The notes under the pieces were generated by a model. The model was not told the origin of the DNA. It saw only the letters and a list, made by a program, of their open reading frames with translations, and did not search any database. A stretch of 64,000 nt of DNA, taken from positions 434,001 through 498,000 of the forward strand of contig NZ_FNNP01000001.1 of assembly GCF_900106805.1 (NCBI RefSeq), in the 5' to 3' direction. Each line of letters opens with the position of its first letter. Within the stretch, counting starts at the first letter, position 1. The stretch is from Ruegeria halocynthiae. Its GTDB lineage: Bacteria > Pseudomonadota > Alphaproteobacteria > Rhodobacterales > Rhodobacteraceae. This document shows, piece after piece, positions 1 through 64,000 of this stretch. The position numbers were made by a program, and so were the translations under genes.

Positions 1-571
1 CCTGTTCAGACTGCTTGGTCAGGACCATCATCCTGCAATCCTGCGCGCCCGGTCGGGACATCAGCGCGAAAACCTGACTGCCGATGCAGGACACAATGCC
101 CTGAACCTCGCGCGCAGGGGCAGATTGCCCAGGCATCTGAGACCTGGGATCATAGCAGCGTAACAAAGTGCAATGGCGAATGCGGCGAACAAACAGCAGC
201 TTGTTTCGGACCGGATTGCGTTTGTGAGGGGATGTTTCGACGGCATGATAAAAGCCCGTCGCCAAGAACTCTTCAGTCCCGGTGGTGAGAAACCGATCAA
301 TAACTTGCGAAGCGGGGTGGTGACTGGACGTCTCAATTTCGTCCATAGGTTTCAACAAGATACGTGCGTCGACATTAAAAAACTGGCAAATCCGGTCGAG
401 TACATCCGGTCGCGGAAAGCTCTCACCTGACAGATAGCGATTGAATTGAGTGCGGTTGATACCCAGTTGGCGGCACAGCTCGGAAACTGACGGGTACTTG
501 CGTGCAAGCTGTCTGAGGTTGGCACCGAACATGCTGCGCAATTCTGCGGGGCTGCGGTTAATTCCGGTCAC
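1..571 (-). CDS. XRE-type helix-turn-helix transcriptional regulator, C-terminus beyond the window
   Basis: An open frame runs leftward off the window edge for 190 codons without a stop. The frame opens at GTG (571) two codons after an in-frame TAG; the first internal ATG starts MFGANLRQLARKYPS. Residues about 15-70 form a Cro/C1-type HTH: SELCRQLGINRTQFNRYLSG is a typical second and recognition helix, followed by a P-x-x-x-x-L-x-x-I-C-x-x-F tail in which a metabolic-regulator HTH usually ends. The rest resembles no domain I can name. It probably binds DNA as a dimer; target unknown. It reads away from ilvN, so it is transcribed from the AT-rich gap to its right. The family call is firm; the start codon and function are not. 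Confidence 0.75.
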   Translation of the reverse strand, partial: MTGINRSPAELRSMFGANLRQLARKYPSVSELCRQLGINRTQFNRYLSGESFPRPDVLDRICQFFNVDARILLKPMDEIETSSHHPASQVIDRFLTTGTEEFLATGFYHAVETSPHKRNPVRNKLLFVRRIRHCTLLRCYDPRSQMPGQSAPAREVQGIVSCIGSQVFALMSRPGAQDCRMMVLTKQSEQ

Positions 572-871
572 GTCTGTCTAAGATTTCCATTTGTATTTTC
601 AGAAAAAACACGAATGCGGCAGCGCGTAGGCCGCACATCATTCAAGAAAATCGTAAAGATGACCCCAGCGGAAGCCAGTAAATGACCCGCCACCTTTACA
701 GGCTAGCGGGATAACGTGCAAAATCAACTGGCATTTGGCCTATTTGCATGATCTTTTTCATGCTGTTGCTCAAATATATGTGATCCGAGCTGCGTATCAT
801 GCAGACGGCGGCATGGTTCACTATGCGTCCGCCCCGATCACAAAATCTGCGCCGGAGCGGAGGAGTGGAAC
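572..871. other. Intergenic gap between XRE regulator and ilvN
   Basis: This 300-base AT-rich stretch holds no convincing gene. It should carry the promoter of the leftward XRE regulator and the 3' end of the ilv transcript. One small inverted repeat is visible (CATGA, six bases, TCATG at about 747-762). No clear intrinsic terminator with a T run was seen after ilvN. Confidence 0.5.
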
Positions 872-1432
872 TTAATCGCCGCGCAACAACGCAGCTACAC
901 CGGTGCGGGCGATCTCGACCAAGCCCAGAGGGCGCATCAGATCTGCAAATGCGTCGATCTTGTCCGGCGCACCAGTGATTTCAAAGATGAATGAATTCAG
1001 GGTGCTGTCGACCACGTTGGCACGGAAGATGTCGGCCAGACGCAGCGCCTCGACACGCTTGTCACCTTCGCCCACAACTTTGATGATCGCCAGCTCGCGC
1101 TCGACTGCGGCACCTTCGACCGTAAGGTCATGCACATCACGAACCGAGACGATGCGCCCAAGTTGGGCCTTGATCTGCTCGATCACCTGCGGCGTGCCTG
1201 TGGTGACGATGGTAATGCGGCTGAGATGTCCGGTGTGGTCCACCTCGGCAACCGTCAGGCTTTCGATGTTATAGCCGCGGCCCGAGAACAGCCCGATCAC
1301 TCGGGCAAGTACACCGGGTTCATTTTCAACAAGCACCGCAATCGTGTGCTGTTCCTGCACGTCCGAAAAGGTGGGGCGCAGGTTGTAGGCAGAATGCCGC
1401 GTGGAGCCTTTGACGATGTTTAGCGGTGTCAT
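872..1432 (-). CDS. ilvN: Acetolactate synthase small (regulatory) subunit
   Basis: Regulatory subunit of acetohydroxyacid synthase, which makes acetolactate and acetohydroxybutyrate for valine, leucine and isoleucine synthesis in the cytoplasm. It binds the catalytic subunit and confers valine feedback inhibition. The 186-aa protein has an N-terminal ACT domain (about residues 28-100, with HTIAVLVENEPGVLARVIGL and GRGYNIESLTV) and a C-terminal ALS_ss_C domain, the normal length and order for IlvN/IlvH. GAGG lies 8 bases before the ATG. The start overlaps the stop of the upstream glycosyltransferase by ATGA, so translation is probably coupled. It is the last gene of the leftward ilv operon. 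Confidence 0.96.
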   Translation of the reverse strand: MTPLNIVKGSTRHSAYNLRPTFSDVQEQHTIAVLVENEPGVLARVIGLFSGRGYNIESLTVAEVDHTGHLSRITIVTTGTPQVIEQIKAQLGRIVSVRDVHDLTVEGAAVERELAIIKVVGEGDKRVEALRLADIFRANVVDSTLNSFIFEITGAPDKIDAFADLMRPLGLVEIARTGVAALLRGD

Positions 1433-2700
1433 TGAAGGACCTCATCAATTAGGTAGGTGTCTGCCGGCTTGCGGAGTTTGGAAATCAATGCCTGAAGGCA
1501 TACAGCGCAAGCCAGTATCAGGATCGGGGCGAAAACGAGCCGCAATGAAAGTGTATCGGTCATTTTGAACAGCACCAAATGTGTTGCTGGTCCGATGCCG
1601 ATCCACATCGCTGCGGCCAGGGCAAGACGCAATGGCGTCTTTGTCAGAACACCCGCGCGCAAAAGGAACAATGTTGCGATCGCTAGCAATCCTGCCTCGT
1701 AGAACCAGAAGTAGGGGGTAGACAAGGATATACCCAGTATAAGAACTGCTGCGCGCAGGTCGAAGTCAACTTTGGGGCTGCGCCAGGCGACGAAAACAGC
1801 AATCCCTGACAATCCAGTCAAAATCCACTGCGTGGCAAGCGCCACGGGTTCCGGCAAACCGATACCGGCAATTAGGGAATATGGGCTCAGCATGAGGGTA
1901 TTCAAATGGATAGATCCTTGGATCTCTTCGAAATGAACGCCCATCATATGGCGCATTTCAGACCAATAATCGACGCCTACAACAAGAGTGGATAGAAGCG
2001 ATATGACGAGCGTCGTGACCGTGGCTGACATGATCGTCCGCCAAGAGCCGCTCGCGATCAGTGCAAGTGGAATGAGCAGGCCGAGTTGAGGTTTAAGCGT
2101 CAGCAATCCAATAAAAAACCCAGCCAACACGAAGCGTTCGTGCTTTAGCGCTGCCAAGGCGCCTAGTAGGCCAGCCGCCCATAGCGCGGTGGTTTGTCCC
2201 ATATAGAAATTCGGCAACATGGCGGGGGCGAAGGCAAACGCAAGCCAGACCGGCACAATTCCACAGGCAAAAGGTCGTATCGCGAGAAGCATCGCGACAA
2301 GAGAGATTACCGTAAACATCGCCCAGGCCGGAGAAAACGACAGCGCACCAAGCGGCATAAGCGCGACAAGGAAGGAAGGAGGATAGGACCATGGCATCCA
2401 GTCATCTTCCTTCGATGCTTCGTGGACCTCTGATAACCTGTCGATATCAAATGCAGCGAGTGGATCGCCCAAATGCGCCAGATGACCAGCCGCCCAAAAC
2501 ACCTTGAAATCAACGGATAATGACATTTTACCCTGGACGACAACGGCATACCAGCCAGACCCGACCCAGAACAAAGTCAATGCCAGGACGAAGAGCGGAA
2601 CCATAAGCCCCACTTGCCAACCACGACGTCCGGCAAATATTGACAGATTCTCTATCGGACTAGATGCCTTGGTCGAGAACTGACTGCTGAGATCACGCAT
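1429..2700 (-). CDS. GT87-type (DUF2029) polytopic membrane glycosyltransferase
   Basis: A membrane protein of about 423 aa with roughly ten hydrophobic segments. An N-terminal helix is followed by a long exposed loop with DFKVFWAAGHLAHLGDPLAAF and WMPWSYPPSFLVALMPLGAL. The D-F-x-x-(F/Y)-(W/Y) motif near the first loop and the YPP motif are the marks of the GT87 / DUF2029 family (mannosyltransferase-like enzymes that use polyprenyl-phosphate sugars). The ATG at 2700 has AGGGA six bases upstream and is preferred over the ATG at 2706. The gene sits between ilvB and ilvN and overlaps ilvN by four bases. A role in branched-chain amino acid synthesis is not expected; the substrate is unknown. Confidence 0.8.
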   Translation of the reverse strand: MRDLSSQFSTKASSPIENLSIFAGRRGWQVGLMVPLFVLALTLFWVGSGWYAVVVQGKMSLSVDFKVFWAAGHLAHLGDPLAAFDIDRLSEVHEASKEDDWMPWSYPPSFLVALMPLGALSFSPAWAMFTVISLVAMLLAIRPFACGIVPVWLAFAFAPAMLPNFYMGQTTALWAAGLLGALAALKHERFVLAGFFIGLLTLKPQLGLLIPLALIASGSWRTIMSATVTTLVISLLSTLVVGVDYWSEMRHMMGVHFEEIQGSIHLNTLMLSPYSLIAGIGLPEPVALATQWILTGLSGIAVFVAWRSPKVDFDLRAAVLILGISLSTPYFWFYEAGLLAIATLFLLRAGVLTKTPLRLALAAAMWIGIGPATHLVLFKMTDTLSLRLVFAPILILACAVCLQALISKLRKPADTYLIDEVLQ

Positions 2701-2774
2701 GATCATTCCCTTTTTCGTTGGTCAGCGCGGCTACATTATGGGTGACATTTGTTTTTCGTTGGGCGCTATGATGG

Positions 2775-4526
2775 CTAAACGAGTACAGCGCCTCCGGATT
2801 CGATCACACCTTGTGTCTCGGCTTCACCCAGCAGCATCTCGTTGTGGGCTTTGCCTGACGGGATCATCGGGAAACAGTTTTCGTGCTTTTCGACCAAGCA
2901 ATCAAAGATCACCGGACCGTCATAGTTGATCATCTCCATGATCGCATCGTCCAGATCGGCCGGGTCGGAACACAGGATGCCTTTGGCCCCAAAGGCCTCG
3001 GCGAGTTTCACAAAATCAGGCAAGGCCTCGGACCAGCTGTGGGAATAGCGTTCGCCATGCAGCAGCTCTTGCCACTGGCGCACCATGCCAAGGCGTTCGT
3101 TGTTAAGGATGAACTGTTTCACAGGTAAACGGTACTGTGTCGCGGTGCCCATTTCCTGCATATTCATCAACCACGACGCTTCACCGGCCACGTTGATGAC
3201 CAGCGCATCGGGGTGCGCCATCTGCACGCCGATGGATGCTGGGAAGCCATAGCCCATCGTGCCCAATCCGCCCGATGTCATCCAGCGGTTGGGGTCTTCA
3301 AAGCCAAGATATTGCGCTGCCCACATCTGGTGCTGTCCGACCTCAGTCGTGACATAGCGGTCGTGATTCTTGGTCAGCTCTTCAAGCCGCTGCAATGCAT
3401 GTTGCGGTTTGATGGTTTTCTCGCTGTTGGTAAAAGCAAGACAATTGATTTTGCGCCATTCGCTGATCTGTTCTTGCCACTGTTTGATGTTGGCAACGTC
3501 CGTTTTGCGACCACGGGCTTTCCAGACTTTCAGAATATCCTCAAGCACATGGGCAACATCGCCAACGATTGGGATATCCACCCGGATAACCTTGTTGATC
3601 GACGATGGGTCGATATCCACATGCGCCTTGATCGACTTGGGCGAGAACGCATCGATGCGGCCGGTGATGCGGTCGTCAAAACGTGCGCCGATGTTGATCA
3701 TCAGGTCGCAGTCATGCATCGCCATGTTGGCTTCATAAAGCCCGTGCATCCCAAGCATACCGAGCCAGTTGTCACCTGAGGCAGGGTAGGCGCCGAGCCC
3801 CATCAGAGTCGAGGTGATCGGAAAACCGGTTGCGTCCACAAGCTCGCGCAGCAACTGGCTGGCAGCGGGGCCAGAGTTGATGACGCCACCCCCGGTGTAG
3901 AAAACCGGCTTCTTTGCGGTCTCGATTGCCGCAACCAGTTCCGTGATCTCTTCCAGATCGCCCTTTACCACCGGTTGGTAGTGCGAGGTCGACGGCTTTG
4001 GTGCCGCGTACTCACCCGAGGCAAACTGAACGTCCTTCGGTATATCGACCAACACAGGGCCGGGGCGGCCCGAAGTGGCAACGTGGAAGGCTTCGTGCAT
4101 CGTCGGGGCAAGAGAGTCCGTATCCTTCACCAGCCAGTTATGCTTGGTGCAGGGGCGGGTAATGCCAACCGTGTCTGCCTCTTGAAAGGCATCCGAGCCG
4201 ATCATAAAGGTCGGGACCTGCCCGGTCAGAACCACAATCGGGATCGAATCCAATAACGCGTCAGTCAGGCCGGTCACGGCGTTTGTCGCGCCGGGGCCGG
4301 ACGTCACCAGAGCAACGCCTGGTTTACCGGTCGAACGCGCATAGCCTTCAGCCGCGTGTACCGCACCTTGTTCGTGCCGCACCAGAATATGGCGGATATC
4401 ATTTTGCAGAAAGATCTCATCATAGATCGGTAGGACGGCGCCACCGGGGTATCCGAATACTGTGTCAACGCCCTGATCCTTGAGGGCCTGAACCACCATC
4501 TTTGCGCCGGTCATCTCACGTGTCAT
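2775..4526 (-). CDS. ilvB: Acetolactate synthase large (catalytic) subunit
   Basis: Thiamine-diphosphate enzyme joining pyruvate to pyruvate or 2-oxobutyrate, the first common step of branched-chain amino acid synthesis. Domain order is N-terminal ThDP (pyrimidine-binding, FGYPGGAVLPIYDE, catalytic Glu52 in RHEQGAVHAAEG), central FAD-binding domain, and C-terminal ThDP (pyrophosphate) domain. The C-terminal diphosphate motif reads GEASWLMN followed by ILNN, so the Asp of the usual G-D-(G/A) motif is Glu here. The ATG at 4526 is chosen because GGAG lies eight bases upstream and the protein then starts MTREMTGAKMV as in relatives; an in-frame extension to 4568 runs into the attenuator region. 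Length 583 aa is normal. It is controlled by the upstream leader and attenuator. Confidence 0.95.
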   Translation of the reverse strand: MTREMTGAKMVVQALKDQGVDTVFGYPGGAVLPIYDEIFLQNDIRHILVRHEQGAVHAAEGYARSTGKPGVALVTSGPGATNAVTGLTDALLDSIPIVVLTGQVPTFMIGSDAFQEADTVGITRPCTKHNWLVKDTDSLAPTMHEAFHVATSGRPGPVLVDIPKDVQFASGEYAAPKPSTSHYQPVVKGDLEEITELVAAIETAKKPVFYTGGGVINSGPAASQLLRELVDATGFPITSTLMGLGAYPASGDNWLGMLGMHGLYEANMAMHDCDLMINIGARFDDRITGRIDAFSPKSIKAHVDIDPSSINKVIRVDIPIVGDVAHVLEDILKVWKARGRKTDVANIKQWQEQISEWRKINCLAFTNSEKTIKPQHALQRLEELTKNHDRYVTTEVGQHQMWAAQYLGFEDPNRWMTSGGLGTMGYGFPASIGVQMAHPDALVINVAGEASWLMNMQEMGTATQYRLPVKQFILNNERLGMVRQWQELLHGERYSHSWSEALPDFVKLAEAFGAKGILCSDPADLDDAIMEMINYDGPVIFDCLVEKHENCFPMIPSGKAHNEMLLGEAETQGVIESGGAVLV

Positions 4527-4566
4527 CTGCTTTGCTCCGTTCGCGACATGTGTCTTGCGTATTGCC

Positions 4567-4595
4567 AAAAAAAAGCCCCCGAGATTTTCGGAGGC
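4567..4595 (-). terminator. Attenuator terminator of the ilvB operon
   Basis: Read leftward, GCCTCCGA, a short loop and TCGGGGGC form an eight-pair GC-rich stem (4575-4595) followed by eight T residues (4567-4574), a textbook intrinsic terminator, only about 40 bases before the ilvB start. A perfect nine-base complement exists between 4628-4636 (inside the leader peptide gene) and 4594-4602. That pairing would take the first two bases of the terminator stem and could act as antiterminator when a ribosome stalls on the Leu/Val/Ile codons. The hairpin is directly visible; the switching mechanism is inferred from classical ilv/leu attenuation. Confidence 0.85.
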
Positions 4596-4620
4596 GCATG
4601 GGTTCGATTATGGTTAACCG

Positions 4621-4668
4621 TCACCGGCCCATGCGCGTGTATCCTACGATTACGACTAGCGTTCTCAT
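4621..4668 (-). CDS. ilvL: ilv operon leader peptide
   Basis: A 15-codon gene, MRTLVVIVGYTRMGR, with AAGGAG at 4678-4683 nine bases before its ATG. Five consecutive codons (4-8) are Leu-Val-Val-Ile-Val, exactly the products of the pathway that the downstream genes serve. The stop lies 25 bases before the attenuator hairpin. This is the arrangement of branched-chain amino acid leader peptides: when charged Leu/Val/Ile tRNAs are scarce, the ribosome stalls and the terminator does not form. The gene symbol is used by analogy with enterobacterial ilvL; there is no sequence homology claim. Confidence 0.85.
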   Translation of the reverse strand: MRTLVVIVGYTRMGR

Positions 4669-4699
4669 CGCCAGAGGCTCCTTCTTTGCGTGCAGGGAC

Positions 4700-4726
4700 A
4701 TTATGGTTGAGGGAAAGGGGCGTCAA
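4700..4726 (-). promoter_or_regulatory. Candidate promoter of the ilv operon
   Basis: Leftward reading gives TTGACG (4721-4726), 15 bases, then CATAAT (4700-4705), which would start transcription about 25 bases before the leader peptide. The -35 is a near-perfect housekeeping-sigma match; the spacer is short by two bases, so confidence is limited. Confidence 0.45.
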
Positions 4727-4952
4727 CAGGCAATTAAAAAAATATTGTAAGTCACAGCTTGCAAATTTTAGTATTTTGTTGCGCAAAATGACGCAGGTGG
4801 GGAAACATCCGCGAAGATCGAGTGGTTTTTTATGTGTGTGGCCGTGCAGGAGAGTGGTCTGATTGCGTCAGGTCCATGTCTGAAACAGAGCAGAGCACCC
4901 CCCCGATGCTGAGGCAGGCTGATGAACATAGCACTACATCGGGAGATCAGAC

Positions 4953-5798
4953 ATGTTGCACGATCTTGTAGATTTGGGGCGATATCCGATCGACCGGCCA
5001 GAATCCTTTGGATACCGGCAGTTGATCGCGGACCTGCGGCGGGATCTGGACGTTGATGGATGTGCGATTCTGTCGCGCTTTGTTCATGAAGAGGGTTTGG
5101 AAAAACTTGTTGCTGAGGCTGACAACGTGGCTCCTAAGGCGCATCGCTCGTTCAATCGTACGAATGCCTATTTCACTCTGGACGACCCGAGCTTTGGCAT
5201 CGGGCATCCAATCCGGCGTTTTTTCGACCGGTCCAATGCCTTTGTGCCAGCAGACAACTTCGCTAACACAAGCCCTCTGCGACGGATCTACGAGTATGAA
5301 GGTTTCATGCCGTTCATCCGAGAAGCTTTGAACGAGCCAGAGGACCGGTTCTTTCGATATGATGATCCGCTGGCGGATGTGATTATCAATGTGGTCGAGG
5401 AGGGGCAGGGCTTTCCCTGGCATTTCGATACCAACAATTACACGGTTACGCTGGCAATCCAGAATGGCGAAGCCGGCGGTGCATTTGAATACGCGCCCAA
5501 TCTGCGCACCAGTGAGGACGAGAATTTCAACGCCGTTGCTGCGGTTTTGGATGGACGCATGGACGGGGTTCACAGGCTGGAGTTACAACCGGGAGATCTG
5601 CAGATATTCAAAGGGCGCTATGCCTTGCATCGGGTCGCTCCGGTCGAGGGCGCGCGGAAGCGCTATGTGGGTATCTTCTCATTTGTTGAAACCAAAGGCA
5701 TGTGCGGCGGGGTCGAGCGTACGCGGCAACTTTATGGTCGTGTCCTGCCGCATCACTATGAACGCGCAGGGCTCAGGGGTGACGAATTATTGGATTGA
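4953..5798 (+). CDS. 2-oxoglutarate/Fe(II)-dependent oxygenase family protein
   Basis: A 281-aa soluble protein with a double-stranded beta-helix fold signature in the C-terminal half. FPWHFDTNNYTVTLAIQ gives the His-x-Asp metal pair and GRYALHRVAPVEGARKRYVG gives the distal His plus the Arg that holds 2-oxoglutarate. It resembles the HalD/ArpA group that includes free amino acid halogenases and hydroxylases. Because Asp, not Gly/Ala, follows the first His, hydroxylation rather than halogenation is expected. GGAG lies eight bases before the ATG. It stands alone, divergent from the ilv operon and followed by a decayed gene, so context gives no substrate. Confidence 0.75.
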   Translation: MLHDLVDLGRYPIDRPESFGYRQLIADLRRDLDVDGCAILSRFVHEEGLEKLVAEADNVAPKAHRSFNRTNAYFTLDDPSFGIGHPIRRFFDRSNAFVPADNFANTSPLRRIYEYEGFMPFIREALNEPEDRFFRYDDPLADVIINVVEEGQGFPWHFDTNNYTVTLAIQNGEAGGAFEYAPNLRTSEDENFNAVAAVLDGRMDGVHRLELQPGDLQIFKGRYALHRVAPVEGARKRYVGIFSFVETKGMCGGVERTRQLYGRVLPHHYERAGLRGDELLD

Positions 5799-5848
5799 GA
5801 CGGGCAGGCTTCAAAACTGATCCCATTATTGCCGGGGAGTCGCCTTTG

Positions 5849-6228
5849 ATGTCGCAGATATTGCAGCTAACACCATTTGTTCTGTGCTCGTCTTTGGATG
5901 CGCAGATAGAATTCTATTGTGACCGCCTGGGATTTACCTGCACTTTCAAGCAAGACAAATATGCTTTTCTAAGGCCTGAATCGGTTGCCATCCGCTTGCT
6001 GGAATGCCCGCCGCGCACGGATGGTCTCCCCCTGGGGGATGATTAATCCTTCTATATCGATGTTGATGGGATTGATGCGCTGCACGACAGCCTGTGCCCG
6101 GGATTGGAAGATCTGCCCAAGGGCCGGGTGCGCGCACCTTCGATCAGCCTCAGCAGCAGCGTGAGTTTCATGTGATCGACGAGGATGGTACGCTGATCTT
6201 CTTTGGCCAGGGTATCCGACCGAGATAG
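5849..6228 (+). pseudogene. Broken VOC/glyoxalase-family gene
   Basis: The frame beginning MSQILQLTPFVLCSSLDAQI continues through FYCDRLGFTC, a typical VOC-family N-terminus, and is cut by TAA at 6044-6046. The same frame then reads SFYIDVDGIDALHDSL, clear continuation of the domain, until about 6140. From there a shift of one base is needed to recover FDQPQQQREFHVIDEDGTLI and FFGQGIRPR ending at TAG 6228. The motif F-H-V-I-D-E-D-G-T-L-I-F-F-G-Q is the normal VOC C-terminus. One nonsense change plus one lost base means the gene is almost certainly inactive. A sequencing error could explain one lesion but hardly both. Confidence 0.85.
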
Positions 6229-6308
6229 CGAGGGGCTCCCGCCCGTTGTCAACGCGCCTATCGGCGCGCCTCCTCCGGTTGGGCCGGGCAGCGCGTGCCG
6301 CGCTGCGG

Positions 6309-6956
6309 TCAGAACCCGGGGCTGGTGCCCTGCAAGACGCCATGTTCCAGTGCATAGCGGGTCAGACCGGCGGTGGAGGAGATGCCGAGTTTGCGTTTTA
6401 TGTTTTTGCGGTGAGTTTCGACCGTACGCACCGAAATATCCAGCGATTGCGCGACTTCTTTGTTGGATTTACCCTGCGCCAGTTCCAGCAAGATCGTTTG
6501 CTCGCGGCCTGTCAGTGCCTCACGCGTGTTGCCGTCCTTGGGTTCCAGCGACCCGCTGGCACCGGTGCACAGGTAACGTTCGCCCCGCATCACTGCGTCG
6601 ATGGCCTGCTTGATTTCTTCGGTGGGAACGTCCTTTAACACATAGCCCTTGGCGCCGTGGCTGAGGGCGGTCGAGATATACTCAGGGCTGTCATGCATCG
6701 ACAGGATCAGGATGCGGGTATCAGGCAGGCGCTCCAGAATGATCTCGGTGGCGCTGAGCCCGCTCAGGCCAGGCATATTGAGGTCCATCAGAATTACGTC
6801 CGGCTTTAGATGGGTTGCCTGATCGACAGCCTCTTGCCCGTTTGAGAGTGTTCCGACCACATCAATATCCTCAAAGCTTTCCAGTATGGACTGAATGCCT
6901 TCGGCAACCATGGGATGATCGTCAACAATGAGGACCCGGATGATTGTGTCGGGCAT
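6309..6956 (-). CDS. NarL/FixJ-family response regulator
   Basis: Cytoplasmic two-component transcription factor of 215 aa. The receiver domain (1-125) has the acidic pair DD near residue 12, the phosphorylated Asp in LMDLNMPGLSG, and a switch Lys in GYVLKDV. The C-terminal LuxR-type HTH (about 145-205) reads LTGREQTILLELAQGKSNKE and the following AQSLDISVRTVETHRKNI. Its start overlaps the stop of the kinase gene by one base, so the pair is co-transcribed leftward. The divergent TRAP transporter operon is the likely target, and a NarL-like palindrome lies in that promoter region (8524-8539). Confidence 0.93.
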   Translation of the reverse strand: MPDTIIRVLIVDDHPMVAEGIQSILESFEDIDVVGTLSNGQEAVDQATHLKPDVILMDLNMPGLSGLSATEIILERLPDTRILILSMHDSPEYISTALSHGAKGYVLKDVPTEEIKQAIDAVMRGERYLCTGASGSLEPKDGNTREALTGREQTILLELAQGKSNKEVAQSLDISVRTVETHRKNIKRKLGISSTAGLTRYALEHGVLQGTSPGF

Positions 6957-8389
6957 CAGATACCGGCCTTTCGTTTTGGCGTGGGGTCTTCCTGCGGTGG
7001 TAGCATATGGCTGAGCGGAAGGCTGACTTCAATAACAGTGCCGCTGCGCCCGCCGCGCGACGAAAGGATGCGCAAAGTGCCGTCAAGCTGTTCGATCCGC
7101 TCTTGCATGTTGCGCAATCCGATTCCGGTGCTGACGTGGCCCGGTTCACTTCGCAACCCGCGACCATTGTCTGTGATCCGCATCGTGGCGCCTTTCTTAT
7201 GACCCCGCAGGTCAATGGTAACATGGGTCGCGCCCGCGTGGCGTTCGATATTGGTCAGGGCTTCCTGTGCGATCCGGTAGAGGGCAATCTTGCTGTCCTG
7301 ATCCAACCTGTTTCGGAACACCACAGTCGAGAATTCGGTTTCAATACCCGTGCGTTCTCTGAAATCGTCAGTCAATGCCTTAAGTGCCGGTCCAAGCCCC
7401 AGATCATCCAGAACGCCGGGGCGCAGGTCGCGGCTGATGCGGCGGACTTCGGTGATGGCGGTAGCCAGATTGTCGATACCTGTTTGTAGTGGGGCCTGCG
7501 CGGCTGCGTCGTCTCTGAGATCCAGCCGTCGGCGGGCATTGTCCAGCGCATAGCGTACGCCAACCAAAATCTGGCTGATGCCATCATGCAATTCGCGGGC
7601 GACGCGTCCGCGCTCTTCCTCCTGAGCATCCAGCACTCGTTGGGTCAGTTCCTTGAGCTTGGCATCCGCCAGTCTGCGCTCGCGAAAATTCAACAACATG
7701 CCCGAGGCGAACACGATCAAAACAGCGGCCAAGACAATGCCGCCGATATACAGGAAAGTACGCTGCACACGCGCCTCGACCTCGGCGCGCGCATTGGCAA
7801 CGGTAGCAACAATGTCGTCGATGAAGACACCGGTGCCTACCAACCAGCGCCAGTCTTGAAGGCCGACCACATAAGCAATCATTTGCGCCTCTTCGCCGGT
7901 CGAAGGCTTTTGCCACATAAAGCTGTGCCATCCCGCACCTTGACGGGCGAGACTGATGAATTCGTTTACAATCGGCGTGCCGTCGCTGTCGGTCAGGTCA
8001 GCCCAGTTGCGATTGATAAATTCAGTCTGGCGCGGGCTGACCAGATTGTTGCCGTCGTAATCGTAGACGAAGAAAAACCCATCTTTGCCGTAGATCATCG
8101 CCGACAGGATTTGAGCAACGAGACTCTTGGCCACCTCATCGTCGGGCGAAGCGCGGCCGTAGATGTAAGCAAATCCGTTGCGGGCCTGCGTTACATAATT
8201 GCGTAGCTCTTCTTTTTTAGCTTCGATGAGGCGGCGTTCGAGGGCTTGTATCTCGCTTTCGGCGGTCGCACGGGATTCGTACGCAACCACCAACGCAATT
8301 GCCGCGACTGCCGCGATCAGCGGAATTGCGGCAACCAGCGACAGTTTCTGCGCATAGGTCAGCGAAATGAGATTTCGGATTCCTCTCAT
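6956..8389 (-). CDS. Cache-domain sensor histidine kinase (HisKA_3 type)
   Basis: Membrane sensor kinase. After an N-terminal membrane helix (about residues 12-35) comes a periplasmic single-Cache domain (GKDGFFFVYDYDGNNLVSP, GWHSFMWQKP, DWRWLVGTGVFIDDI), a second helix (IGGIVLAAVLIVFASGMLL), the dimerisation/phospho-acceptor region with the His in RVARELHDGISQILVG, and an HATPase_c domain (ITDNGRGL, STGIGLRNMQERI). The ATG at 8389 is preferred; the frame can be extended to a TTG at 8425 but without a ribosome site. Cache sensors of this type commonly detect small carboxylates, matching the neighbouring TRAP carboxylate transporter. The ligand is not known. Confidence 0.92.
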   Translation of the reverse strand: MRGIRNLISLTYAQKLSLVAAIPLIAAVAAIALVVAYESRATAESEIQALERRLIEAKKEELRNYVTQARNGFAYIYGRASPDDEVAKSLVAQILSAMIYGKDGFFFVYDYDGNNLVSPRQTEFINRNWADLTDSDGTPIVNEFISLARQGAGWHSFMWQKPSTGEEAQMIAYVVGLQDWRWLVGTGVFIDDIVATVANARAEVEARVQRTFLYIGGIVLAAVLIVFASGMLLNFRERRLADAKLKELTQRVLDAQEEERGRVARELHDGISQILVGVRYALDNARRRLDLRDDAAAQAPLQTGIDNLATAITEVRRISRDLRPGVLDDLGLGPALKALTDDFRERTGIETEFSTVVFRNRLDQDSKIALYRIAQEALTNIERHAGATHVTIDLRGHKKGATMRITDNGRGLRSEPGHVSTGIGLRNMQERIEQLDGTLRILSSRGGRSGTVIEVSLPLSHMLPPQEDPTPKRKAGI

Positions 8390-8523
8390 GGTCGAATCGA
8401 TACGCGCGCTACCGGGAAATTGCAAAAAGATTGGGCGATTGGTGGTCTCAGCCGCCGTTTTAGATGGTAGACAGGTGAAATTAGCCTGATTTGCGGCCTT
8501 GAGCGCGGAAAAACCGGCCCGGC

Positions 8524-8539
8524 TACGTATTAATAGGTA
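8524..8539. promoter_or_regulatory. Candidate NarL-type operator before the TRAP operon
   Basis: TACGTAT, two bases, ATAGGTA: two inverted heptamers matching the TAC-start pattern of NarL-family sites in the 7-2-7 arrangement. It lies about 100 bases before dctP, in the gap shared with the divergent kinase/regulator genes, whose regulator is of NarL type. Binding is inferred from the pattern only. Confidence 0.4.
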
Positions 8540-8634
8540 TTCACATTCATGTGTGCGGAATTAGGCTGACGCGCACTAGAAACGATCGGCCCGGGAAAAT
8601 CTGGGTAATGAATAAGTAGGGGAGGATCACTCAT

Positions 8635-9717
8635 ATGGATCGTCGTAAGTTTCTGAAAACGTCGGCACTGGGCGGCTCGGCTGCTGCAGCCACCACGCTG
8701 GCAGCACCGGCCTATGCGCAGGGCAAGCGTACGCTAACCATGGTTACCTCGTGGGGCCGCGGCCTTGCGGGCGTGTTCGACAGTGCGCAGCGTTGCGCCG
8801 ACAGCATCACCACGATGTCGGATGGCAACCTGAACGTGGAAATCAAAGCAGCCGGCGAACTGGTTGGCGCGTTCGAAGTATTTGATGCGGTTTCGTCCGG
8901 TCAGGCCGATATGTACCACGCGGCCGACTACTACTTTGTCGGTCAGCACCCGGGCTATGCTTTCTTCACCGCGGTTCCGTTCGGCATGACCGCTCAGGAA
9001 ATGGTCAACTGGTACTACCAGGATGGCGGGATGGAGCTGCATGACGAGCTGGGCGAAATCTTTGGCCTGAAATCGTTCCTGGCAGGTAACACCGGCGCGC
9101 AAGCTGGTGGTTGGTATTCGAAAGAGATCAACAGCCCCGAAGACTTCAATGGCCTGAAGTTCCGTATGCCGGGTCTTGGTGGCAAAGCACTGGGTAAACT
9201 GGGCGCATCGGTACAGAACATTCCGGGTTCGGAAGTGTATCAGGCGCTGTCATCCGGCGCGATCGACGGGACCGAGTGGATTGGTCCATGGGCCGATGAA
9301 AAGGCCGGTTTCCAGGAAATCACAAAGGTTTACTACACCGCTGGTTTCCACGAGCCGAATGCAGGTCTGTCGCTGGCAACCAACCGGGAGGTGTTTGATA
9401 GCCTGACGGCAGCACAACAGAAGATCATCGAAATCGCTGCCGGCGAATGCCATCAATGGAATCTGTCGCAATTCCTGGCAAACAACGGTGCCGCACTGCA
9501 GCGTCTGCAGTCGGGTGGTGTCAAGGTCATGGAATTCCCGGACAGCGTTTGGGATGCGTTTGGCGCGGCCAGCCAAGAAGTTCTGGACGAAAACATGGGC
9601 GACGAACTGTTCAAGAAGATCCACGACAGCGCAATGGCGTCATCGGCGTCGTCGTCGGGCTGGCAGGGTCTATCTTCGGGCGTCTACACCGCACAACGCA
9701 ACCGCGTTCGCGGCTAA
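8635..9717 (+). CDS. dctP: TRAP transporter substrate-binding protein, TakP-like
   Basis: Periplasmic binding protein of a tripartite TRAP transporter, 360 aa. The N-terminus MDRRKFLKTSALGGSAAA, ending at APAYAQ, is a twin-arginine (Tat) signal peptide. The body matches the DctP fold and is closest to TakP of Rhodobacter, the 2-oxo acid binder: GGWYSKEINSPEDFNGLKFR contains the conserved carboxylate-binding Arg region, and the stretch AIDGTEWIGPWADEKAGF is highly typical of that branch. The strong ribosome site GGGGAGGA lies eight bases before the ATG. It is the first gene of dctP-dctQ-dctM. Expected substrate: a 2-oxo acid or related monocarboxylate, by similarity only. Confidence 0.9.
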   Translation: MDRRKFLKTSALGGSAAAATTLAAPAYAQGKRTLTMVTSWGRGLAGVFDSAQRCADSITTMSDGNLNVEIKAAGELVGAFEVFDAVSSGQADMYHAADYYFVGQHPGYAFFTAVPFGMTAQEMVNWYYQDGGMELHDELGEIFGLKSFLAGNTGAQAGGWYSKEINSPEDFNGLKFRMPGLGGKALGKLGASVQNIPGSEVYQALSSGAIDGTEWIGPWADEKAGFQEITKVYYTAGFHEPNAGLSLATNREVFDSLTAAQQKIIEIAAGECHQWNLSQFLANNGAALQRLQSGGVKVMEFPDSVWDAFGAASQEVLDENMGDELFKKIHDSAMASSASSSGWQGLSSGVYTAQRNRVRG

Positions 9718-9738
9718 GCGATCGCGCTCAATGCAATC

Positions 9739-9763
9739 GGTTCCCCCGCCAGTCGGGGGAGCC
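9739..9763 (+). other. Strong hairpin between dctP and dctQ
   Basis: GGTTCCCCC, seven bases, GGGGGAGCC form a nine-pair stem (one G-U pair) without a T run, beginning 22 bases after the dctP stop. Hairpins at this place in transporter operons commonly protect the binding-protein mRNA from 3' decay and so give an excess of binding protein over permease. That role is inferred. Confidence 0.6.
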
Positions 9764-9836
9764 ATTCCCGTTGCACATAAGCGGTTCGGACATATCGCAA
9801 CAATGAAACGTGCAACCGATGCGACCTGGGGACAAC

Positions 9837-10763
9837 ATGCAGGACGATAACGGTATCTCGTTCTTCGGCGCCCTGTGGAATGGACTGATCTGGTTCATTC
9901 AGAACATTGCCGAAGCCTTCTATAATTTCGGATATGCCATCACGCATCCGCAACTCTGGCTGAACTGGTCGGACAAAGAAGCGATCATGCGCTTTGTCTA
10001 TTATGGCGGTTCGGTCGAGTTCTTCTTTGTGATCTTCACGCTGTTTCTCGTGCTGACAGCCATCGGGCTCTACTGGCGTGGATTCATGTGGGGCATGGTG
10101 CGTGGGCTTGAAGGTTTTGCCAATACAACGGGCCGCTTCTTTGCATGGGCCGGGTTGTTGATGGTGATCCAGCAGATCGTCATCGTTTTCATGCAGCGGG
10201 TTTTTACGCGCCCCGACATGTCTTTCGGGCTGGGTATTCCGTTTCAGATGGATATCAGCTGGTTCGCGGAAGAACTTAAACTTTATAACGCCATGGTCGT
10301 CTGCCTGTGCTGCACTTACACCTTTGTGCAAGGCGGTCACGTCCGGGTTGACCTGATCTATGCGGGCATCAGCCACAAAGCCAAGCGCGTGGTCGACATG
10401 TGCGGTGCAGTGCTGTTTATGATGCCCATGGCCGTGTTGACCTGGATGTATGGCTGGTACTTCATGTGGCGGCACCTGATCGTGCCGAAACCATCGGCCA
10501 GTGACGCGTTGGATCGGTTGCTGACCAAATCCCGCGCGCTGCGCTGGAACGTGGAAACCATCGGGTTCAGCCCAAACGGGTTCAACGCCTATTTCCTGTT
10601 TAAAATCCTGCTGGTGGCTTTTGCTGCCATGGTGTTCCTCCACGCTATCGCGTTCCTGTACCGTTCGTATCTGGAATATGTGGAAGGGCCGGAAAGCATT
10701 GGAAAATACCTCGACAAGGACAGCCTTGGTGAGGGTGAAGAAGCCTACGAAGGCGCGCATTAG
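9837..10763 (+). CDS. dctQ: TRAP transporter small permease subunit, DctQ family
   Basis: Inner-membrane subunit of about 308 aa that pairs with DctM. Hydrophobic segments lie near residues 50-75, 85-110, 155-175, 195-225 and 250-275. The stretch LYNAMVVCLCCTYTFVQGGHVRVDLIYAGIS is the DctQ signature (G-H-V-R-V-D). At 308 aa it is longer than the usual 160-200, as is typical for the DctQ partners of the TakP branch, with an extra N-terminal segment and a charged C-terminal tail. The ATG at 9837 is chosen (start MQDDNGISFF); an in-frame extension to 9810 lacks support. It lies 17 bases before dctM. Confidence 0.9.
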   Translation: MQDDNGISFFGALWNGLIWFIQNIAEAFYNFGYAITHPQLWLNWSDKEAIMRFVYYGGSVEFFFVIFTLFLVLTAIGLYWRGFMWGMVRGLEGFANTTGRFFAWAGLLMVIQQIVIVFMQRVFTRPDMSFGLGIPFQMDISWFAEELKLYNAMVVCLCCTYTFVQGGHVRVDLIYAGISHKAKRVVDMCGAVLFMMPMAVLTWMYGWYFMWRHLIVPKPSASDALDRLLTKSRALRWNVETIGFSPNGFNAYFLFKILLVAFAAMVFLHAIAFLYRSYLEYVEGPESIGKYLDKDSLGEGEEAYEGAH

Positions 10764-10780
10764 GGACGGAGAACCAGACA

Positions 10781-13135
10781 ATGCTATTCGGACTTGATGG
10801 CGTCGAGATAGGCCTCATTATCGTATTCTTCTGCCTCTTCGGAGGCATCCTTTCGGGATTTCCGGTGGCATTTGCCATCGGCGGGGCCGGGGTGATCTCG
10901 TTCGGGATCATCGCTGCATTAGACAGCGCCGGACTGTTGATCCATCAGGCGATTGATACCGGGTCAACTGGGTATCGGGATCTGGTGAATTCAGGGATCA
11001 AACCGGATGTCATATCCATATTCCGATACCCGGACCTACCCAGAATAGCCGAACCGGTCTTTGTACAAGGCTGGGAAACTGCGCTAGATCGCAACGTCTC
11101 GTTCATTGTAAACCGCATGAACGAACGTGTTCTGGCTGGGCAATCTATCGAAACCCTACTGGCCGTTCTGATGTTCGTCCTGATGGGCATCACGCTGGAG
11201 CGATCCAAGATCGCGAATGATCTGCTGACCACGATGGCGCGCGTATTTGGCCCGTTGCCCGGCGGTTTGGCTGTGTCGATCGTGGTTGTGGGCGCGTTCC
11301 TTGCCGCCTCGACGGGCATCGTGGGTGCGACTGTGGTGACAATGGGTTTGTTGGCGCTGCCAACCATGTTGCGCAACAATTATTCGCCGGAACTGGCAAC
11401 GGGTGTGATCGCCGCCTCGGGAACTTTGGGGCAGATCATTCCGCCATCCATCGTGATTGTTTTGCTTGGAACACTGGCGGGTGACCTCTATTCGACTGCT
11501 CAGGAAACGCGCGCCGTCGATGCAGGTTGCACCGATGCGCTGACCTATCTGGGTCAGCCTGCGGTTGTCTCGGTGGGAACGCTGTTCCAAGCAGCGTTGT
11601 TGCCGGGGATCATGCTGGCACTGCTCTATGCGCTCTACGCCTTCGGATATGCGCTGCTGAACCCGCACAAGGCCCCGGCGGTTGAGATGTCGGGCGGCTC
11701 GGGTGAGACCATCACACGCGCAGAAGGCCTGACCTGGCTGTTGGGTGCTCCGGTTGCTGTGATCGTCGGCGCTGTGCTGCTGGGTAGCGCGGGTGTGATC
11801 GGCAGCCAGAACATCTCGGTCTCGTCCTTCTCGGATATCGGGCAGGGCGCGTCGCTGCGAACGAATGTCTCGGAAGAGTGCAAAGCCTCGATGATCGAGT
11901 TGCATGGACAGTCCACATGGGATCAGGCTGTTGCCGAGCAGGACGCGATTGACGCAGCCGGAGGCGCGGCGGAAGCGAAGCGCTTGAGCGAAGAGGAACT
12001 GGCCGCCGCGCAGGAGGCCAAGATCGCTTCGGCTGCGCCGATTGGAAACGGTGTGGCCGTGATCGTGGTTCTTTTGGGCCTGACGCTGGTGTTGGGCCGT
12101 GGTATCGCGCCGTCGCGGGCGCCACAGCCTTTGATCGTGGGAGCCATCGGCCTTCTCCTGATGCTGCTGGTGGATGTGCTGCTGATCGCGCCGACAACCT
12201 CATCGGGGGCCACATTCGTGCTGTTGGCCATACCTTTTGCGCTGGCTATGTATGGCTGCAAAGAAGCGGCTGCGCGCTGTGCCACGAATGATCTGATCCG
12301 CGTGGTCTTCCCACCATTGGTTCTGATCATCGCAGTGCTGGGCTCGATCCTTGGCGGCGTGACCAACCCAACGCCCGCCGCGGCACTGGGGGCAGGCGGA
12401 GCGATCATGCTGGCGGCCTATCGCAAGCTTCAGGATCAGGGGCGGTCGGGCAGGGTAATCATATGGTCCACCTTCGCCGTCGTCATAGCCTTGCTGATGG
12501 GGGTGAACTTTGATCTGCGCATCAATCAGGGTGGCGTAACGGTCGAAAGCTGGATTGCCTTTATCATCGCCTATTCGGCATATCTGTATGCTTTGTTTGG
12601 TCTGCTGTTTGGCTGCTGGGTTCTGTTCTCCAGTGGGGTGCTGACCCCGGTGGTGCGCGAAACGGCCAAGGTGACCTCAATGGTTTTCACCATTCTGATC
12701 GGGTCGCAGCTGCTGAACCTTGTGGTGATTTCGTTCGGAGGAGAGCATTACATCCAGCAGTTCCTCAAGAGCTTCGACAACGAGTTTACGGTCTTCCTGA
12801 TCGTGATGCTGGTACTGTTCTTCCTGGGCTTCGTGCTGGATTTCCTCGAAATCATCTACATCGTGATCCCCATTGTGGGGCCGGTGATTTACGGCGGGTC
12901 GTTTGATCCGAAATGGGTGACGATCATGGTGGCAGTGAACCTGCAAACCTCGTTCCTGACGCCGCCGTTCGGGTTCGCGCTGTTCTATCTGAGGGGCGTT
13001 GCACCGAAAGAAGTCACAACCGGCCATATCTATCGAGGCATCATTCCCTTTGTGATTATTCAGGTGGTTGGCATTGCGATCTTGTGGTTTTTCCCTTCGA
13101 TCGTGACAATTGTACCTGATCTGATCCCAAGCTGA
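10781..13135 (+). CDS. dctM: TRAP transporter large permease subunit, long DctM
   Basis: The ion-coupled permease subunit of the TRAP system, 784 aa with many membrane helices. Family marks include the N-terminal GIILSGFPVAFAIGG-like segment, IAASGTLGQIIPPSIVIVLL and a C-terminal NLQTSFLTPPFGFALFYLRG. It is much longer than a standard DctM of about 430 aa. Two insertions are visible: a hydrophilic stretch near residues 45-130 and an acidic, alanine-rich soluble segment near 340-425 (EQDAIDAAGGAAEAKRLSEE), followed by extra helices. Long forms of this kind are known in the branch with long DctQ. The gene ends at a strong terminator. Confidence 0.9.
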   Translation: MLFGLDGVEIGLIIVFFCLFGGILSGFPVAFAIGGAGVISFGIIAALDSAGLLIHQAIDTGSTGYRDLVNSGIKPDVISIFRYPDLPRIAEPVFVQGWETALDRNVSFIVNRMNERVLAGQSIETLLAVLMFVLMGITLERSKIANDLLTTMARVFGPLPGGLAVSIVVVGAFLAASTGIVGATVVTMGLLALPTMLRNNYSPELATGVIAASGTLGQIIPPSIVIVLLGTLAGDLYSTAQETRAVDAGCTDALTYLGQPAVVSVGTLFQAALLPGIMLALLYALYAFGYALLNPHKAPAVEMSGGSGETITRAEGLTWLLGAPVAVIVGAVLLGSAGVIGSQNISVSSFSDIGQGASLRTNVSEECKASMIELHGQSTWDQAVAEQDAIDAAGGAAEAKRLSEEELAAAQEAKIASAAPIGNGVAVIVVLLGLTLVLGRGIAPSRAPQPLIVGAIGLLLMLLVDVLLIAPTTSSGATFVLLAIPFALAMYGCKEAAARCATNDLIRVVFPPLVLIIAVLGSILGGVTNPTPAAALGAGGAIMLAAYRKLQDQGRSGRVIIWSTFAVVIALLMGVNFDLRINQGGVTVESWIAFIIAYSAYLYALFGLLFGCWVLFSSGVLTPVVRETAKVTSMVFTILIGSQLLNLVVISFGGEHYIQQFLKSFDNEFTVFLIVMLVLFFLGFVLDFLEIIYIVIPIVGPVIYGGSFDPKWVTIMVAVNLQTSFLTPPFGFALFYLRGVAPKEVTTGHIYRGIIPFVIIQVVGIAILWFFPSIVTIVPDLIPS

Positions 13136-13155
13136 TCCGACTTGACTGTCAGCAG

Positions 13156-13188
13156 AAACGGAGGCCCCAACGGGCCTCCGTTTTTTTT
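13156..13188. terminator. Bidirectional intrinsic terminator after dctM
   Basis: AAACGGAGGCCC, four bases, GGGCCTCCGTTT form a twelve-pair stem followed by T8 on the plus strand. The A residues before the stem make it usable in reverse for the convergent symporter gene, which stops at 13190. Confidence 0.92.
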
Positions 13189-13189
13189 A

Positions 13190-14548
13190 TCAGGAATGTG
13201 GTTGTGGTTGGGCCATCGTTGCAAGCACCTTTTCGGCGGCATCGTCGATAGCAAGGTCTGTTGAACCAAGCACACCGGCATCCGGATTGCCGAAGACGGC
13301 CTTGTTCAGCTTGCCGACTCGTTGCCCGACGATGGTCGTGACAACGGCATCACCGGTGACATTCACGACTGTTCGCATCATGTCGAGTATCCGATCAACC
13401 GCCAGAATTATCCCGATGCCTTCCAGCGGCATCCCCAACTGGTTCAGGACCATCGCCAGCATCACGATCCCCACGCCGGGTACCCCCGCTGTGCCGATTG
13501 AGGCCAGAACCGAGATTGAGATTACGGTCAGATAACCGCTCAGCCCCAGATCGATGCCATAGGCATTGGCAAGGAACACGGTCGCCACGCCATGCATGAT
13601 CGCGGTCCCGTCCATGTTAATCGTTGCACCCAGAGGGATACCGAATGAGGCAACCGAACGGTCAACGCCAATCCGCTGTGTGACGCATTGCATACTGGCC
13701 GGGATTGTCGCGTTCGAACTGGAGGTTGAGAATGCGAAAATCTGGGCCGAGCGCATCTTGCGCAGGAAAATCCGTGGGCTCAAACCGGTGGTGAAATACA
13801 GCAACGCCATCAGTGTCACACAGAGATGGAATACCAATGTAAGGCTGATCGTCGCCAGATAGCCGATGACCGGGCCGAACAGTCCGAACCCTTCCATCGC
13901 AAAAGTCTTGGCAATCAGGCTGAACACACCGATCGGGGCAAAGGCCATGACGATCTTGGCGATCTTCATTGCCAGTTCGTTCATGAACTCACAGCCTTCG
14001 ACAAATGCTTTGGCGCGGCTGCCCATCATCAGAACGGTAATGCCGACGACCATCACGTAAAAGATGATCTGCAGCATCTCTCCATTGGCAAGCGCATGGA
14101 TCGGATTTTTGGGAACGATGTTCGCCAAAATTTCCCATGTTGTTTGTGGGTTAGCGACACTCAGCCCTTCACCAGCCAAATGCAGGCTTTCGAATCCCGT
14201 GCCCGGACCAATAAGGCCGGCAAAGATCAATGCGGTGGTCACGGCCAGCGCTGTGGTTGCCAGATAGGTGACAAAGGTCAGCCCTCCGACGCGGCCGAGC
14301 AATTTAACATCCCCGATCCCTACAACGCCACACAGCAGTGAGAATACAACAAGCGGCACCACAAGCATCTGCAGCGCATTCAGAAACATCTGCCCCAGCA
14401 TCGACAGGACACCCTGCACAAGGGTGGCATTGAGGGCAGCGATATCGAGATAGTTCAATACCAGTCCAAAGACCGAGCCCAAGGCCAGCGCGATCAGAAT
14501 CTGGGTCGTCAGGTTGGTCGAAAGAAGACGGCGTGCGGCATTTATCAT
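13190..14548 (-). CDS. Dicarboxylate/amino acid:cation symporter (DAACS family)
   Basis: Secondary transporter of the GltP/DctA family, 452 aa, taking up acidic amino acids or C4-dicarboxylates with Na+ or H+. It has eight predicted helices and re-entrant loops; the serine-rich HP1 motif AFSTSSSNATIPAS and the NMDGTA motif (TINMDGTAIMHG) of the substrate and cation site are intact. The C-terminal region ILDMMRTVVNVTGDAVVTTI holds the Asp/Asn/Thr residues of TM8 that bind the substrate. The ATG at 14548 follows AAGGAGG by about six bases, ruling out the longer TTG frame. Specificity between glutamate/aspartate and dicarboxylate cannot be decided here. Confidence 0.93.
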   Translation of the reverse strand: MINAARRLLSTNLTTQILIALALGSVFGLVLNYLDIAALNATLVQGVLSMLGQMFLNALQMLVVPLVVFSLLCGVVGIGDVKLLGRVGGLTFVTYLATTALAVTTALIFAGLIGPGTGFESLHLAGEGLSVANPQTTWEILANIVPKNPIHALANGEMLQIIFYVMVVGITVLMMGSRAKAFVEGCEFMNELAMKIAKIVMAFAPIGVFSLIAKTFAMEGFGLFGPVIGYLATISLTLVFHLCVTLMALLYFTTGLSPRIFLRKMRSAQIFAFSTSSSNATIPASMQCVTQRIGVDRSVASFGIPLGATINMDGTAIMHGVATVFLANAYGIDLGLSGYLTVISISVLASIGTAGVPGVGIVMLAMVLNQLGMPLEGIGIILAVDRILDMMRTVVNVTGDAVVTTIVGQRVGKLNKAVFGNPDAGVLGSTDLAIDDAAEKVLATMAQPQPHS

Positions 14549-14777
14549 TTTCCCCTCCTTCAAGTACTTCCGTGACGGGTTGGGAACCTGTCACAGCAAC
14601 AAAAAACCAAACCCTGCAGATATTTATGAGATCGCAGGCGTCTGAACCGGGTCGTGTATTAAGAAGTCTGGCTTATTTGGTGACGTAAGGTCAGTTTTCA
14701 ACTGCCTAAAAAATATGCGAAGTGATTAAAATTGACGCACCTATTGGGGGTATTTGTAAGCTGTTGTAAAGTAATGA

Positions 14778-15185
14778 TTATGAAGCGTCGGAAGCGGCCG
14801 TAAACTCGATCAGGTCCCAACGATTTCCGAAGGGATCGCACCAAACAGCAACAATTCCATAAGGTTCGTGGCGCGGACGCTCTTCAAAGCCGATGCCAGA
14901 TTCCAGCATTGCGGCATGATCGCGATAGAAGTCATCGGTTTCGAGAAAAAAACCTACACGTCCGCCTGTCTGGTTGCCGATTGCGGTCATCTGTTCGGGG
15001 CCATCCGCTTTGGCTAGCAACAATGAGGCACCGGTTAGACCTGGCGGTGTCACGCGCACCCAGCGTTTACCACCGCCCAGATCAATATCCTGCGTCAGAG
15101 TGAATTTCAGCCTGTTGGTGTAAAACGCAATCGCGTCATCATAATCCGGTACGACCAGCGTCACCGCATGAAGGCTTTGCCGCAT
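14778..15185 (-). CDS. VOC (glyoxalase/bleomycin-resistance) superfamily protein
   Basis: A 135-aa protein with two beta-alpha-beta-beta-beta modules. The N-terminal VTLVVPDYDDAIAFYTNRLKF and C-terminal GIVAVWCDPFGNRWDLIEFT are VOC hallmarks, with His6 and the final Glu as possible metal ligands. Many such proteins are lactoylglutathione lyase-like or of unknown function. It lies six bases after the leucyl/arginyl transferase gene, likely the same transcript. The reaction is not assignable. Confidence 0.85.
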   Translation of the reverse strand: MRQSLHAVTLVVPDYDDAIAFYTNRLKFTLTQDIDLGGGKRWVRVTPPGLTGASLLLAKADGPEQMTAIGNQTGGRVGFFLETDDFYRDHAAMLESGIGFEERPRHEPYGIVAVWCDPFGNRWDLIEFTAASDAS

Positions 15186-15191
15186 GATGTT

Positions 15192-16016
15192 TCAGCCTTT
15201 GGTTGGGTGGCGGTCGGGCAGTTGGATATTAGCCACCTGTTCGGCAATCGGGGCAGATGACAGGGGGTGGTGGACTGATTGGGCATACTGCTCGGGGTTA
15301 TCGATCCGCTTCCACTCGCCTTGTATATAGACCTGTAGTCCCGAAAACTTGGCCTTGTAGCCCATTTTTGGGCTGCCGGGGACCCAATATCCCAGATAGA
15401 TGTACGGCAATCCGGCCTCTCGCGCGATCTCGATATGATCGAGGATCATGTACGTGCCCAGCGAGTGCTGCTGAAACTGCGGATCGTAGAACGAGTAGAC
15501 CATGCTCAGCCCGTCATCCAGCACATCTGTCAGGCTGACGGCGATCAATTCGCCGGTTTTGGGGTCGGCATATTCCACAACACGGCTGCGGATCGGGGTC
15601 TCTTCAATCATCGCGGCAAATTCGAACACATCCATATCGGCCATGCCACCATCGGCGTGACGGGCATCCAGATAGCGGCGGAACAGATCGAATTGCTCAT
15701 CCGTTGCCCAGGGAGATGTGGCGCGTCGTTTGAGATAGGAATTTCGTTTGAACGCGCGCTTTTGGCTCTTTCGCGGTCGGAAGGCCGAAACATCTATGCG
15801 GGCCGACAAACAGGCCGCACAATCGGTGCAGGACGGGCGATACAGTACGTTCTGCGAGCGGCGAAACCCTTGTTGTGACAGGCAATTGTTCAATTGATCC
15901 GAGCCGTCCCCCTGAAGGGCAGTGAACAGCTTGCGTTCCATCCTGCCCTCAAGGTAAGGGCAGGGCTGGGGTGCCGTCACATAGAATTGTGGCGCAATTG
16001 GCAGCGTGTGTCGCAT
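15192..16016 (-). CDS. bpt: Aminoacyl-tRNA-protein transferase (Bpt/Ate, N-degron pathway)
   Basis: Cytoplasmic enzyme moving an amino acid from a charged tRNA to the N-terminus of proteins, marking them for ClpAP/ClpS degradation. The 274-aa protein has the ATE N-terminal domain with Cys pairs ([15 protein letters not shown] and [20 protein letters not shown]) and the C-terminal domain ending in the G-Y-W and K-x-x-x-x-P-M/KM-x-Y-K region ([19 protein letters not shown]). Bacterial members of this family add Leu to Asp/Glu N-termini (Bpt), which is the likely activity; many annotations call it arginyltransferase. The ATG at 16016 ([13 protein letters not shown]) is preferred over an upstream in-frame start. 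Confidence 0.88.
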
Positions 16017-16091
16017 GAAGGTCCCGCATTTCCTCGGGGCCGATGATAACAACGGTTCTTGGTGCCGCCAAGTGTTTCACTCAGGTGTTTT

Positions 16092-16523
16092 TCAGGCACG
16101 TTGGTTGATCATCGCAGTGCCAAGGAAAGCATCGGTAAGGCCCTGACAGCGGGCGCTGGTCATCATCATGATAACCGAGATGATCTGCAGAATCGGAAAC
16201 ATCATGCTGACGAAATACCCTGCTGTGTGTGCGATGGCTTTGCCTGTATCCATCCGGGCACCGAACGCATCACGCAATTCGATCCCCATGAAACGCATCC
16301 CCAGCGTGGCCGAGCCGTTGGCAATGGTGACAACGCGGTAGACGAAGCTGACGACGGCGTAGATCAGTGCCAGGATGAAAAAGCCCATGCCAAAAGTCAG
16401 CAGAATTGCGACCGTGCAAAGAAGCGAGATAAAGGCGATGTCGAACAGCCATGCAAAAAAGCGTTTGGTCGCCACGGATTGATAAAATTCGGGTTGGCTG
16501 TCGGGGTCAGGCAGATGAGACAT
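16092..16523 (-). CDS. RDD family membrane protein
   Basis: A 143-aa membrane protein with three or four hydrophobic segments. The RDD domain is recognised by the R near FFAWLFDIAFISLL, the middle D pair region and GSATLGMRFMGIELRD. Some RDD proteins act as Na+/H+ antiporters but most are uncharacterised. It shares the leftward direction with the Bpt and DUF2852 genes. Confidence 0.82.
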   Translation of the reverse strand: MSHLPDPDSQPEFYQSVATKRFFAWLFDIAFISLLCTVAILLTFGMGFFILALIYAVVSFVYRVVTIANGSATLGMRFMGIELRDAFGARMDTGKAIAHTAGYFVSMMFPILQIISVIMMMTSARCQGLTDAFLGTAMINQRA

Positions 16524-16588
16524 GAAATGTGGTCCGGTAGATTGTCGGGAACACCCTGTCCCGACGGGCGGGACAGGGCAAGGTCAGA

Positions 16589-17014
16589 TCAGGCAGGTTG
16601 CTTGCCATTTTCAGCGTCGCTGCGATTGTCGCGGGCGCGTTCATCCATGAACTCATCGAACTCGGCCTTGTCCTTGGCGTCACGCAGACGGCGCAGGAAG
16701 GCTTCGAATTCTTGCTGTTCGCGCTCAAGCCGCGCCAGAGTGTCGGTTTTGTAGGCGTCGAAGGCGCTGTTGCCCGAAGGTTTCATGGCGCTCATGTGGC
16801 CTTTCCACGAAGAACGGCGGCTGCAGGATTTGCTGAACATGCGTTTGCTCCAGATCATATAGGCCAGAAAGGCGAGGCCGATGGGCCAGAAGAAGATAAA
16901 GCCAAGAACCATTGCGGCGATCCAGGCGCCTTTGCCCTTGCTGTCAAGCCAGGCTTCGGTTCTGTGCAGCCACCCCGGATTTTGGGGAACGGCGTGGTCG
17001 GACAATGCGGTCAT
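16589..17014 (-). CDS. DUF2852 domain protein
   Basis: A 141-aa protein with one strong membrane region (AWIAAMVLGFIFFWPIGLAF, about residues 30-50) and a charged helical C-terminus rich in Glu, Arg and Lys (LEREQQEFEAFLRRLRDAKD). The WPIGLAFLAYMIWSKR segment followed by a soluble coiled tail is the DUF2852 pattern, widespread in alphaproteobacteria and of unknown function. Confidence 0.8.
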   Translation of the reverse strand: MTALSDHAVPQNPGWLHRTEAWLDSKGKGAWIAAMVLGFIFFWPIGLAFLAYMIWSKRMFSKSCSRRSSWKGHMSAMKPSGNSAFDAYKTDTLARLEREQQEFEAFLRRLRDAKDKAEFDEFMDERARDNRSDAENGKQPA

Positions 17015-17170
17015 TTGCTCTCTCCAGTTTGGATGTAAATACTTTTCACATTACCTAGATGGGAGGGGGTAATCATCAATGCAAGGGGTGTATGTGAAAA
17101 AGATTTACATTTTGCGATTCACTGAACCTGATTGGTTGACGCGGTAACGGAACAGGCGCAATTTCAGCCT

Positions 17171-17560
17171 ATGCAAGATACTGAAAACAAACCCGCCCCA
17201 TCACTCGATCAGATTCTATCGCTGGAGAAACAAGTGTGGAGCGCGCTGGTTGAAGGCAATGCCGAGGCCGACCGCGCATTGCTGAGCCCCGATTTCCTGG
17301 GTGTCTACCCATCCGGATTTGCCAATCGCGACGATCACGTCGGGCAGTTTGCCGATGCACCTACGATGACGCAGTTTGAACTCAGCGATACCAGACTGCG
17401 CGTACTATCCGCAGATGTGGTTTTACTCTCGTACCGCGCTGATTACCGGCGACCTGACGCAGAAGAGTGGGAAGTGATGCTGATCTCATCTTTGTGGGAG
17501 CGGCGGCATGACGTCTGGATCAACAGTTTCAGCCAGGACACCCCGTTGGATCAAGAATGA
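17171..17560 (+). CDS. NTF2-like / SnoaL-like protein (DUF4440 type)
   Basis: A soluble protein of about 129 aa with the cone-shaped NTF2 fold pattern: helix LEKQVWSALVEGNAEADRAL, then LSPDFLGVYPSGFANRDDHV, then strands ending in the W-E-V-M-L-I-S-S-L-W-E-R-R pair typical of DUF4440. Catalytic or ligand-binding function is unknown. The ATG at 17171 starts MQDTENKPAP. Its stop overlaps the glnE start by ATGA, so the two are translationally coupled. Confidence 0.78.
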   Translation: MQDTENKPAPSLDQILSLEKQVWSALVEGNAEADRALLSPDFLGVYPSGFANRDDHVGQFADAPTMTQFELSDTRLRVLSADVVLLSYRADYRRPDAEEWEVMLISSLWERRHDVWINSFSQDTPLDQE

Positions 17561-20352
17561 GTGAGGCCCTCGCTATAAACCGCCTGCCGCGTGCCTTCCA
17601 TCCTGATCTGGGACAGGAAACGCGTGCTGCGCTGCCCGAATTGACGGCTGAACAGGGGGAGTTGATCGAAGGAACAGCAGGCTCCAGCCCTTATCTAAAA
17701 GGATTTATCGACCAAGAGAGGGACTGGTTGGTGCAAGCGCTGCAGCACCCGGATCAGGCGTTCACCGACGTGATGGAGGCGGCACGTAAGCTGCCATCGG
17801 ACCAGTTGAAACCCGGACTGCGGCAGGCAAAACGACGTATGGCTCTGCTGACCGCGCTTGCGGATCTGGCGGGCGCATGGCCGTTGGAGAAGGTGACCGC
17901 AGCGCTGACTGATTTCGGAGCTCTGGCCACCGATGTAGCGGCAAAAGCGGAGATTGCCGCATTGATCCGGCGCGGAAAGCTTCCGGGCATGACACAGGAT
18001 GAAGTCGAAACTGCTGCCGGTATGGTCATTCTGGCGATGGGCAAGATGGGTGCGCATGAGCTGAACTATAGCTCGGATATCGATCTCATCGTATTGTTTG
18101 ATGAGACTCGGTTCGATCCAGATGATTTCTACGAAGCCCGACAGGGGATGGTGCGTGCCACGCGAAACTTCTGTGCCACGCTTAGTGATAAAACATCGGA
18201 TGGCTATGTATTCCGCACCGATCTGCGCCTGCGCCCAGATCCGGCGGTCACGCCCGTGTGTTTGGCGATGGAAGCGGCCGAGCGCTATTACGAAAGCCTG
18301 GGGCGCACTTGGGAGCGCGCAGCTTATATCAAGGCGCGCCCGTGTGCCGGGGATATCACCGCAGGTCAACGATTTCTGGAGGCGTTGCGTCCGTTCGTGT
18401 GGCGGCGACATCTGGATTTTGCTGCCATTCAAGACGCTCACGACATGCGTCTGCGCATCCGCGAAAACAAGGGGACGGGCGGCAACCTTTCGATCCCCGG
18501 TCACGATATGAAGCTGGGGCAGGGCGGTATTCGAGAGATCGAGTTCTTCACACAGACCCGTCAACTGATCGCAGGGGGCCGCGACCCTGAGCTAAGAGTA
18601 CGAGGCACAGTGCCCGGTCTGGCCGCGCTGGCATCGAAGGGTTGGGTGCCCGAGGATGTTACCGAAAAGCTTACCGATCACTACCGCGCCCATCGCGAGG
18701 TCGAACATCGCATCCAGATGATACATGATGCGCAAACCCACAAGGTTCCGAACTCAGATGACGGAATCGAACGGGTCGCCTGCCTGATGGGCATCAGCCG
18801 CGATGAACTGACCGCCGATCTGACCCGCCGCCTGACCGAAGTGCACGAGTTGACGGAGGGATTTTTTGCCCCCGGTCCGGGCGCGTCACCCGCCCCCATC
18901 CAAGAGGTTGATTTTGACAAGGGCGTGCTGGCCCGCTGGACCGCCTATCCGGCGCTTCGGTCACAGCGAGGTGCCCGGATTTTCGAACGGCTGAAACCTG
19001 AACTATTGTCGCGATTGGCGAAGACCGCGAAACCGGATGAAGCGCTGCTGGCGCTGGACGGATTTTTGGCCGGGCTGCCTGCTGGGGTTCAGCTGTTTTC
19101 CTTGTTCGAGGCAAACCCGCACCTGATCGATCTCTTGGTCGACATCGTCGGAACATCGCATGCGCTTGCCACACATTTGTCGCGCAATGCCTCGGTTTTT
19201 GATGCGGTGATCGGTGGTAGTTTCTTCAGCGATTGGCCTGGACAGGTTACCTTGCAGGCCGATCTGATGCAGGCGCTGTCGGAAGAAAATGACTATGAAA
19301 CGCAGCTTGATCTGGCGCGTCGCTGGTGCAAGGAATGGCATTTCCGCATCGGTGTTCATCATCTGCGCGGATTGATTGATGGGGCGCAGGCCGGGCGGCA
19401 ATATGCTGAACTGGCGCAGGCCGTCATTGCAGCGGTGCTGCCTTGCGTTGTCGAGCAATTTGCAAAAAAGCACGGCCCCGCCCCAGGGCGTGGCGCAGCG
19501 GTTCTGGGCATGGGATCGCTTGGGGCAGGGCGGATCAACTCGCAATCTGATCTGGACATGATTGTCATCTATGATCCGCAGGATCAGGATATGTCCGACG
19601 GTCCCCGCCCGCTGGCCACACGGACATATTATGCCCGTTTCACCCAAGCTTTGATCACAGCGCTGAGCGCGCCGATGTCGCAAGGGCGTCTTTATGAGGT
19701 CGACATGCGTCTGCGGCCCTCGGGCAATCAGGGGCCTGTGGCTACCAGCTGGGCCAGCTTCATCAACTATCAGCAAAATGAGGCCTGGGTGTGGGAGCAC
19801 CTTGCGTTGACCCGCGCCCATGTGGTCGCCGGGAATTCCGCCTTGGCTGACGATATCGAAAGGTTTCGGACCGAACTAATGTCTCGCCCACTGGACCGCA
19901 ACAAGGTGCTGAAAGAGGTCGCCGAAATGCGCGACAGGCTGGCCGCAGCCAAAGCGCCTGTGGGGGTTTGGGACACCAAGAACGGTCCGGGACGGCTGAT
20001 GGATATCGAACTGTTGGCCGAAACCGGCGCATTGCTGGCCGGACTTCCCCAGCACGATGTTTCGTCGGGACTGGACGGGGCGGTCGCTGCCGGGCTTTTG
20101 GAGGTCGCGCAGGCGCAAACGCTCAAACATTGTTACGACCTATGCTGGTCGGTGCAATGTGCGGCACGTCTGCTGTCGGGAAAAACCATTGAGGCCGACA
20201 AGATCGGCGAGGGTGGTACGGCCTTTCTGTGCCGGGCCACCGGGTTTGATCAGGTCGACCAGCTGCAGGCCGCATTGCAGGAGTGTTACGCCAGTGCCGC
20301 TACTCTGATAGGCGGCGTGGTTACGGAGGTTACAGATGGTACGCAGCGATGA
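17557..20352 (+). CDS. glnE: Bifunctional glutamine synthetase adenylyltransferase/deadenylylase
   Basis: Controls glutamine synthetase by adding AMP to it or removing it, in response to GlnB/PII and glutamine. The 931-aa protein has two nucleotidyltransferase domains, each followed by a regulatory domain. The N-terminal (deadenylylase) site is GKMGAHELNYSSDIDLIVLF; the C-terminal (adenylyltransferase) site is GSLGAGRINSQSDLDMIVIY. Both keep the D-x-D metal pair, so both activities should be intact. Length compares with 946 aa in Escherichia coli. It overlaps the small gene upstream by four bases and the one downstream by 17 bases. Confidence 0.96.
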   Translation: MSEALAINRLPRAFHPDLGQETRAALPELTAEQGELIEGTAGSSPYLKGFIDQERDWLVQALQHPDQAFTDVMEAARKLPSDQLKPGLRQAKRRMALLTALADLAGAWPLEKVTAALTDFGALATDVAAKAEIAALIRRGKLPGMTQDEVETAAGMVILAMGKMGAHELNYSSDIDLIVLFDETRFDPDDFYEARQGMVRATRNFCATLSDKTSDGYVFRTDLRLRPDPAVTPVCLAMEAAERYYESLGRTWERAAYIKARPCAGDITAGQRFLEALRPFVWRRHLDFAAIQDAHDMRLRIRENKGTGGNLSIPGHDMKLGQGGIREIEFFTQTRQLIAGGRDPELRVRGTVPGLAALASKGWVPEDVTEKLTDHYRAHREVEHRIQMIHDAQTHKVPNSDDGIERVACLMGISRDELTADLTRRLTEVHELTEGFFAPGPGASPAPIQEVDFDKGVLARWTAYPALRSQRGARIFERLKPELLSRLAKTAKPDEALLALDGFLAGLPAGVQLFSLFEANPHLIDLLVDIVGTSHALATHLSRNASVFDAVIGGSFFSDWPGQVTLQADLMQALSEENDYETQLDLARRWCKEWHFRIGVHHLRGLIDGAQAGRQYAELAQAVIAAVLPCVVEQFAKKHGPAPGRGAAVLGMGSLGAGRINSQSDLDMIVIYDPQDQDMSDGPRPLATRTYYARFTQALITALSAPMSQGRLYEVDMRLRPSGNQGPVATSWASFINYQQNEAWVWEHLALTRAHVVAGNSALADDIERFRTELMSRPLDRNKVLKEVAEMRDRLAAAKAPVGVWDTKNGPGRLMDIELLAETGALLAGLPQHDVSSGLDGAVAAGLLEVAQAQTLKHCYDLCWSVQCAARLLSGKTIEADKIGEGGTAFLCRATGFDQVDQLQAALQECYASAATLIGGVVTEVTDGTQR

Positions 20353-20608
20353 TCCGAACGATCACAAAGGCTTGATCCGCGAGGCCTATCGTATCGAGGG
20401 TATAACCTTGCCCGAATGCCGCAGCATCTTTCTGGACTGGGCGCTGAGCCTGCCCGAGGACCGAGACCAGAAGCAAGCGCTGAGCGCGCTGCATACGGTG
20501 TATTCCATGCAGGCCGCAGATCATCCCATGACGCAGGTACTGGCCGAGGGGTTGCAGACTGCTCAGGCACCCAGACGGCGGGGCGGCTGGCGCAATCGCA
20601 ACCGCTAA
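20336..20608 (+). CDS. Conserved small protein of unknown function downstream of glnE
   Basis: A 90-aa soluble, mostly helical protein (IREAYRIEGITLPECRSIFL, followed by DWALSLPEDRDQKQALSALH) ending in an Arg-rich tail (RRRGGWRNRNR). It begins inside the end of glnE, so it is translationally coupled. I know no domain for it; the amphipathic middle and basic tail suggest a small binding protein. The reading frame is clean and in the operon direction. Confidence 0.65.
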   Translation: MVRSDDPNDHKGLIREAYRIEGITLPECRSIFLDWALSLPEDRDQKQALSALHTVYSMQAADHPMTQVLAEGLQTAQAPRRRGGWRNRNR

Positions 20609-20649
20609 CAGGGCTTTCACCCTTGGGCATTCACGACTATGAGGGCGGC

Positions 20650-21852
20650 ATGACACTTTCATCCGACCGCCCCCGTATACGTCTGAAACCGAAGGCCAAT
20701 GCCCGTGGCCTGCGCCATGGATTTCCCTGGGTCTATGCGAATGATATCGTGACGGATCGCCGGACCCGCAAAATCGCGGCAGGGGATTTGGCGGTGCTGG
20801 AAGATGACAAACGCGCGCCCATCGCTTTGGTTGCGGTGAACCCGGCCTCGAAGATCATGTGCCGTGTGCTGGATCGCGATACCAAAGCGCAGTTGGATGC
20901 TGAATGGTTTGAAACTCGGTTGCGCCATGCGCTGCAGTTGCGTGAACGATTGTTTGACGCTCCATATTACCGTCTCATCCATGCCGAAGCGGATGGTTTT
21001 CCCGGTGTCATCATCGATCGTTTCGGCGATGCCTGTGTGATCCAGCCGAATGCGGCTTGGGCTGAGGCACATCTCGATGTGCTGACGGATGCGCTGGTCA
21101 AGGTGACCGGGGTTGGCACCGTGTTGAAGAATGCTTCGGGCCGCACCCGCGGGCTCGAAGGTTTGGACGATCTGAGTCTGACCCTGCGCGGCGTTGCGCC
21201 CGAGGCGCCCCTGCCTGTGCCGATGAACGGCGCTACCTACATGGCCGACCTGACCGGCGGGCAAAAAACCGGCCTGTTCTATGATCAGCGTCCCAATCAT
21301 GCCTTCGCCGCCAAACTGATCCATCCCGGTGCGGATGTGTTGGATGTGTTCAGCCATGTCGGTGGCTTCGGTCTGGCCATGCTGGCAGGTGGCGCAGCGC
21401 AGGCATTGTCAGTCGACGGCTCGGCTGCGGCGCTGGAGCTTGCGATGAAAGGCGCCGAAGCCTCAGGATTCGCTAAACGTTTTCAGACCCGTCAGGGCGA
21501 TGCGTTCGATGTTTTGACCAAACTGGGTGAAGATGGCACGAGGTTTGACGTTGTGATCTGCGATCCTCCGGCCTTTGCACCTTCCAAGCAGGCGCTGGAC
21601 GCGGGCTTGCGCGCCTATGAGCGGATTGCGCGTTTGGCGGCCCATCTGGTCAAACCGGGTGGCTATCTGGGGCTTTGCTCGTGTTCACACGCCGCCGATC
21701 TGGGACGGTTCCGCGATGCGTCCTCGCGCGGAATCGGCCGGGCAGGGAGGCAGGCCCAACTAATCCATACCGGCTTTGCTGGCCCGGACCATCCGCAACT
21801 GCCACAACTGGCCGAAAGCGGTTACCTCAAAGCCGTGTTCTATCGACTGTGA
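20650..21852 (+). CDS. Class I SAM-dependent RNA methyltransferase (RlmI-like, RSP_2647 family)
   Basis: A 400-aa protein with an N-terminal PUA-like domain (RIRLKPKANARGLRHGFPWV, then YANDIV), a central RlmI-type region with the DGFPGVIIDRFGD motif, and a Rossmann methyltransferase domain (VLDVFSHVGGFGLAMLAGGA for SAM; ICDPPAFAPSK as the catalytic D-P-P-x-F motif; LGLCSCSHAADLGRF). This order is that of 23S rRNA m5C methyltransferase RlmI and relatives. RNA target is not certain. The ATG at 20650 has GAGGG upstream; the frame extends further but overlaps other genes. The stop overlaps the PIN gene start (GTGA). Confidence 0.85.
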   Translation: MTLSSDRPRIRLKPKANARGLRHGFPWVYANDIVTDRRTRKIAAGDLAVLEDDKRAPIALVAVNPASKIMCRVLDRDTKAQLDAEWFETRLRHALQLRERLFDAPYYRLIHAEADGFPGVIIDRFGDACVIQPNAAWAEAHLDVLTDALVKVTGVGTVLKNASGRTRGLEGLDDLSLTLRGVAPEAPLPVPMNGATYMADLTGGQKTGLFYDQRPNHAFAAKLIHPGADVLDVFSHVGGFGLAMLAGGAAQALSVDGSAAALELAMKGAEASGFAKRFQTRQGDAFDVLTKLGEDGTRFDVVICDPPAFAPSKQALDAGLRAYERIARLAAHLVKPGGYLGLCSCSHAADLGRFRDASSRGIGRAGRQAQLIHTGFAGPDHPQLPQLAESGYLKAVFYRL

Positions 21853-22391
21853 AAGCGGTTCTGGATACCTGCATCATCTACCCAACAGTGATGCGAGAGA
21901 TGTTGCTGCGTGCTGCCAGGCTTGGCCATTTCACACCCGTCTGGTCCTCGCGCATCCTTGAGGAATGGGCCCGGGCGGCACGCAAGCTCGGCCCCGAAGG
22001 TGAGGTACAAGCCCGCGCTGAAATCGCATTGGTTCAGTCGCAATGGCCATCCGCCATGCAGCCCGCCAACCCCGGCACCGAGCAACGCCTGTGGCTGCCG
22101 GATGCGGCTGATATCCACGTTCTGGCAACGGCGATCACCAGCTCGGCCGACGTTATAGTTACCGTCAATACCAAGGATTTCCCAAAGAATATTCTTGCTG
22201 AGGAAGGGCTTGATCGGCGTGACCCGGACGGATTATTGCATGATTTTTGGCTCTCCGACTCTGAAGGCATGGCGCAGATCGCGGCCTCTGTATTGGCCGA
22301 GGCCAATCGCTTGTCGGGTGATCATTGGACCTTGCGCGCGCTGATGAAGAAAGCCCGCTTGCCACGCTTGGGCAAAGCGCTTGCCACATAA
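21849..22391 (+). CDS. PIN-domain ribonuclease-like protein (RSP_2648 family)
   Basis: A 180-aa protein opening with the PIN core VKAVLDTCIIYPTVMREML (first acidic residue Asp5), then RILEEWARAARK with a conserved Glu, and a distal acidic cluster DAADIHVLATAITSSADVIV followed by VTVNTKDFP. These are the acidic residues that hold metal in PIN nucleases. It starts with GTG four bases inside the RNA methyltransferase gene, so expression is coupled to it. No antitoxin gene adjoins it, unlike VapC toxins. The pairing with the methyltransferase is, as I recall, also present in Rhodobacter sphaeroides. RNA processing is a reasonable guess. Confidence 0.82.
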   Translation: MKAVLDTCIIYPTVMREMLLRAARLGHFTPVWSSRILEEWARAARKLGPEGEVQARAEIALVQSQWPSAMQPANPGTEQRLWLPDAADIHVLATAITSSADVIVTVNTKDFPKNILAEEGLDRRDPDGLLHDFWLSDSEGMAQIAASVLAEANRLSGDHWTLRALMKKARLPRLGKALAT

Positions 22392-22459
22392 CGTCGCGTC
22401 TGGTTCAGTTGGTTAAAAGTACTCCGGGGAATACCAAGCACCGACCCCTCGCTTCTGAC

Positions 22460-23149
22460 CTATCCGCCAGAACCCCATTTTTGTTCCAGAACCTCAAGCG
22501 CTGCTACGCGCTCGTCCGTTTTGGGGTGGCTCATTAACCATGCTGGCACCACACCCGCACGCTGTTGGGTCAAATCCTCAAGCTTGTGAAATAGCGACTT
22601 CTGTGGCCCAATTCCGATCCCCGCTTTGGTCAGAAGCGCGGCTGCATATTCGTCAGCTTCATATTCATCACTGCGAGACAGACGAGAGGCCAGCAAGTGC
22701 GTCAGCATATTTGCGATCCATGCACCGATGAACGGGATGAAGCGGTTCAAAACCATCATCAACGCTGCCCGCATTGCATTTTGGCCCGAGAAATCGATCA
22801 TCCGTCGCCGTGCATGGCCTAAAGCCACGTGCCCCAGCTCGTGCGCGATGACACTGGCCATTTCTTCTGCCGAAACTTCGCCATTGCGGAATTTGCGGTA
22901 AAACCCGCGCGTAATGAATATCCGCCCGTCGGGTGCAGCCAAGCCGTTCACTGGATCAATTTCGTAAATGTAGACAGGCACCCGGTCGATTTCCAAAGCT
23001 GCGGCCAACCGGTCAGTCATGCGTTTGAGGGCAGGATCGGCCAGCTCGGTGGACTTCGCGTCCAAATCGCGATGGGTGCGCCAGACGGAAATCCGGTACA
23101 TCACGACGGCATAGGCGATTGCCAGCAGGATCGGTGTTAGGCGCAGCAT
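22460..23149 (-). CDS. M48-family zinc metalloprotease
   Basis: A membrane-associated metallopeptidase of 229 aa. An N-terminal hydrophobic helix (LRLTPILLAIAYAVVMYRIS) is followed by the zinc-binding HELGH in ASVIAHELGHVALGHARRR and the third ligand Glu in SRSDEYEADEYAAALL; a second hydrophobic stretch lies between. This is the layout of HtpX/Oma1-like M48 proteases, though shorter than HtpX (about 290 aa). A general role in envelope protein quality control is expected. It is convergent with the PIN gene. Confidence 0.88.
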   Translation of the reverse strand: MLRLTPILLAIAYAVVMYRISVWRTHRDLDAKSTELADPALKRMTDRLAAALEIDRVPVYIYEIDPVNGLAAPDGRIFITRGFYRKFRNGEVSAEEMASVIAHELGHVALGHARRRMIDFSGQNAMRAALMMVLNRFIPFIGAWIANMLTHLLASRLSRSDEYEADEYAAALLTKAGIGIGPQKSLFHKLEDLTQQRAGVVPAWLMSHPKTDERVAALEVLEQKWGSGG

Positions 23150-23216
23150 GGGTTAGATATGGGAGTACCGCACCACAAGCGCAAATGGAATGTTGAGTCT
23201 CTTCAGTGGAATGTGT

Positions 23217-23843
23217 TCATCCTCTGGGCGAAGGCAAAGTAAACCCGATGTCATAGCTTCGCTCCAAAAGCGCCTGCCGCCGCTTTATTGATCCGTTAGA
23301 GCCGTGAAGCAACTCGATCTTTCGGGGCGAGAACCCAAAGTAACCAAAGGTACCTCTGGTCCATGCTGTCTCAAGCGCTTGCAGGTATCCGGCCATTTCC
23401 ATTTCGTCAGAGCGCGCCCCGGCTGGCACAAGCAACACGCCGGTCCGCGCCTTCTGGAGCGATTTTTTCGGGTTTCCCAGCTGGTCGTAAGCCCAGCCCC
23501 ATGTCCATACGCGATCAACCCAACCTTTCATCATGGATGGCATTCCCCACCAAAACAGAGGAAAGGCAAGGCAGATTGCATCGGCTCGGGCTATTCGCTG
23601 TTGTTCGGAAACTATGTATGGAGGTGCCTTTGAACTCGATTCTCCTTCTATGTCGGCCATCGACCAGCGCGGATCAAAGCCCTCGGAGTGTAGATCCGCA
23701 ATCTCGGTTGTATGGCCCGCTGCCTCGGCGCCATTGTTGAATCGTGCAGCAACTGCTGCGGTGAAAGAGTTTGGGTTCGGGTGATCTATTACTGTCAGAA
23801 TGTGCACGTGAGGCTCAACTGTTGTTTGATAGGAACAGGTCAC
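23217..23843 (-). CDS. NAD(P)H oxidoreductase, flavodoxin-like (KefF/MdaB/NQO family)
   Basis: A flavin-dependent quinone or dye reductase of about 200 aa with flavodoxin_2 fold. ILTVIDHPNPNSFTAAVAARF is the FMN/FAD phosphate-binding start; CLAFPLFWWGMPSMMKGWVD, followed by RVWTWGWAY, is the signature of this family, with the usual PLxWxxxPxxxKGWxDRV pattern. Starts at GTG 23843 or at GTG 23810-23808 are possible; the second fits the family N-terminus better. It stands alone between M48 and VWA genes. Confidence 0.85.
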   Translation of the reverse strand: MTCSYQTTVEPHVHILTVIDHPNPNSFTAAVAARFNNGAEAAGHTTEIADLHSEGFDPRWSMADIEGESSSKAPPYIVSEQQRIARADAICLAFPLFWWGMPSMMKGWVDRVWTWGWAYDQLGNPKKSLQKARTGVLLVPAGARSDEMEMAGYLQALETAWTRGTFGYFGFSPRKIELLHGSNGSIKRRQALLERSYDIGFTLPSPRG

Positions 23844-23906
23844 TGTGAAAGCTCAAGGTAGCTTTAGGTCAAGAGGAACTTTACCCAGACCTGCGAACGA
23901 CCCGCG

Positions 23907-25091
23907 CTAACGGGTCAGTTCCCGCATCCCCTGTTCCAGGCCCGCCAATGTCATCGGCACCATTCGATCCTCGAAAATCTCGCGGATCATGCCAATCGAA
24001 TGAGTGTATTCCCAATATTTTTCGGACACTGGGTTGATCCAAAGGTTCGAAGTCCACTGTTCGCGCGCGCGTGCAAGCCAGACCTGACCAGCCTCTTGGT
24101 TCCAGTGCTCATTTGCACCACCGGGATAGGCGATCTCATAGGGGCTCATCGAGGCATCGCCTACGAAGATGCATTTGTAATCCGGTCCGTAAGTGCGCAG
24201 AACCTCATGCGTTGGAGTCTGCTGGTCCCAGCGGCGGTGATTGTCGCGCCAGACGCCTTCATACAGGCAGTTGTGGAAGTAGTAGTATTCCAGATGCTTG
24301 AACTCGGTCCGCGCGGCCGAGAACAGTTCTTCCACCACTTTGATATGGGGATCCATTGAGCCCCCCACATCGAGAAACAACAGAACCTTGACGGCATTGT
24401 GACGCTCGGGGCGGGTCTTGACGTCGAGATAGCCATGTTCGGCGGTGGCGCGGATTGTGCCATCCAGATCAAGTTCTTCCACCGCACCCTCGCGTGCCCA
24501 GCGACGCAGGCGTTTCAGAGCAACCTTGATATTGCGAGTACCCAGTTCAACCGTATCGTCCAGATTCTTGAATTCACGCTTGTCCCAGACTTTGACCGCA
24601 CGCTGATGCCGGCTTTCTTTCTGGCCGATGCGCACACCTTCGGGATTGTAGCCATAGGCCCCAAATGGCGAGGTACCAGCGGTTCCGATCCATTTGTTGC
24701 CGCCTTGATGGCGGCCTTGCTGATCCTTCAGGCGTTCGCGTAGCGTGTCCATCAGCTTGTCAAAACCACCAAGCGCTTCGATCTCGGCTTTTTCTTCGGC
24801 GGTTAGATGCTTCTCTGCCATCTTTGCCAGCCATTCAGCCGGAATATCGACAGCCTCAAGCACCTGATCGAAACTTATTTCACCGAGACCTTCAAAACTG
24901 GCAGCAAAGGCACGGTCGAATTTGTCGATGTTACGTTCGTCCTTCACCATCGACACGCGAGCAAGGTAGTAGAAGGCTTCGACATCGTAGGTGGCGAGCC
25001 CCTTTTTCATCCCTTCCAGAAAAGTCAGGTATTCGCGCAAGGAAACGGGAATGCCAGCGTTTCGGAGGTTTTCGAAGAAGGGCAGGAACAT
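23907..25091 (-). CDS. VWA-domain protein, CoxE-like, partner of MoxR ATPase
   Basis: A 394-aa soluble protein. The N-terminal half is helical (FLPFFENLRNAGIPVSLREY, then LTFLEGM is a strongly conserved start). A basic, glycine-rich linker (DQQGRHQGGNKWIGTAGTSP) leads to a von Willebrand A domain whose metal site reads LLFLDVGGSMDPH, that is D-x-G-x-S instead of the usual D-x-S-x-S. Such proteins work with MoxR AAA+ ATPases in metal-centre insertion or complex remodelling. The matching MoxR gene lies about 2 kb upstream in the same direction, with four small genes as one block. Client protein unknown. Confidence 0.88.
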   Translation of the reverse strand: MFLPFFENLRNAGIPVSLREYLTFLEGMKKGLATYDVEAFYYLARVSMVKDERNIDKFDRAFAASFEGLGEISFDQVLEAVDIPAEWLAKMAEKHLTAEEKAEIEALGGFDKLMDTLRERLKDQQGRHQGGNKWIGTAGTSPFGAYGYNPEGVRIGQKESRHQRAVKVWDKREFKNLDDTVELGTRNIKVALKRLRRWAREGAVEELDLDGTIRATAEHGYLDVKTRPERHNAVKVLLFLDVGGSMDPHIKVVEELFSAARTEFKHLEYYYFHNCLYEGVWRDNHRRWDQQTPTHEVLRTYGPDYKCIFVGDASMSPYEIAYPGGANEHWNQEAGQVWLARAREQWTSNLWINPVSEKYWEYTHSIGMIREIFEDRMVPMTLAGLEQGMRELTR

Positions 25092-25095
25092 CGCT

Positions 25096-25263
25096 TTAGA
25101 CCAGGCGTACCAGTACCAGCGAGATCACCAGACCGACCAGCGCAAAGGCGATCCCGTAACCAGCCGCATATTGGGCCATATCCGCGCCGCTGCCGTTGCG
25201 TTTCCGCGCTGTTCGGACGCCCAGAATAACGCCCAAAAGCGCCATGCCCAAAACCACTATCAT
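25096..25263 (-). CDS. Small two-helix membrane protein (55 aa)
   Basis: A 55-codon gene between DUF2927 and the VWA gene. It begins MIVVLGMALLGVILGVRTAR, then a short polar basic loop (KRNGSGADMAQYAAG) and a second hydrophobic helix (IAFALVGLVISLVLVRLV) to the TAA. Gaps of 4 bases to the VWA start and 6 bases from the DUF2927 stop place it firmly inside the operon. It is too small to carry a known domain. It could anchor or regulate the VWA/MoxR machinery at the membrane; this is a guess from position. Confidence 0.75.
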   Translation of the reverse strand: MIVVLGMALLGVILGVRTARKRNGSGADMAQYAAGYGIAFALVGLVISLVLVRLV

Positions 25264-25269
25264 AAGACG

Positions 25270-26634
25270 TTATCCACCCGTGCCTGTGGCAGCTGACTGC
25301 GCGATGTCCTGTGAAACCGAGCGTACCACCAATTCCGAGCCGAACCCGTAACGTGCCCATCCGATACTGTCCAGTCGGGCGTTTCGTGCCTGATCCATTT
25401 GCCCGGACTGCCGAAGCACCTCGGACTTAAGCAGCAGCAAGGTCGCCAAAAGGGCGGCGTTCTCGGCCCGTGTCATAACGTTAATGGCTGCGTTCAGTTC
25501 CGGCAATGTGTCAGCTCCCTGACCCTGCGCCAATGCGAATGCTGCGGTTTGCGCGGTGACATGCGCGCGCTGAATTTCGGTACCCGGTGTGTTCTTTAGG
25601 TACTTCATGGCGATGTCATATTGCTGTTGCGCGATTTCGGGATCTTCGAACTGCGCCATCCGTCCCAGCAGGTAATGCGGATAAGCGCGACGGTGGTCGG
25701 TCCAGCCTTGCTGTTGGCCAATCCGTGCAGCCTCATTCGCCGCATTGAGCCGCTTGGCCGAGCCTGCGCTGGCCCCCAAAGAGCGTTGAACCGCGTTGAT
25801 CCAGTCGCGCGGTGTCTCTGCCACAGGTCGCGGCGAGACCCGATCGCCACGCGGATTCAGACGGCTGAGAACACCGGGAAGGACCGCCGCGACCTGTTCG
25901 CGTGTCATGCCATTTTGCAATTCGGGCGCATAGGCCGTGCGCAGGATCAACATGTCGAACCCGGTTAGAACCGTGTGGAAGTTGTCGTCATTGAACACCG
26001 AATCCGGCAGTCGATAGAGGTCGTTCAGCGGCCCGAGCGCCTGTGCCAGTTCCTCATGCAGGCAATCCCGGATTTCCTGCGGGCTGGCATCATAAGGAAT
26101 GAAAATTCCGATCTGTTCGCGGTTGCGCAGCTCGGTCCAGTTGCTTTTGGTTTTGCGCCGGTCTCGGCGGTATTCTTCCAGACTTGAAGAGTTCGGCACA
26201 ACGAAACAGGCCGCCTGAGGCAGGATGCGGCGGATCTGTTTCTGGCTTACGGCCTCGATGGTGATATTCGCCTGACCCTCGGGTATCTGGCGAATGTCGA
26301 TCCGCGCCTCTCGCTGCAGTCGCGTCAGCAATCGGCTCAGGTCGGTCTGCATTGAGGGTGGTGGCGTACCGGTCAGCCGCACCGTCACCGGCCCATCGAA
26401 GCGGGTGAAGACAGGAAGTTCCGCTCCGCTTTCCAACGCAAAATGCAGCGACAGAAAATCGGCGGCAATATTCCTGTTCGAACGGGCAGGCGGGCTGGGC
26501 CGCGTGGCGCCAAAGGATTTCGACGGCGGCAGCGATGCTTCGATCACCTGGGTACGGGTCGGCACCTCGATCCGCTCGACCGTGGTACAGGCAGACAACG
26601 CCGCAAGCAGGAGGGTTACGCCCAAAAGCCTCAT
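25270..26634 (-). CDS. DUF2927 lipoprotein
   Basis: A secreted protein of 454 aa beginning MRLLGVTLLLAALSACTTVE; L-S-A-C is a lipobox, so it should be a lipoprotein. The DUF2927 domain follows (roughly residues 65-260), with VRLTGTPPPSM, ACFVVPNSSSLEEY and RDCLHEELAQALGPLNDL, in which H-E-E resembles a metal site. The C-terminal half is helical and may be TPR-like (HYLLGRMAQFEDPEIAQQQY). Function unknown. The ATG at 26634 overlaps the stop of the GNAT gene by ATGA. Position inside the VWA/MoxR block links it to that system. Confidence 0.82.
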   Translation of the reverse strand: MRLLGVTLLLAALSACTTVERIEVPTRTQVIEASLPPSKSFGATRPSPPARSNRNIAADFLSLHFALESGAELPVFTRFDGPVTVRLTGTPPPSMQTDLSRLLTRLQREARIDIRQIPEGQANITIEAVSQKQIRRILPQAACFVVPNSSSLEEYRRDRRKTKSNWTELRNREQIGIFIPYDASPQEIRDCLHEELAQALGPLNDLYRLPDSVFNDDNFHTVLTGFDMLILRTAYAPELQNGMTREQVAAVLPGVLSRLNPRGDRVSPRPVAETPRDWINAVQRSLGASAGSAKRLNAANEAARIGQQQGWTDHRRAYPHYLLGRMAQFEDPEIAQQQYDIAMKYLKNTPGTEIQRAHVTAQTAAFALAQGQGADTLPELNAAINVMTRAENAALLATLLLLKSEVLRQSGQMDQARNARLDSIGWARYGFGSELVVRSVSQDIAQSAATGTGG

Positions 26635-27080
26635 GTGCGCTGATACTTCAGGAACGGCGACAACTTGCCGATGCGGTCGTATAGTTTGCGCGCGGTATGG
26701 TTGTTTTCCTGCGTCAGCCAATAGACCGAGGGGGCTTTCTGCCGATCTGCTTCGTCATAAACGGCCTGAATCAGGGCGCGTCCAACGCCGGTGCCGCGTT
26801 CCTCAGGCTTGGCAAAGAGGTCTTGCAGATAGCAGACGTGTTCTTCCTTCCAAGCGTGGCGGTGAAACAGGAAGTGGGTCAACCCGACCAAGCGACCATC
26901 CAGTTCGGCGACAAAACAGGAAAAGTCGTTTGGATCATCGCCTAAGAGGCGCGCAAAAGTGCTTTCATAAGTCGAATCCGGCACCTCGGTTTCATAAAAC
27001 GCTAGGTAGTCGCGCCACATTTCGGCCCATTGATCCCGGTCGTCTGAGCGCAAAGGGCGGATCGAGGGGGATTTAGACAT
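26631..27080 (-). CDS. GNAT-family N-acetyltransferase
   Basis: A 149-aa acetyltransferase. The acetyl-CoA loop is KPEERGTGVGRALIQAVY (R-x-x-G-x-G/A), preceded by the strand VCYLQDLFAKPEERG and followed by VYWLTQENNHTARKLYDRIG. The latter motif is typical of the branch acting on small amines or protein N-termini. Substrate unknown. It shares its stop with the start of the DUF2927 lipoprotein. Confidence 0.85.
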   Translation of the reverse strand: MSKSPSIRPLRSDDRDQWAEMWRDYLAFYETEVPDSTYESTFARLLGDDPNDFSCFVAELDGRLVGLTHFLFHRHAWKEEHVCYLQDLFAKPEERGTGVGRALIQAVYDEADRQKAPSVYWLTQENNHTARKLYDRIGKLSPFLKYQRT

Positions 27081-27169
27081 CTTCAGTTTCCTGCTCTGGT
27101 GACCCGCTTGACGCGGGGTCTTTCGTTACCGCGATGCTGACATCCGACCGGACCGATGACAAGTCGCGA

Positions 27170-28015
27170 TCACCGCTTGCTACGTGCCATAAAGGCCAAC
27201 CGTTCAAACAGATGCACGTCCTGCTCATTTTTCAGCAGCGCCCCATGCAGCTTTGGCAGCGCATTGGCGCCGTCGCGTTTAAGGTCTTCGGCACTCAGAT
27301 CCTCGGCCAGCAGCAGCTTGAGCCAATCCAGCACTTCCGAGGTTGATGGTTTCTTCTTCAAGCCCTGCGTTTCGCGGATTTCATAGAACTGGGTCAGCGC
27401 CGTGGTCAGCAGCGCGTCTTTGATGCCGGGGTGATGCACCTCGACGATGCGGCGCATCGTGGCCTCATCCGGGAAACGGATATAGTGGAAGAAACAGCGG
27501 CGCAGGAAGGCGTCAGGCAGTTCCTTTTCGTTGTTCGAGGTGATGATGACGATGGGCCGGTTCTCGGCGCGTATGGTTTCGCCTGTCTCATAGACGTGGA
27601 ACTCCATCTTATCGAGTTCCTGTAACAGGTCGTTGGGAAACTCGATATCCGCCTTGTCGATCTCGTCGATCAACAAGACAACCTTTTCCTCAGCATCGAA
27701 CGCCTGCCACAACTTGCCCTTGCGGATGTAATTCGAGACGTCATGCACACGTTCATCACCAAGCTGGCTGTCGCGCAGACGGCTGACCGCATCGTATTCA
27801 TATAAACCCTGCTGGGCGCGCGTGGTGGATTTCACATTCCACTCGATCATCGTCAGTCCCAAAGCGCCGGCGACCTGTTTCGCCAGCTCGGTCTTGCCTG
27901 TTCCGGGTTCGCCTTTGACCAGCAACGGACGCTCTAGCGTGACAGCAGCGTTAACGGCAATGTTCAGATCGTCTGTGGCAACATATTCTGCTGTGCCTTG
28001 AAAACGTGCGGTCAT
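27170..28015 (-). CDS. MoxR-family AAA+ ATPase
   Basis: A 281-aa AAA+ chaperone. Walker A is VKGEPGTGKTELAKQVAG, Walker B is VVLLIDEIDKADIEFPNDLL, sensor 1 is PIVIITSNNEKELPDAFLRR with the arginine finger RRCF. The C-terminal lid has LKKKPSTSEVLDWLKLLLAE. It pairs with VWA proteins (here the CoxE-like one at 23907-25091) to remodel or activate client complexes. The ATG at 28015 follows GAGGGG by seven bases, so the longer frame to 28066 is unlikely. An 89-base gap to the GNAT gene contains a small GC hairpin. Confidence 0.92.
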   Translation of the reverse strand: MTARFQGTAEYVATDDLNIAVNAAVTLERPLLVKGEPGTGKTELAKQVAGALGLTMIEWNVKSTTRAQQGLYEYDAVSRLRDSQLGDERVHDVSNYIRKGKLWQAFDAEEKVVLLIDEIDKADIEFPNDLLQELDKMEFHVYETGETIRAENRPIVIITSNNEKELPDAFLRRCFFHYIRFPDEATMRRIVEVHHPGIKDALLTTALTQFYEIRETQGLKKKPSTSEVLDWLKLLLAEDLSAEDLKRDGANALPKLHGALLKNEQDVHLFERLAFMARSKR

Positions 28016-28401
28016 GGGACCCCTCATGTAATTTAGCGTAATAGGTTGGCTGGATTTGCTCTGCACGGGTTACAGAGAGGCGGCATTTTTTACAAGTCGG
28101 ACCGCTGCGTCGCAGCGGCGTGAATTCTTCCATCTGTTCAATCCCTTTCGGGCGATTCGTCTGGGCCGGGATATCCCATTGGTTGAAGACGCCTTAAAAA
28201 CGTCATGCGTTAACCACAGAAAAACAGGGTTTTGTTGTTACAAGTCTCAGTGTTAGAGCAGGCGGAGTGACGCCGCGACGAGCTGCACGTTTGTGTAGTG
28301 ACAATCTCTGCGTCGTCGGATAAACGCTCCGCAGAAGGGGGTGCCGAATGTCAGGTAATACAACAGCGACCGACGTTTCAGGCCATACCGAGGGAGCAAA
28401 T
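28016..28401. other. Divergent regulatory region of moxR and dksA
   Basis: A 386-base gap between divergent genes, with no credible coding frame except a short in-frame extension of dksA to 28348. A perfect small hairpin (CCGCTGC, three bases, GCAGCGG; 28102-28118) lies near the moxR side. The promoter of dksA should lie in the right half; I see no single clear -35/-10 pair. Confidence 0.45.
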
Positions 28402-28824
28402 ATGAAGCAGGAAGTTTTTCTGCCGGAAGATTATCGCCCGGCTGAAGATGAACCTTTCATGAATGATCGACAGCTTGAGTATTTTCGTCGCAAGCTGATG
28501 GATTGGAAGACAGAACTACTCGCAGGCAGCCGCGATACGATCGAAGGGCTGCAGGACAACACCCGTAACATTCCCGATGTCGCTGATCGCGCAAGCGAAG
28601 AGACCGACCGCGCGCTGGAACTGCGCACGCGGGATCGTCAGCGCAAGCTGGTCGCCAAGATTGACTCGGCTCTGCGCCGGATCGAAGAGGGCGAGTACGG
28701 ATATTGCGAGAAAACCGGCGATCCGATCTCGTTGAAACGACTGGACGCGCGTCCGATCGCGACAATGACATTGGAAGCGCAGGAGCGCCATGAGCGCCGC
28801 GAAAAGGTTCACCGCGACGATTGA
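28402..28824 (+). CDS. dksA: RNA polymerase-binding protein DksA
   Basis: Binds the RNA polymerase secondary channel and, with ppGpp, adjusts transcription of rRNA and biosynthetic genes. The 140-aa protein has the coiled-coil with tip motif PDVADRASEETDRALELR, matching the D-x-x-D-x-A tip needed for activity. The globular domain keeps only the first of the four zinc cysteines (YGYCEKTGDPISLKRLDARP then TMTLEAQ), so no classical zinc finger can form. This thiol-poor form occurs in alphaproteobacteria. The ATG at 28402 has GGGAG eight bases upstream and is preferred over a start at 28348. A strong terminator follows. Confidence 0.93.
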   Translation: MKQEVFLPEDYRPAEDEPFMNDRQLEYFRRKLMDWKTELLAGSRDTIEGLQDNTRNIPDVADRASEETDRALELRTRDRQRKLVAKIDSALRRIEEGEYGYCEKTGDPISLKRLDARPIATMTLEAQERHERREKVHRDD

Positions 28825-28851
28825 TCGCTGGAAAATCATGAAAAAACAATG

Positions 28852-28880
28852 ACGCCAGGGCCTGTCGCCCTGGCGTTTTT
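28852..28880 (+). terminator. Intrinsic terminator after dksA
   Basis: ACGCCAGGGC, five bases, GCCCTGGCGT form a perfect ten-pair stem followed by TTTTT (28876-28880), 28 bases after the dksA stop. The next gene begins only 17 bases later, so its promoter must be inside or very near this element unless there is read-through. Confidence 0.93.
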
Positions 28881-28896
28881 ACGTTATGGCAGTGCC

Positions 28897-30048
28897 ATGA
28901 ATATCAATGGTCTGAAATTCTGTGTCATCGGCGGTGGGATTGGTGGTTTGGCGGCGGCGCTGGCGCTGTGCAAGCAGGGTGGTCAGGTGACCGTGCTGGA
29001 ACAGGCACCCGCATTGACCGAGGTTGGAGCGGGATTGCAGATCAGTGCCAACGGGATGGCCGTGCTGCGCGCCCTGGGCGTTGCCGGGGGTGCGCCGGAG
29101 GCGGGGCAAATCTCTGGCGGTACGGTTCTGCGCGACTATCGGAAAGGGCGCGTGATAAGCCGGGTTGCTGCCCCCGCAGCAGGGCCCACCTATTATTATC
29201 ACCGGGCCGATCTGCTTGATCTGTTGTTCAAAGCGGCTGAACATGCCGGCGTGGATATCCGGTTGAGCGCCCGGGTGACGACTGTCCGCAAACATCCTGG
29301 CGAGGTCGAGATCGTTCTGGAAAGTGGTGAAAGGCTGCGAGCCGAATGCGCCATTGCCGCAGATGGCGGTCGCAGCGCGATCCGCCCGCACCTGAACGGT
29401 CCCGAGGCACCTGAGTTCACCCATCAGGTTGCCTGGCGCGCAACAATTCCGTGGGACCAGAAAGAAAAGCTGCCACGCGCTTCGCTCACGATGGGGCCGG
29501 GCCGACATGTGGTTACGTATCCGCTACGGGATCAGAACCTGATGAACATCGTAGCCATCGAAGAGCGTTCCGATTGGCGGGAAGAAGGCTGGCGGTGCCA
29601 GGGTGATCCTGACGTCCTACGTGACCGCTTTGCCGATTTTGGTGGGCCGGTGCGAGATATGTTGTCAAATGTCGAAGATGTTCACCTGTGGGCCTTGTTC
29701 CTGCGTCCCGTAGCGCAGAAATGGCAGAACGGTCGGTTGGCTTTGCTAGGAGATGCGGCGCACCCGACCTTGCCTTTTATGGCTCAGGGGGCCTGCCTGG
29801 CGCTTGAAGATGCGTGGATTCTGACCCGTTCTTTTCAGGATCATTCTGGCGTCACACGCGCTTTGACCGCCTACGAGGCCATCAGGCGACCTCGTGCACG
29901 CCAAGTGGTTGCGGCCGCCGGGGCAAATGCCCGCAACTTCCATCTGCGCGGCCCAATGAGGTTGGCAGCGCAGGCCGCATTGATGGCAATGGGGCGGCGA
30001 TTGGCGCGCCGATACGATTGGATCTATAGCTACGACGCGACGGCATAA
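28897..30048 (+). CDS. FAD-dependent monooxygenase (salicylate/hydroxybenzoate hydroxylase-like)
   Basis: A flavoprotein aromatic hydroxylase-type enzyme of 383 aa. The dinucleotide motif is FCVIGGGIGGLAAALALCKQ with the acidic end VLEQ; ECAIAADGGRSAIRPHL is the D-G motif, and LALLGDAAHPTLPFMAQGAC is the G-D-A-A-H-P motif that closes the FAD site. Group A monooxygenases of this form hydroxylate aromatic carboxylates or related rings with NAD(P)H and O2. No pathway neighbours identify the substrate. Start ATG at 28897 lies just after the dksA terminator; an in-frame extension would run through that hairpin. Confidence 0.88.
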   Translation: MNINGLKFCVIGGGIGGLAAALALCKQGGQVTVLEQAPALTEVGAGLQISANGMAVLRALGVAGGAPEAGQISGGTVLRDYRKGRVISRVAAPAAGPTYYYHRADLLDLLFKAAEHAGVDIRLSARVTTVRKHPGEVEIVLESGERLRAECAIAADGGRSAIRPHLNGPEAPEFTHQVAWRATIPWDQKEKLPRASLTMGPGRHVVTYPLRDQNLMNIVAIEERSDWREEGWRCQGDPDVLRDRFADFGGPVRDMLSNVEDVHLWALFLRPVAQKWQNGRLALLGDAAHPTLPFMAQGACLALEDAWILTRSFQDHSGVTRALTAYEAIRRPRARQVVAAAGANARNFHLRGPMRLAAQAALMAMGRRLARRYDWIYSYDATA

Positions 30049-30052
30049 GCCC

Positions 30053-30832
30053 TCAGAGGTCGAGATCGATCCAGACTGGTACATGGTCCGAGGGTTTTTC
30101 GTGCCCCCGAATTTCGGAATCGATCCGGCAATCGCGCAACCGATCGGCTGCCTGAGGGGTCAGCAGGAAGTGGTCAATGCGAATTCCGTCGTTTTTGTTC
30201 CAAGCGCCGGCCTGATAGTCCCAGAATGAATAATGTTCGGGGCCATGCGTGCGGGCGCGGAAAGCTTCGGTAAAACCCAGATTCAAGATTTTCCGAAATG
30301 CGGCGCGGCTTTCTGGCCGAAACAGCGCATCCTCGCGCCAGGCGTCGGGCCGCTTTGCATCCTCGGCCTGGGGGATGATGTTGTAGTCCCCGGCCATAAG
30401 TGCAGGTTCTTCGGATGCCAGCAATTCGCGCGCCCGGTCGAATAGACGCTCCATCCAGGCAAGTTTGTAGTCATACTTCGGACCCGGTACCGGATTGCCA
30501 TTAGGCAAATACAACCCGCAGATACGCAATGCTCGCTTTCCGATGACGGTTGCTTCTATCCAGCGCGCCTGCTCATCTTCATCATCACCCGGTAGCCCGA
30601 AAGACACGTCTTCAAGCGGCAGTTTCGATAGGATCGCGACGCCGTTGAAGCTCTTTTGCCCATGTGTTTCCACATTGTATCCGCGTTCTTCAAATATCTC
30701 GCGAGGGAAATTTTCGTCGATCGATTTGATTTCCTGCAGGAGCGCGACATCGGGTTGGGCGTCATCTAGCCAGCGGGGAAGAGCTTCGGCCCGCGCCTTG
30801 ATACCATTGATATTGAACGTGGCGATTTTCAT
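30053..30832 (-). CDS. xthA: Exodeoxyribonuclease III
   Basis: Mg2+-dependent AP endonuclease and 3'-5' exonuclease of base-excision repair, 259 aa, normal length. All family motifs are visible: MKIATFNINGIKARAEALPR (Asn), LLQEIKSID (Glu metal ligand), YLPNGNPV, MAGDYNIIPQAEDA (Asp/Asn) and RIDHFLLTP plus KPSDHVPVWIDLDL (catalytic Asp-His). Monocistronic, convergent with the FAD monooxygenase with a gap of only four bases. Confidence 0.95.
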   Translation of the reverse strand: MKIATFNINGIKARAEALPRWLDDAQPDVALLQEIKSIDENFPREIFEERGYNVETHGQKSFNGVAILSKLPLEDVSFGLPGDDEDEQARWIEATVIGKRALRICGLYLPNGNPVPGPKYDYKLAWMERLFDRARELLASEEPALMAGDYNIIPQAEDAKRPDAWREDALFRPESRAAFRKILNLGFTEAFRARTHGPEHYSFWDYQAGAWNKNDGIRIDHFLLTPQAADRLRDCRIDSEIRGHEKPSDHVPVWIDLDL

Positions 30833-30903
30833 GCGCGATCCTCCGGTGCCATTAGCAACCTATCGCGCAGAATGCACCCAACGGCAAGGATCAGAACAGG
30901 TTA

Positions 30904-30949
30904 GCGAGGCTCTGCCTCGCGCTCCGAGGTATTTGGGGCCAGATGAAGA
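30904..30949 (+). repeat. Intergenic hairpin-plus-tail repeat, copy 1
   Basis: GCGAGGC-TCT-GCCTCGC hairpin, then CTCCGAGGTATTTGGGGCC and AGATGAAGAA. It matches copies at 31060-31107 (opposite strand) and 62558-62616. The stems differ in sequence but pair and copies 1 and 3 share the loop TCT, while the tail after the hairpin is nearly identical. Confidence 0.75.
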
Positions 30950-31025
30950 AACGGATTCTTAACCAATTTCTCTGAAAAAGACATTGCGGTACAGGCGGAG
31001 GCGCCGATGACCGCGCCAGGTGAGG

Positions 31026-31050
31026 CTCTCTGACTTTGATGGTCAGAGAG
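31026..31050. repeat. Nine-pair inverted repeat between the two repeat copies
   Basis: CTCTCTGAC, seven bases, GTCAGAGAG is a perfect stem-loop. It lies between repeat copies 1 and 2, which face each other, so this 280-base xthA-erpA gap is mostly potential secondary structure. Confidence 0.7.
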
Positions 31051-31059
31051 CGGATCCCA

Positions 31060-31107
31060 CTTCATCTGGCTGCATATACCTTGGGGGTGTGGGGGCAAAG
31101 CCCACAC
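31060..31107 (-). repeat. Intergenic hairpin-plus-tail repeat, copy 2
   Basis: Read leftward: GTGTGGGCTTTGCCCCCACAC hairpin (imperfect), then CCCCAAGGTATATGCAGCC and AGATGAAG. It begins six bases after the erpA stop, in the sense direction, so it could act as the erpA 3' end. The tail is related to copies 1 and 3. Confidence 0.7.
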
Positions 31108-31112
31108 CGGCG

Positions 31113-31436
31113 CTACATCGAAAATGACGTGCCGCAGCCACAGGAAGAAGTGGCGTTGGGATTCTCGATCACAAATCGCGCGCCGATCAGTTCCTGTGTA
31201 AAATCAATCACCGCGTTTTCCAGAAACGGCAGAGAAACCGAGTCAACGATGACTTTCTGGCCTTTGCCTTCCAGAACTAAATCATCTTCTTTTGGCTGAT
31301 CCAGCGCGATTTCGTATTGGAATCCGGAACATCCGCCGCCTTCCACTGCGACGCGCAGGGCTTGGCCCTGATCCGCGGCACCAATTTCGGCCAGACGATC
31401 AAAGGCGCGTTCTGTGACTGTGGGGGGCAGGTTCAT
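31113..31436 (-). CDS. erpA: Iron-sulfur cluster insertion protein, A-type carrier
   Basis: A-type carrier delivering Fe-S clusters to apoproteins, 107 aa. The three cluster cysteines are in VEGGGCSGFQYEIA and NATSSCGCGTSF, the C-x(n)-C-G-C pattern of HesB/IscA/ErpA. The start MNLPPTVTERAFDRL at 31436 follows GGAG by eight bases. No isc or suf operon adjoins, which favours ErpA over IscA or SufA. Confidence 0.92.
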   Translation of the reverse strand: MNLPPTVTERAFDRLAEIGAADQGQALRVAVEGGGCSGFQYEIALDQPKEDDLVLEGKGQKVIVDSVSLPFLENAVIDFTQELIGARFVIENPNATSSCGCGTSFSM

Positions 31437-31512
31437 GCCGGGCTCCAAAGGTTTATTTCCTTAGCAACGTACAATATATGAAACCTTAGGACAGGCGACA
31501 AGGACAAGACCT

Positions 31513-32670
31513 TTGGACAGAGCAGGTTTTGCCTCGGATCCAGGCCGCACGCGAGGACGGCTTGTGCCCGAGGAGGAGAGCAGTTTCCGGTCATGCTTTC
31601 AGCGCGACCGGGACAGGATCATTCACGCCAGCGCGTTTCGCCGGCTCAAGCATAAAACTCAGGTATTTGTTGAACATGAGGGCGATAGTTATCGCACGCG
31701 CCTGACGCATTCCATCGAAGTGGCGCAGGTGGCGCGAACGATTGCAGGTGCTCTGGGGTTGAATCCTGAGCTGACCGAGGCCGTGGCACTGGCGCATGAT
31801 CTGGGGCACACACCGTTCGGCCATACAGGCGAGGATGCACTGCACGCATTGATGGTGCCTTACGGCGGCTTTGACCATAACGCGCAGGCCATTCGCATCG
31901 TGACCAAACTAGAACGTCATTACGCCGATTTCGATGGATGCAACCTGACCTGGGAATGTCTGGAAGGGATCGCCAAGCATAACGGTCCAGTTGTAGGCGA
32001 ATTACCCTGGGCGTTGGCCGAGTGCAATCAGGGCTTTGAACTTGAACTCCACACCCATGCGAGTGCCGAGGCGCAGGTGGCCGCGCTTTCGGATGACATT
32101 GCGTATAATAATCACGACCTTTTTGATGGGTTGCGTGCAGGGTTGTTTACCGACGCTGATATTCAGCAGCTTCCGATTGTCGATGCCTGTTTTGCCGAGG
32201 TGGACGCCAGGTATCCGGGGCTGGAGACCTATCGCCGCCGGCATGAGGCCTTGCGGCGGGTTTTTGGCGTGATGGTCTCGGATGTGATCGACACATCTCA
32301 GGAGCTGATCGCCGCGTCAGGTGCGAAGTCTGTTGAAGAGATCAGGCATCTGGGCCATCCGGTCATTCAATTTTCGGATGGTCTTTGGGCGCACCTCAAA
32401 CAGATTCGGGCGTTCCTGTTTTCGCGCATGTATCGCGCACCCAGCGTGATGCAGGTGCGCGCAAGCGTCAGCAAGGTGGTTGAGGACCTGTTTCCGATTT
32501 ACTTGAACGACCCGAAACAGATGCCTGGACATTGGCATCGCGACATTGAGGCGGCGGCCGATGAAACCGCTCTGGCCAGGATTGTCTCGGATTACATCGC
32601 GGGCATGACCGACAGGTTTGCGCTGCAGGATCACGCCCGGCTGACCGGAGATCACTCGATCGCGATATAG
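31513..32670 (+). CDS. dgt: Deoxyguanosinetriphosphate triphosphohydrolase-like protein
   Basis: HD-domain dNTPase that splits dGTP (or other dNTPs) to nucleoside and tripolyphosphate. The 385-aa protein has the metal motifs RLTHSIEVAQVARTIAGALG (first His) and VALAHDLGHTPFGHTGEDAL (H-D and following His), then ALSDDIAYNNHDLFDGLRAG (Asp). Length fits the short, type-2 dGTPases. The start is a TTG (MDRAGFASDP) with AAGGAC upstream; there is no better ATG. It ends 19 bases inside the convergent gene on the other strand. Confidence 0.93.
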   Translation: MDRAGFASDPGRTRGRLVPEEESSFRSCFQRDRDRIIHASAFRRLKHKTQVFVEHEGDSYRTRLTHSIEVAQVARTIAGALGLNPELTEAVALAHDLGHTPFGHTGEDALHALMVPYGGFDHNAQAIRIVTKLERHYADFDGCNLTWECLEGIAKHNGPVVGELPWALAECNQGFELELHTHASAEAQVAALSDDIAYNNHDLFDGLRAGLFTDADIQQLPIVDACFAEVDARYPGLETYRRRHEALRRVFGVMVSDVIDTSQELIAASGAKSVEEIRHLGHPVIQFSDGLWAHLKQIRAFLFSRMYRAPSVMQVRASVSKVVEDLFPIYLNDPKQMPGHWHRDIEAAADETALARIVSDYIAGMTDRFALQDHARLTGDHSIAI

Positions 32671-33203
32671 GCGATGGCCCAGACCTGTTGACTGGCCTGC
32701 TCCTGTGCCAGCTCAGAGTCGTCGGTGGGTGGGAAGACGATCATTGTGGGGCCATAGCCACCGATTCCCATGGGTATTCCATCTGCGCGGGTGGCCACAA
32801 TGGGTTGGTGCGTTTCGATGCTCTGCCACCGGATTTCTGCCTGATAGCCGTCCATCGCCATAGGTAGCGCAGTTTTTCCTGCGGCGCCGGCCAGCGCCAT
32901 CACGTCGGATAGTAGCGGCCCTGAGAACGTATAGATGCGCTGATTGTCCGGGGGGCCGTAGGGGATAGTGATCTCGATCTGCTCCAACCCGTCCAGCATG
33001 AACGCGTCAAATCCTGCTGCTCCGTCGTGCGTAATCTCAAGAAAGCCCAAGAGGCCGCCGTCGTCTTCACCGCGTGCGGGCAGGTTGGTCTCGTCAACCG
33101 CGCCGCCCATGGTCAGGATGACGTGGCCTTCGGGGGGCGCCAGCTCGGCCCAGGCGGGCAGCGCGGTGGACAGAAGCAGGGCAAAGGGTAGGGCGCGGCG
33201 CAT
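32652..33203 (-). CDS. Secreted small molybdopterin-binding-domain-like oxidoreductase protein
   Basis: A 183-aa exported protein. [20 protein letters not shown] is a Sec signal peptide with A-W-A cleavage. The rest resembles the short SUOX/YedY-like molybdopterin-binding-domain proteins of Rhodobacteraceae: FTFSGPLL-type segment ([18 protein letters not shown]), [20 protein letters not shown] and WAIAYIAIE. At this length it lacks most cofactor ligands, so enzyme activity is doubtful. The ATG at 33203 has GGAG nine bases upstream. Its 3' end overlaps dgt on the other strand by 19 bases. Confidence 0.7.
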
Positions 33204-33336
33204 AAACAGGTCTCCGGTCATTCTGATCGGGCCGAGCTTACCCGGACTGCGTGCCAAGCCAAGCGCAAACTTTAGGCGTCCATTGACCTTGGCGCTTTGC
33301 GTGGTAAACCGCCGGGCAAGCAAAAGGACATCCGAA

Positions 33337-35082
33337 ATGAACCTGTTTTCCGAGATCCGCGGCCTGGTACTGGACGCGCTGGCGCAGATGCAGTCAGATG
33401 GCGCGCTGCCTGAAGGGCTGAGCTTTGTCAATGTGGCGGTAGAACCCCCGCGCGATGCAGCGCATGGCGATATGGCGACCAACGCTGCGATGGTATTGGC
33501 AAAACCGGCCAAGATGAAGCCGCGCGACATTGCGGATGTGCTGGCGGGGAAACTGGCGACGGATGAACGGATCACCAGCGCCGAAGTTGCCGGGCCGGGC
33601 TTCCTGAACCTGCGGTTGGCTCCGGCTGTCTGGCAGGGTGTTCTGGCGGCTGTGCTAGAAAAGGACACCGACTATGGTCGCTCGGCCATGGGGCAGGGGC
33701 AGAAGGTAAATGTCGAATATGTCTCGGCGAACCCGACCGGCCCGCTTCATGTAGGCCATACTCGGGGTGCCGTATTTGGTGATGCTCTGGCGAGTTTGCT
33801 TGCGTATTCCGGCCACGACGTGACCCGCGAATACTATATCAACGATGGTGGCGCACAGGTGGATGTGCTGGCGCGGTCTGCCTATGAGCGGTATCGCGAG
33901 GCCAATGGTCTAAGCCCTGAGATTGCCGAAGGTCTGTATCCCGGCGATTATCTGATCCCGATCGGTGAAGCGCTGAAAGAAAAGTATGGCGATAGCCTGA
34001 TCGATAAGCCGGAAAGCGAATGGCTGGAAGAGCTGCGCGAGTTTTCGACCGAAGCGATGATGGATTTGATCCGGGCTGACCTGAAGGCGCTGGGTGTCGA
34101 GATGGACGTGTTCTTTTCGGAGAAATCGCTCTATGGCACCGGTCGGATTGAGGCGGCGCTGAAATCGTTGACCGATAAGGGCCTGATCTACGAGGGTGTT
34201 CTGGAACCACCCAAGGGCAAGAAGCCCGAGGATTGGGAGCCGCGCGAGCAGACACTGTTCAAATCGACCGAGCATGGCGATGACGTTGACCGACCAGTTA
34301 AAAAGTCGGACGGCAGCTGGACTTATTTCGCCCCGGATATCGCCTATCACTATGACAAGGTGACCCGTGGCTTTGACGCGCTGATCGATGTGTTCGGCGC
34401 GGATCATGGCGGTTATGTCAAACGGATGAAGGCGGCTGTATCGGCCCTGTCCGATGGCACGGTGTCGCTGGATATCAAGCTGACCCAGTTGGTGAAGCTT
34501 TGGAAGAATGGCGAGCCGTTCAAGATGTCCAAGCGGGCAGGAAACTTTGTCACCCTGCGCGATGTGGTTGATCAGGTCGGGCCGGATGTGACCCGGTTTG
34601 TGATGCTGACGCGCAAGAACGACGCGCCCTTGGATTTCGATTTCGATAAGGTTCTGGAGCAGAGCCGCGAGAACCCAGTGTTCTACGTGCAATACGCCCA
34701 TGCACGCGTAATGAGCGTGTTGCGCCGCGCGGCTGAGGCCGGGATTGCCGCAGATGATGCAACCCTTACTGAGGCCGATCTGGGCAAGATTGATCACGCC
34801 TCCGAGCTGACGGTTGCCAAGAAACTGGCAGAATGGCCACGTCTGGTAGAAATCGCCGCGCGCACGAATGAACCGCACCGGGTCGCCTTCTATCTATATG
34901 AATTGGCTGGGGATTTTCACGCCTTGTGGAACAAGGGCAATGACGAAACCCAGCTACGCTTCATTCAGGATGGCGATGTTGCCACAAGCCAGTCGAAAAT
35001 CGCACTGGCCCGCGCTGTTTCTGTTGTGATTTCAGCGGGCTTGGGTATTCTTGGCGTTACCCCGGCGCAGGAGATGCGGTAA
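33337..35082 (+). CDS. argS: Arginyl-tRNA synthetase
   Basis: Class I synthetase charging tRNA-Arg, 581 aa. An N-terminal additional domain ([20 protein letters not shown]) leads to the HIGH motif as [20 protein letters not shown], the KMSKS equivalent as [15 protein letters not shown], and the DALR anticodon-binding domain at the end. The ATG at 33337 is chosen; an in-frame extension upstream would cross the divergent signal-peptide gene. It heads a rightward block argS, SPOR protein, nagZ, scpA, scpB. Confidence 0.96.
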
Positions 35083-35170
35083 ACAATATCGCCCGAACCG
35101 CCGGTCTGAGGCAGACAAGAAATGACCCGCGCGCCACTTTTGTAAGGCGCAATCGGGCGGTGAGGCGGAT

Positions 35171-36208
35171 ATGGCACGTTACGATTACTCGGGGCAGCAC
35201 AGCCCCGAGCAGATGCATTACTCGAATCAAGCGCACACGCAGGATGCGTATGATTATTCCGATGAGGCCTACAATGATTACGAGGCCCCGCACACAGCTG
35301 GGGGGCTGGGTCGTATTGTCAATGTACTTGGGGCGGTGGCGTCACTGGCGCTGGTCGCAGGCGTAGGCGTCTGGAGTTATCAATTGGTGATGCGCGATGT
35401 CAGTGGAGTACCAGTGGTCCGTGCCGCCGAAGGCCCGATGCGTATTCAACCTGAAAAACCAGGCGGAACACCTGCGGATCATCAGGGATTGGCAGTGAAC
35501 ACGGTGGCCGCTGTCGGCACTGCTGCGCCTCCGGCGGATCGTTTGATCCTTGCACCGCGTCCCGTGTCGCTGACCGATGAAGATACGCCCATGGGCACGC
35601 TCGAGGCTACAAATGCCGTACAGGTGATCGAAGAACCCACCACAGATCAGGCCGTCGTGAATGCGCTGGTTGAGGGGCTCACCACCGAGGGCCAGCCCGA
35701 GCAAGAGCCGGGTGTACAGTTGGCCTCATTGGTCGCGCCCGAGGAAGAACCCGCAATTGACCCGGCTGATCTGGCGGCCCAACAGCCTGACCCAAAGATC
35801 GCGGCACTACCGGGGGTACGCCGATCGCTGCGTCCGACGCTGCGTCCGGCTCGTGTAATATCCAGTTCAATCTCGTCCAACAGCGCAACCGAGGCCGCGA
35901 TCAACGCGGCCGTAAAAGCGGCCGTCGGTTTGGAGGTCGATCCAAACACGCTGGCCAAAGGCACGCGACTGGCGCAGCTCGGTGCCTATGAAAGCACCGA
36001 TGTGGCGCAGGCGGAATGGGCGCGTCTGAATGGTCGGTTTGGTGAGTATATGGATGGAAAACAGCGTGTTATCCAGAAAACCTCAAGCGGGGGTCGCACC
36101 TTTTATCGCCTGCGCGTTATGGGGTTCGATGATCTGAGCGACTCGCGTCAATTTTGCGCCGCACTGGTTGCACAAGGTGCCGACTGCATCCCGGTCGCCG
36201 TCCGGTGA
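35171..36208 (+). CDS. SPOR-domain membrane protein
   Basis: A bitopic envelope protein of 345 aa: a cytoplasmic Tyr/Asp/His-rich N-terminus (residues 1-45), one membrane helix (IVNVLGAVASLALVAGVGVW), a long Pro/Ala/Glu-rich periplasmic linker, and a C-terminal SPOR domain (about 265-345: RLAQLGAYESTDVAQAEWAR, TFYRLRVMGFDD, CAALVAQGADCIPV). SPOR domains bind glycan strands stripped of peptides at the division septum. The neighbour nagZ, which starts in its last codons, also works on peptidoglycan. Confidence 0.9.
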   Translation: MARYDYSGQHSPEQMHYSNQAHTQDAYDYSDEAYNDYEAPHTAGGLGRIVNVLGAVASLALVAGVGVWSYQLVMRDVSGVPVVRAAEGPMRIQPEKPGGTPADHQGLAVNTVAAVGTAAPPADRLILAPRPVSLTDEDTPMGTLEATNAVQVIEEPTTDQAVVNALVEGLTTEGQPEQEPGVQLASLVAPEEEPAIDPADLAAQQPDPKIAALPGVRRSLRPTLRPARVISSSISSNSATEAAINAAVKAAVGLEVDPNTLAKGTRLAQLGAYESTDVAQAEWARLNGRFGEYMDGKQRVIQKTSSGGRTFYRLRVMGFDDLSDSRQFCAALVAQGADCIPVAVR

Positions 36209-37212
36209 GCTTTGGCGCGGCTATCACCGATGCCGAAGGGCTGCGCCTGACGTCGGATGAGAAAACCCTGTTCAAAGAGATGAACCCGTTCGGGTTCATT
36301 CTGTTTGCCCGCAATATTGAAACCGCTGACCAGACCCGTGCTCTGTGCGAGGATTTCCGCGAGGCCGTTGGCCGAACCTGTCTGATAACCATTGATCAGG
36401 AAGGCGGCCGTGTACAGCGCCTGCGCTCTCCCTTGGCCCGCGAATGGGTGCCTCCGCTGGATCATGTCACCCGCGCCGGAGACCAGGCAGAGCGCGCGAT
36501 GTATTTGCGATATCGCCTGATCGCGCATGAGCTTTTGGATCTTGGGATCGACAGCAACTGCGCGCCAATGGTTGATCTGTTCCGCGACGAAACCCATGCG
36601 TTTCTGAAAAACCGCTGCTATGCTTCTGACCCGAAACAGGTTTCTGCGATTGGCAGAGCAGTCGCCGACGGCCATCTGGATAGTGGCGTGCTGCCAGTGG
36701 TGAAGCACATGCCCGGCCATGGCCTGTCGACGCTTGACAGCCATCACGACCTGCCGCATGTGGACCTGCCGCTTGAAGCGTTGGAAGACGCAGATTTTGC
36801 CCCCTTCCGTGCACTCAATGACTTGCCAATGGGTATGACGGCGCATTTGGTTTATGACCAAATCGACCCTCGGCCGGCAACGATATCCGCAGCCATGATG
36901 ACGCTGATCCGTGATCGCATCGGCTTTGACGGCTTGATCATGACTGATGATATCACAATGAAGGCGCTCAACGGTGCGCCCGCTGAGCTGACCCGCCAGG
37001 CTTTGGACGCCGGGTGTGATGTGGTTTTGCACTGCAACGGCGCTTTTGAAGAACGCGCACAGGTGCTTGAAGCCGCCGGTCAGATGACTGAGGCGGCGCA
37101 AGCCCGCGCAGATCGCGCGCTGGCACACCGACAACCGCCACAGGAACTTGACATCCTAGCCGCCGAGGCGGAACTATCTGCCCTAATGGGCGGGCAGGTA
37201 TATGCAGGATAA
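36205..37212 (+). CDS. nagZ: Beta-N-acetylhexosaminidase of peptidoglycan recycling
   Basis: Cytoplasmic GH3 enzyme removing N-acetylglucosamine from anhydro-muropeptides, 335 aa. TIDQEGGRVQRLR is the substrate-binding region, VVKHMPGHGLSTLDSHHDLP holds the NagZ-specific K-H-F/M-P-G-H-G motif with catalytic His and Asp, and IMTDDITMKAL contains the nucleophile Asp. It starts at GTG 36205 with a GTGA overlap on the SPOR gene. anmK, another recycling gene, lies about 25 kb away in this window. Confidence 0.94.
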   Translation: MSFGAAITDAEGLRLTSDEKTLFKEMNPFGFILFARNIETADQTRALCEDFREAVGRTCLITIDQEGGRVQRLRSPLAREWVPPLDHVTRAGDQAERAMYLRYRLIAHELLDLGIDSNCAPMVDLFRDETHAFLKNRCYASDPKQVSAIGRAVADGHLDSGVLPVVKHMPGHGLSTLDSHHDLPHVDLPLEALEDADFAPFRALNDLPMGMTAHLVYDQIDPRPATISAAMMTLIRDRIGFDGLIMTDDITMKALNGAPAELTRQALDAGCDVVLHCNGAFEERAQVLEAAGQMTEAAQARADRALAHRQPPQELDILAAEAELSALMGGQVYAG

Positions 37213-37996
37213 CCTTTTCAGCGAAGACCCGGTTTCGGTCGCGGATCGGCTTGCCGCCGAGGCGCTGATTGTTGACGTCGACGGGTTTGAAGGCCCTTTG
37301 GACGTGCTGCTGACCCTGTCGCGCACGCAAAAGGTGGATCTGCGTAAAATTTCGGTTCTGGCGCTGGCACAGCAATATCTAACCTTCGTCGAGAAGGCGC
37401 GTCAGTTACGAATCGAGCTGGCGGCGGATTATCTGGTGATGGCAGCGTGGCTTGCTTTTCTTAAATCCCGCTTGCTGCTTCCACCCGACCCGGATGACGA
37501 AGGCCCCACGGGTGAGGAACTGGCCGCGCACCTCGCGTTCCAGCTTGAACGTCTGCAGGCCATGCGCGACGCCGCCGCTCGCCTTATGGCGCGGGACCAA
37601 CTGGGCCGCGATTTTTTCAGGCGCGGGCAGAGTGAGGATATCACCCGTCTCCGCACCGTGACTTATTCCGCAACGCTGCTGGACCTGATGCAGGGCTATG
37701 CGCGTATCCGTACACGCGACGAGTTCCGCCCCTTTGTCATGGACCGCGATGCCGTTTTCACGATGGAGCAGGCGCTGGAGCGGATGCGCCCCCTGATCGG
37801 TTTTGCAGGCGCCTGGACGGACATGGAGACCTATCTGCCCGAAGGCTGGGACGCCGATCCGGTGCGCCGCCGTTCGGCCACTGCTGCGACATTTGCGGCC
37901 TCGCTGGAGCTGGTGAAAGAAGGACATATGGAGATCAAGCAAAGCGAAACCTTTGCCCCAATCCATCTGCGTAAAAGGACCGATACACGTGAGTGA
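37202..37996 (+). CDS. scpA: Segregation and condensation protein A
   Basis: Kleisin subunit of the SMC-ScpAB condensin complex. The 264-aa protein has the N-terminal SMC-neck-binding region (VDVDGFEGPLDVLLTLSRTQ, KVDLRKISVLALAQQYLTFV) and the helical AADYLVMAAWLAFLKSRLLL with PPDP, which are diagnostic, and a winged helix at the C-terminus (FASLELVKEGHMEIKQSETF). It overlaps nagZ by 11 bases and scpB by 8. Confidence 0.94.
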   Translation: MQDNLFSEDPVSVADRLAAEALIVDVDGFEGPLDVLLTLSRTQKVDLRKISVLALAQQYLTFVEKARQLRIELAADYLVMAAWLAFLKSRLLLPPDPDDEGPTGEELAAHLAFQLERLQAMRDAAARLMARDQLGRDFFRRGQSEDITRLRTVTYSATLLDLMQGYARIRTRDEFRPFVMDRDAVFTMEQALERMRPLIGFAGAWTDMETYLPEGWDADPVRRRSATAATFAASLELVKEGHMEIKQSETFAPIHLRKRTDTRE

Positions 37997-38639
37997 CGCC
38001 CCAGAAGAGACCGGCACATTATTCGAAGCGCCGCCCTTAGCAGAACAGGAGCGTATGGTCGAGGCCGTGTTGTTTGCCAGCGCCCAGCCGGTGACAATTG
38101 CTGATCTCGAGGCGCGGATGCCCCATGGCAGCAATGCGGCACAAGCTGTTGAATTATTGCAGAAGCGCTATGAGGGACGTGGCGTGCGCATAGTTCGTGT
38201 GGGAGAGTCTTGGGCGATACGAACGGCCCCCGATCTGGGCTTTCTCATGCAGAAGGAAACGGTTGAAACCCGCAAGTTGAGCCGCGCGGCAATCGAAACA
38301 CTGGCGATCGTGGCCTATCACCAGCCCTGCACTCGGGCTGAGATCGAAGAAATCCGCGGCGTGTCTGTTTCGCGCGGCACCATAGATCAGCTGCTTGAGA
38401 TGGAGTGGATCAGGTTGGGTCGTCGTCGCATGACGCCGGGCCGCCCGGTGACATTTGTGGTGACGCCCGAGTTTCTGGATCATTTCGGGTTGGAAAATGC
38501 CCGCGACCTGCCGGGCCTGAAAGAGTTGCGCGCCGCCGGGCTGCTGGAGAATAGACCGCCTCCGGGTGCGGTGCCACTGGGCGAGGGGCAGGACGAAGGC
38601 GAGGATGACGATCAGACAGAGTTGTTCGAGGAAGAGTGA
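37989..38639 (+). CDS. scpB: Segregation and condensation protein B
   Basis: Winged-helix partner of ScpA in condensin, 216 aa. The two wHTH domains contain EAVLFASAQPVTIADLEARM and LSRAAIETLAIVAYHQPCTR, followed by AEIEEIRGVSVSRGTIDQLL, the most conserved ScpB segment. The acidic C-terminal tail (GEDDDQTELFEEE) is variable in the family. Start is GTG 37989, overlapping scpA; no better start is available. Confidence 0.93.
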   Translation: MSDAPEETGTLFEAPPLAEQERMVEAVLFASAQPVTIADLEARMPHGSNAAQAVELLQKRYEGRGVRIVRVGESWAIRTAPDLGFLMQKETVETRKLSRAAIETLAIVAYHQPCTRAEIEEIRGVSVSRGTIDQLLEMEWIRLGRRRMTPGRPVTFVVTPEFLDHFGLENARDLPGLKELRAAGLLENRPPPGAVPLGEGQDEGEDDDQTELFEEE

Positions 38640-38704
38640 TCGAACAGCCCTTTTGCCGCCGCAAAGTCCGCCTATAGCAGGACAAAGGAAACGGAGTTGC
38701 ACCC

Positions 38705-38944
38705 ATGAACGCCAACCGCATTATCGACATGATCGTACGAAGGGTTATGCGTCGCCTAATGAATCACGGAGTGGACAAAGGGATTGATTTGGCAAGCCGG
38801 GTGGGGCGCAAGCCTGGCCGGGCAGAAACTCCGGGCAGTCCGGAAGCTGACCGTCAGATGCGTGACACCGCCGTGCGCCAGAAGCAGAGCACAAAGCAGA
38901 TAAAACAGCTGACGCGCCAGATGCGGCGGTTCATGAAGTTCTGA
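38705..38944 (+). CDS. Small basic conserved protein of unknown function
   Basis: A 79-aa very basic protein (MNANRIIDMIVRRVMRRLMN start; KQSTKQIKQLTRQMRRFMKF end) with an amphipathic N-terminal helix. It lies 65 bases after scpB in the same direction and ends three bases from the convergent dCTP deaminase gene. No domain recognised. The charge suggests membrane-surface or nucleic acid association; this is only compositional. Confidence 0.65.
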   Translation: MNANRIIDMIVRRVMRRLMNHGVDKGIDLASRVGRKPGRAETPGSPEADRQMRDTAVRQKQSTKQIKQLTRQMRRFMKF

Positions 38945-38947
38945 AAA

Positions 38948-40027
38948 TCAGCCTACAGCCTTGAAATGCTTTGAGAGTTTGAGGCCCTGACCCTGATAGT
39001 TCGAGGCAATACCCGCGCCATAAAGCTGGGTGGGCATCTCGGCCATCTTCTCATAGACAAGCCGCCCGACGACCTGCCCGTGTTCCAGCACAAAGGGTGC
39101 TTCGTGGCAGCGGACCTCCAGAACACCGCGTGATCCGGCGCCGCCTGCTTCGGCATGACCGAAACCGGGATCGAAGAATCCTGCGTAATGCACACGGAAC
39201 TCACCAACCATGGCCAGATAGGGGGCCATTTCGGCTGCATACATCGGCGGGATATGCACTGCCTCGCGGCTGACGAGAATATAGAATGCGCCGGGGTCGA
39301 GGATGATGCGGCCGTCCTTGGTGCGCACTTCTTCCCAGTATTCCTGCGGGTCGTATTCGCCGATCCGGTCCAGATCGATCACGCCGGTATGGGGCTTGGC
39401 CCGATAACCGACCAGATCGGTATCGGGCAGTTGCAAATCGACCGAGAACCCCAGACCATCATGAATGACGGCGGGCCCGTCGACCAAGGGGGCCTGATCA
39501 TGCAGCGCGGTCAGTTCGGCATCGCTCAGAACAGCCTGACCTTTGCGGAATCTGATCTGGTTCAGCCGCATTCCGGGTCTTACCAGAACCGAGAAAGACC
39601 GTGGGCAGATCTCGGCATATAGCGGGCCGGAATAGCCAGCAGGCACCCGGTCGAACTCGGCCCCGCCATCGGTGATGGTGCGGGTCAACAGGTCAAGCCG
39701 CCCGGTCGAGCTTTTGGCATTGGCCACTGCGCTGACATCGCGAGGCAGAGCAAGTGATTCCATCAGCGGCACCAGATAGACGCAACCTTTTTCCAGAACG
39801 GCCCCGTCAGTGATGTCGATGCGGTGCATCTCGAACTCGGTCAGGCGATCTGCGACTGAACGGCCTTCGCCAGCCAGAAAGGATGCGCGTATTCGGTAAG
39901 CCACTGTTCCCAAACGCAGATCAAGACTGGCGGGTTGCACCTGTGCCGGGATGATATCCGGGCTTGCGGTGATTTCACCTCGCTCAATCATCGCCTCAAG
40001 CTGCTGATTTGGGCATACACCTGTCAT
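38948..40027 (-). CDS. dcd: 2'-deoxycytidine 5'-triphosphate deaminase (long form)
   Basis: Converts dCTP to dUTP for thymidylate synthesis. The protein is about 359 aa, roughly twice the 190 aa of enterobacterial Dcd, and consists of two dUTPase-like halves, the form usual in alphaproteobacteria. Recognisable segments are IIPAQVQPASLDLRLGTVAY, VSAVANAKSSTGRLDLLTRT (the S-S-x-x-R nucleotide site), and AGFFDPGFGHAEAGGAGSRG (second-half equivalent). The ATG at 40027 (MTGVCPNQQLEAM) has GAGGGG upstream and is preferred over 40072. Confidence 0.9.
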   Translation of the reverse strand: MTGVCPNQQLEAMIERGEITASPDIIPAQVQPASLDLRLGTVAYRIRASFLAGEGRSVADRLTEFEMHRIDITDGAVLEKGCVYLVPLMESLALPRDVSAVANAKSSTGRLDLLTRTITDGGAEFDRVPAGYSGPLYAEICPRSFSVLVRPGMRLNQIRFRKGQAVLSDAELTALHDQAPLVDGPAVIHDGLGFSVDLQLPDTDLVGYRAKPHTGVIDLDRIGEYDPQEYWEEVRTKDGRIILDPGAFYILVSREAVHIPPMYAAEMAPYLAMVGEFRVHYAGFFDPGFGHAEAGGAGSRGVLEVRCHEAPFVLEHGQVVGRLVYEKMAEMPTQLYGAGIASNYQGQGLKLSKHFKAVG

Positions 40028-40088
40028 TTCGATCCCCTCTGATGCCAGAGCGGGATCTGGCCTATGTGCCATAAACGTCGGTGTGATT

Positions 40089-40165
40089 TGGTCGGGCTAG
40101 CAGGACTCGAACCTGCGACCTTCCGTCCCCCAGACGGACGCGCTACCAGGCTGCGCCATAGCCCG
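40089..40165 (-). tRNA. tRNA-Pro (anticodon GGG)
   Basis: A 77-nt cloverleaf on the minus strand. Acceptor arms CGGGCTA and TAGCCCG pair perfectly; the D arm is GCGC...GCGC; the anticodon stem TCCGT/ACGGA encloses CTGGGGG with anticodon GGG; the T arm is GCAGG-TTCGAGT-CCTGC. Discriminator A and the terminal CCA are encoded in the gene. Confidence 0.97.
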
Positions 40166-40226
40166 ACGTTGAGGTGTTCATAAAGACTTTCCCGGCAGGG
40201 GCAAGAGCAAATCATCGCCTTTTTTG

Positions 40227-40817
40227 CTATCCCGCTGCGTGGTTTTCGACACGATCCAGCCACTTGCGCAGGTCTTTGGCGATCGGTGCGATCTGATGCA
40301 GTAGCTCGTCGTCATACTCGGACCGATTCCACGCCAGCGATGCGATCCCCCCCATCAGCGGTGCGGCATCCACCTCATCGGGCTGAGGCCCGGAATGTTT
40401 GGGGACCTGGGGCTTCGTGGTCTCTGCCGCCCGTGAGTGGGCGGGTTCGCCCAAATCCATATTGATTTGGTTCACAGGTTCCTGCGGTGGTGCGGTAAAG
40501 GGGATCACAGTATCATCGGCCGTTGGTTCGGGCGCGTTTTCATCCAGACTTGGCGACAGCGACGCTACATGCGTAACACCTTGTTCGCGCAGGATACGTT
40601 GAACGCCTTTGATGGTGATACCATCTTCGTGCAACAGCTTCTTGATGCCGCCCAGCAGACGCATGTCATTGGGGCGGTAATACCGCCGCCCGCCAGCACG
40701 TTTGACGGGTTTGACCTGCGAAAAGCGGCTTTCCCAAAAGCGCAGAACATGAGCCTGGACACCGAGCCAGTCCGCAACTTCACTTATGGTGCGAAAGGCA
40801 TCGGGCGACTTACTCAT
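40227..40817 (-). CDS. MerR-family transcriptional regulator
   Basis: A 196-aa protein with an N-terminal MerR winged helix: [20 protein letters not shown] then WESRF, and [20 protein letters not shown]. The effector half lacks metal-binding cysteines and is a Pro/Glu-rich linker plus a short helical end. The location directly after ihfA in the plsX-fabH-ihfA operon is the usual one in alphaproteobacteria. Target unknown. Start ATG 40817 ([10 protein letters not shown]). Confidence 0.9.
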
Positions 40818-40835
40818 AACCAAATAGTCCTGAAC

Positions 40836-41138
40836 TTATTTGCGGTTCCCTGCGGCGACGCGATCCTTCATCAGGTGCGACGGGCGGAAGGTCAGAACCC
40901 GGCGGGGCTGAATCGGAACCTCTTCACCGGTTTTTGGATTGCGACCGATACGGGCGGTCTTGTCCCGAACGCTGAAGGTGCCGAAAGACGAAATCTTGAC
41001 CTGTTCGCCACGCACCAGCGCGTCAGACATGTGGTTCAGAACGCTTTCGACCAGTTGCGCGCTTTCGTTGCGTGACAGGCCAACCTCACGAAAGACGGCC
41101 TCGCTCAGATCCATTCGGGTCAGTGTTTTGTCGCCCAT
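40836..41138 (-). CDS. ihfA: Integration host factor alpha subunit
   Basis: DNA-bending HU-family protein of 100 aa, acting as a heterodimer with Ihf[21 protein letters not shown] and the arm [20 protein letters not shown] with R-R-V-L-T-F-R-P-S are diagnostic; the conserved Pro at the arm tip (NPKTGEEV P) is present. It lies between fabH and merR and is probably part of the same leftward transcript. Confidence 0.95.
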
Positions 41139-41234
41139 ATTTTTTCCCCTGTTGATGGTAGAGCATATGGCGATGCGAAATTCGCTGTCAATATCAATGA
41201 ATTGCAGGCGGCTTTGTAAGCCGGATTGTGCCGG

Positions 41235-42206
41235 TTACCAGCGAAGCGCAACCGCCCCCCACGCCAGCCCGCCACCGATCGCCTCGGTAACGATCAGATC
41301 GCCTTGTTTGATCTGGCCCCGTTGCTTGCCAACAGACAAAGCCAGGGGAATCGATGCAGCGGATGTGTTGCCATGATCTTGCACGGTGACAATGACATTA
41401 TCCATCGGCAGGCCCATTTTCTTGGCCGTACCCTGAATAATGCGAATATTGGCCTGGTGTGGCACGATCCAGTCCACATCATCGCTGTTCAGACCTGCAC
41501 GTTCCAACGCGATTTCGGCTGTTTTTGCCAGTTTCTCGACCGCGTGACGGAACACTTGATTGCCCTGCATCCGCAGATGGCCGGTGGATTGGGTCGAAAC
41601 ACCGCCATCGACATAGAGCAAATCCTTGTAGCGCCCATCCGAATTGAGGTCGGTCGCCAGAATGCCGCGATCATCCGAGGTGCCTTGCCCTTGTTGTTCT
41701 TCCAGAACCAGCGCACCAGCACCATCACCAAACAGTACACAGGTTGATCGGTCGGTCCAGTCCATGATTCGCGAAAAGGTCTCGGCCCCGATCACCAGCA
41801 CGCGCTTGGCCTGACCCGACAGAATCAGAGCGTTGGCATTGCTGAGCGCAAAGACGAAGCCGGCGCAGACGGCCTGAACGTCAAAGGCAAATCCGCGTGT
41901 CATTCCCAGGCGCGCCTGCACCATGGTCGCTGCCGAAGGAAAGGTCAGATCAGCTGTCGATGTCGCCAGAACAATGGCGTCGATATCATCTGCAGTCAGC
42001 CCGGCATCGGCCAGAGCGGCTTTGGCTGCATTGGTGGCCAAATCAGAAGTGGTTTCGTCCTCGGCCGCGAAATGCCGCCGCTCTATACCCGAGCGGGTTC
42101 GAATCCACTCATCCGTCGTTTCCAGCGTATTCTCGAACTCGGCGTTTTGGACGACACGTTCCGGTAAATAATGCCCGACACCTACAACAACTGAACGGCC
42201 TGCCAT
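41235..42206 (-). CDS. fabH: 3-oxoacyl-ACP synthase III
   Basis: Starts fatty acid synthesis by condensing acetyl-CoA with malonyl-ACP. The 323-aa thiolase-fold enzyme keeps the Cys in FDVQAVCAGFVFALSNANA, the His in IVPHQANIRIIQGTA and the Asn in QDHGNTSAASIPLALS. N-terminal GVGHYLPERVVQNAEFENTL is the family start. It is preceded by plsX with a 24-base gap, the standard order. Confidence 0.96.
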   Translation of the reverse strand: MAGRSVVVGVGHYLPERVVQNAEFENTLETTDEWIRTRSGIERRHFAAEDETTSDLATNAAKAALADAGLTADDIDAIVLATSTADLTFPSAATMVQARLGMTRGFAFDVQAVCAGFVFALSNANALILSGQAKRVLVIGAETFSRIMDWTDRSTCVLFGDGAGALVLEEQQGQGTSDDRGILATDLNSDGRYKDLLYVDGGVSTQSTGHLRMQGNQVFRHAVEKLAKTAEIALERAGLNSDDVDWIVPHQANIRIIQGTAKKMGLPMDNVIVTVQDHGNTSAASIPLALSVGKQRGQIKQGDLIVTEAIGGGLAWGAVALRW

Positions 42207-42230
42207 GCTGGGGTACTGCCTTTTTTGTTC

Positions 42231-43316
42231 TTATTCTGATTGAGACGCGGAATGGGCCGCATCTTGTGCAAGTGCGGCTGTTGATGCAACCCGTGCCGCC
42301 AATTTTTCGGCAAAGCCGGATTCGGCCAGCGTGAAGGCTAGCTTGACCGCCGCGGAAACGCCGGTTGCATCCGCTCCGCCGTGGGATTTGACCACGGTTC
42401 CGTTGAGTCCCAGAAACACGCCGCCGTTGACGCGGCGCGGGTCGATCCGTTTCTTCAGGCGGTTGAGCGATGTGATCGCAAGTATCGAGGCCAGGCGTGA
42501 CAGCGGTGAGTACTTGAACGCCTCGCGCAGCAAGTCTCCGATCAGATTGGCCGTACCTTCGCCGGTTTTGATCGCGACGTTGCCGGTGAACCCGTCGGTC
42601 ACAATCACATCGGCCTTGTTGCCGGGGATATCGCTGCCTTCGACAAAGCCAACGAATTCAAAATTCGCCTGATCGGAAAAATCAGCGATCATCGAGTGAG
42701 CCTCTTTCAATTCGGCCCGACCCTTATGTTCTTCGGTGCCGACATTCAGCAGACCGATACGAGGGCGACCCAGCGCCATACCGTTGCGTGCATACGATGC
42801 GCCCATCAAAGCGTATTGCAGCAGGTCCTTGGCGTCGGCGCGTACATCCGCACCCACGTCCAGCATCACGTTGAACCCGTGAGGATTGCGTGAGGGCCAA
42901 AGGATTGCGATGGCAGGGCGATTCACTCCTGGCAGCTTGCGCAGCCGCAGCATGGACATCGCCATCAACGCGCCGGTATTGCCACAGGAAACGGCGCCAT
43001 GCGCCTCACCCTGACGTACGGCCTCAAGCGCTGACCACATTGAGGTATTCTTGCCGCTGCGCACAACCTGGCTGGGTTTGTCTTCCATCGTGACCACATC
43101 AGGGCAATCACGAAAAACGACGCGCCCATCAAGGACACGCCGTTTGGCAACCAGTTTTCGCAATACTTGTTCCGGGCCGTGCAGGATGAACCCGATCTTC
43201 GGATTCTTGTCCGCCGATTTGGCAATACCTGCCACAACGACAGACGGCCCCGAATCTCCGCCCATAGCGTCAACCGAGATGATGATCCGTTCGGTTTGCG
43301 TAGGCTGATCCGTCAT
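42231..43316 (-). CDS. plsX: Phosphate acyltransferase
   Basis: Makes acyl-phosphate from acyl-ACP for phospholipid synthesis. The 361-aa protein opens with IIISVDAMGGDSGPSVVVAG, the PlsX signature, and continues with SALEAVRQGEAHGAVSCGNT and GALMAMSM. The ATG at 43316 (MTDQPTQTERI) is used; an upstream in-frame extension is short and without support. Gap to rpmF is 24 bases, to fabH 24 bases. Confidence 0.95.
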   Translation of the reverse strand: MTDQPTQTERIIISVDAMGGDSGPSVVVAGIAKSADKNPKIGFILHGPEQVLRKLVAKRRVLDGRVVFRDCPDVVTMEDKPSQVVRSGKNTSMWSALEAVRQGEAHGAVSCGNTGALMAMSMLRLRKLPGVNRPAIAILWPSRNPHGFNVMLDVGADVRADAKDLLQYALMGASYARNGMALGRPRIGLLNVGTEEHKGRAELKEAHSMIADFSDQANFEFVGFVEGSDIPGNKADVIVTDGFTGNVAIKTGEGTANLIGDLLREAFKYSPLSRLASILAITSLNRLKKRIDPRRVNGGVFLGLNGTVVKSHGGADATGVSAAVKLAFTLAESGFAEKLAARVASTAALAQDAAHSASQSE

Positions 43317-43340
43317 GCCTTGGCCTGCGTCCAATCAGGC

Positions 43341-43547
43341 TTAGGCCGCGTCTTCGTCCAGGTCGATTTCGTCGGCCTGAGCGACGACTTCACGGTCATC
43401 ATAATGGCCGCAGGACGCACAAACGTGATGCGGGCGCTTCAGTTCACCGCAGTTTGCGCACTCGTTCGGGTTTGCAGCAACCAGAGCGTCATGTGCGCGG
43501 CGATTGTTGCGGCGCGACTTGGAAACTTTGTTCTGTTGGACGGCCAT
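43341..43547 (-). CDS. rpmF: 50S ribosomal protein L32
   Basis: Large-subunit protein of 68 aa. [20 protein letters not shown] is the family start; C-x-x-C pairs in [20 protein letters not shown] form a zinc ribbon, so this is the zinc-binding form. The acidic C-terminal tail is typical of alphaproteobacteria. It heads rpmF-plsX-fabH. Confidence 0.96.
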
Positions 43548-43752
43548 GGTCTCAACCTTTGTCTGATAAGGGCCGACAGAATCGCTGTCAGCCGGGTTAC
43601 GTTCTTTGTTTTCTCGTGGTTTGACGCGCGTTTAAGGGGCTCGCCCCGCAATGTCCAACCTTAAATCCGATGAGCGCGCGAAAATACTGCGATTCTCGTC
43701 ATGTTCAAGCGATTTTTCTGACCGCCTGCTATGACAGGAAATCCCACGCCTG

Positions 43753-44289
43753 TCACTTGTCTTTTTTCAGCGCATCCCGCAGTCCGGCCAACCCGGCAAA
43801 GGGTTTGACATCCTCGTTGGTCATGGCCTGTTTTCCCGGCTCTGTATAATTGGCCTGTTCCAGTTCAGCACCGTCCTTGCGGGGGTATTGTGGCAACGCA
43901 AGCGCAAGTGCCTCGATCATGACCTGCGCGGGGTCGATTTCAGGGCCCAGCGGTTCAGTTTCGTCATCCTCGGGGATTTCGAATTCCGGCTCGTCCGGGT
44001 CTGCCCAGTCGGCTAGAAACATGCGGGCAACAGGGATGTCGATCCGGGTCGTCACCGGTTCAAGGGTAACAACGCAAGGTTGGATCACCGTTGCACCCAG
44101 TTTGCCGGTCAGCGCCCAGTCACGTTTTCCCTGCGCGCACAGCTCACCTGCAAAGCTCAGCTTGCGCAGCCCCAGCAGGCCAAGATCCTGCCTGATTGCC
44201 TCTAGGACGTCGTTGCCGGGCCGCAGTTCAAACGGGGTGGATGCGTTTTGCGGCAGGTCGGCCACGCGCAAAGATGTCTGGTTGCTCAT
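43753..44289 (-). CDS. yceD: YceD/DUF177 family protein (23S rRNA accumulation factor)
   Basis: A 178-aa acidic protein of the DUF177 family, which in other bacteria supports 23S rRNA accumulation and is usually next to rpmF, as here. The middle FAGELCAQGKRDWALTGKLG and QPCVVTLEPVTTRIDIPVAR carry the conserved C-x(n)-C-V-x-x-L-x-P pattern. The C-terminal half is Glu/Asp-rich with PEFEIPEDDETEPLGPEIDP. Start ATG 44289 (MSNQTSLRV); the longer in-frame extension crosses the bamE promoter region. Confidence 0.88.
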   Translation of the reverse strand: MSNQTSLRVADLPQNASTPFELRPGNDVLEAIRQDLGLLGLRKLSFAGELCAQGKRDWALTGKLGATVIQPCVVTLEPVTTRIDIPVARMFLADWADPDEPEFEIPEDDETEPLGPEIDPAQVMIEALALALPQYPRKDGAELEQANYTEPGKQAMTNEDVKPFAGLAGLRDALKKDK

Positions 44290-44374
44290 TTCTTGAGTCT
44301 TTCCTGTGTTGAACCGGAGCGCTGGTTTCTGTAATCGGATAGGGGCCGCAACGGGCCAAGGCAAGAGGGTGTGA

Positions 44375-44851
44375 ATGTTGAAGGTTGTGAACAGGGTGAA
44401 ACCGGCATCGAAAGCGCTTGTCTTTGCTGCCTGTATGGCGGCCATCGGCGCGTGTTCGCCGATCTTCAAGAATCACGGATATGTGCCGCCGCCGGAGGAT
44501 CTGGCCAAGATCAAGGTTGGCGTCGATACCCGCACCAGTGTTGAAGAAACCATCGGTGCGCCCAGCTCGTCTGGTGTTGTGCGGGATTCTGGTTACTATT
44601 ATGTCACGTCTCGCGTACGCCACTATGGCCCCAAACGGCCCAAGGTCGTCTCGCGTGAGTTGGTGGCGATCAGCTTTGACCAGGGTGGAGTGGTGCGCAA
44701 TATCGAGCGGTTCGGTCTGGAAGATGGTTATGTCATCGTGCTCGATCGTCGCGTGACCGATTCCAGCGTGGAAGACAAAGGCTTCCTGCGTCAGCTTCTG
44801 GGCAATATCGGCAACTTCAATCCGGCGAATATACCCGGCGTAAACAACTAA
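44375..44851 (+). CDS. bamE: Outer membrane assembly lipoprotein BamE (SmpA/OmlA)
   Basis: Subunit of the BAM complex that inserts outer membrane proteins. The 158-aa precursor has a signal region (ALVFAACMAAIGACSPIFKN) with lipobox A-I-G-A-C. The domain LAKIKVGVDTRTSVEETIGA, then GYYYVTSRVRHYGP, and ELVAISFDQGGVVRNIERFG match SmpA/OmlA. Divergent from yceD with an 85-base gap. Confidence 0.92.
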   Translation: MLKVVNRVKPASKALVFAACMAAIGACSPIFKNHGYVPPPEDLAKIKVGVDTRTSVEETIGAPSSSGVVRDSGYYYVTSRVRHYGPKRPKVVSRELVAISFDQGGVVRNIERFGLEDGYVIVLDRRVTDSSVEDKGFLRQLLGNIGNFNPANIPGVNN

Positions 44852-44901
44852 GCCGCCCAATCCCCTTGCGACGGTCACACGACAGTCACACATACTGTGG
44901 T

Positions 44902-45681
44902 ATGGAGCAGACAGATGTGACTGGTCGGCAACCGGAGGATGCGATCTTGGCTGTTTTGTTGGACAAGAGCCGCTATCGCGCCCGCTTGGCGCAATCCGGG
45001 CAGGACGTCGCTGCGGCACAGGCACTGCGGATGCTGGCCTTCGGGACGGATCGGCCGGATTGTGATCCCTTTGATCAGCATTGTAAGCATGTGCTGGTCG
45101 AAGACATGCGGGCGGGTGGCAAATTGGTCTGCTGTTTCCGAATGCTGACGATGCAGGACGGCAGCGAGATCGGGCTGAGCTATTCGGCGCAGTTCTATGA
45201 CCTGTCAGCGCTGAACGATTTCTCGGGACCAATGGTTGAGATGGGCCGATTCTGCGTCCACCCGGACTGGGCTGATCCGGATATTCTGCGCGTCGCGTGG
45301 GGGGCCATGACAGCATATGTCGATCAGAACGGGGTTGAGATGCTGTTCGGTTGCTCGTCTTTCGCGGGGACCGAGACTGCCGAGTACCTGGATGCCTTTG
45401 CCATGCTCAAACACCGGCATCTGGCGCCGAAACGCTGGCTGCCTCGTGTTAAAGCACCGGATGTTTTTCGATTTGCGGCACGGCTGCGCCGACGTCCCAA
45501 CTTAAAACAGGCAATGCTGCGGATGCCGCCCTTGCTGCGCACCTATCTGATGATGGGGGGGTGGGTCAGTGATCATGCGGTGGTGGATCGGAACATGAAC
45601 ACGCTGCACGTGTTCACCGGCCTCGAGATCGGAGCGATTCCCGATAAACGAAAACGTTTGCTGCGCGCTGTTGCCAGGTGA
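44902..45681 (+). CDS. olsB: Putative L-ornithine N-alpha-acyltransferase (OlsB-like)
   Basis: A GNAT-fold acyltransferase of about 259 aa. It contains RYRARLAQSGQDVAAAQALR, MLAFG, DPFDQHCKHVLVEDMRAGGK, LVCCFRM and VEMGRFCVHPDWADPDILRV, a pattern seen in OlsB and hemolysin-like proteins of COG3176. OlsB adds a 3-hydroxyacyl chain from ACP to ornithine, the first step of ornithine lipid formation. No olsA-like PlsC gene adjoins it, so lyso-ornithine lipid would be acylated by an enzyme encoded elsewhere. Start ATG 44902 (MEQTDVTGR) is likely. The family call is good; the exact substrate is less certain. Confidence 0.68.
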   Translation: MEQTDVTGRQPEDAILAVLLDKSRYRARLAQSGQDVAAAQALRMLAFGTDRPDCDPFDQHCKHVLVEDMRAGGKLVCCFRMLTMQDGSEIGLSYSAQFYDLSALNDFSGPMVEMGRFCVHPDWADPDILRVAWGAMTAYVDQNGVEMLFGCSSFAGTETAEYLDAFAMLKHRHLAPKRWLPRVKAPDVFRFAARLRRRPNLKQAMLRMPPLLRTYLMMGGWVSDHAVVDRNMNTLHVFTGLEIGAIPDKRKRLLRAVAR

Positions 45682-45749
45682 CCCGAGTATTTTGCAAAAG
45701 GTGAAGCGCGGGCGTTGACGCACTGTCCCAGCCGGTTTAGCTGGCGGGC

Positions 45750-47558
45750 ATGGCGAGAATTCCTTTGTTGCAGATGTCCGGTATCTCTCTGACTTTCGGA
45801 GGGGACCCAGTGTTTTCCGGTTTGGATCTGGTGGTCCAGCCCGCTGATCGCGTGGCGTTGGTCGGGCGGAACGGATCCGGCAAATCCACTCTGATGAAAG
45901 TGATGGCCGGGTTGGTCGAGGCGGATCAGGGGGATATTGTCATCCCACCAGGCAAATCAGTGGGTTACATGGAGCAGGAACCCGATATGCACGGATTTGC
46001 AACGCTTGGAGATTATGCATCCAGCGGCTTGGAGCCCGGTGAGCTTTATAAGGTTGAGCGTGCTGGTGAGGGTCTGAAGTTTGACCCCGAACATGCTGTT
46101 GAAACCGCATCCGGCGGCGAGAGACGGCGCGCGGCATTGGCCAAGCTGATGGCAGAAGCGCCAGACCTGATGTTGCTGGACGAGCCTACGAACCATTTGG
46201 ATATCGAAGCGATCGCATGGCTTGAGCGTGAGCTGGGATCGACCCGCGCGGCCTTTGTTCTGATCTCGCATGACCGAGCGTTTTTACGCGCGCTGACCCG
46301 CGCGACGCTGTGGATTGACCGCGGGATGGTACGGCGCCAGGAGCAGGGGTTTGCAGCCTTTGAAAGCTGGCGGGATAAGATCTGGGATGAGGAAGATCAA
46401 CAGCGCCACAAATTGAACCGATTGATCAAGTCCGAGGCACGATGGGCGGTCGAAGGCATCAGCGCTCGTCGCAAGCGCAATCAGGGTCGGGTACGGGCGC
46501 TGCAGGCCTTGCGGGCCGAACGTGCCTCGCAGATCAAGCGTCAGGGCTCTGCCGCTATGGCATTGGAATCTGGCCCGAAATCGGGACGCAAAGTCATCGA
46601 ATCCAAGGGTGTTTGCAAGGCGTTTGGGTCTCAGCAGATCGTGCGCAATTTCGATCTGCTGGTGCAGCGCGGCGACCGGGTGGCCTTTGTCGGCCCGAAC
46701 GGTGTGGGCAAGACAACGTTGCTGAAAATGTTACTGGGTCAGGTCGATCCTGACGAGGGCTCGGTTATGCTGGGCACCAACCTTGAGGTCGCCGTGTTCG
46801 ATCAGGCCCGTGCGCAATTGGATCCGGAAATGAGTCTGTGGGACAGCCTGACTGGCGATCCTGAAATGCGGGTTTCGGGTAAGGCCGATCAGGTGATGGT
46901 CGGCGGGCAGCCCAAGCATGTTGTGGGCTATCTCAAAGAGTTTCTGTTCGATGACGCGCAGGCAAGAGCGGCTGTTAAGTCCTTGTCCGGAGGCGAAAAA
47001 GCGCGGTTGTTGTTGGCCAAGTTGATGGCGAAATCTTCGAACCTGCTGGTGTTGGACGAGCCAACAAATGATCTGGATGTCGAGACACTGGATTTGTTGC
47101 AGGAACTGCTGGACGATTATGATGGAACCGTCATGTTGGTCAGCCACGACCGTGATTTTCTGGATCGGGTCGCAACTACAACCATCGCCATGGAGGGAAA
47201 CGGGCAGGCGACTGTTTATGCCGGCGGTTGGTCTGATTATATTGCGCAGCGTGGTGATGTAGATCAGAAAAAAGAAAATATAACAAAGGCTTCAAAGTCT
47301 AAAGTGAAGCAGGAGGCGAAGCCCAAGGCTGGCCTCTCATTCTCTGAAAAACACCGGCTTGAGAAACTGCCTGCCGAGATCGCGCGGCTTGAGGCCGAGA
47401 TTGCCAAGCTAGAAGAACTGATGTCGGACCCTGAACTGTTTGCCCGCGAACCGGTCAAGTTTCGGAAAGCGACCGACGCTTTGGTCGAACGGCAGACAAA
47501 GCTGTCAGCCGTTGAGGAAGAGTGGCTGATTCTCGAAGAGAAGGCCGAAGCCGGTTGA
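45750..47558 (+). CDS. ABC-F family ATP-binding protein, Uup-like
   Basis: A soluble tandem ABC ATPase of 602 aa without membrane segments. Walker A sites GRNGSGKSTLMKV and GPNGVGKTTLLKM, signatures SGGERRRAALAKL and LSGGEKARLLLAK, Walker B LMLLDEPTNHLDIEAIAWL and LLVLDEPTNDLD. A C-terminal coiled coil (about 500-600: EKLPAEIARLEAEIAKLEEL) is the mark of Uup. ABC-F proteins act on ribosomes or DNA rather than as transporters. Likely monocistronic. Confidence 0.93.
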   Translation: MARIPLLQMSGISLTFGGDPVFSGLDLVVQPADRVALVGRNGSGKSTLMKVMAGLVEADQGDIVIPPGKSVGYMEQEPDMHGFATLGDYASSGLEPGELYKVERAGEGLKFDPEHAVETASGGERRRAALAKLMAEAPDLMLLDEPTNHLDIEAIAWLERELGSTRAAFVLISHDRAFLRALTRATLWIDRGMVRRQEQGFAAFESWRDKIWDEEDQQRHKLNRLIKSEARWAVEGISARRKRNQGRVRALQALRAERASQIKRQGSAAMALESGPKSGRKVIESKGVCKAFGSQQIVRNFDLLVQRGDRVAFVGPNGVGKTTLLKMLLGQVDPDEGSVMLGTNLEVAVFDQARAQLDPEMSLWDSLTGDPEMRVSGKADQVMVGGQPKHVVGYLKEFLFDDAQARAAVKSLSGGEKARLLLAKLMAKSSNLLVLDEPTNDLDVETLDLLQELLDDYDGTVMLVSHDRDFLDRVATTTIAMEGNGQATVYAGGWSDYIAQRGDVDQKKENITKASKSKVKQEAKPKAGLSFSEKHRLEKLPAEIARLEAEIAKLEELMSDPELFAREPVKFRKATDALVERQTKLSAVEEEWLILEEKAEAG

Positions 47559-47642
47559 GTATGAGTTTTACAACCTCAGTCGACTGAGTTTTCTGAGTAA
47601 TACAAAATCGTAACAGTGGCTTCACACGAGTTCTACAATTGG

Positions 47643-48185
47643 TCAAACGGGGCGGGCCGGGTTCCCAACGACGGTCGCTCCGTTTGGGACGTCTTTGGTG
47701 ACGATGCTGCCGGCGCCGATGATGGCACGGTCTTCGATTGTGACGCCGGGCATGATGATCGCACCGCCACCGATCCAGACATTATCGCCAATTGTAACCG
47801 GGTGGGCGATTTCCAGACCTTGCGCACGTAGGGCAGGATCTTTTGCGTGTTCGGCACAGTAAATCTGCACCGTGGGTCCAAGCATCGTGTCACTGCCGAT
47901 GCGAACCAGGGCGGTGTCGAGCACAACACAGCCTGCATTCAGATACACCCGATCACCCAGAGACAGGTTTATTCCGTAGGCGCAATGGAATGGAGCCTCG
48001 ATCAGGCAATCCTGACCGATATTGGCGAACAGTGCAGCGAGTTCCGGTGCCATCGGACCCCTGTCATCAGGCGGGCAGGTGTTATGGGCATGGATGGCAC
48101 GACGCGCCTGAGCACGCAGCGTATCGAGTTCGGGGTCAAGGCAGCGATACCATGCACCTGCCTCCATTTTTTGCCTCTCGGTCAT
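47643..48185 (-). CDS. Sugar O-acetyltransferase (maltose acetyltransferase/LacA family)
   Basis: A 180-aa hexapeptide-repeat acetyltransferase. The N-terminal [20 protein letters not shown] is the Mac domain, and the left-handed beta-helix follows: [20 protein letters not shown] (catalytic His region), [52 protein letters not shown]. It transfers acetyl from acetyl-CoA to a sugar hydroxyl; which sugar is unknown. It lies ten bases after the HSD10-like SDR gene. Confidence 0.9.
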
Positions 48186-48195
48186 GGTCAGTGGT

Positions 48196-48951
48196 TTAAC
48201 GCATCCTCAGTGCACCGTCGATGCGGATGACCTCTCCGTTCAGGTAGCCCATTTCGACAATGAACCCGGCTAGGCGCCCGTATTCGCGCGGATCGCCAAG
48301 GCGGGCGGGGTTGGGAACGTCGGCGGCGAGTTGCTGTTGTACCTCTTCGGGCAGACCCGCCAGCATCGGAGTCATGAAGATGCCCGGCGCGATGGCCATC
48401 ACACGGATACCGGTCGAGGCCAGATCGCGCGCCATGGGTAGCGTCATGCCAACCACGCCGCCTTTGGAGGCTGCGTAAGCCGCCTGACCCTTTTGCCCAT
48501 CAAAGGCGGCGATGGAGGCGGTGTTGATGATCACGCCGCGCGCACCGTCAGGTTCGGGATCGTTTTTAGCCATTTCTGCCGCAGCGAGGCGCGAGACGTT
48601 GAAGGAGCCAACTAGATTGATGTCGATGGTGCGCTGGAATGCATCCAGAGGGTGGGGGCCGTCTTTGCCAACCGTTTTGGCGCCGATCGCGATTCCGGCG
48701 CAGTTCACGGCGGCGGTGATGCGGCCCATCTTGTCCATCGCCTGCGCAATGGCCGCTGAAACCGAAACCTCATCCGTCACATCGGTTTGCGCGAAATGAC
48801 CGCCGATTTTGGTCGCGATCTGCGGGCCGCGCTCGGCATCGCGGTCAAGGATGGTGACCTGCGCGCCGTTCTCGGCAAAGTGACGGGCCGTGGCCTCACC
48901 CAAACCGGAGGCTCCGCCGGTGATAACCGCAGCTGTGGTTGAGAGATTCAT
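48196..48951 (-). CDS. SDR, HSD10-like 3-hydroxyacyl-CoA dehydrogenase
   Basis: A 251-aa classical short-chain dehydrogenase. [15 protein letters not shown] is the NAD motif, VNCAGIAIG the N-x-A-G motif, and [20 protein letters not shown] with ASKGG gives the Ser-Tyr-Lys catalytic set. Sequence pattern ([21 protein letters not shown], and [11 protein letters not shown] at the end) is that of type-2 3-hydroxyacyl-CoA dehydrogenase. It oxidises short or branched 3-hydroxyacyl-CoA, but other hydroxy substrates are possible. GlxA-type regulator gene lies upstream in the same direction. Confidence 0.88.
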
Positions 48952-49025
48952 GGCAGGTTCCTTCTTGATCTGAACACTTGTTCAGATAATCGCAACCGTG
49001 GGGCTGTGTCCAGTCGCGGTTTCTA

Positions 49026-49994
49026 TCAATCGAGTCTGGCGCGTTGTTGCATCGGTGTGATGCCAAAGGCGGCCCTGTAGACACGCGAGAAATGGCCAGC
49101 ACTTTCGAACCCACAGGCAAAGGCAACCTGGGTCACTGAAGATTCGGTTTGCAGCAACAGATTTCGGGCCCGTTCCAGTCGCAGTTCCATGAAATATTTC
49201 TTGGGCGATGTGTTCAGGAATTTTCCGAACAAGCGTTCCAGTTGGCGGGTCGAGATGCCAATATCGCTGGCAATGATCGAAGGTGACAGCGGGCTTTGTA
49301 TGTTTTTGGTCATGATGTTGATGGCCTTCGCCAGATGCGCGTTCCGCATCCCATTGCGCGATTGCAGAGAAACGCGTTGATCGGCGGTGGCGTTGCGCAC
49401 GGCGTTATAGACCATCTGATCGGCCACCGCGACCGACAGATCATTGCCATGGTCGCGTTCAATCAGGTGCAGCATCAGATCGGCGGTAGCTGTGCCGCCC
49501 GAGGCGGTCATGTGTTTTTCATCGGCGACAAAGACGCTGCGAACCAGGTTGATTTCAGGAAAAGCCTCCATGAAGGAATCGTGGTATTCCCAATGGATTG
49601 CAGCCTGCATTTCGTCCAGAAACCCGGCTTCGGCCAGCAGCCAGGCGCCAGAACACAGTGCGCCGATACTGGTCCCACGCGCGCGTTCGCGGCGCAGCGC
49701 AGCAAGGAGCGGTTTCGTGACATGATTGCGCATGTTGATGCCCGACAGAACAAACAGCTGGTCACATTTTGGAACCGGGCTTAGCCCGCCATGCACCAGC
49801 GTGATAGAACCGTTGGAACAAATAGCCTGTTCCCCGTGCTCGGACAGGAAGGACCATTTGTAAAGTTCTTCGCCTGCCACCCAATTGGCAATGCGCAAAG
49901 GTTCGACCGCGCAGGAGAAGGCGAGATGCGAGAATTCTTTGACCAGAATGAATACAAAGTGCTGCGTTTGTCTCATTGGCTGGACCGGAATCAT
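49026..49994 (-). CDS. GlxA-family AraC-type transcriptional regulator
   Basis: A 322-aa regulator with an N-terminal DJ-1/PfpI-like domain (HFVFILVKEFSHLAFSCAVE, and GTSIGALCSGAWLLAEAGFL with the nucleophile-elbow Cys) and a C-terminal AraC double HTH (PSIIASDIGISTRQLERLFG, RNLLLQTESSVTQVAFACGF, ESAGHFSRVYRAAFGITPMQ). Members such as GbdR, CdhR and ArgR-like regulate glycine betaine, carnitine or arginine catabolism, in keeping with the betaine-type genes next door. It is divergent from GntR across a 116-base gap. Start ATG 49994 or 49976. Confidence 0.9.
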   Translation of the reverse strand: MIPVQPMRQTQHFVFILVKEFSHLAFSCAVEPLRIANWVAGEELYKWSFLSEHGEQAICSNGSITLVHGGLSPVPKCDQLFVLSGINMRNHVTKPLLAALRRERARGTSIGALCSGAWLLAEAGFLDEMQAAIHWEYHDSFMEAFPEINLVRSVFVADEKHMTASGGTATADLMLHLIERDHGNDLSVAVADQMVYNAVRNATADQRVSLQSRNGMRNAHLAKAINIMTKNIQSPLSPSIIASDIGISTRQLERLFGKFLNTSPKKYFMELRLERARNLLLQTESSVTQVAFACGFESAGHFSRVYRAAFGITPMQQRARLD

Positions 49995-50035
49995 TGGTGT
50001 TTCGAGAACTTCGGGTATGCTGCACGAAAACTCAC

Positions 50036-50051
50036 TGTATACAACATGTAT
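50036..50051. promoter_or_regulatory. Candidate GntR-type operator between the divergent regulators
   Basis: TGTATACA is a perfect eight-base palindrome of the FadR/GntR pattern, directly followed by ACATGTAT; ATACA-ACA-TGTAT is a second overlapping inverted repeat. It lies about 60 bases before the GntR gene, in the gap shared with the GlxA regulator, a natural place for autoregulation. Confidence 0.45.
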
Positions 50052-50110
50052 TTTTATAAGCTACCACAGGACTAGAGTTCGATTCGTGAAGAGATGGCGA
50101 AAGGGATTGG

Positions 50111-50821
50111 ATGAGGGACGAGGGAAGATCACCCAAGCAGGAACTGGCTGATCATCTAAAGATGTCAGTTCTGACCCTGCGTTTGCATCCCGGAGAGGAT
50201 CTGGACGAGGCGCAGTTGTCGCAGGCCTTTGGTCTGTCGCGCACGCCATTGCGCGAAGTGTTCCGGCAGTTAGCGGGTGAGGGCTATCTGGACTTGCGCA
50301 CCCATCGTGGGGCGCGGGTGTCCGAGATGTCTCATACCACGTTGCGCGATTTCTTTCTGGTGGCACCGATGGTTTACGGGGCGGTGCTGCGGCTGGCGGC
50401 GGCCAATGCGACGTCGGCACAGATTGACCAGTTGAAAGAAGCGCAAGAGACGTTTCGGCAGGCCTTGCGTACAGGCTCGGCTGAGGATCGAACGCTGGCC
50501 AACACGCGGTTTCACGAGGTGACCGGAGAGATGGCAGGGAATGTCTATTTATCCCCTTCGTTCAACCGGTTGCTGATCGATCACGCGCGGATCGGGATGA
50601 CGTTTTATCGCCCGCAAACCAAGCGGGTGGCCGAGAACCTGTCGGAGGCGAGCACCCAGCACGACGCCATAATCGCCGCCATCGAGGCGGGCGATGAGGC
50701 GGCTGCTGCGCAGCTGGCCGACGACCACTGGACCCTGTCACGCGATCAGATCGAGCTGTTCGTGATGCCCGAGGGTCTGGATTTTCCGCTGGGGCAGGTC
50801 CCTGGCATGACACCTGCATGA
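50111..50821 (+). CDS. GntR-family regulator, FCD subfamily
   Basis: A 236-aa repressor-type protein: an N-terminal GntR winged helix (PGEDLDEAQLSQAFGLSRTP, LREVFRQLAGEGYLDLRTHR) and a C-terminal all-helical FCD ligand-binding domain with the metal His residues in ANTRFHEVTGEM, STQHDAIIAAIEAGDE and ADDHWTLS. FCD domains bind carboxylates. It is first in the rightward catabolic operon, eight bases from the dapA-like gene, and probably controls it. Confidence 0.93.
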   Translation: MRDEGRSPKQELADHLKMSVLTLRLHPGEDLDEAQLSQAFGLSRTPLREVFRQLAGEGYLDLRTHRGARVSEMSHTTLRDFFLVAPMVYGAVLRLAAANATSAQIDQLKEAQETFRQALRTGSAEDRTLANTRFHEVTGEMAGNVYLSPSFNRLLIDHARIGMTFYRPQTKRVAENLSEASTQHDAIIAAIEAGDEAAAAQLADDHWTLSRDQIELFVMPEGLDFPLGQVPGMTPA

Positions 50822-50828
50822 GGGACTT

Positions 50829-51746
50829 ATGACTCCGATCTTCAGATTTGAGGGTATCTATACTCCGGTGGTGACACCCTACGCGGTAGATGGCGACGTC
50901 AATTGGGACGCGTTAGCCGAGGTGATCGACTTTCTGGTTGAGAAGGGCGTTCACGGGATGATCTCGGGCGGATCGACCGGTGAGAACTATGCCCAGACGG
51001 TTGATGAACGGCTGGAACTGGCGCGCTTTACCCATGACCAGCTCAAAGGCCGTCTGCCCTTGGTTGTCGGCACCGGCGCCATGCTAACCGGTGATTCCAT
51101 AGCCTTGGCCACCGGCGCGAGAGAACTGGGCGCGGATGCGATCCTGTTGGCCAGCCCTCCGTATTCGGTGCCGACAGACCGTGAGAATGCGCTGAACGCG
51201 CTGGCGATCGACAAGGCCGCCGATCTGCCGGTGATGCTGTACAATTATCCGCACCGCACCGGCACGATGATGGGGGAAGAATTTCTGGATCGTGTGGGGC
51301 GCAGCCGGAACTTTTGCGGTATCAAGGAAAGCTCGGGCGATATCAACCGGGTACACCTGCTGGCGCGGGATTACCCGCATATCCAGCTGGGCTGCGGCAT
51401 GGACGATCAGGCGCTGGAGTTCTTTGCCTGGGGCGCACCCTTCTGGGTGTGCGGCGGATCGAACCTTTTACCCGCTGAACATGTGGCGCTGTATCAGGCC
51501 TGTGTGGTCGAGGGTAACTTTGCCAAGGGACGCAGGATCATGTCTGCCCTGATGCCGCTGATGCGGGTGCTGGAGCAGGGGGGCAAGTTCATCCAGACGA
51601 TCAAGCATGGGGTCACCATGAATGGGATCGATGCAGGGTCGGTGAGGCCGCCTCTGAAAGATCTGAACAAAGATGATAAACGCGCTTTGGAACAGGTGAC
51701 GCGCGTTCTGAAACGCAAAATCGCAGATATCGTGGCGGAGGATTGA
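50829..51746 (+). CDS. DapA-family aldolase/deaminase
   Basis: A TIM-barrel Schiff-base enzyme of 305 aa. The catalytic Lys166 is in NFCGIKESSGDINR, Tyr138 in VMLYNYPHRTG, and the substrate-carboxylate loop is SGGSTGENYAQT. The family includes dihydrodipicolinate synthase, N-acetylneuraminate lyase, and pyrroline-4-hydroxy-2-carboxylate deaminase of hydroxyproline breakdown. Diaminopimelate synthesis is unlikely because the gene sits with catabolic genes and is adjacent to an aldehyde dehydrogenase, exactly the pairing used to turn hydroxyproline intermediates into 2-oxoglutarate. Four bases separate it from the next gene. Confidence 0.88.
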   Translation: MTPIFRFEGIYTPVVTPYAVDGDVNWDALAEVIDFLVEKGVHGMISGGSTGENYAQTVDERLELARFTHDQLKGRLPLVVGTGAMLTGDSIALATGARELGADAILLASPPYSVPTDRENALNALAIDKAADLPVMLYNYPHRTGTMMGEEFLDRVGRSRNFCGIKESSGDINRVHLLARDYPHIQLGCGMDDQALEFFAWGAPFWVCGGSNLLPAEHVALYQACVVEGNFAKGRRIMSALMPLMRVLEQGGKFIQTIKHGVTMNGIDAGSVRPPLKDLNKDDKRALEQVTRVLKRKIADIVAED

Positions 51747-51749
51747 GGC

Positions 51750-53273
51750 ATGGGTTTGCTGACGAAAGACGAATACGACTCGATCGCTGCGAATTTGGAT
51801 TTGCCGACAGGTGCATTCATTGATGGCGGTTACCGCCCGGCGATCTCGGGTCAGGTGTTTGAGACCGTGAACCCGGCCACCGGTGCGGTGCTGACCAACA
51901 TTGCCGCCTGCGGAGCGGAGGATGTGGATTTCGCTGTCGAAAAGGCGCGTGAGGCGTTTGAGGATGGGCGTTGGTCAAAGACGCACCCGTCGGATCGCAA
52001 GGATGTGCTGATCCGCCTGTGCAAGCTGATCACCCGAAACGCGCGAGAGCTGGCTGTGATAGAAAGCATCGACAGCGGCAAAACGATCTATGATTGCGAA
52101 ACCGTCGATGTGCCCGAGACAATCCATTGCCTGAAATGGCATGCTGAGGCGATTGACAAGATCTATGATCAGGTCTCACCGGCTAGTGATGATCACATCG
52201 CAATGGTGGTGCGGGAACCCATTGGTGTTGTCGGATTAGTGTTGCCGTGGAACTTCCCACTGCTGATGTTGGCGTGGAAGATCGGCCCAGCGCTGGCGGC
52301 GGGCTGTTCGGTGGTTGTGAAACCGGCGATGGAAACGACCCTGACCGCTTTGCGACTGGCAGAACTGGCGATGGAAGCCGGGTTGCCGCGCAGCGTTCTG
52401 AACATCCTTCCCGGCGGTGGGGCCGAGGTCGGTGAACCCATCGGGCGGCACATGGATATCGACATGGTATCCTTCACCGGTTCGACAGTCACCGGCAAGC
52501 GGTTCCTGAGCTATTCGGCAGAAAGCAACGCCAAGGAAGTGGTGCTGGAGATGGGCGGCAAGAACCCCGCCATCGTGATGGAGGACGCCGAGAACCTGGA
52601 CCGCGTGGCGGCGCATATCGTCAATGGCGCGTTCTGGAATATGGGCGAGAACTGCTCGGCCTCGTCGCGGTTGATCGTGCACAAGGATGTGAAGGCAGAG
52701 CTGTTGGAGCGGATTGCGCATCATACCAAGCAGTGGAATATCGGCGACCCGCTGGATCCGGAAACCCGTATGGGCGCACTGGTCAGCGAAGCGCATTACA
52801 CCAAGGTGTGCGGCTATCTGGATCAGGCCGAAAACGTTCTGATTGGTGGCAAGACCGACGCGGTAAGTTCTGGCGGCAAAGCCGCCGGGGGCTTTGTCGA
52901 AGCCACTGTGGTTGAGGTGCCGGGCAATGACAGCACATTGGCGCGCGAGGAGATATTCGGCCCGGTGCTGTCGGTGATCGAAGTCTCTGGCTATGACGAA
53001 GCGATCAGCATCGCCAATGACACTGAATACGGCCTGTGCGCTTCGATTTTCACATCAAACGCCAAACGGGCCATCCGGGCTGCGCGCGCGATCCGCGCAG
53101 GAACTGTCACGGTCAACAGCTTTGGTGAAGGCGATATCAGCACACCTTTTGGCGGTTATAAGCAGTCGGGCTTTGGCGGTCGGGACAACTCGCTCCACGC
53201 CCATGACCAATACACACAGTTGAAAACCATCTGGATCGATTTGGCCGACGATGAAGATGAGGCCGTGGATTGA
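51750..53273 (+). CDS. NAD(P)-dependent aldehyde dehydrogenase
   Basis: A 507-aa ALDH with catalytic Cys302 (FWNMGENCSASSRL), Glu267 (VVLEMGGKNPA) and Asn168 (LPWNFPLLML), and the cofactor motif SFTGSTVTGKR. The sequence is closest to the PuuC / gamma-glutamyl-aminobutyraldehyde branch. In this operon it would oxidise the semialdehyde made by the DapA-like enzyme, possibly 2-oxoglutarate semialdehyde. Its end overlaps the next gene by four bases. Confidence 0.9.
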   Translation: MGLLTKDEYDSIAANLDLPTGAFIDGGYRPAISGQVFETVNPATGAVLTNIAACGAEDVDFAVEKAREAFEDGRWSKTHPSDRKDVLIRLCKLITRNARELAVIESIDSGKTIYDCETVDVPETIHCLKWHAEAIDKIYDQVSPASDDHIAMVVREPIGVVGLVLPWNFPLLMLAWKIGPALAAGCSVVVKPAMETTLTALRLAELAMEAGLPRSVLNILPGGGAEVGEPIGRHMDIDMVSFTGSTVTGKRFLSYSAESNAKEVVLEMGGKNPAIVMEDAENLDRVAAHIVNGAFWNMGENCSASSRLIVHKDVKAELLERIAHHTKQWNIGDPLDPETRMGALVSEAHYTKVCGYLDQAENVLIGGKTDAVSSGGKAAGGFVEATVVEVPGNDSTLAREEIFGPVLSVIEVSGYDEAISIANDTEYGLCASIFTSNAKRAIRAARAIRAGTVTVNSFGEGDISTPFGGYKQSGFGGRDNSLHAHDQYTQLKTIWIDLADDEDEAVD

Positions 53274-54610
53274 CGGCGTACTCTGCCAAACGTCTGCCCA
53301 AGCAGACTGGCACGGCAGGGTGGAACGCCATCCTGCCACCGCAGCGGGAACTGCCCCGGCTCGCGCAAGACCAGACCGCAGATGTGACCATCATCGGCGG
53401 CGGTTTTGCGGGGCTTTCGGCAGCGCGGAGACTACATCAGCTTGATCCGGGGTTGAAGGTTGTTGTGCTTGAAGCCGGGCGCTTTGCCGAAGGCTCTGCC
53501 GGGCGCAATTCGGGCTTTATGATCGACCTGCCGCATGATCTGGCCTCGGACAATTATGCCAGCGACGGGTTGGAGGCGGACCGGGCCACGATCGGGCTGA
53601 ACCGGCAGGCCATTTCCTTTGCGAGGCAGGTAGCAGAAGAGTGTGATTTGCCGCTTGAGGTGTTTGATCCGTGCGGCAAGATCAATGCCGCCGCGACACC
53701 GGCAGGGGATCGGCACAATGCGGATTACGCCGCGCATCTGACACGGCTGGGAGAGCCTTTTGAGCTGTATGATGCGCACCAGATGCAGGCCCTGACAGGC
53801 AGTCCGCATTACACGTCCGGCCTGTTTGCGCCGGGGACTGTGATGATGCAACCTGCGGCTTACGTGCGTGCGCTGTCGGCGCATCTGGAGGGGCAGATCG
53901 GGGTTTATGAGAACTCGGGTGTGACCGGTTTTCGCAAGCAGGGCGGCGCCTGGGAAGTTGAAACCAAAAAGGCAAAAGTCTCGACCGGGCGGATCGTACT
54001 GGCCAACAACGGACATATCGAAAGCTTCGGATTCTATCAGCGGCGTTTGATGCATATCTGTCTTTACGCGTCGCTGACTGAACCGCTGACGGCCGAGCAA
54101 ATCGCCACGCTGGGTGGTCAGCCACGCTGGTCAGTGACCCCGGCGGATCCGATGGGCACCTCGGTTCGGCGGATTTCTGGCAGCTGCGGAGATCGTATAC
54201 TGATCCGAACCTGTTCGAGTTTTCACCCTTCGATGCAAAGCAGCGACAGCCATTTGAGCCGGGCTGGCAAGGTGCATGGTCAAAAGTTTCAGGAACGGTT
54301 TCCGAACCTGCCAGATGTGCGGATGGAGCACCGCTGGGCCGGGATGCTGTGCCTCAGCCGCAATGGCTCGGCCGCGTTTGGTGAGGTCGAGCAGGGGGTC
54401 TTTGCCGCCTGCTGTCAAAACGGGCTGGGGATCGCGCGCGGCACGCTGCAAGGGATGGGTGCGGCGGAACTGATGGTGCAGGGCAGGTCGGATATTGCCG
54501 ATCATTTTCTGGCGCAGCCGATACCACCTCGGCTACCGCCCGAACCCTTCGCGTCGGTGGGGGCCAATACGTATCTACGCTGGAAGGGGTGGCGTTCGGG
54601 GGCGGAGTAG
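53270..54610 (+). CDS. FAD-dependent amine/amino acid oxidoreductase (DAO family, PuuB-like)
   Basis: A flavoprotein of 446 aa with dinucleotide motif VTIIGGGFAGLSAARRLHQL and ATG-like end VVLEAGRFAEGSAGRNSGFM, as in PuuB and glycine oxidase relatives. The C-terminal DAO segment MEHRWAGMLCLSRNGSAAFG and QNGLGIARGTLQGMGAAELM completes the FAD site. It could demethylate an N-methyl amino acid or oxidise a D-amino acid such as cis-4-hydroxy-D-proline. The start is TTG 53270, which overlaps the ALDH stop; no ATG occurs for about 80 codons. Confidence 0.85.
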   Translation: MTAYSAKRLPKQTGTAGWNAILPPQRELPRLAQDQTADVTIIGGGFAGLSAARRLHQLDPGLKVVVLEAGRFAEGSAGRNSGFMIDLPHDLASDNYASDGLEADRATIGLNRQAISFARQVAEECDLPLEVFDPCGKINAAATPAGDRHNADYAAHLTRLGEPFELYDAHQMQALTGSPHYTSGLFAPGTVMMQPAAYVRALSAHLEGQIGVYENSGVTGFRKQGGAWEVETKKAKVSTGRIVLANNGHIESFGFYQRRLMHICLYASLTEPLTAEQIATLGGQPRWSVTPADPMGTSVRRISGSCGDRILIRTCSSFHPSMQSSDSHLSRAGKVHGQKFQERFPNLPDVRMEHRWAGMLCLSRNGSAAFGEVEQGVFAACCQNGLGIARGTLQGMGAAELMVQGRSDIADHFLAQPIPPRLPPEPFASVGANTYLRWKGWRSGAE

Positions 54611-54622
54611 CCGGTGGACTGT

Positions 54623-55357
54623 TCAAGGCAGGCTGAGTTTTGCCATCCGTCCGCCATCGACTGTGTAAATCTGGCCGGTGACAAAACCCGCCTCTTCGGC
54701 GGCCAGAAAAGCGACCAGCGCGGCCACTTCTTTGGGATCGCCTGTGCGGCCTACCGGGTGAATGCGGGCGATATCCCGGCGGAACGCGTCGGGGTCGTCC
54801 ATGCTGTCGATGAAATCGAGGTTGAGATCGGTATCGATCCAGCCCGGTGCCACCGCATTGCAGCGGATGCCCTCTGCGCCGTGATCAACTGCAACCGCGC
54901 GGGTCAGCCCGTGCAGCCCGGCCTTTGAGGCGCAATAGGCGGCGTGGCCCGGATTGCTGCCCAATCCTTCGACCGAGCCGATATTGACGATGCTGCCTTT
55001 GGTTTTGCGCAGATGCGGCAGCGCGGCCTGTATCAGCAGGAACGGGGCGGTTAGATTGACAGTCAGGCTGCGCTGCCAATCCGCCAGAGACATGTCGTCG
55101 ACCGATGCTTCCTGCATCATGCCGGCGTTGTTGATCAGTACGTCCAGTTGGCCTGCCTGAGCAATGACCTGCTCGATGATCCGAGCGGGGCTGTCCGGGT
55201 CTGAAAAATCCGCCGGGAACGAGGGGAAGTCGTCATCCGCGCCGCGTTGAGCGGTGTAAACATTGGCCCCTTCGTCGCGCAGGCGTTGGGCGATGGCGCG
55301 GCCGATACCGCTGCGCCCGCCGGTCACAAGGGCGGTTTTTCCGGCAAATCTGTTCAT
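54623..55357 (-). CDS. Short-chain dehydrogenase/reductase (SDR) 1 of the accessory cluster
   Basis: A 244-aa classical SDR. TGGRSGIGRAIAQRL is the cofactor motif, INNAGMM the N-N-A-G, SVEGLGSNPGHAAYCASKAG gives the catalytic Tyr-x3-Lys with Ser, and GRMAKLSLP ends the protein. It has an ATGA overlap with the second SDR, so both are one transcript. Substrate unknown; the second SDR in tandem suggests two successive or stereospecific alcohol oxidations. Confidence 0.88.
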   Translation of the reverse strand: MNRFAGKTALVTGGRSGIGRAIAQRLRDEGANVYTAQRGADDDFPSFPADFSDPDSPARIIEQVIAQAGQLDVLINNAGMMQEASVDDMSLADWQRSLTVNLTAPFLLIQAALPHLRKTKGSIVNIGSVEGLGSNPGHAAYCASKAGLHGLTRAVAVDHGAEGIRCNAVAPGWIDTDLNLDFIDSMDDPDAFRRDIARIHPVGRTGDPKEVAALVAFLAAEEAGFVTGQIYTVDGGRMAKLSLP

Positions 55358-56085
55358 TGGACCGGCTTGCCTCCGTTCACTTCGACCAGCGCACCGCACA
55401 TATAGCGCGCCGCGTCCGAGACCAGAAACAGGATCACATCCGCGATATCCGCAGGCTCGGCGATCCGGCCCAGCGGCACCGATTTGCCCAGCTCGGCAAC
55501 GGCAGTATCGGGATCAAACCCGCGTTTGGCAAAGCCCGAGCGCAACATGGGCGTGTTCACCTCGTTCGGGCAGACGGCGTTGATACGGATGCCCTGATGC
55601 GCGTGATCCTGCCCCATGCACTGGGTCAGGCTGGCTATGGCCGCTTTGGTCATGCAGTAAATCGCGTGATCGGGGCCGGGTCTGAGACCCCAGCAGGACG
55701 CGGTGTTGACAATTGCACCGCCACCAGCCGCTGCCATGATCGGGATCGCAGCGCGACAGATGCGGAACGGGGCCTCGACATTCACACCTAGTGACAAGGC
55801 CCAATCGTCGTCAGAGGTTGCGGTCACGGCCCCGCGCGTGATGACGCCTGCATTGTTGACGACGATATCGAGACTGCCCAGCGCCTCTGCGGCTTTCGCG
55901 GGCAATGCGTCGGCATAGGTCGGGTCCAACAGGTCACCGGGCAAATGCACCTCGGCGTCGATCCCGTCGACCGAGCGGTCAGCAACGGCCACGCGCGCAC
56001 CTGCTGCCCGCAAGCGCTGTACCAGAGAGGCTCCGATACCCCCAGCGGCGCCGGTCACCAGGGCTGTTTTTCCTGTGAATTCCAA
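55354..56085 (-). CDS. Short-chain dehydrogenase/reductase (SDR) 2 of the accessory cluster
   Basis: A classical SDR of 243 aa: TGAAGGIGASLVQRL, VNNAGVITRGAV, NTASCWGLRPGPDHAIYCMT with K as catalytic Tyr-x3-Lys, VNGGKPVQ end. A TTG start at 56085 is favoured because GGAGG lies five bases before it, while the frame can extend only to the TTG at 56097 that directly follows the stop of the upstream enolase gene. Function probably linked with that enolase and SDR 1. Confidence 0.86.
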   Translation of the reverse strand: MEFTGKTALVTGAAGGIGASLVQRLRAAGARVAVADRSVDGIDAEVHLPGDLLDPTYADALPAKAAEALGSLDIVVNNAGVITRGAVTATSDDDWALSLGVNVEAPFRICRAAIPIMAAAGGGAIVNTASCWGLRPGPDHAIYCMTKAAIASLTQCMGQDHAHQGIRINAVCPNEVNTPMLRSGFAKRGFDPDTAVAELGKSVPLGRIAEPADIADVILFLVSDAARYMCGALVEVNGGKPVQ

Positions 56086-56097
56086 ATCCGCCTCCAA

Positions 56098-57201
56098 TCA
56101 GAACGATGCGACCGGCACACCAAATCGGCGTTCGTCGGGCGTGATTCCAAGCCCCGGTCCGGTTGGAACGCGGATACGGCCGCCTTCGATCCGGATGCCG
56201 TTCTCAGGATCGTAGTTGCCTTCGATATAAGGTGCCGCCAGCCATACACCTTCGAGCAGTTCCGGCTTTACCGTCGCGCCGATATGAGTGCACGCGGCTG
56301 CGATAATGTCTCCGCCCCAACTGTCATCACAGGTATGGGGCAGGTTGCGCGCCTCGCAGAGGTCGCGGAAGGCGCGCATCGGGTGCAGGCCACCGATACG
56401 CGTGACTTTCATGCCAAACCCGTCCACCAGCCCGGTACCTGCCGCGGTGATGATGGTGTTCAGGCTGGTGCTGTTTTCGTCCATGTAGATCGCGTGGCCA
56501 ACCTGAGGCCGTATCTTCTGCAGATCTTCGATCGTGTTGCAGGGTTGTTCCATGATGAACGGAATATCGGGGCATTCGCGGCTGACACGCAGCGCATCGC
56601 GGGTAGTCCAGCCCCGGTTGCCATCCACGGCAAGGCGCATGCCAGATCCGCCGATCACCTCCCAGACTTTGCGGATGGTTTCGATGTCCAACTCGACTGG
56701 GCGACCGCCGACCTTGATCTGCAGGCGGAGATAGCCCTCGGCCTGTTTCTCTGCCGCCAAGCTTGCAATATCGTCCGGGGCACCGATACCAGTTGCGTAG
56801 TAGGAGGGCACCTTGTCCGTTACTGCACCGCCCAGCAGGGTCGAGACGCTGATACCATAGAGCTTGCCCAGCAGATCATGCGCTGCAATATCAATCGCCG
56901 CCTTGGCGTAATTGTGCCCGTTCAACAGGTCGTCCATGCGGCGATGCAGCCCCAGCGGTGAAACCTCGGCCCCCAGTAGATCAGGGGCCATCTGCGCAAG
57001 CGCGGCGCGGGCACCGGATGCGTGCGATTCGGCATAGGTGGGGCCAACCGGGCAGGTCTCGCCCCAACCGATGAGGCCATTTTCGGCGATCAGTTTGACC
57101 AGAGTTGTATCCAACGCCCAGACCTGCGCCCGGGCCATTGTATAGGGGCCGTTCTTGACCGGCAGATCGTGGCTGTAGATGTGGATTTCCGCGATTTTCA
57201 C
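56098..57201 (-). CDS. Enolase-superfamily racemase/dehydratase resembling hydroxyproline-betaine 2-epimerase
   Basis: A 367-aa mandelate racemase/MLE-group enzyme. Metal ligands Asp193 (AVDGN), Glu218 (IMEQP) and Asp241 (YMDEN) and the two general bases Lys163 (LQIKVGG) and Lys265 (GMKVTRIGG) are in place. The two-Lys arrangement is that of 1,1-proton transfer (epimerase/racemase) enzymes. From memory the sequence is close to HpbD of Pelagibaca bermudensis, the 4R-hydroxyproline betaine 2-epimerase, whose catalytic residues carry the same numbers. cis-3-hydroxyproline dehydratase is an alternative in this subgroup. It is followed by the two SDR genes. Confidence 0.85.
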
Positions 57202-57278
57202 TGTGTGCGTTTCCCGCTGTTTTTAATGGAAAATTCCCGCCCCATGATTCGGGGCGGGTGAGTTTAGGGGAGTGTGCG

Positions 57279-58829
57279 CTAGTAAGCCTGATTCAACTCG
57301 TCAGCCGCCGGAATTTCCCGTTCGCGTCGCGCGATGTAGTCCAGCAGTTCCTCATTCTTGGCGATGTCGAGCGTTGGTTCCTGATACTCAGCAAGCAGTT
57401 TGCGGGCGTGTTTCAATGCACGTTCGGTGATTTCGACGCAGCCTTCGGCTTGCCATTGCTCGATTGAGTTGTTGTCGAACATGTCAGGCATAAAGAACGC
57501 CTCTTGAAAGTTGTCTTGGGTATGGGGATGGCCCAGATAGTGACCTCCGGGACCGATATCGCCAACGGCGGAAACAGCCTGATCAAAGTCATGCCATTTT
57601 GGGCCCTCGGCCATGCGGTAAGCCATGGCGCATTGTTCCGCGTCTACGATGAATTTGGCGGTCGAACAGTGCATCCCGGCCTCGTTCCAGCCAGCCGAGT
57701 GCCAGATATAGTTGGCGCCCGCATGGATCACCGCCTGCAACGTGGTGGCGGACTCGTAACCCGCCTGCGCGTCAAACGTCTTTGCCCCGCCCAGCGTGTT
57801 TGAGGTGCGCCATGGCACGTCGTAATACCGGGCCATCTGCCCGATCATGAAGTTCATCAGGCTGATCTCGGGCGTGCCGGCCATTGGTGCGCCGGATTTC
57901 ATCGAGACAGTCGACAGGTAATGCCCGTAGATCGCGGGCGCGCCCTTGCGGATCACCTGCGTATAGGCCAGCGCGCTGAGCGCTTCGGCGTTCAGCTGCG
58001 CCACGGTGGCTGGCACGCTGGCGGGCGTATTGGCCCCGCCCAGCACGAAGGGTGAACACAGCACCGGCTGATTGCGGCGGCAGAAGGCGCGCATCGCGCC
58101 CAGCATGGTTTCATCCCAGACCAGCGGTGAGTTGCCATTGCAGTTGCCGGTGGTGACGGGGTGATCATCAAGGAAATCTTCGCCAAACAGGATGGCACAC
58201 ATGTCCATGACATCCTCGGCATTCTTGGGGCTGGTGGTCATGCCCATGAATGTCTTGTCCGAGTGTTTCATCGACGAATAAGTGATCCGCAGGTGCCGCT
58301 GGCTGATCGGGTGATCATAAGGCTCGACGATGTGATGGGCCGAGGAATGCATCGCGGGCAGCATATGGCTGAGCATGTGGAACATCGCCAGATCATCCAG
58401 CATCGGGTTGCGGCGCACATTGTCCAGATCACGCAGGAACGGCGCGCCGGTCATCGGCACGAAGATCGAGTGTTTGCCACCAAGTCGAACGTTCTTTTTT
58501 GGATCGCGCGCGTGGTAGGTGAAATCTGACGGTATGGTTGCGATCAACTCGCGCACCAATCCCCGATCAAGATAGACCAACTCACCCTCGACCTTGGCAC
58601 CGGCCTTCTTCCAGTCTTGCAACGCGATGGGGTCACGGAACTGAACGCCTACATTTTCCAGAACATCCATCGAGGCCGTATCGATGCGTTCAACCTGTGC
58701 ACCGTCCATAACCTCGCATAGCGGAATACCGCGTGTCAGTCCGGGCAACATCTCGAAGTTCGGAGCGGTGCGCAGGGCGCGGCGGGCCGCGCGCCCTCCG
58801 CTACGTGTGGCTGTTGCGGTTCTGGTCAT
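57279..58829 (-). CDS. MttB-family methyltransferase, non-pyrrolysine
   Basis: A 516-aa member of the trimethylamine/betaine:corrinoid methyltransferase family. MLPGLTRGIPLCEVMDGAQV, DPIALQDWKKAGAKVEGELV, FVPMTGAPFLRDLDNVRR, TTGNCNGNSPLVWDETMLGA, AGTPEISLMNFMIGQMARYY and GPGGHYLGHPHTQDNFQEAF are recognisable segments. There is no in-frame TAG, so it lacks pyrrolysine and belongs with MtgB (glycine betaine) and MtpB (proline betaine) types. The ATG at 58829 follows GGAGG by six bases. No corrinoid protein gene adjoins. It is first in a leftward transcript with the enolase and SDR genes. Confidence 0.88.
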   Translation of the reverse strand: MTRTATATRSGGRAARRALRTAPNFEMLPGLTRGIPLCEVMDGAQVERIDTASMDVLENVGVQFRDPIALQDWKKAGAKVEGELVYLDRGLVRELIATIPSDFTYHARDPKKNVRLGGKHSIFVPMTGAPFLRDLDNVRRNPMLDDLAMFHMLSHMLPAMHSSAHHIVEPYDHPISQRHLRITYSSMKHSDKTFMGMTTSPKNAEDVMDMCAILFGEDFLDDHPVTTGNCNGNSPLVWDETMLGAMRAFCRRNQPVLCSPFVLGGANTPASVPATVAQLNAEALSALAYTQVIRKGAPAIYGHYLSTVSMKSGAPMAGTPEISLMNFMIGQMARYYDVPWRTSNTLGGAKTFDAQAGYESATTLQAVIHAGANYIWHSAGWNEAGMHCSTAKFIVDAEQCAMAYRMAEGPKWHDFDQAVSAVGDIGPGGHYLGHPHTQDNFQEAFFMPDMFDNNSIEQWQAEGCVEITERALKHARKLLAEYQEPTLDIAKNEELLDYIARREREIPAADELNQAY

Positions 58830-59157
58830 ATGGTGCCTCCCTTCCTGTTCAGTGTGAAACGGATGGGGTGGGCGCCACATGCAGGAATGCGAAAGACTAT
58901 TGCGAAATGCGACGCCGTGGGATCGCAATGAAAAACGACCACCCAAAGGTGGGCCCATAGAGTGGTATTGTTGACCTCATGGTTATGTCGAATTTGGCAC
59001 GTTCAGACAAAAAATATATCCGAAAATACCTTTGTAAGGGCTTTCGTGTTTGGCATTGCTCAATGGCGGATAAGCGGGACAAAACCGCCGTTGAAGCTAC
59101 TGCCTGGTCACGACATATTACACCGTCTGAGCCACAATGAACTAAGATGAGTCGAAC
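58830..59157. other. Upstream region of the MttB operon and boundary with orphan gene
   Basis: A 328-base gap with no coding frame. It holds the direct repeats listed below, a short hairpin CCACC-CAAA-GGTGG (58938-58951), and an AT-rich right half leading into the compositionally different gene at 59158. No clear promoter motifs were identified for either neighbour. Confidence 0.45.
58888..58913. promoter_or_regulatory. Candidate AraC/GlxA-type direct-repeat operator before the MttB gene
   Basis: TGCGAAA, six bases, TGCGAAA, then TGCGAC: seven-base direct repeats, about 60-85 bases before the methyltransferase start. Direct repeats are the usual form of AraC-family sites, and a GlxA/AraC regulator is encoded in the cluster. 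Function is inferred. Confidence 0.35.
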
Positions 59158-59814
59158 ATGACAAAAAGGCCGTCGCGAGTAACTCTAGCCATTTCAGGTA
59201 TCGCTTTTTGGGCTGCAGCGTTCGCTCCAAGTCTGTCGACCTCTGAATCATCCAGCGATGCGAAGGTTCTCAGTTCGCTACAAGGCATGGGTTACTCCGA
59301 TATTCACATCGATGGATGTACAGTTTCCTTTTCAAGAGAGACCGTTCCAACGGAAGGCAACAGTTATCTAACGAAGTATGATCGACACGTTAACCTAAGA
59401 ACGTTAGACCTCAGCGAAGCATATGAAGTTCGCGTCAGAGCAACTGATCACGGATATCTCTACGTTGCCGAAGTGCCCCTAAACAAAAAGTATTACCAGT
59501 ACGAGTCTCTAATAGACAGCTTCAGGTACTGGGTTCTACGCAATTACCCAAAGTCGAATTGGCCGCATACTTCTTCAAACATTGAAGGTCACGAGGCAGC
59601 AGAAATTGAAGCTGAATTATGGAACAGATTGCCGCAGATCAAGTATCTGAATCGGTGGACCAGTCATAGGAGGACCGGTTCATTGACATTGCTCCCCCCT
59701 GTATTTCGGATGACGTATCATGAGCGTAGCAACCTAGTTCTGTTTAGGGACGCTCTCATTAACCATTCAGCAAATTATCATTGCTCAAACCCCAATGAAG
59801 AGAGAGACACTTAG
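59158..59814 (+). CDS. Exported or membrane-anchored orphan protein, AT-richer DNA
   Basis: A 218-aa protein beginning MTKRPSRVTLAISGIAFWAA, with A-F-A-P: a plausible signal peptide. The rest is hydrophilic with several Tyr-rich stretches (KKYYQYESLIDSFRYWVLRN) and two cysteines (DGCTVSF near 50, and a C-terminal one). I do not recognise a family. Base composition is visibly lower in G+C (about 47% in a sampled line) than the neighbours, and codon use is less biased, which suggests recent acquisition. No ribosome site is clear. Flanks are ordinary genes (MttB operon and tyrS). Confidence 0.6.
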   Translation: MTKRPSRVTLAISGIAFWAAAFAPSLSTSESSSDAKVLSSLQGMGYSDIHIDGCTVSFSRETVPTEGNSYLTKYDRHVNLRTLDLSEAYEVRVRATDHGYLYVAEVPLNKKYYQYESLIDSFRYWVLRNYPKSNWPHTSSNIEGHEAAEIEAELWNRLPQIKYLNRWTSHRRTGSLTLLPPVFRMTYHERSNLVLFRDALINHSANYHCSNPNEERDT

Positions 59815-59994
59815 TCTTGGTGATGGCTGAATTTCTTAATCACCTAAGGCGCAAGCGGCCCACTCGTTGACCGGACGCTTTGGGCTCAAAGCAGACTGTC
59901 GCAGGGTGCGCGCCGAAGCTGTTGCAGTTCGAGTTCCTCGATCTGCAACGTCCACCATTCATCGCCGGCGCCCGAACGCAGCCGTCTTATTGGA

Positions 59995-61245
59995 TCAGCC
60001 CAATTGCACCAGCGCGTGACGCTTCTTGCCCGCGCTGAGTTTGATGGGCGAGGATAGCGCACCTGCGTCGATCATCAGGCCCGCGTCAGTCAACGGGGTA
60101 TCGTCCAGTTTGGCGCCGTTTTCGGCGATCAGGCGCTTGGCCTCTTTGCCGGATTTGGCGAGGCCGGTTTTGACGATCAGCTGTACAATGGACATACCGT
60201 CGCCCAGCTCAGCGGCGCTGAGGGTGAGGGTCGGAAGGTCTCCGCCCACGCCGCCTTTTTCGAACACCTCGCGCGCTGTGGCTTCGGCCGTGGCCGCTGC
60301 CGCGGCCCCGTGGAGCAGGGTGGTGACCTCATTGGCGAGGCGCACCTTGGCCTCGTTGATCTCGGACCCTGCCAGCGCGCCCATGCGGTCGCATTCGTCG
60401 ACCGGCAGCTCGGTAAAGATTTTCAGGAACCGGCCCACATCGGCATCGGTTGTGTTGCGCCAGAACTGCCAGAACTCATAAGAGCTGAGCATTTCGCCGT
60501 TCAGCCAGACTGCTCCACCCTGTGATTTGCCCATCTTGCGGCCATCGCTGGTGGTTAGCAGAGGGGTCGTCAGACCATAGATTTCATGATCCAGCACGCG
60601 GCGGGTCAGGTCGATACCGTTGATGATGTTGCCCCATTGGTCCGAACCACCCATCTGCAACACGCAGTTATACCGGCGGTTCAGCTCAAGGAAGTCATAG
60701 GCCTGCAGGATCATGTAGTTGAATTCGAGGAACGACAGCGATTGCTCACGATCCAGCCGGGATTTCACCGATTCAAAACTGAGCATCCGGTTGACCGAGA
60801 AATGCCGCCCGATATCGCGCAGGAAGTCGAGGTAATTCAGGCTGTCCAGCCATTCGGCATTGTTCAGCATCAATGCGCCGGTTTCGCTGTCGTCATAGGA
60901 CAGGTATTTGGCGAAGACCTTTTGCATCCCGGCGATATTGGCATCGATCTGTTCGGGACCCAGCAGGGGGCGTTCATCCGAGCGGAACGAGGGATCGCCC
61001 ACCTTGGTAGTACCGCCGCCCATCAGAGTGATTGGCTTGTGACCGGTCTTTTGCAGCCAACGCAACACCATGATGTTCATCAGATGACCCACGTGCAGCG
61101 ACTGCGCGGTGGCGTCATACCCGATATAAGCCGTTTGCACCCCGCTGATCAGCGCCTCATCAAGGCCCTGATAATCGGTGCAGTCGGCGAGAAAGCCGCG
61201 CTCGATCATCGTGGCGATGAAATCCGATTTAGGGTGGTAGGTCAT
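59995..61245 (-). CDS. tyrS: Tyrosyl-tRNA synthetase
   Basis: Class I synthetase, 416 aa. The HIGH motif is [24 protein letters not shown] is [17 protein letters not shown], the tyrosine-binding segment [20 protein letters not shown] and [20 protein letters not shown] are diagnostic, and the C-terminal S4 RNA-binding domain ([20 protein letters not shown]) is present. Normal length. Confidence 0.96.
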
Positions 61246-61430
61246 ATCGTGCCCTCGGGGTTACTATTGCGGAGCACTGTATAGGCGGCGCCAGAGGCAA
61301 GGAAAAGGCACCTTTTCCAAGAAATATGCGGTGTGGGCCGGATGTGTCTTGCCTTGGCTTTGTATTACCGTGCAGGTTGTGCCCAGAGCCCGGCGCAACG
61401 GGTGGATATACGAATAAAAACGAGGTCGGC

Positions 61431-62558
61431 GTGGGCAGGGTCATCAGCAAAACGGGTGTGATCAGATCGTTGGGGACCATGTCGGGTACGTCAATGGATG
61501 GCGTTGATGCTGCAGTAGTTGAAACCGACGGGCAGGAAATACTTGGATTTGGTCCCAGCGGGTATCGCGCCTATTCCGACGAGGAACGCGCCACCCTGCG
61601 CGCGGCGCTGGGTCTTTGGCATGGACCGGATGTAGATATCTCGGCCGAGCTGGTGACCCGCGCACATGCCGAGGTTTTGGCAGAGTTCGATGAGGTCGAC
61701 ATGATCGGCTTCCATGGTCAGACGTTGGCGCATGAGCCACGCGGGCGCGGGACGCTTCAGGTGGGCGACGGGTTAGGCCTGTCTCAGGCATTGGGGTTGC
61801 CGGTGGTGTGGGACTTTCGCAGTGATGACGTGGCACTGGGCGGTGAAGGCGCGCCTCTGGCCCCGTTCTTTCATTTTGCCTGCGCCAAATGGATCGGCGC
61901 AGAGGCGCCTTTGTGTTTCCTCAACCTCGGTGGTGTGGGAAACCTGACCTATGTCGATCCGTCCTTTGGCGGGCCCGAAGCACCGGGGGCGTTACTGGCC
62001 TTCGACACCGGGCCTGCCAACGCTCCGGTTGATGATCTGATGCAGGAGCGGCTGAGTCTGCCGATGGATCGGGACGGGGCGCTGGCGCGGGATGGCACGG
62101 TCGAAACCGGCGCGCTTGAACTGTTTTTGGCTGAGCCATATTTCAACCGGATGCCGCCTAAGTCGCTGGACCGAAATGATTTCTCTGAGATGATTGGTTT
62201 GGTGCAGGAATTGAGCGATGCCGATGCGGTCGCCACGCTGACGGGAATGTGTGCTGCAGGCGTATTAAAGGGGATGGAGCATTGTCCCAAGTCGCCTTCA
62301 CGCCTGCTGGTGACAGGAGGTGGGCGTCATAATCCGGTGCTGATGGAGATGTTGCGGGTGTCACTGGATTGTCCGGTGGAGCCGGTTGAGGCGGTTGGGC
62401 TGGACGGCGATATGCTGGAGGCACAGGCATTTGCCTATCTTGCTGTCCGGGTGGCACGAGGACTTCCGACATCATGTCCGGGCACGACCGGGGTCAGTGC
62501 ACTGGTTGGGGGCGGTGTTGTGTCGTCGCCGATAAGGGGTGCTGTAGTGAGCGGGTAG
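61431..62558 (+). CDS. anmK: Anhydro-N-acetylmuramic acid kinase
   Basis: Phosphorylates anhydro-MurNAc in peptidoglycan recycling, giving MurNAc-6-P. About 375 aa: [20 protein letters not shown] (phosphate loop), [54 protein letters not shown] and [16 protein letters not shown] are family motifs. A GTG at 61431 with GAGG five bases upstream gives the best start; an internal GTG at 61458 is also possible, and the frame runs to 61326. It is divergent from tyrS. nagZ at 36.2 kb acts in the same pathway. Confidence 0.93.
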
Positions 62559-62616
62559 GGGGCTCTGCCCCCGTCGCTGCGCGACTCCCCCGAGGTATTT
62601 TTGGCCAGATGAAGAG
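62558..62616 (+). repeat. Intergenic hairpin-plus-tail repeat, copy 3
   Basis: GGGGGC-TCT-GCCCCC hairpin whose first G is the last base of the anmK stop codon, then a second hairpin GTCGC-TGC-GCGAC, then CCCCCGAGGTATTTTTGGCC and AGATGAAGA. The tail matches copies 1 and 2. The sense position right after anmK and the ATTTTT stretch suggest it also serves as its terminator. Confidence 0.78.
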
Positions 62617-62622
62617 GCGGAT

Positions 62623-63513
62623 CTAGCGCTTGAGGGCGCGGGCGTAGTCTGCGGTGAATTCTGCGTAGCCGTCCGAGGTGGATTTCAGGTGGGCTTGGGT
62701 CCAGCGATGGAAGGACGGGAGTTGGTGGAAGGGCACGTTTGGAAAGGCGTGGTGTTCCGCGTGGTAGGGCATGTTCCACGCCAGAAATCGCACCAGTCGG
62801 TTGGTAAAGGTCGTGCGAGAGTTTTCGAGCATATTTGCCACCGCAGGACAAAGGCCATGTTCGGCGAGTAGGTAGATGCGCAAGAACGGCTGGCCAATAA
62901 CCACAGGCAGGAGCCACAGCCAGAACATTACTGGCGTGAGAAACAAGCTTAGTCCTGCCAAGGTGTAGAAGACGAACAATATGCGGGCTTCAGTTTTGAT
63001 GGCGCGGTGCTGGCGGGCAGGCAGATACGGCGCGTCAATCTTTCCGCGCGCGTTGTCCGCCAACACACGTGCCATACCCGCCCAGTATGGCCAGCCGCTG
63101 AGATAGACAGCGAGACTGCGCCAGTTGTCGGGGCGGGGTTTGCCATCAAGTTCAGGGTCTTTTGTCGGATGGTTTGTCCATTTGTGATGGGCAAGGTGAA
63201 AATAGCGAAACCATGTGAATGGTAGGCAGATGGGAATTGATACGAGGTGTCCGACCGCTTCGTTGATCCATCCGGTTTTAAACGGAGTCTTATGTGTGCA
63301 TTCGTGGCTAAGCGTGAACAGAAAGACCAGCAGAAGACCTTGCGGCAGGATCAGCAGTGGCCAAAAGGGGATCTGCAGAACGATACCCGAGCTGTTTGCT
63401 GCCACAGTTCCGAAATAGATCGCTAGATGTTTGAGACCCGCCATGTCTGACCGCTGTTGCAGCTTGCCCTTGGCCTCAGGCGGGATCGCAGTGATCAGAG
63501 CGCGGTGGTCCAT
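62623..63513 (-). CDS. Fatty acid desaturase family membrane protein
   Basis: A di-iron membrane enzyme of 296 aa with four or more hydrophobic segments. The three histidine boxes are LFTLSHECTHKTPF, YFHLAHHKWTNH and NMPYHAEHHAFPNVPF. The third box H-x-x-H-H and the short spacing fit desaturases or related hydroxylases of fatty acids, sterols or carotenoids; the exact substrate cannot be read. ATG 63513 (MDHRALITAIPPE) is preferred over a longer frame that runs through the cupin gene. It follows the cupin gene by four bases. Confidence 0.87.
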   Translation of the reverse strand: MDHRALITAIPPEAKGKLQQRSDMAGLKHLAIYFGTVAANSSGIVLQIPFWPLLILPQGLLLVFLFTLSHECTHKTPFKTGWINEAVGHLVSIPICLPFTWFRYFHLAHHKWTNHPTKDPELDGKPRPDNWRSLAVYLSGWPYWAGMARVLADNARGKIDAPYLPARQHRAIKTEARILFVFYTLAGLSLFLTPVMFWLWLLPVVIGQPFLRIYLLAEHGLCPAVANMLENSRTTFTNRLVRFLAWNMPYHAEHHAFPNVPFHQLPSFHRWTQAHLKSTSDGYAEFTADYARALKR

Positions 63514-63517
63514 GTTG

Positions 63518-63937
63518 TTACTTTCCTGGTATATCGAAGCCGGGTTCCGCAAGTTCGAACCCATCAAATTCAAAGCCCGGGGAAACGGTGCAACTGACCA
63601 GAGTATAATCTCCACTGCTGCGCGCTGCCTGCCAGTGGCCTTTGGGCACAATGATTTGCGGTGCACCGTTGTGCAAGTCGGGCGTAAGTGTGTGTTCTTT
63701 GGCGGGTCCGTCATCGGTCTTACTGAGAGAGAGGATCAGCGGAGCACCCGAATGGTAGAGCCAGATCTCGGTTGCGTCGACTTTGTGCCAGTGGCTGTGT
63801 TCCCCTTCCGCCAGCAGAAAGTAGATGCATGTGCCAGATGCACGGCCAGGATTGTCGGCGCGCCAGGTTTCCTTGAACCAGCCGCCTTCAGGGTGTTGTT
63901 GCAGGCTCAGGTGCTTGATGATCTCTTGTGCGGTCAT
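63518..63937 (-). CDS. Cupin-fold protein (DUF985 type)
   Basis: A 139-aa beta-barrel protein with HPEGGWFKETWRADNP, AEGEHSHWHKVDATEIWLYH and PKGHWQAARSSGDYTLVSCT, the conserved segments of the DUF985 cupins. Possible metal ligands are the His residues and Glu in SHWHKVDATEIW. The reaction is unknown. ATG 63937 (MTAQEIIKHLSLQ) is used; an extension to 63976 adds 13 residues without support. Co-transcribed with the desaturase. Confidence 0.85.
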   Translation of the reverse strand: MTAQEIIKHLSLQQHPEGGWFKETWRADNPGRASGTCIYFLLAEGEHSHWHKVDATEIWLYHSGAPLILSLSKTDDGPAKEHTLTPDLHNGAPQIIVPKGHWQAARSSGDYTLVSCTVSPGFEFDGFELAEPGFDIPGK

Positions 63938-64000
63938 GGATATCTCGGATCGTTTGTTCAGATTATGCATGTGCACGTGCGATCTGCTATGGCAATTGTG

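Follow-up and report, generated by a model that had tools for sequence, protein, structure and literature searches.

In Pelagibaca and Paracoccus, hydroxyproline betaine and proline betaine are reportedly broken down by a pathway comprising HpbD, a Rieske demethylase, HpbA, a c4Hyp oxidase, a deaminase of the DHDPS family and KGSA dehydrogenase; HpbA is the known second demethylase. Three papers describe further systems. The catabolism of trans-4-hydroxyproline with 4HypE employs enzymes of the DAAO, DHDPS and ALDH superfamilies (PMC4113996). The split MtgBCD system of Ruegeria pomeroyi was shown in 2025 to demethylate glycine betaine, and its MtgC also serves methionine synthesis as part of a split methionine synthase; the many PF06253 paralogues of this species were suggested to act on other methylated compounds, and aerobic marine bacteria carry up to seven such paralogues, the substrate being known for few (PMC12478193). 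MtpB is the proline betaine methyltransferase of Eubacterium limosum (PMC12155760). Here we analyze a gene cluster in a 64,000-nucleotide stretch of the Ruegeria halocynthiae genome (the window) that probably converts 4-hydroxyproline betaine into 2-oxoglutarate along a cobalamin-dependent route operating aerobically, with a cassette that would widen the range of stereoisomers used. Among the matches listed in a literature search that covered a minority of subscription journals, no title or abstract opening describes this cluster.

Gene content of the cluster

Each of the ten genes is an open frame at its assigned position, and in profile searches each scores in its expected family (AraC-type regulator, GntR-FCD, DHDPS for DapA, Aldedh, DAO, SDRs, MR_MLE and MTTB). 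The features are as follows.

49026..49994, minus strand: AraC/GlxA-type regulator, GbdR-like; nearest to GbdR (NF052371) at 316.7 bits, below the equivalog cut-off of 480 and therefore not a called GbdR member; lies close to the cluster in many relatives
50111..50821, plus strand: GntR-FCD regulator, core (PF07729 and PF00392); precedes DapA in many relatives
50829..51746, plus strand: DapA-family Schiff-base enzyme, core, proposed pyrroline-4-hydroxy-2-carboxylate deaminase (PF00701, 186 bits)
51750..53273, plus strand: ALDH, core, proposed 2-oxoglutarate semialdehyde dehydrogenase (PF00171, 535 bits)
53270..54610, plus strand: FADox, a DAO-superfamily amine oxidase, core, proposed (N-methyl-)4-hydroxyproline oxidase (PF01266, 145 bits)
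54623..55399, minus strand: SDR2, accessory cassette, putative partner of SDR1 (PF13561, 203.3 bits); in-frame ATG at 55357
55354..56097, minus strand: SDR1, accessory cassette, putative ring-hydroxyl enzyme (PF13561, 171.8 bits)
56098..57201, minus strand: HpbD-type betaine 2-epimerase, enolase superfamily, accessory cassette (605 bits to 4e8g, 594 to 2pmq/4h2h)
57236..57258, minus strand: terminator-like hairpin in the 77-nt mttB-hpbD gap, found by scan
57279..58829, minus strand: MttB-family non-pyrrolysine quaternary-amine:corrinoid methyltransferase, proposed 4-hydroxyproline betaine:MtgC methyltransferase (PF06253, 703.7 bits, cut-off 25); 516 aa from the ATG at 58829, with a longer frame starting at 58958

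A further SDR at 48196-48951 was not counted as a cluster member: among the best 80 of 220 HpbD loci, just L012 and L013, the nearest two, have it. An Rfam scan of window positions 45000-62000 returned no family at gathering score, and hence no cobalamin riboswitch; a sigma-70 promoter scan gave 1 site where 3.1 were expected.

The genes and residues named in an earlier sequence-only reading of this DNA were confirmed by families and alignments. In alignments where the window protein and some genomes are each represented by two rows, Lys166 of DapA is kept in 99 of 99 rows, Cys302 of ALDH in 101 of 101, and Lys163, Lys265 and Trp320 of HpbD in 100 of 100. MttB has no in-frame pyrrolysine codon, and in its alignment, which has duplicate rows of the same kind, Leu346 occupies the pyrrolysine place in 116 of 116 rows.

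MttB, its corrinoid partners and the Rieske enzymes

The MttB of the cluster belongs to one clade of 111 rows (SH-aLRT 100), which is separate in the tree from the six other paralogues of this genome and is found in 95 of the 394 sampled genomes of the family. Its sequence matches 4yyc in the PDB at 491 bits and MtgB (2qne) at 339 bits; since it is so far from MtgB, the sole compared enzyme of known substrate, its substrate assignment rests on context. A second MttB paralogue of the genome (L095) lies beside DAO-GCV_T, D-amino-acid-dehydrogenase-like and Ldh_2 enzymes, and a relative of it (L089) is accompanied by HpbD, HpbA and a BCCT transporter; the L095 genes are probably a proline betaine cluster. 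The neighbours of paralogues L001 and L002, checked by eye, gave no clue to substrate.

As the sequence-only reading had stated, the frames of the window include no corrinoid protein and no betaine transporter. The genome search that it proposed did find an MtgC-type corrinoid protein, an MtgD-type methyltransferase, a DUF1638 protein and a RamA-like reactivase, all unlinked to the window, closing what had been its main gap. The MtgC-type protein has B12 domains above the Pfam cut-off, and it scores with the NCBIfam MtgC models below their own cut-offs. An MtgC relative occurs in 362 of the 394 family genomes, so that its presence discriminates little. The gene preceding MtgD was considered as MetF2 and set aside: it had no family match at the limits used, and position would be the sole ground. 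Four OpuAC substrate-binding proteins are encoded elsewhere in the genome. In relatives, betaine-type ABC genes lie within 12 kb of HpbD in 19 of the 53 loci having MttB and HpbD (from the best 80 of 220 HpbD loci), and in Cereibacter sphaeroides 2.4.1, a strain amenable to laboratory work, the cluster is on plasmid pB together with a betaine-type ABC transporter.

The genome has three Rieske genes, none of them close to the hpb type (27-35% identity to references), and no HpbA ortholog (best 29%); it thus lacks the hpb-type Rieske enzyme and the HpbA that a Rieske-type hpb pathway requires. HpbA is also nearby in only 8 of the 111 MttB-clade rows. The sequence-only reading had MttB standing in for the Rieske oxygenase. 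This agrees with two Paracoccus loci (L057 and L103), in which a Rieske pair accompanies HpbD-SDR1-SDR2 and no MttB is found in the stretch; however, Rieske enzymes and MttB share one locus in L082, L156 and L177, so they are not strict alternatives. A Halomonas locus (L086) was rejected as a case of Rieske replacement: it has a Rieske-kind reductase, yet none of the six frames tested proved to be a Rieske subunit.

The conserved unit is the core together with MttB

Of the 394 family genomes, 88 have both MttB and DapA, 7 and 7 have one without the other, and 292 have neither (Fisher p 3e-70); the two genes lie within 12 kb of each other in 73 of the 88 genomes having both. Tight GntR-DapA-ALDH-MttB-FADox runs without HpbD (L157 and L163) show a 4-bp overlap of ALDH and MttB, with FADox only 1-2 bp away from MttB. 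Of the 47 fetched MttB loci that lack HpbD, 39 retain a core gene; 9 of 57 fetched MttB loci have no core gene in the stretch, and one further locus has a lone FADox. Three of the nine core-less MttB genomes that were searched have no DapA at 1e-60. What is conserved is thus the unit GntR-DapA-ALDH-MttB-FADox, in many cases with no HpbD. Analysis of the neighbourhood of this MttB clade, as had been suggested, thus upheld the linkage of MttB to DapA and showed HpbD to be optional.

The sequence-only reading further held that the remaining enzymes yield 2-oxoglutarate, and the DapA-ALDH-FADox trio, on its predicted activities, fits hydroxyproline breakdown to this product. The best PDB match of the DapA-family enzyme is a DapA (138 bits), and relatives 74% and 59% identical to it lie in clusters with an NCBIfam 4-hydroxyproline epimerase. 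FADox had no match among PDB sequences at 1e-10; the best PDB folds for its AF2 model (pLDDT 90.7) are glycine oxidase, L-proline dehydrogenase, sarcosine oxidase and dimethylglycine dehydrogenase. By these sequence searches neither DapA nor FADox has a characterised relative that is close. In Paracoccus alcaliphilus and Rhizobium johnstonii, a homologous trio and a 4-hydroxyproline epimerase gene are about 4 kb apart, a glycine-betaine-type ABC transporter lies in between, and neither stretch has an MttB; the epimerase genes at L190 and L191 score 578 and 518 bits with NF010578 (cut-off 376). In R. johnstonii the stretch further includes a Rieske oxygenase (45% to the hpb type), a reductase and formaldehyde-removal genes, and a relative in Rhizobium esperanzae has a partial HpbA (70%). 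The proline racemase-like genes of L082, L136 and L177 were rejected as 4-hydroxyproline epimerases, all three having Thr in the second motif; NCBIfam identifies that of L136 as a trans-3-hydroxyproline dehydratase (632 bits, cut-off 550).

HpbD and the tandem SDRs as a probable accessory cassette

The enolase-superfamily protein is, as had been proposed, of HpbD type: it shares 71.7% identity with 4e8g and 68.8% with 2pmq, which we take to be characterised structures of HpbD-type betaine 2-epimerases, and plasmid genes about 70% identical to it are annotated as 4-hydroxyproline betaine 2-epimerase. Identity and catalytic lysines predict a hydroxyproline/proline betaine 2-epimerase. Assignment as a cis-3-hydroxyproline dehydratase was rejected, because NF043002 gave 261 bits against a cut-off of 500 and, in the PDB, the HpbD structures scored 594-605 bits and the next, 4mgg, only 228.

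HpbD occurs in 20 of the 394 family genomes, 19 of which also have MttB (p 7e-12), and is absent from 76 of the 95 genomes with MttB. Among the best 80 of 220 HpbD loci, which are rich in Ruegeria and Leisingera and non-independent, MttB lies within 12 kb in 53, with a median gap of 74 nt; several of those lacking MttB come from contigs that are short or truncated (e.g. L040, L056, L068, L070 and L080), and an MttB fragment at the contig edge of L070 was left out of this count. A Rieske enzyme or reductase is near 6 of the same 80 loci, 2 of the 6 with MttB. SDR1 is nearby in 61 of the 64 HpbD-bearing rows of the 111-row MttB clade, and SDR2 follows SDR1 in the best 80 of 220 HpbD loci; the tandem SDRs are therefore not stray genes but are linked to HpbD. 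On the MttB tree, the presence of HpbD changes at least 15 times, state changes on trees being upper-bounded owing to cut contigs and stretches. A terminator-like hairpin 3′ of mttB was found in 28 of 45 distinct sequences that have HpbD next, no more than about 130 nt away, and in 3 of 47 from loci lacking HpbD, where shuffles gave 0.2 and 0.3. MttB-DapA-ALDH-FADox is commonly found with no HpbD, so HpbD and the SDRs appear to be an accessory cassette, and the earlier view of HpbD as a necessary pathway step is not supported.

Proposed pathway and alternatives

From the computed gene content, families, residues, linkage and co-occurrence, and from the MtgC-, MtgD-, RamA- and DUF1638-type genes, we infer a substrate, an order of steps, a role for the SDRs and an exit for the second methyl group. 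MttB would transfer one N-methyl group of 4-hydroxyproline betaine to the shared corrinoid protein MtgC, from which MtgD would pass it to tetrahydrofolate. The FAD oxidase would oxidise the residual N-methyl-4-hydroxyproline, the DapA-family enzyme would open the ring and deaminate to 2-oxoglutarate semialdehyde, and ALDH would convert this to 2-oxoglutarate. HpbD, as an accessory, would invert the betaine at C2, and the SDR pair may do likewise with the hydroxyl at C4, passing through a ketone; additional stereoisomers would in this way gain access to the core. A fuller version of this pathway is tentative and, on balance, doubtful. There would be no second N-demethylase: after B12-dependent methyl transfer the FAD oxidase would oxidise the N-methyl-4-hydroxyproline ring, and the DapA-family enzyme would expel methylamine, not ammonia. 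HpbD-SDR-SDR would be a stereochemical funnel for ring isomers, dosed by the hairpin behind mttB, and hydroxyproline betaine and proline betaine would each have an MttB of their own, both working with the one corrinoid protein that also makes methionine.

Three other explanations bear on these genes. HpbD might define the pathway as in Pelagibaca, with epimerisation first and the route unchanged except that MttB replaces the Rieske oxygenase; the closeness of MttB to HpbD in 53 of 80 loci (best 80 of 220) and the same cassette with a Rieske pair in the two Paracoccus loci favour this, but we think it rather unlikely, given that a core gene persists in 39 of 47 MttB loci without HpbD and that the MttB tree shows at least 15 changes in the presence of HpbD. 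The core could instead act on another quaternary amine, such as proline betaine, carnitine or glycine betaine, the hydroxyproline-type enzymes being merely co-located. The substrates of MttB enzymes are very diverse (PMC12155760), HpbD is missing from 76 of 95 MttB genomes and the regulator is GbdR-like; yet DapA is present in 88 of those 95 genomes, in 73 of them within 12 kb, and the L095 paralogue with its L089 relative (HpbD, HpbA, BCCT) fits proline betaine better, which makes another substrate an unlikely choice.

It is very unlikely that free 4-hydroxyproline is what the cluster degrades, with MttB present only incidentally. DapA does occur without MttB in 7 of 394 genomes, and the trio is found near a 4-hydroxyproline epimerase without MttB; against this, in several genomes MttB is flanked by ALDH and FADox, its ends overlapping or abutting theirs, the window cluster has no visible 4-hydroxyproline epimerase, and HpbD and the betaine-type transporters of relatives point to a betaine. 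The catabolism of 4-hydroxyproline betaine, with HpbD and the SDRs as an accessory cassette, is thus the reading that we favour. Betaine catabolism, as proposed by the sequence-only reading, is supported by genomics, and that interpretation as a whole is supported in part.

Comparison with known systems

The cluster assigns a specific predicted substrate, and partners, to one PF06253 paralogue, and suggests that B12-dependent demethylation in oxic water extends to cyclic betaines. If so, another marine nutrient would be tied to vitamin B12, its first methyl group not being removed oxidatively; with the MttB clade in 95 of 394 family genomes, B12 demand and nitrogen remineralisation could be widely affected.

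The cluster resembles the Pelagibaca and Paracoccus pathway in its HpbD (69-72% identical), its FAD oxidase, DapA-family enzyme and ALDH, and the betaine transporters of relatives, but differs in that MttB takes the place of the Rieske pair, HpbA is near only 8 of 111 MttBs and HpbD is optional. Like the MtgBCD system of R. pomeroyi, this genome has MtgC-, MtgD-, DUF1638- and RamA-type genes fed by a PF06253 methyltransferase; here, however, the predicted substrate is 4-hydroxyproline betaine and MttB is linked to dedicated downstream genes. MtpB is, by description, likewise a non-pyrrolysine member of the MttB superfamily acting on a cyclic betaine but, unlike this MttB, comes from an anaerobic acetogen. 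With the 4HypE pathway the cluster has the same three superfamilies in common, and 4HypE lies near a homologous trio in two genomes, whereas here the cluster has no visible 4HypE and a quaternary amine would be demethylated first.

Results

Two convergent gene sets meet 54.6 kb into the window, which corresponds to positions 434001-498000 of contig C17 in this 4.24-Mb genome (G000). Here MttB is the non-pyrrolysine PF06253 methyltransferase and HpbD the betaine 2-epimerase-type protein.

Features of the cluster
Window cluster, one of two convergent sets, + strand: GntR-DapA-ALDH-FADox
Window cluster, facing set, - strand: MttB-HpbD-SDR1-SDR2
Window, beyond the two convergent sets: GbdR-like regulator
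57236-57258, - strand: terminator-like hairpin in the mttB-hpbD gap, also seen repeatedly in relatives

Family profile matches and aligned relatives bore out the protein families and catalytic residues named in the sequence-only reading. HpbD shares 71.7% identity with 4e8g and 68.8% with 2pmq, both of which we take to be betaine epimerases; plasmid genes approximately 70% identical to it are annotated as betaine epimerase. Gene content, residues and linkage are matters of observation, and the cluster is real rather than an artefact.

Neighborhoods were surveyed from HpbD in the best 80 of 220 HpbD loci, all from named genomes, with many close relatives and some cut contigs; among these, the loci nearest to the window's are from Ruegeria. 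An MttB of at least 60% identity lay within 12 kb of HpbD in 53 of the 80, at a median gap of 74 nt. A matching DapA, ALDH or FADox gene accompanied 49 of these 53 loci versus 4 of the other 27, and SDR1 was present in 51 of 53 versus 7 of 27. Plasmid pB of C. sphaeroides 2.4.1 carries the cluster with proVWX between its two regulators. Two Leisingera plasmids (L105 and L100) have the same flanks and cluster and MttBs 91-92% identical to the window's, yet their HpbDs match the window's at 67% and 87%, respectively, which may reflect an in-place exchange of hpbD. P5CR-like genes lie close to hpbD in L102 and L086.

Viewed from MttB, the association shifts to the other enzymes. Across 394 genomes of the family (E-value limits 1e-170 for MttB, 1e-100 for HpbD and 1e-115 for DapA), this MttB was found in 95, HpbD in 20 and this DapA in 95. 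MttB and DapA occurred together in 88 genomes, each alone in 7 and neither in 292 (Fisher p 3e-70, kinship uncorrected), and were at most 12 kb apart in 73 of the 88; 19 of the 20 HpbD genomes carry MttB (p 7e-12, kinship uncorrected). Sixty stretches were fetched, picked mostly by rank and hence not random, and 57 contained MttB. DapA or FADox was present in 48 of these 57 rank-picked loci. Eight of the nine loci lacking the core, together with one lone-FADox locus, were searched genome-wide, and DapA was found elsewhere in 6 of these 9 genomes; for the ninth no-core locus (L173, in G178) it lies 70 kb away. Two loci (L157 and L163) show the order GntR-DapA-ALDH-MttB-FADox with a 4-bp overlap of ALDH and MttB. 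Between ALDH and FADox, L132 has a P5C-reductase-like gene (12344-13099) and L192 an NAD(P)-binding protein gene (11430-12203).

In a quick tree with long paralogue branches, the MttBs from the surveyed loci (111 distinct rows) group as a single clade with SH-aLRT 100, separate from the six other PF06253 paralogues of this genome. HpbD is near 64 of the 111 rows, SDR1 near 69 and the core near 99, with at least 15, 19 and 11 state changes, respectively, all inflated by cut stretches. HpbD and SDR1 occur together in 61 rows, HpbD alone in 3, SDR1 alone in 8 and neither in 39. From these state changes and this co-occurrence, HpbD-SDR1-SDR2 looks like a cassette gained by or lost from the core gene set. 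The sequence-only reading had MttB replacing the Rieske oxygenase of the hydroxyproline betaine route; B12 methyl transfer in the oxygenase's place stands as a prediction, but HpbD now looks like an accessory, since 39 of the 47 HpbD-less MttB loci in the rank-picked sample keep DapA or FADox.

Where HpbD lies close downstream, the hairpin follows mttB in 28 of 45 distinct sequences; in loci lacking HpbD it does so in 3 of 47 (about 0.2-0.3 expected from shuffles), and one of those three, L133, has the SDRs. Its stem letters vary between lineages, although many loci are related. The hairpin may dampen expression of the cassette or shield the mttB transcript.

The three Rieske oxygenases of this genome are 27-35% identical to reference Rieskes, the best relative of HpbA (second demethylase of the Rieske-type hpb pathway) is 29% identical, and none of these four reached an NCBIfam cut-off. 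By these sequence comparisons, hpb-type Rieske and HpbA alternatives are missing here. Elsewhere, two Paracoccus stretches without MttB (L057 and L103) have a Rieske pair beside HpbD-SDR1-SDR2, and Rieske and MttB share a locus in L082, L156 and L177, so the two are not mutually exclusive. A different type of LysR-Rieske set, in some cases including an ALDH, is found repeatedly both beside such clusters and beside MttB-less HpbD copies (L014, L019, L058, L066 and L100).

A candidate for the corrinoid partner absent from the window was found by genome search. This genome has seven PF06253 genes and three B12-binding matches, one of which (L098:7421-8281) has both B12 domains, scores 195 bits against models of the MtgC-type corrinoid protein (cut-off 370) and is overlapped by a DUF1638 gene. 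A pterin-binding methyltransferase (PRK07535, 404 bits, cut-off 259) is encoded close to a RamA-like reactivase. In Ruegeria pomeroyi, the same gene set has been linked to the demethylation of glycine betaine and the synthesis of methionine; the authors count as many as seven PF06253 genes and suggest other methylated substrates (PMC12478193). An MtgC relative occurs in 362 of 394 family genomes and, as judged by eye, in 90 of the 95 that carry this MttB; its presence is needed yet says little.

Discussion

Core-trio (DapA-ALDH-FADox) homologues lie approximately 4 kb from a 4-hydroxyproline epimerase in MttB-free stretches of Rhizobium johnstonii and Paracoccus alcaliphilus. The R. johnstonii stretch further carries genes for a glycine-betaine-type ABC transporter, a Rieske oxygenase, a reductase and formaldehyde removal, and HpbA at 70% identity occurs in a Rhizobium esperanzae relative. 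On Paracoccus denitrificans plasmid 1 (L188 and L195), the DapA-ALDH-FADox cluster and its glycine-betaine-type ABC transporter are approximately 10-15 kb away from the methylamine (mau) genes, which may be coincidence. The c4Hyp pathway comprises an oxidase, a DHDPS-family deaminase and a dehydrogenase (PMC4113996). We propose that MttB would pass a methyl group to MtgC and on to the THF methyltransferase MtgD, that FADox, DapA and ALDH would yield 2-oxoglutarate, and that HpbD and the SDRs would invert C2 and the C4 hydroxyl, respectively.

This mechanism is weakest at the removal of the second methyl, because HpbA is near only 8 of the 111 MttBs. FADox, whose predicted fold is closest to glycine oxidase, L-proline dehydrogenase and sarcosine oxidase, could take the N-methyl compound, with DapA releasing methylamine. 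Alternatively, the step could fall to a demethylase encoded elsewhere, for example the DAO-GCV_T enzyme at L095:5466-8108. That enzyme belongs to a second MttB paralogue cluster of this genome (L095:4491-11975, contig C25) with Ldh_2 and D-amino-acid-dehydrogenase-like enzymes. A Ruegeria locus (L045) has a 93% MttB, neighbors 73-81% identical and HpbD; in Aliiroseovarius (L089), an 86% MttB is accompanied by HpbD, HpbA and a BCCT transporter. Clusters of this second type are probably the proline betaine counterpart. We predict that the window's cluster encodes a modified form of the known hydroxyproline betaine pathway: methyl transfer to B12 would replace the oxygenase, and HpbD would be accessory.
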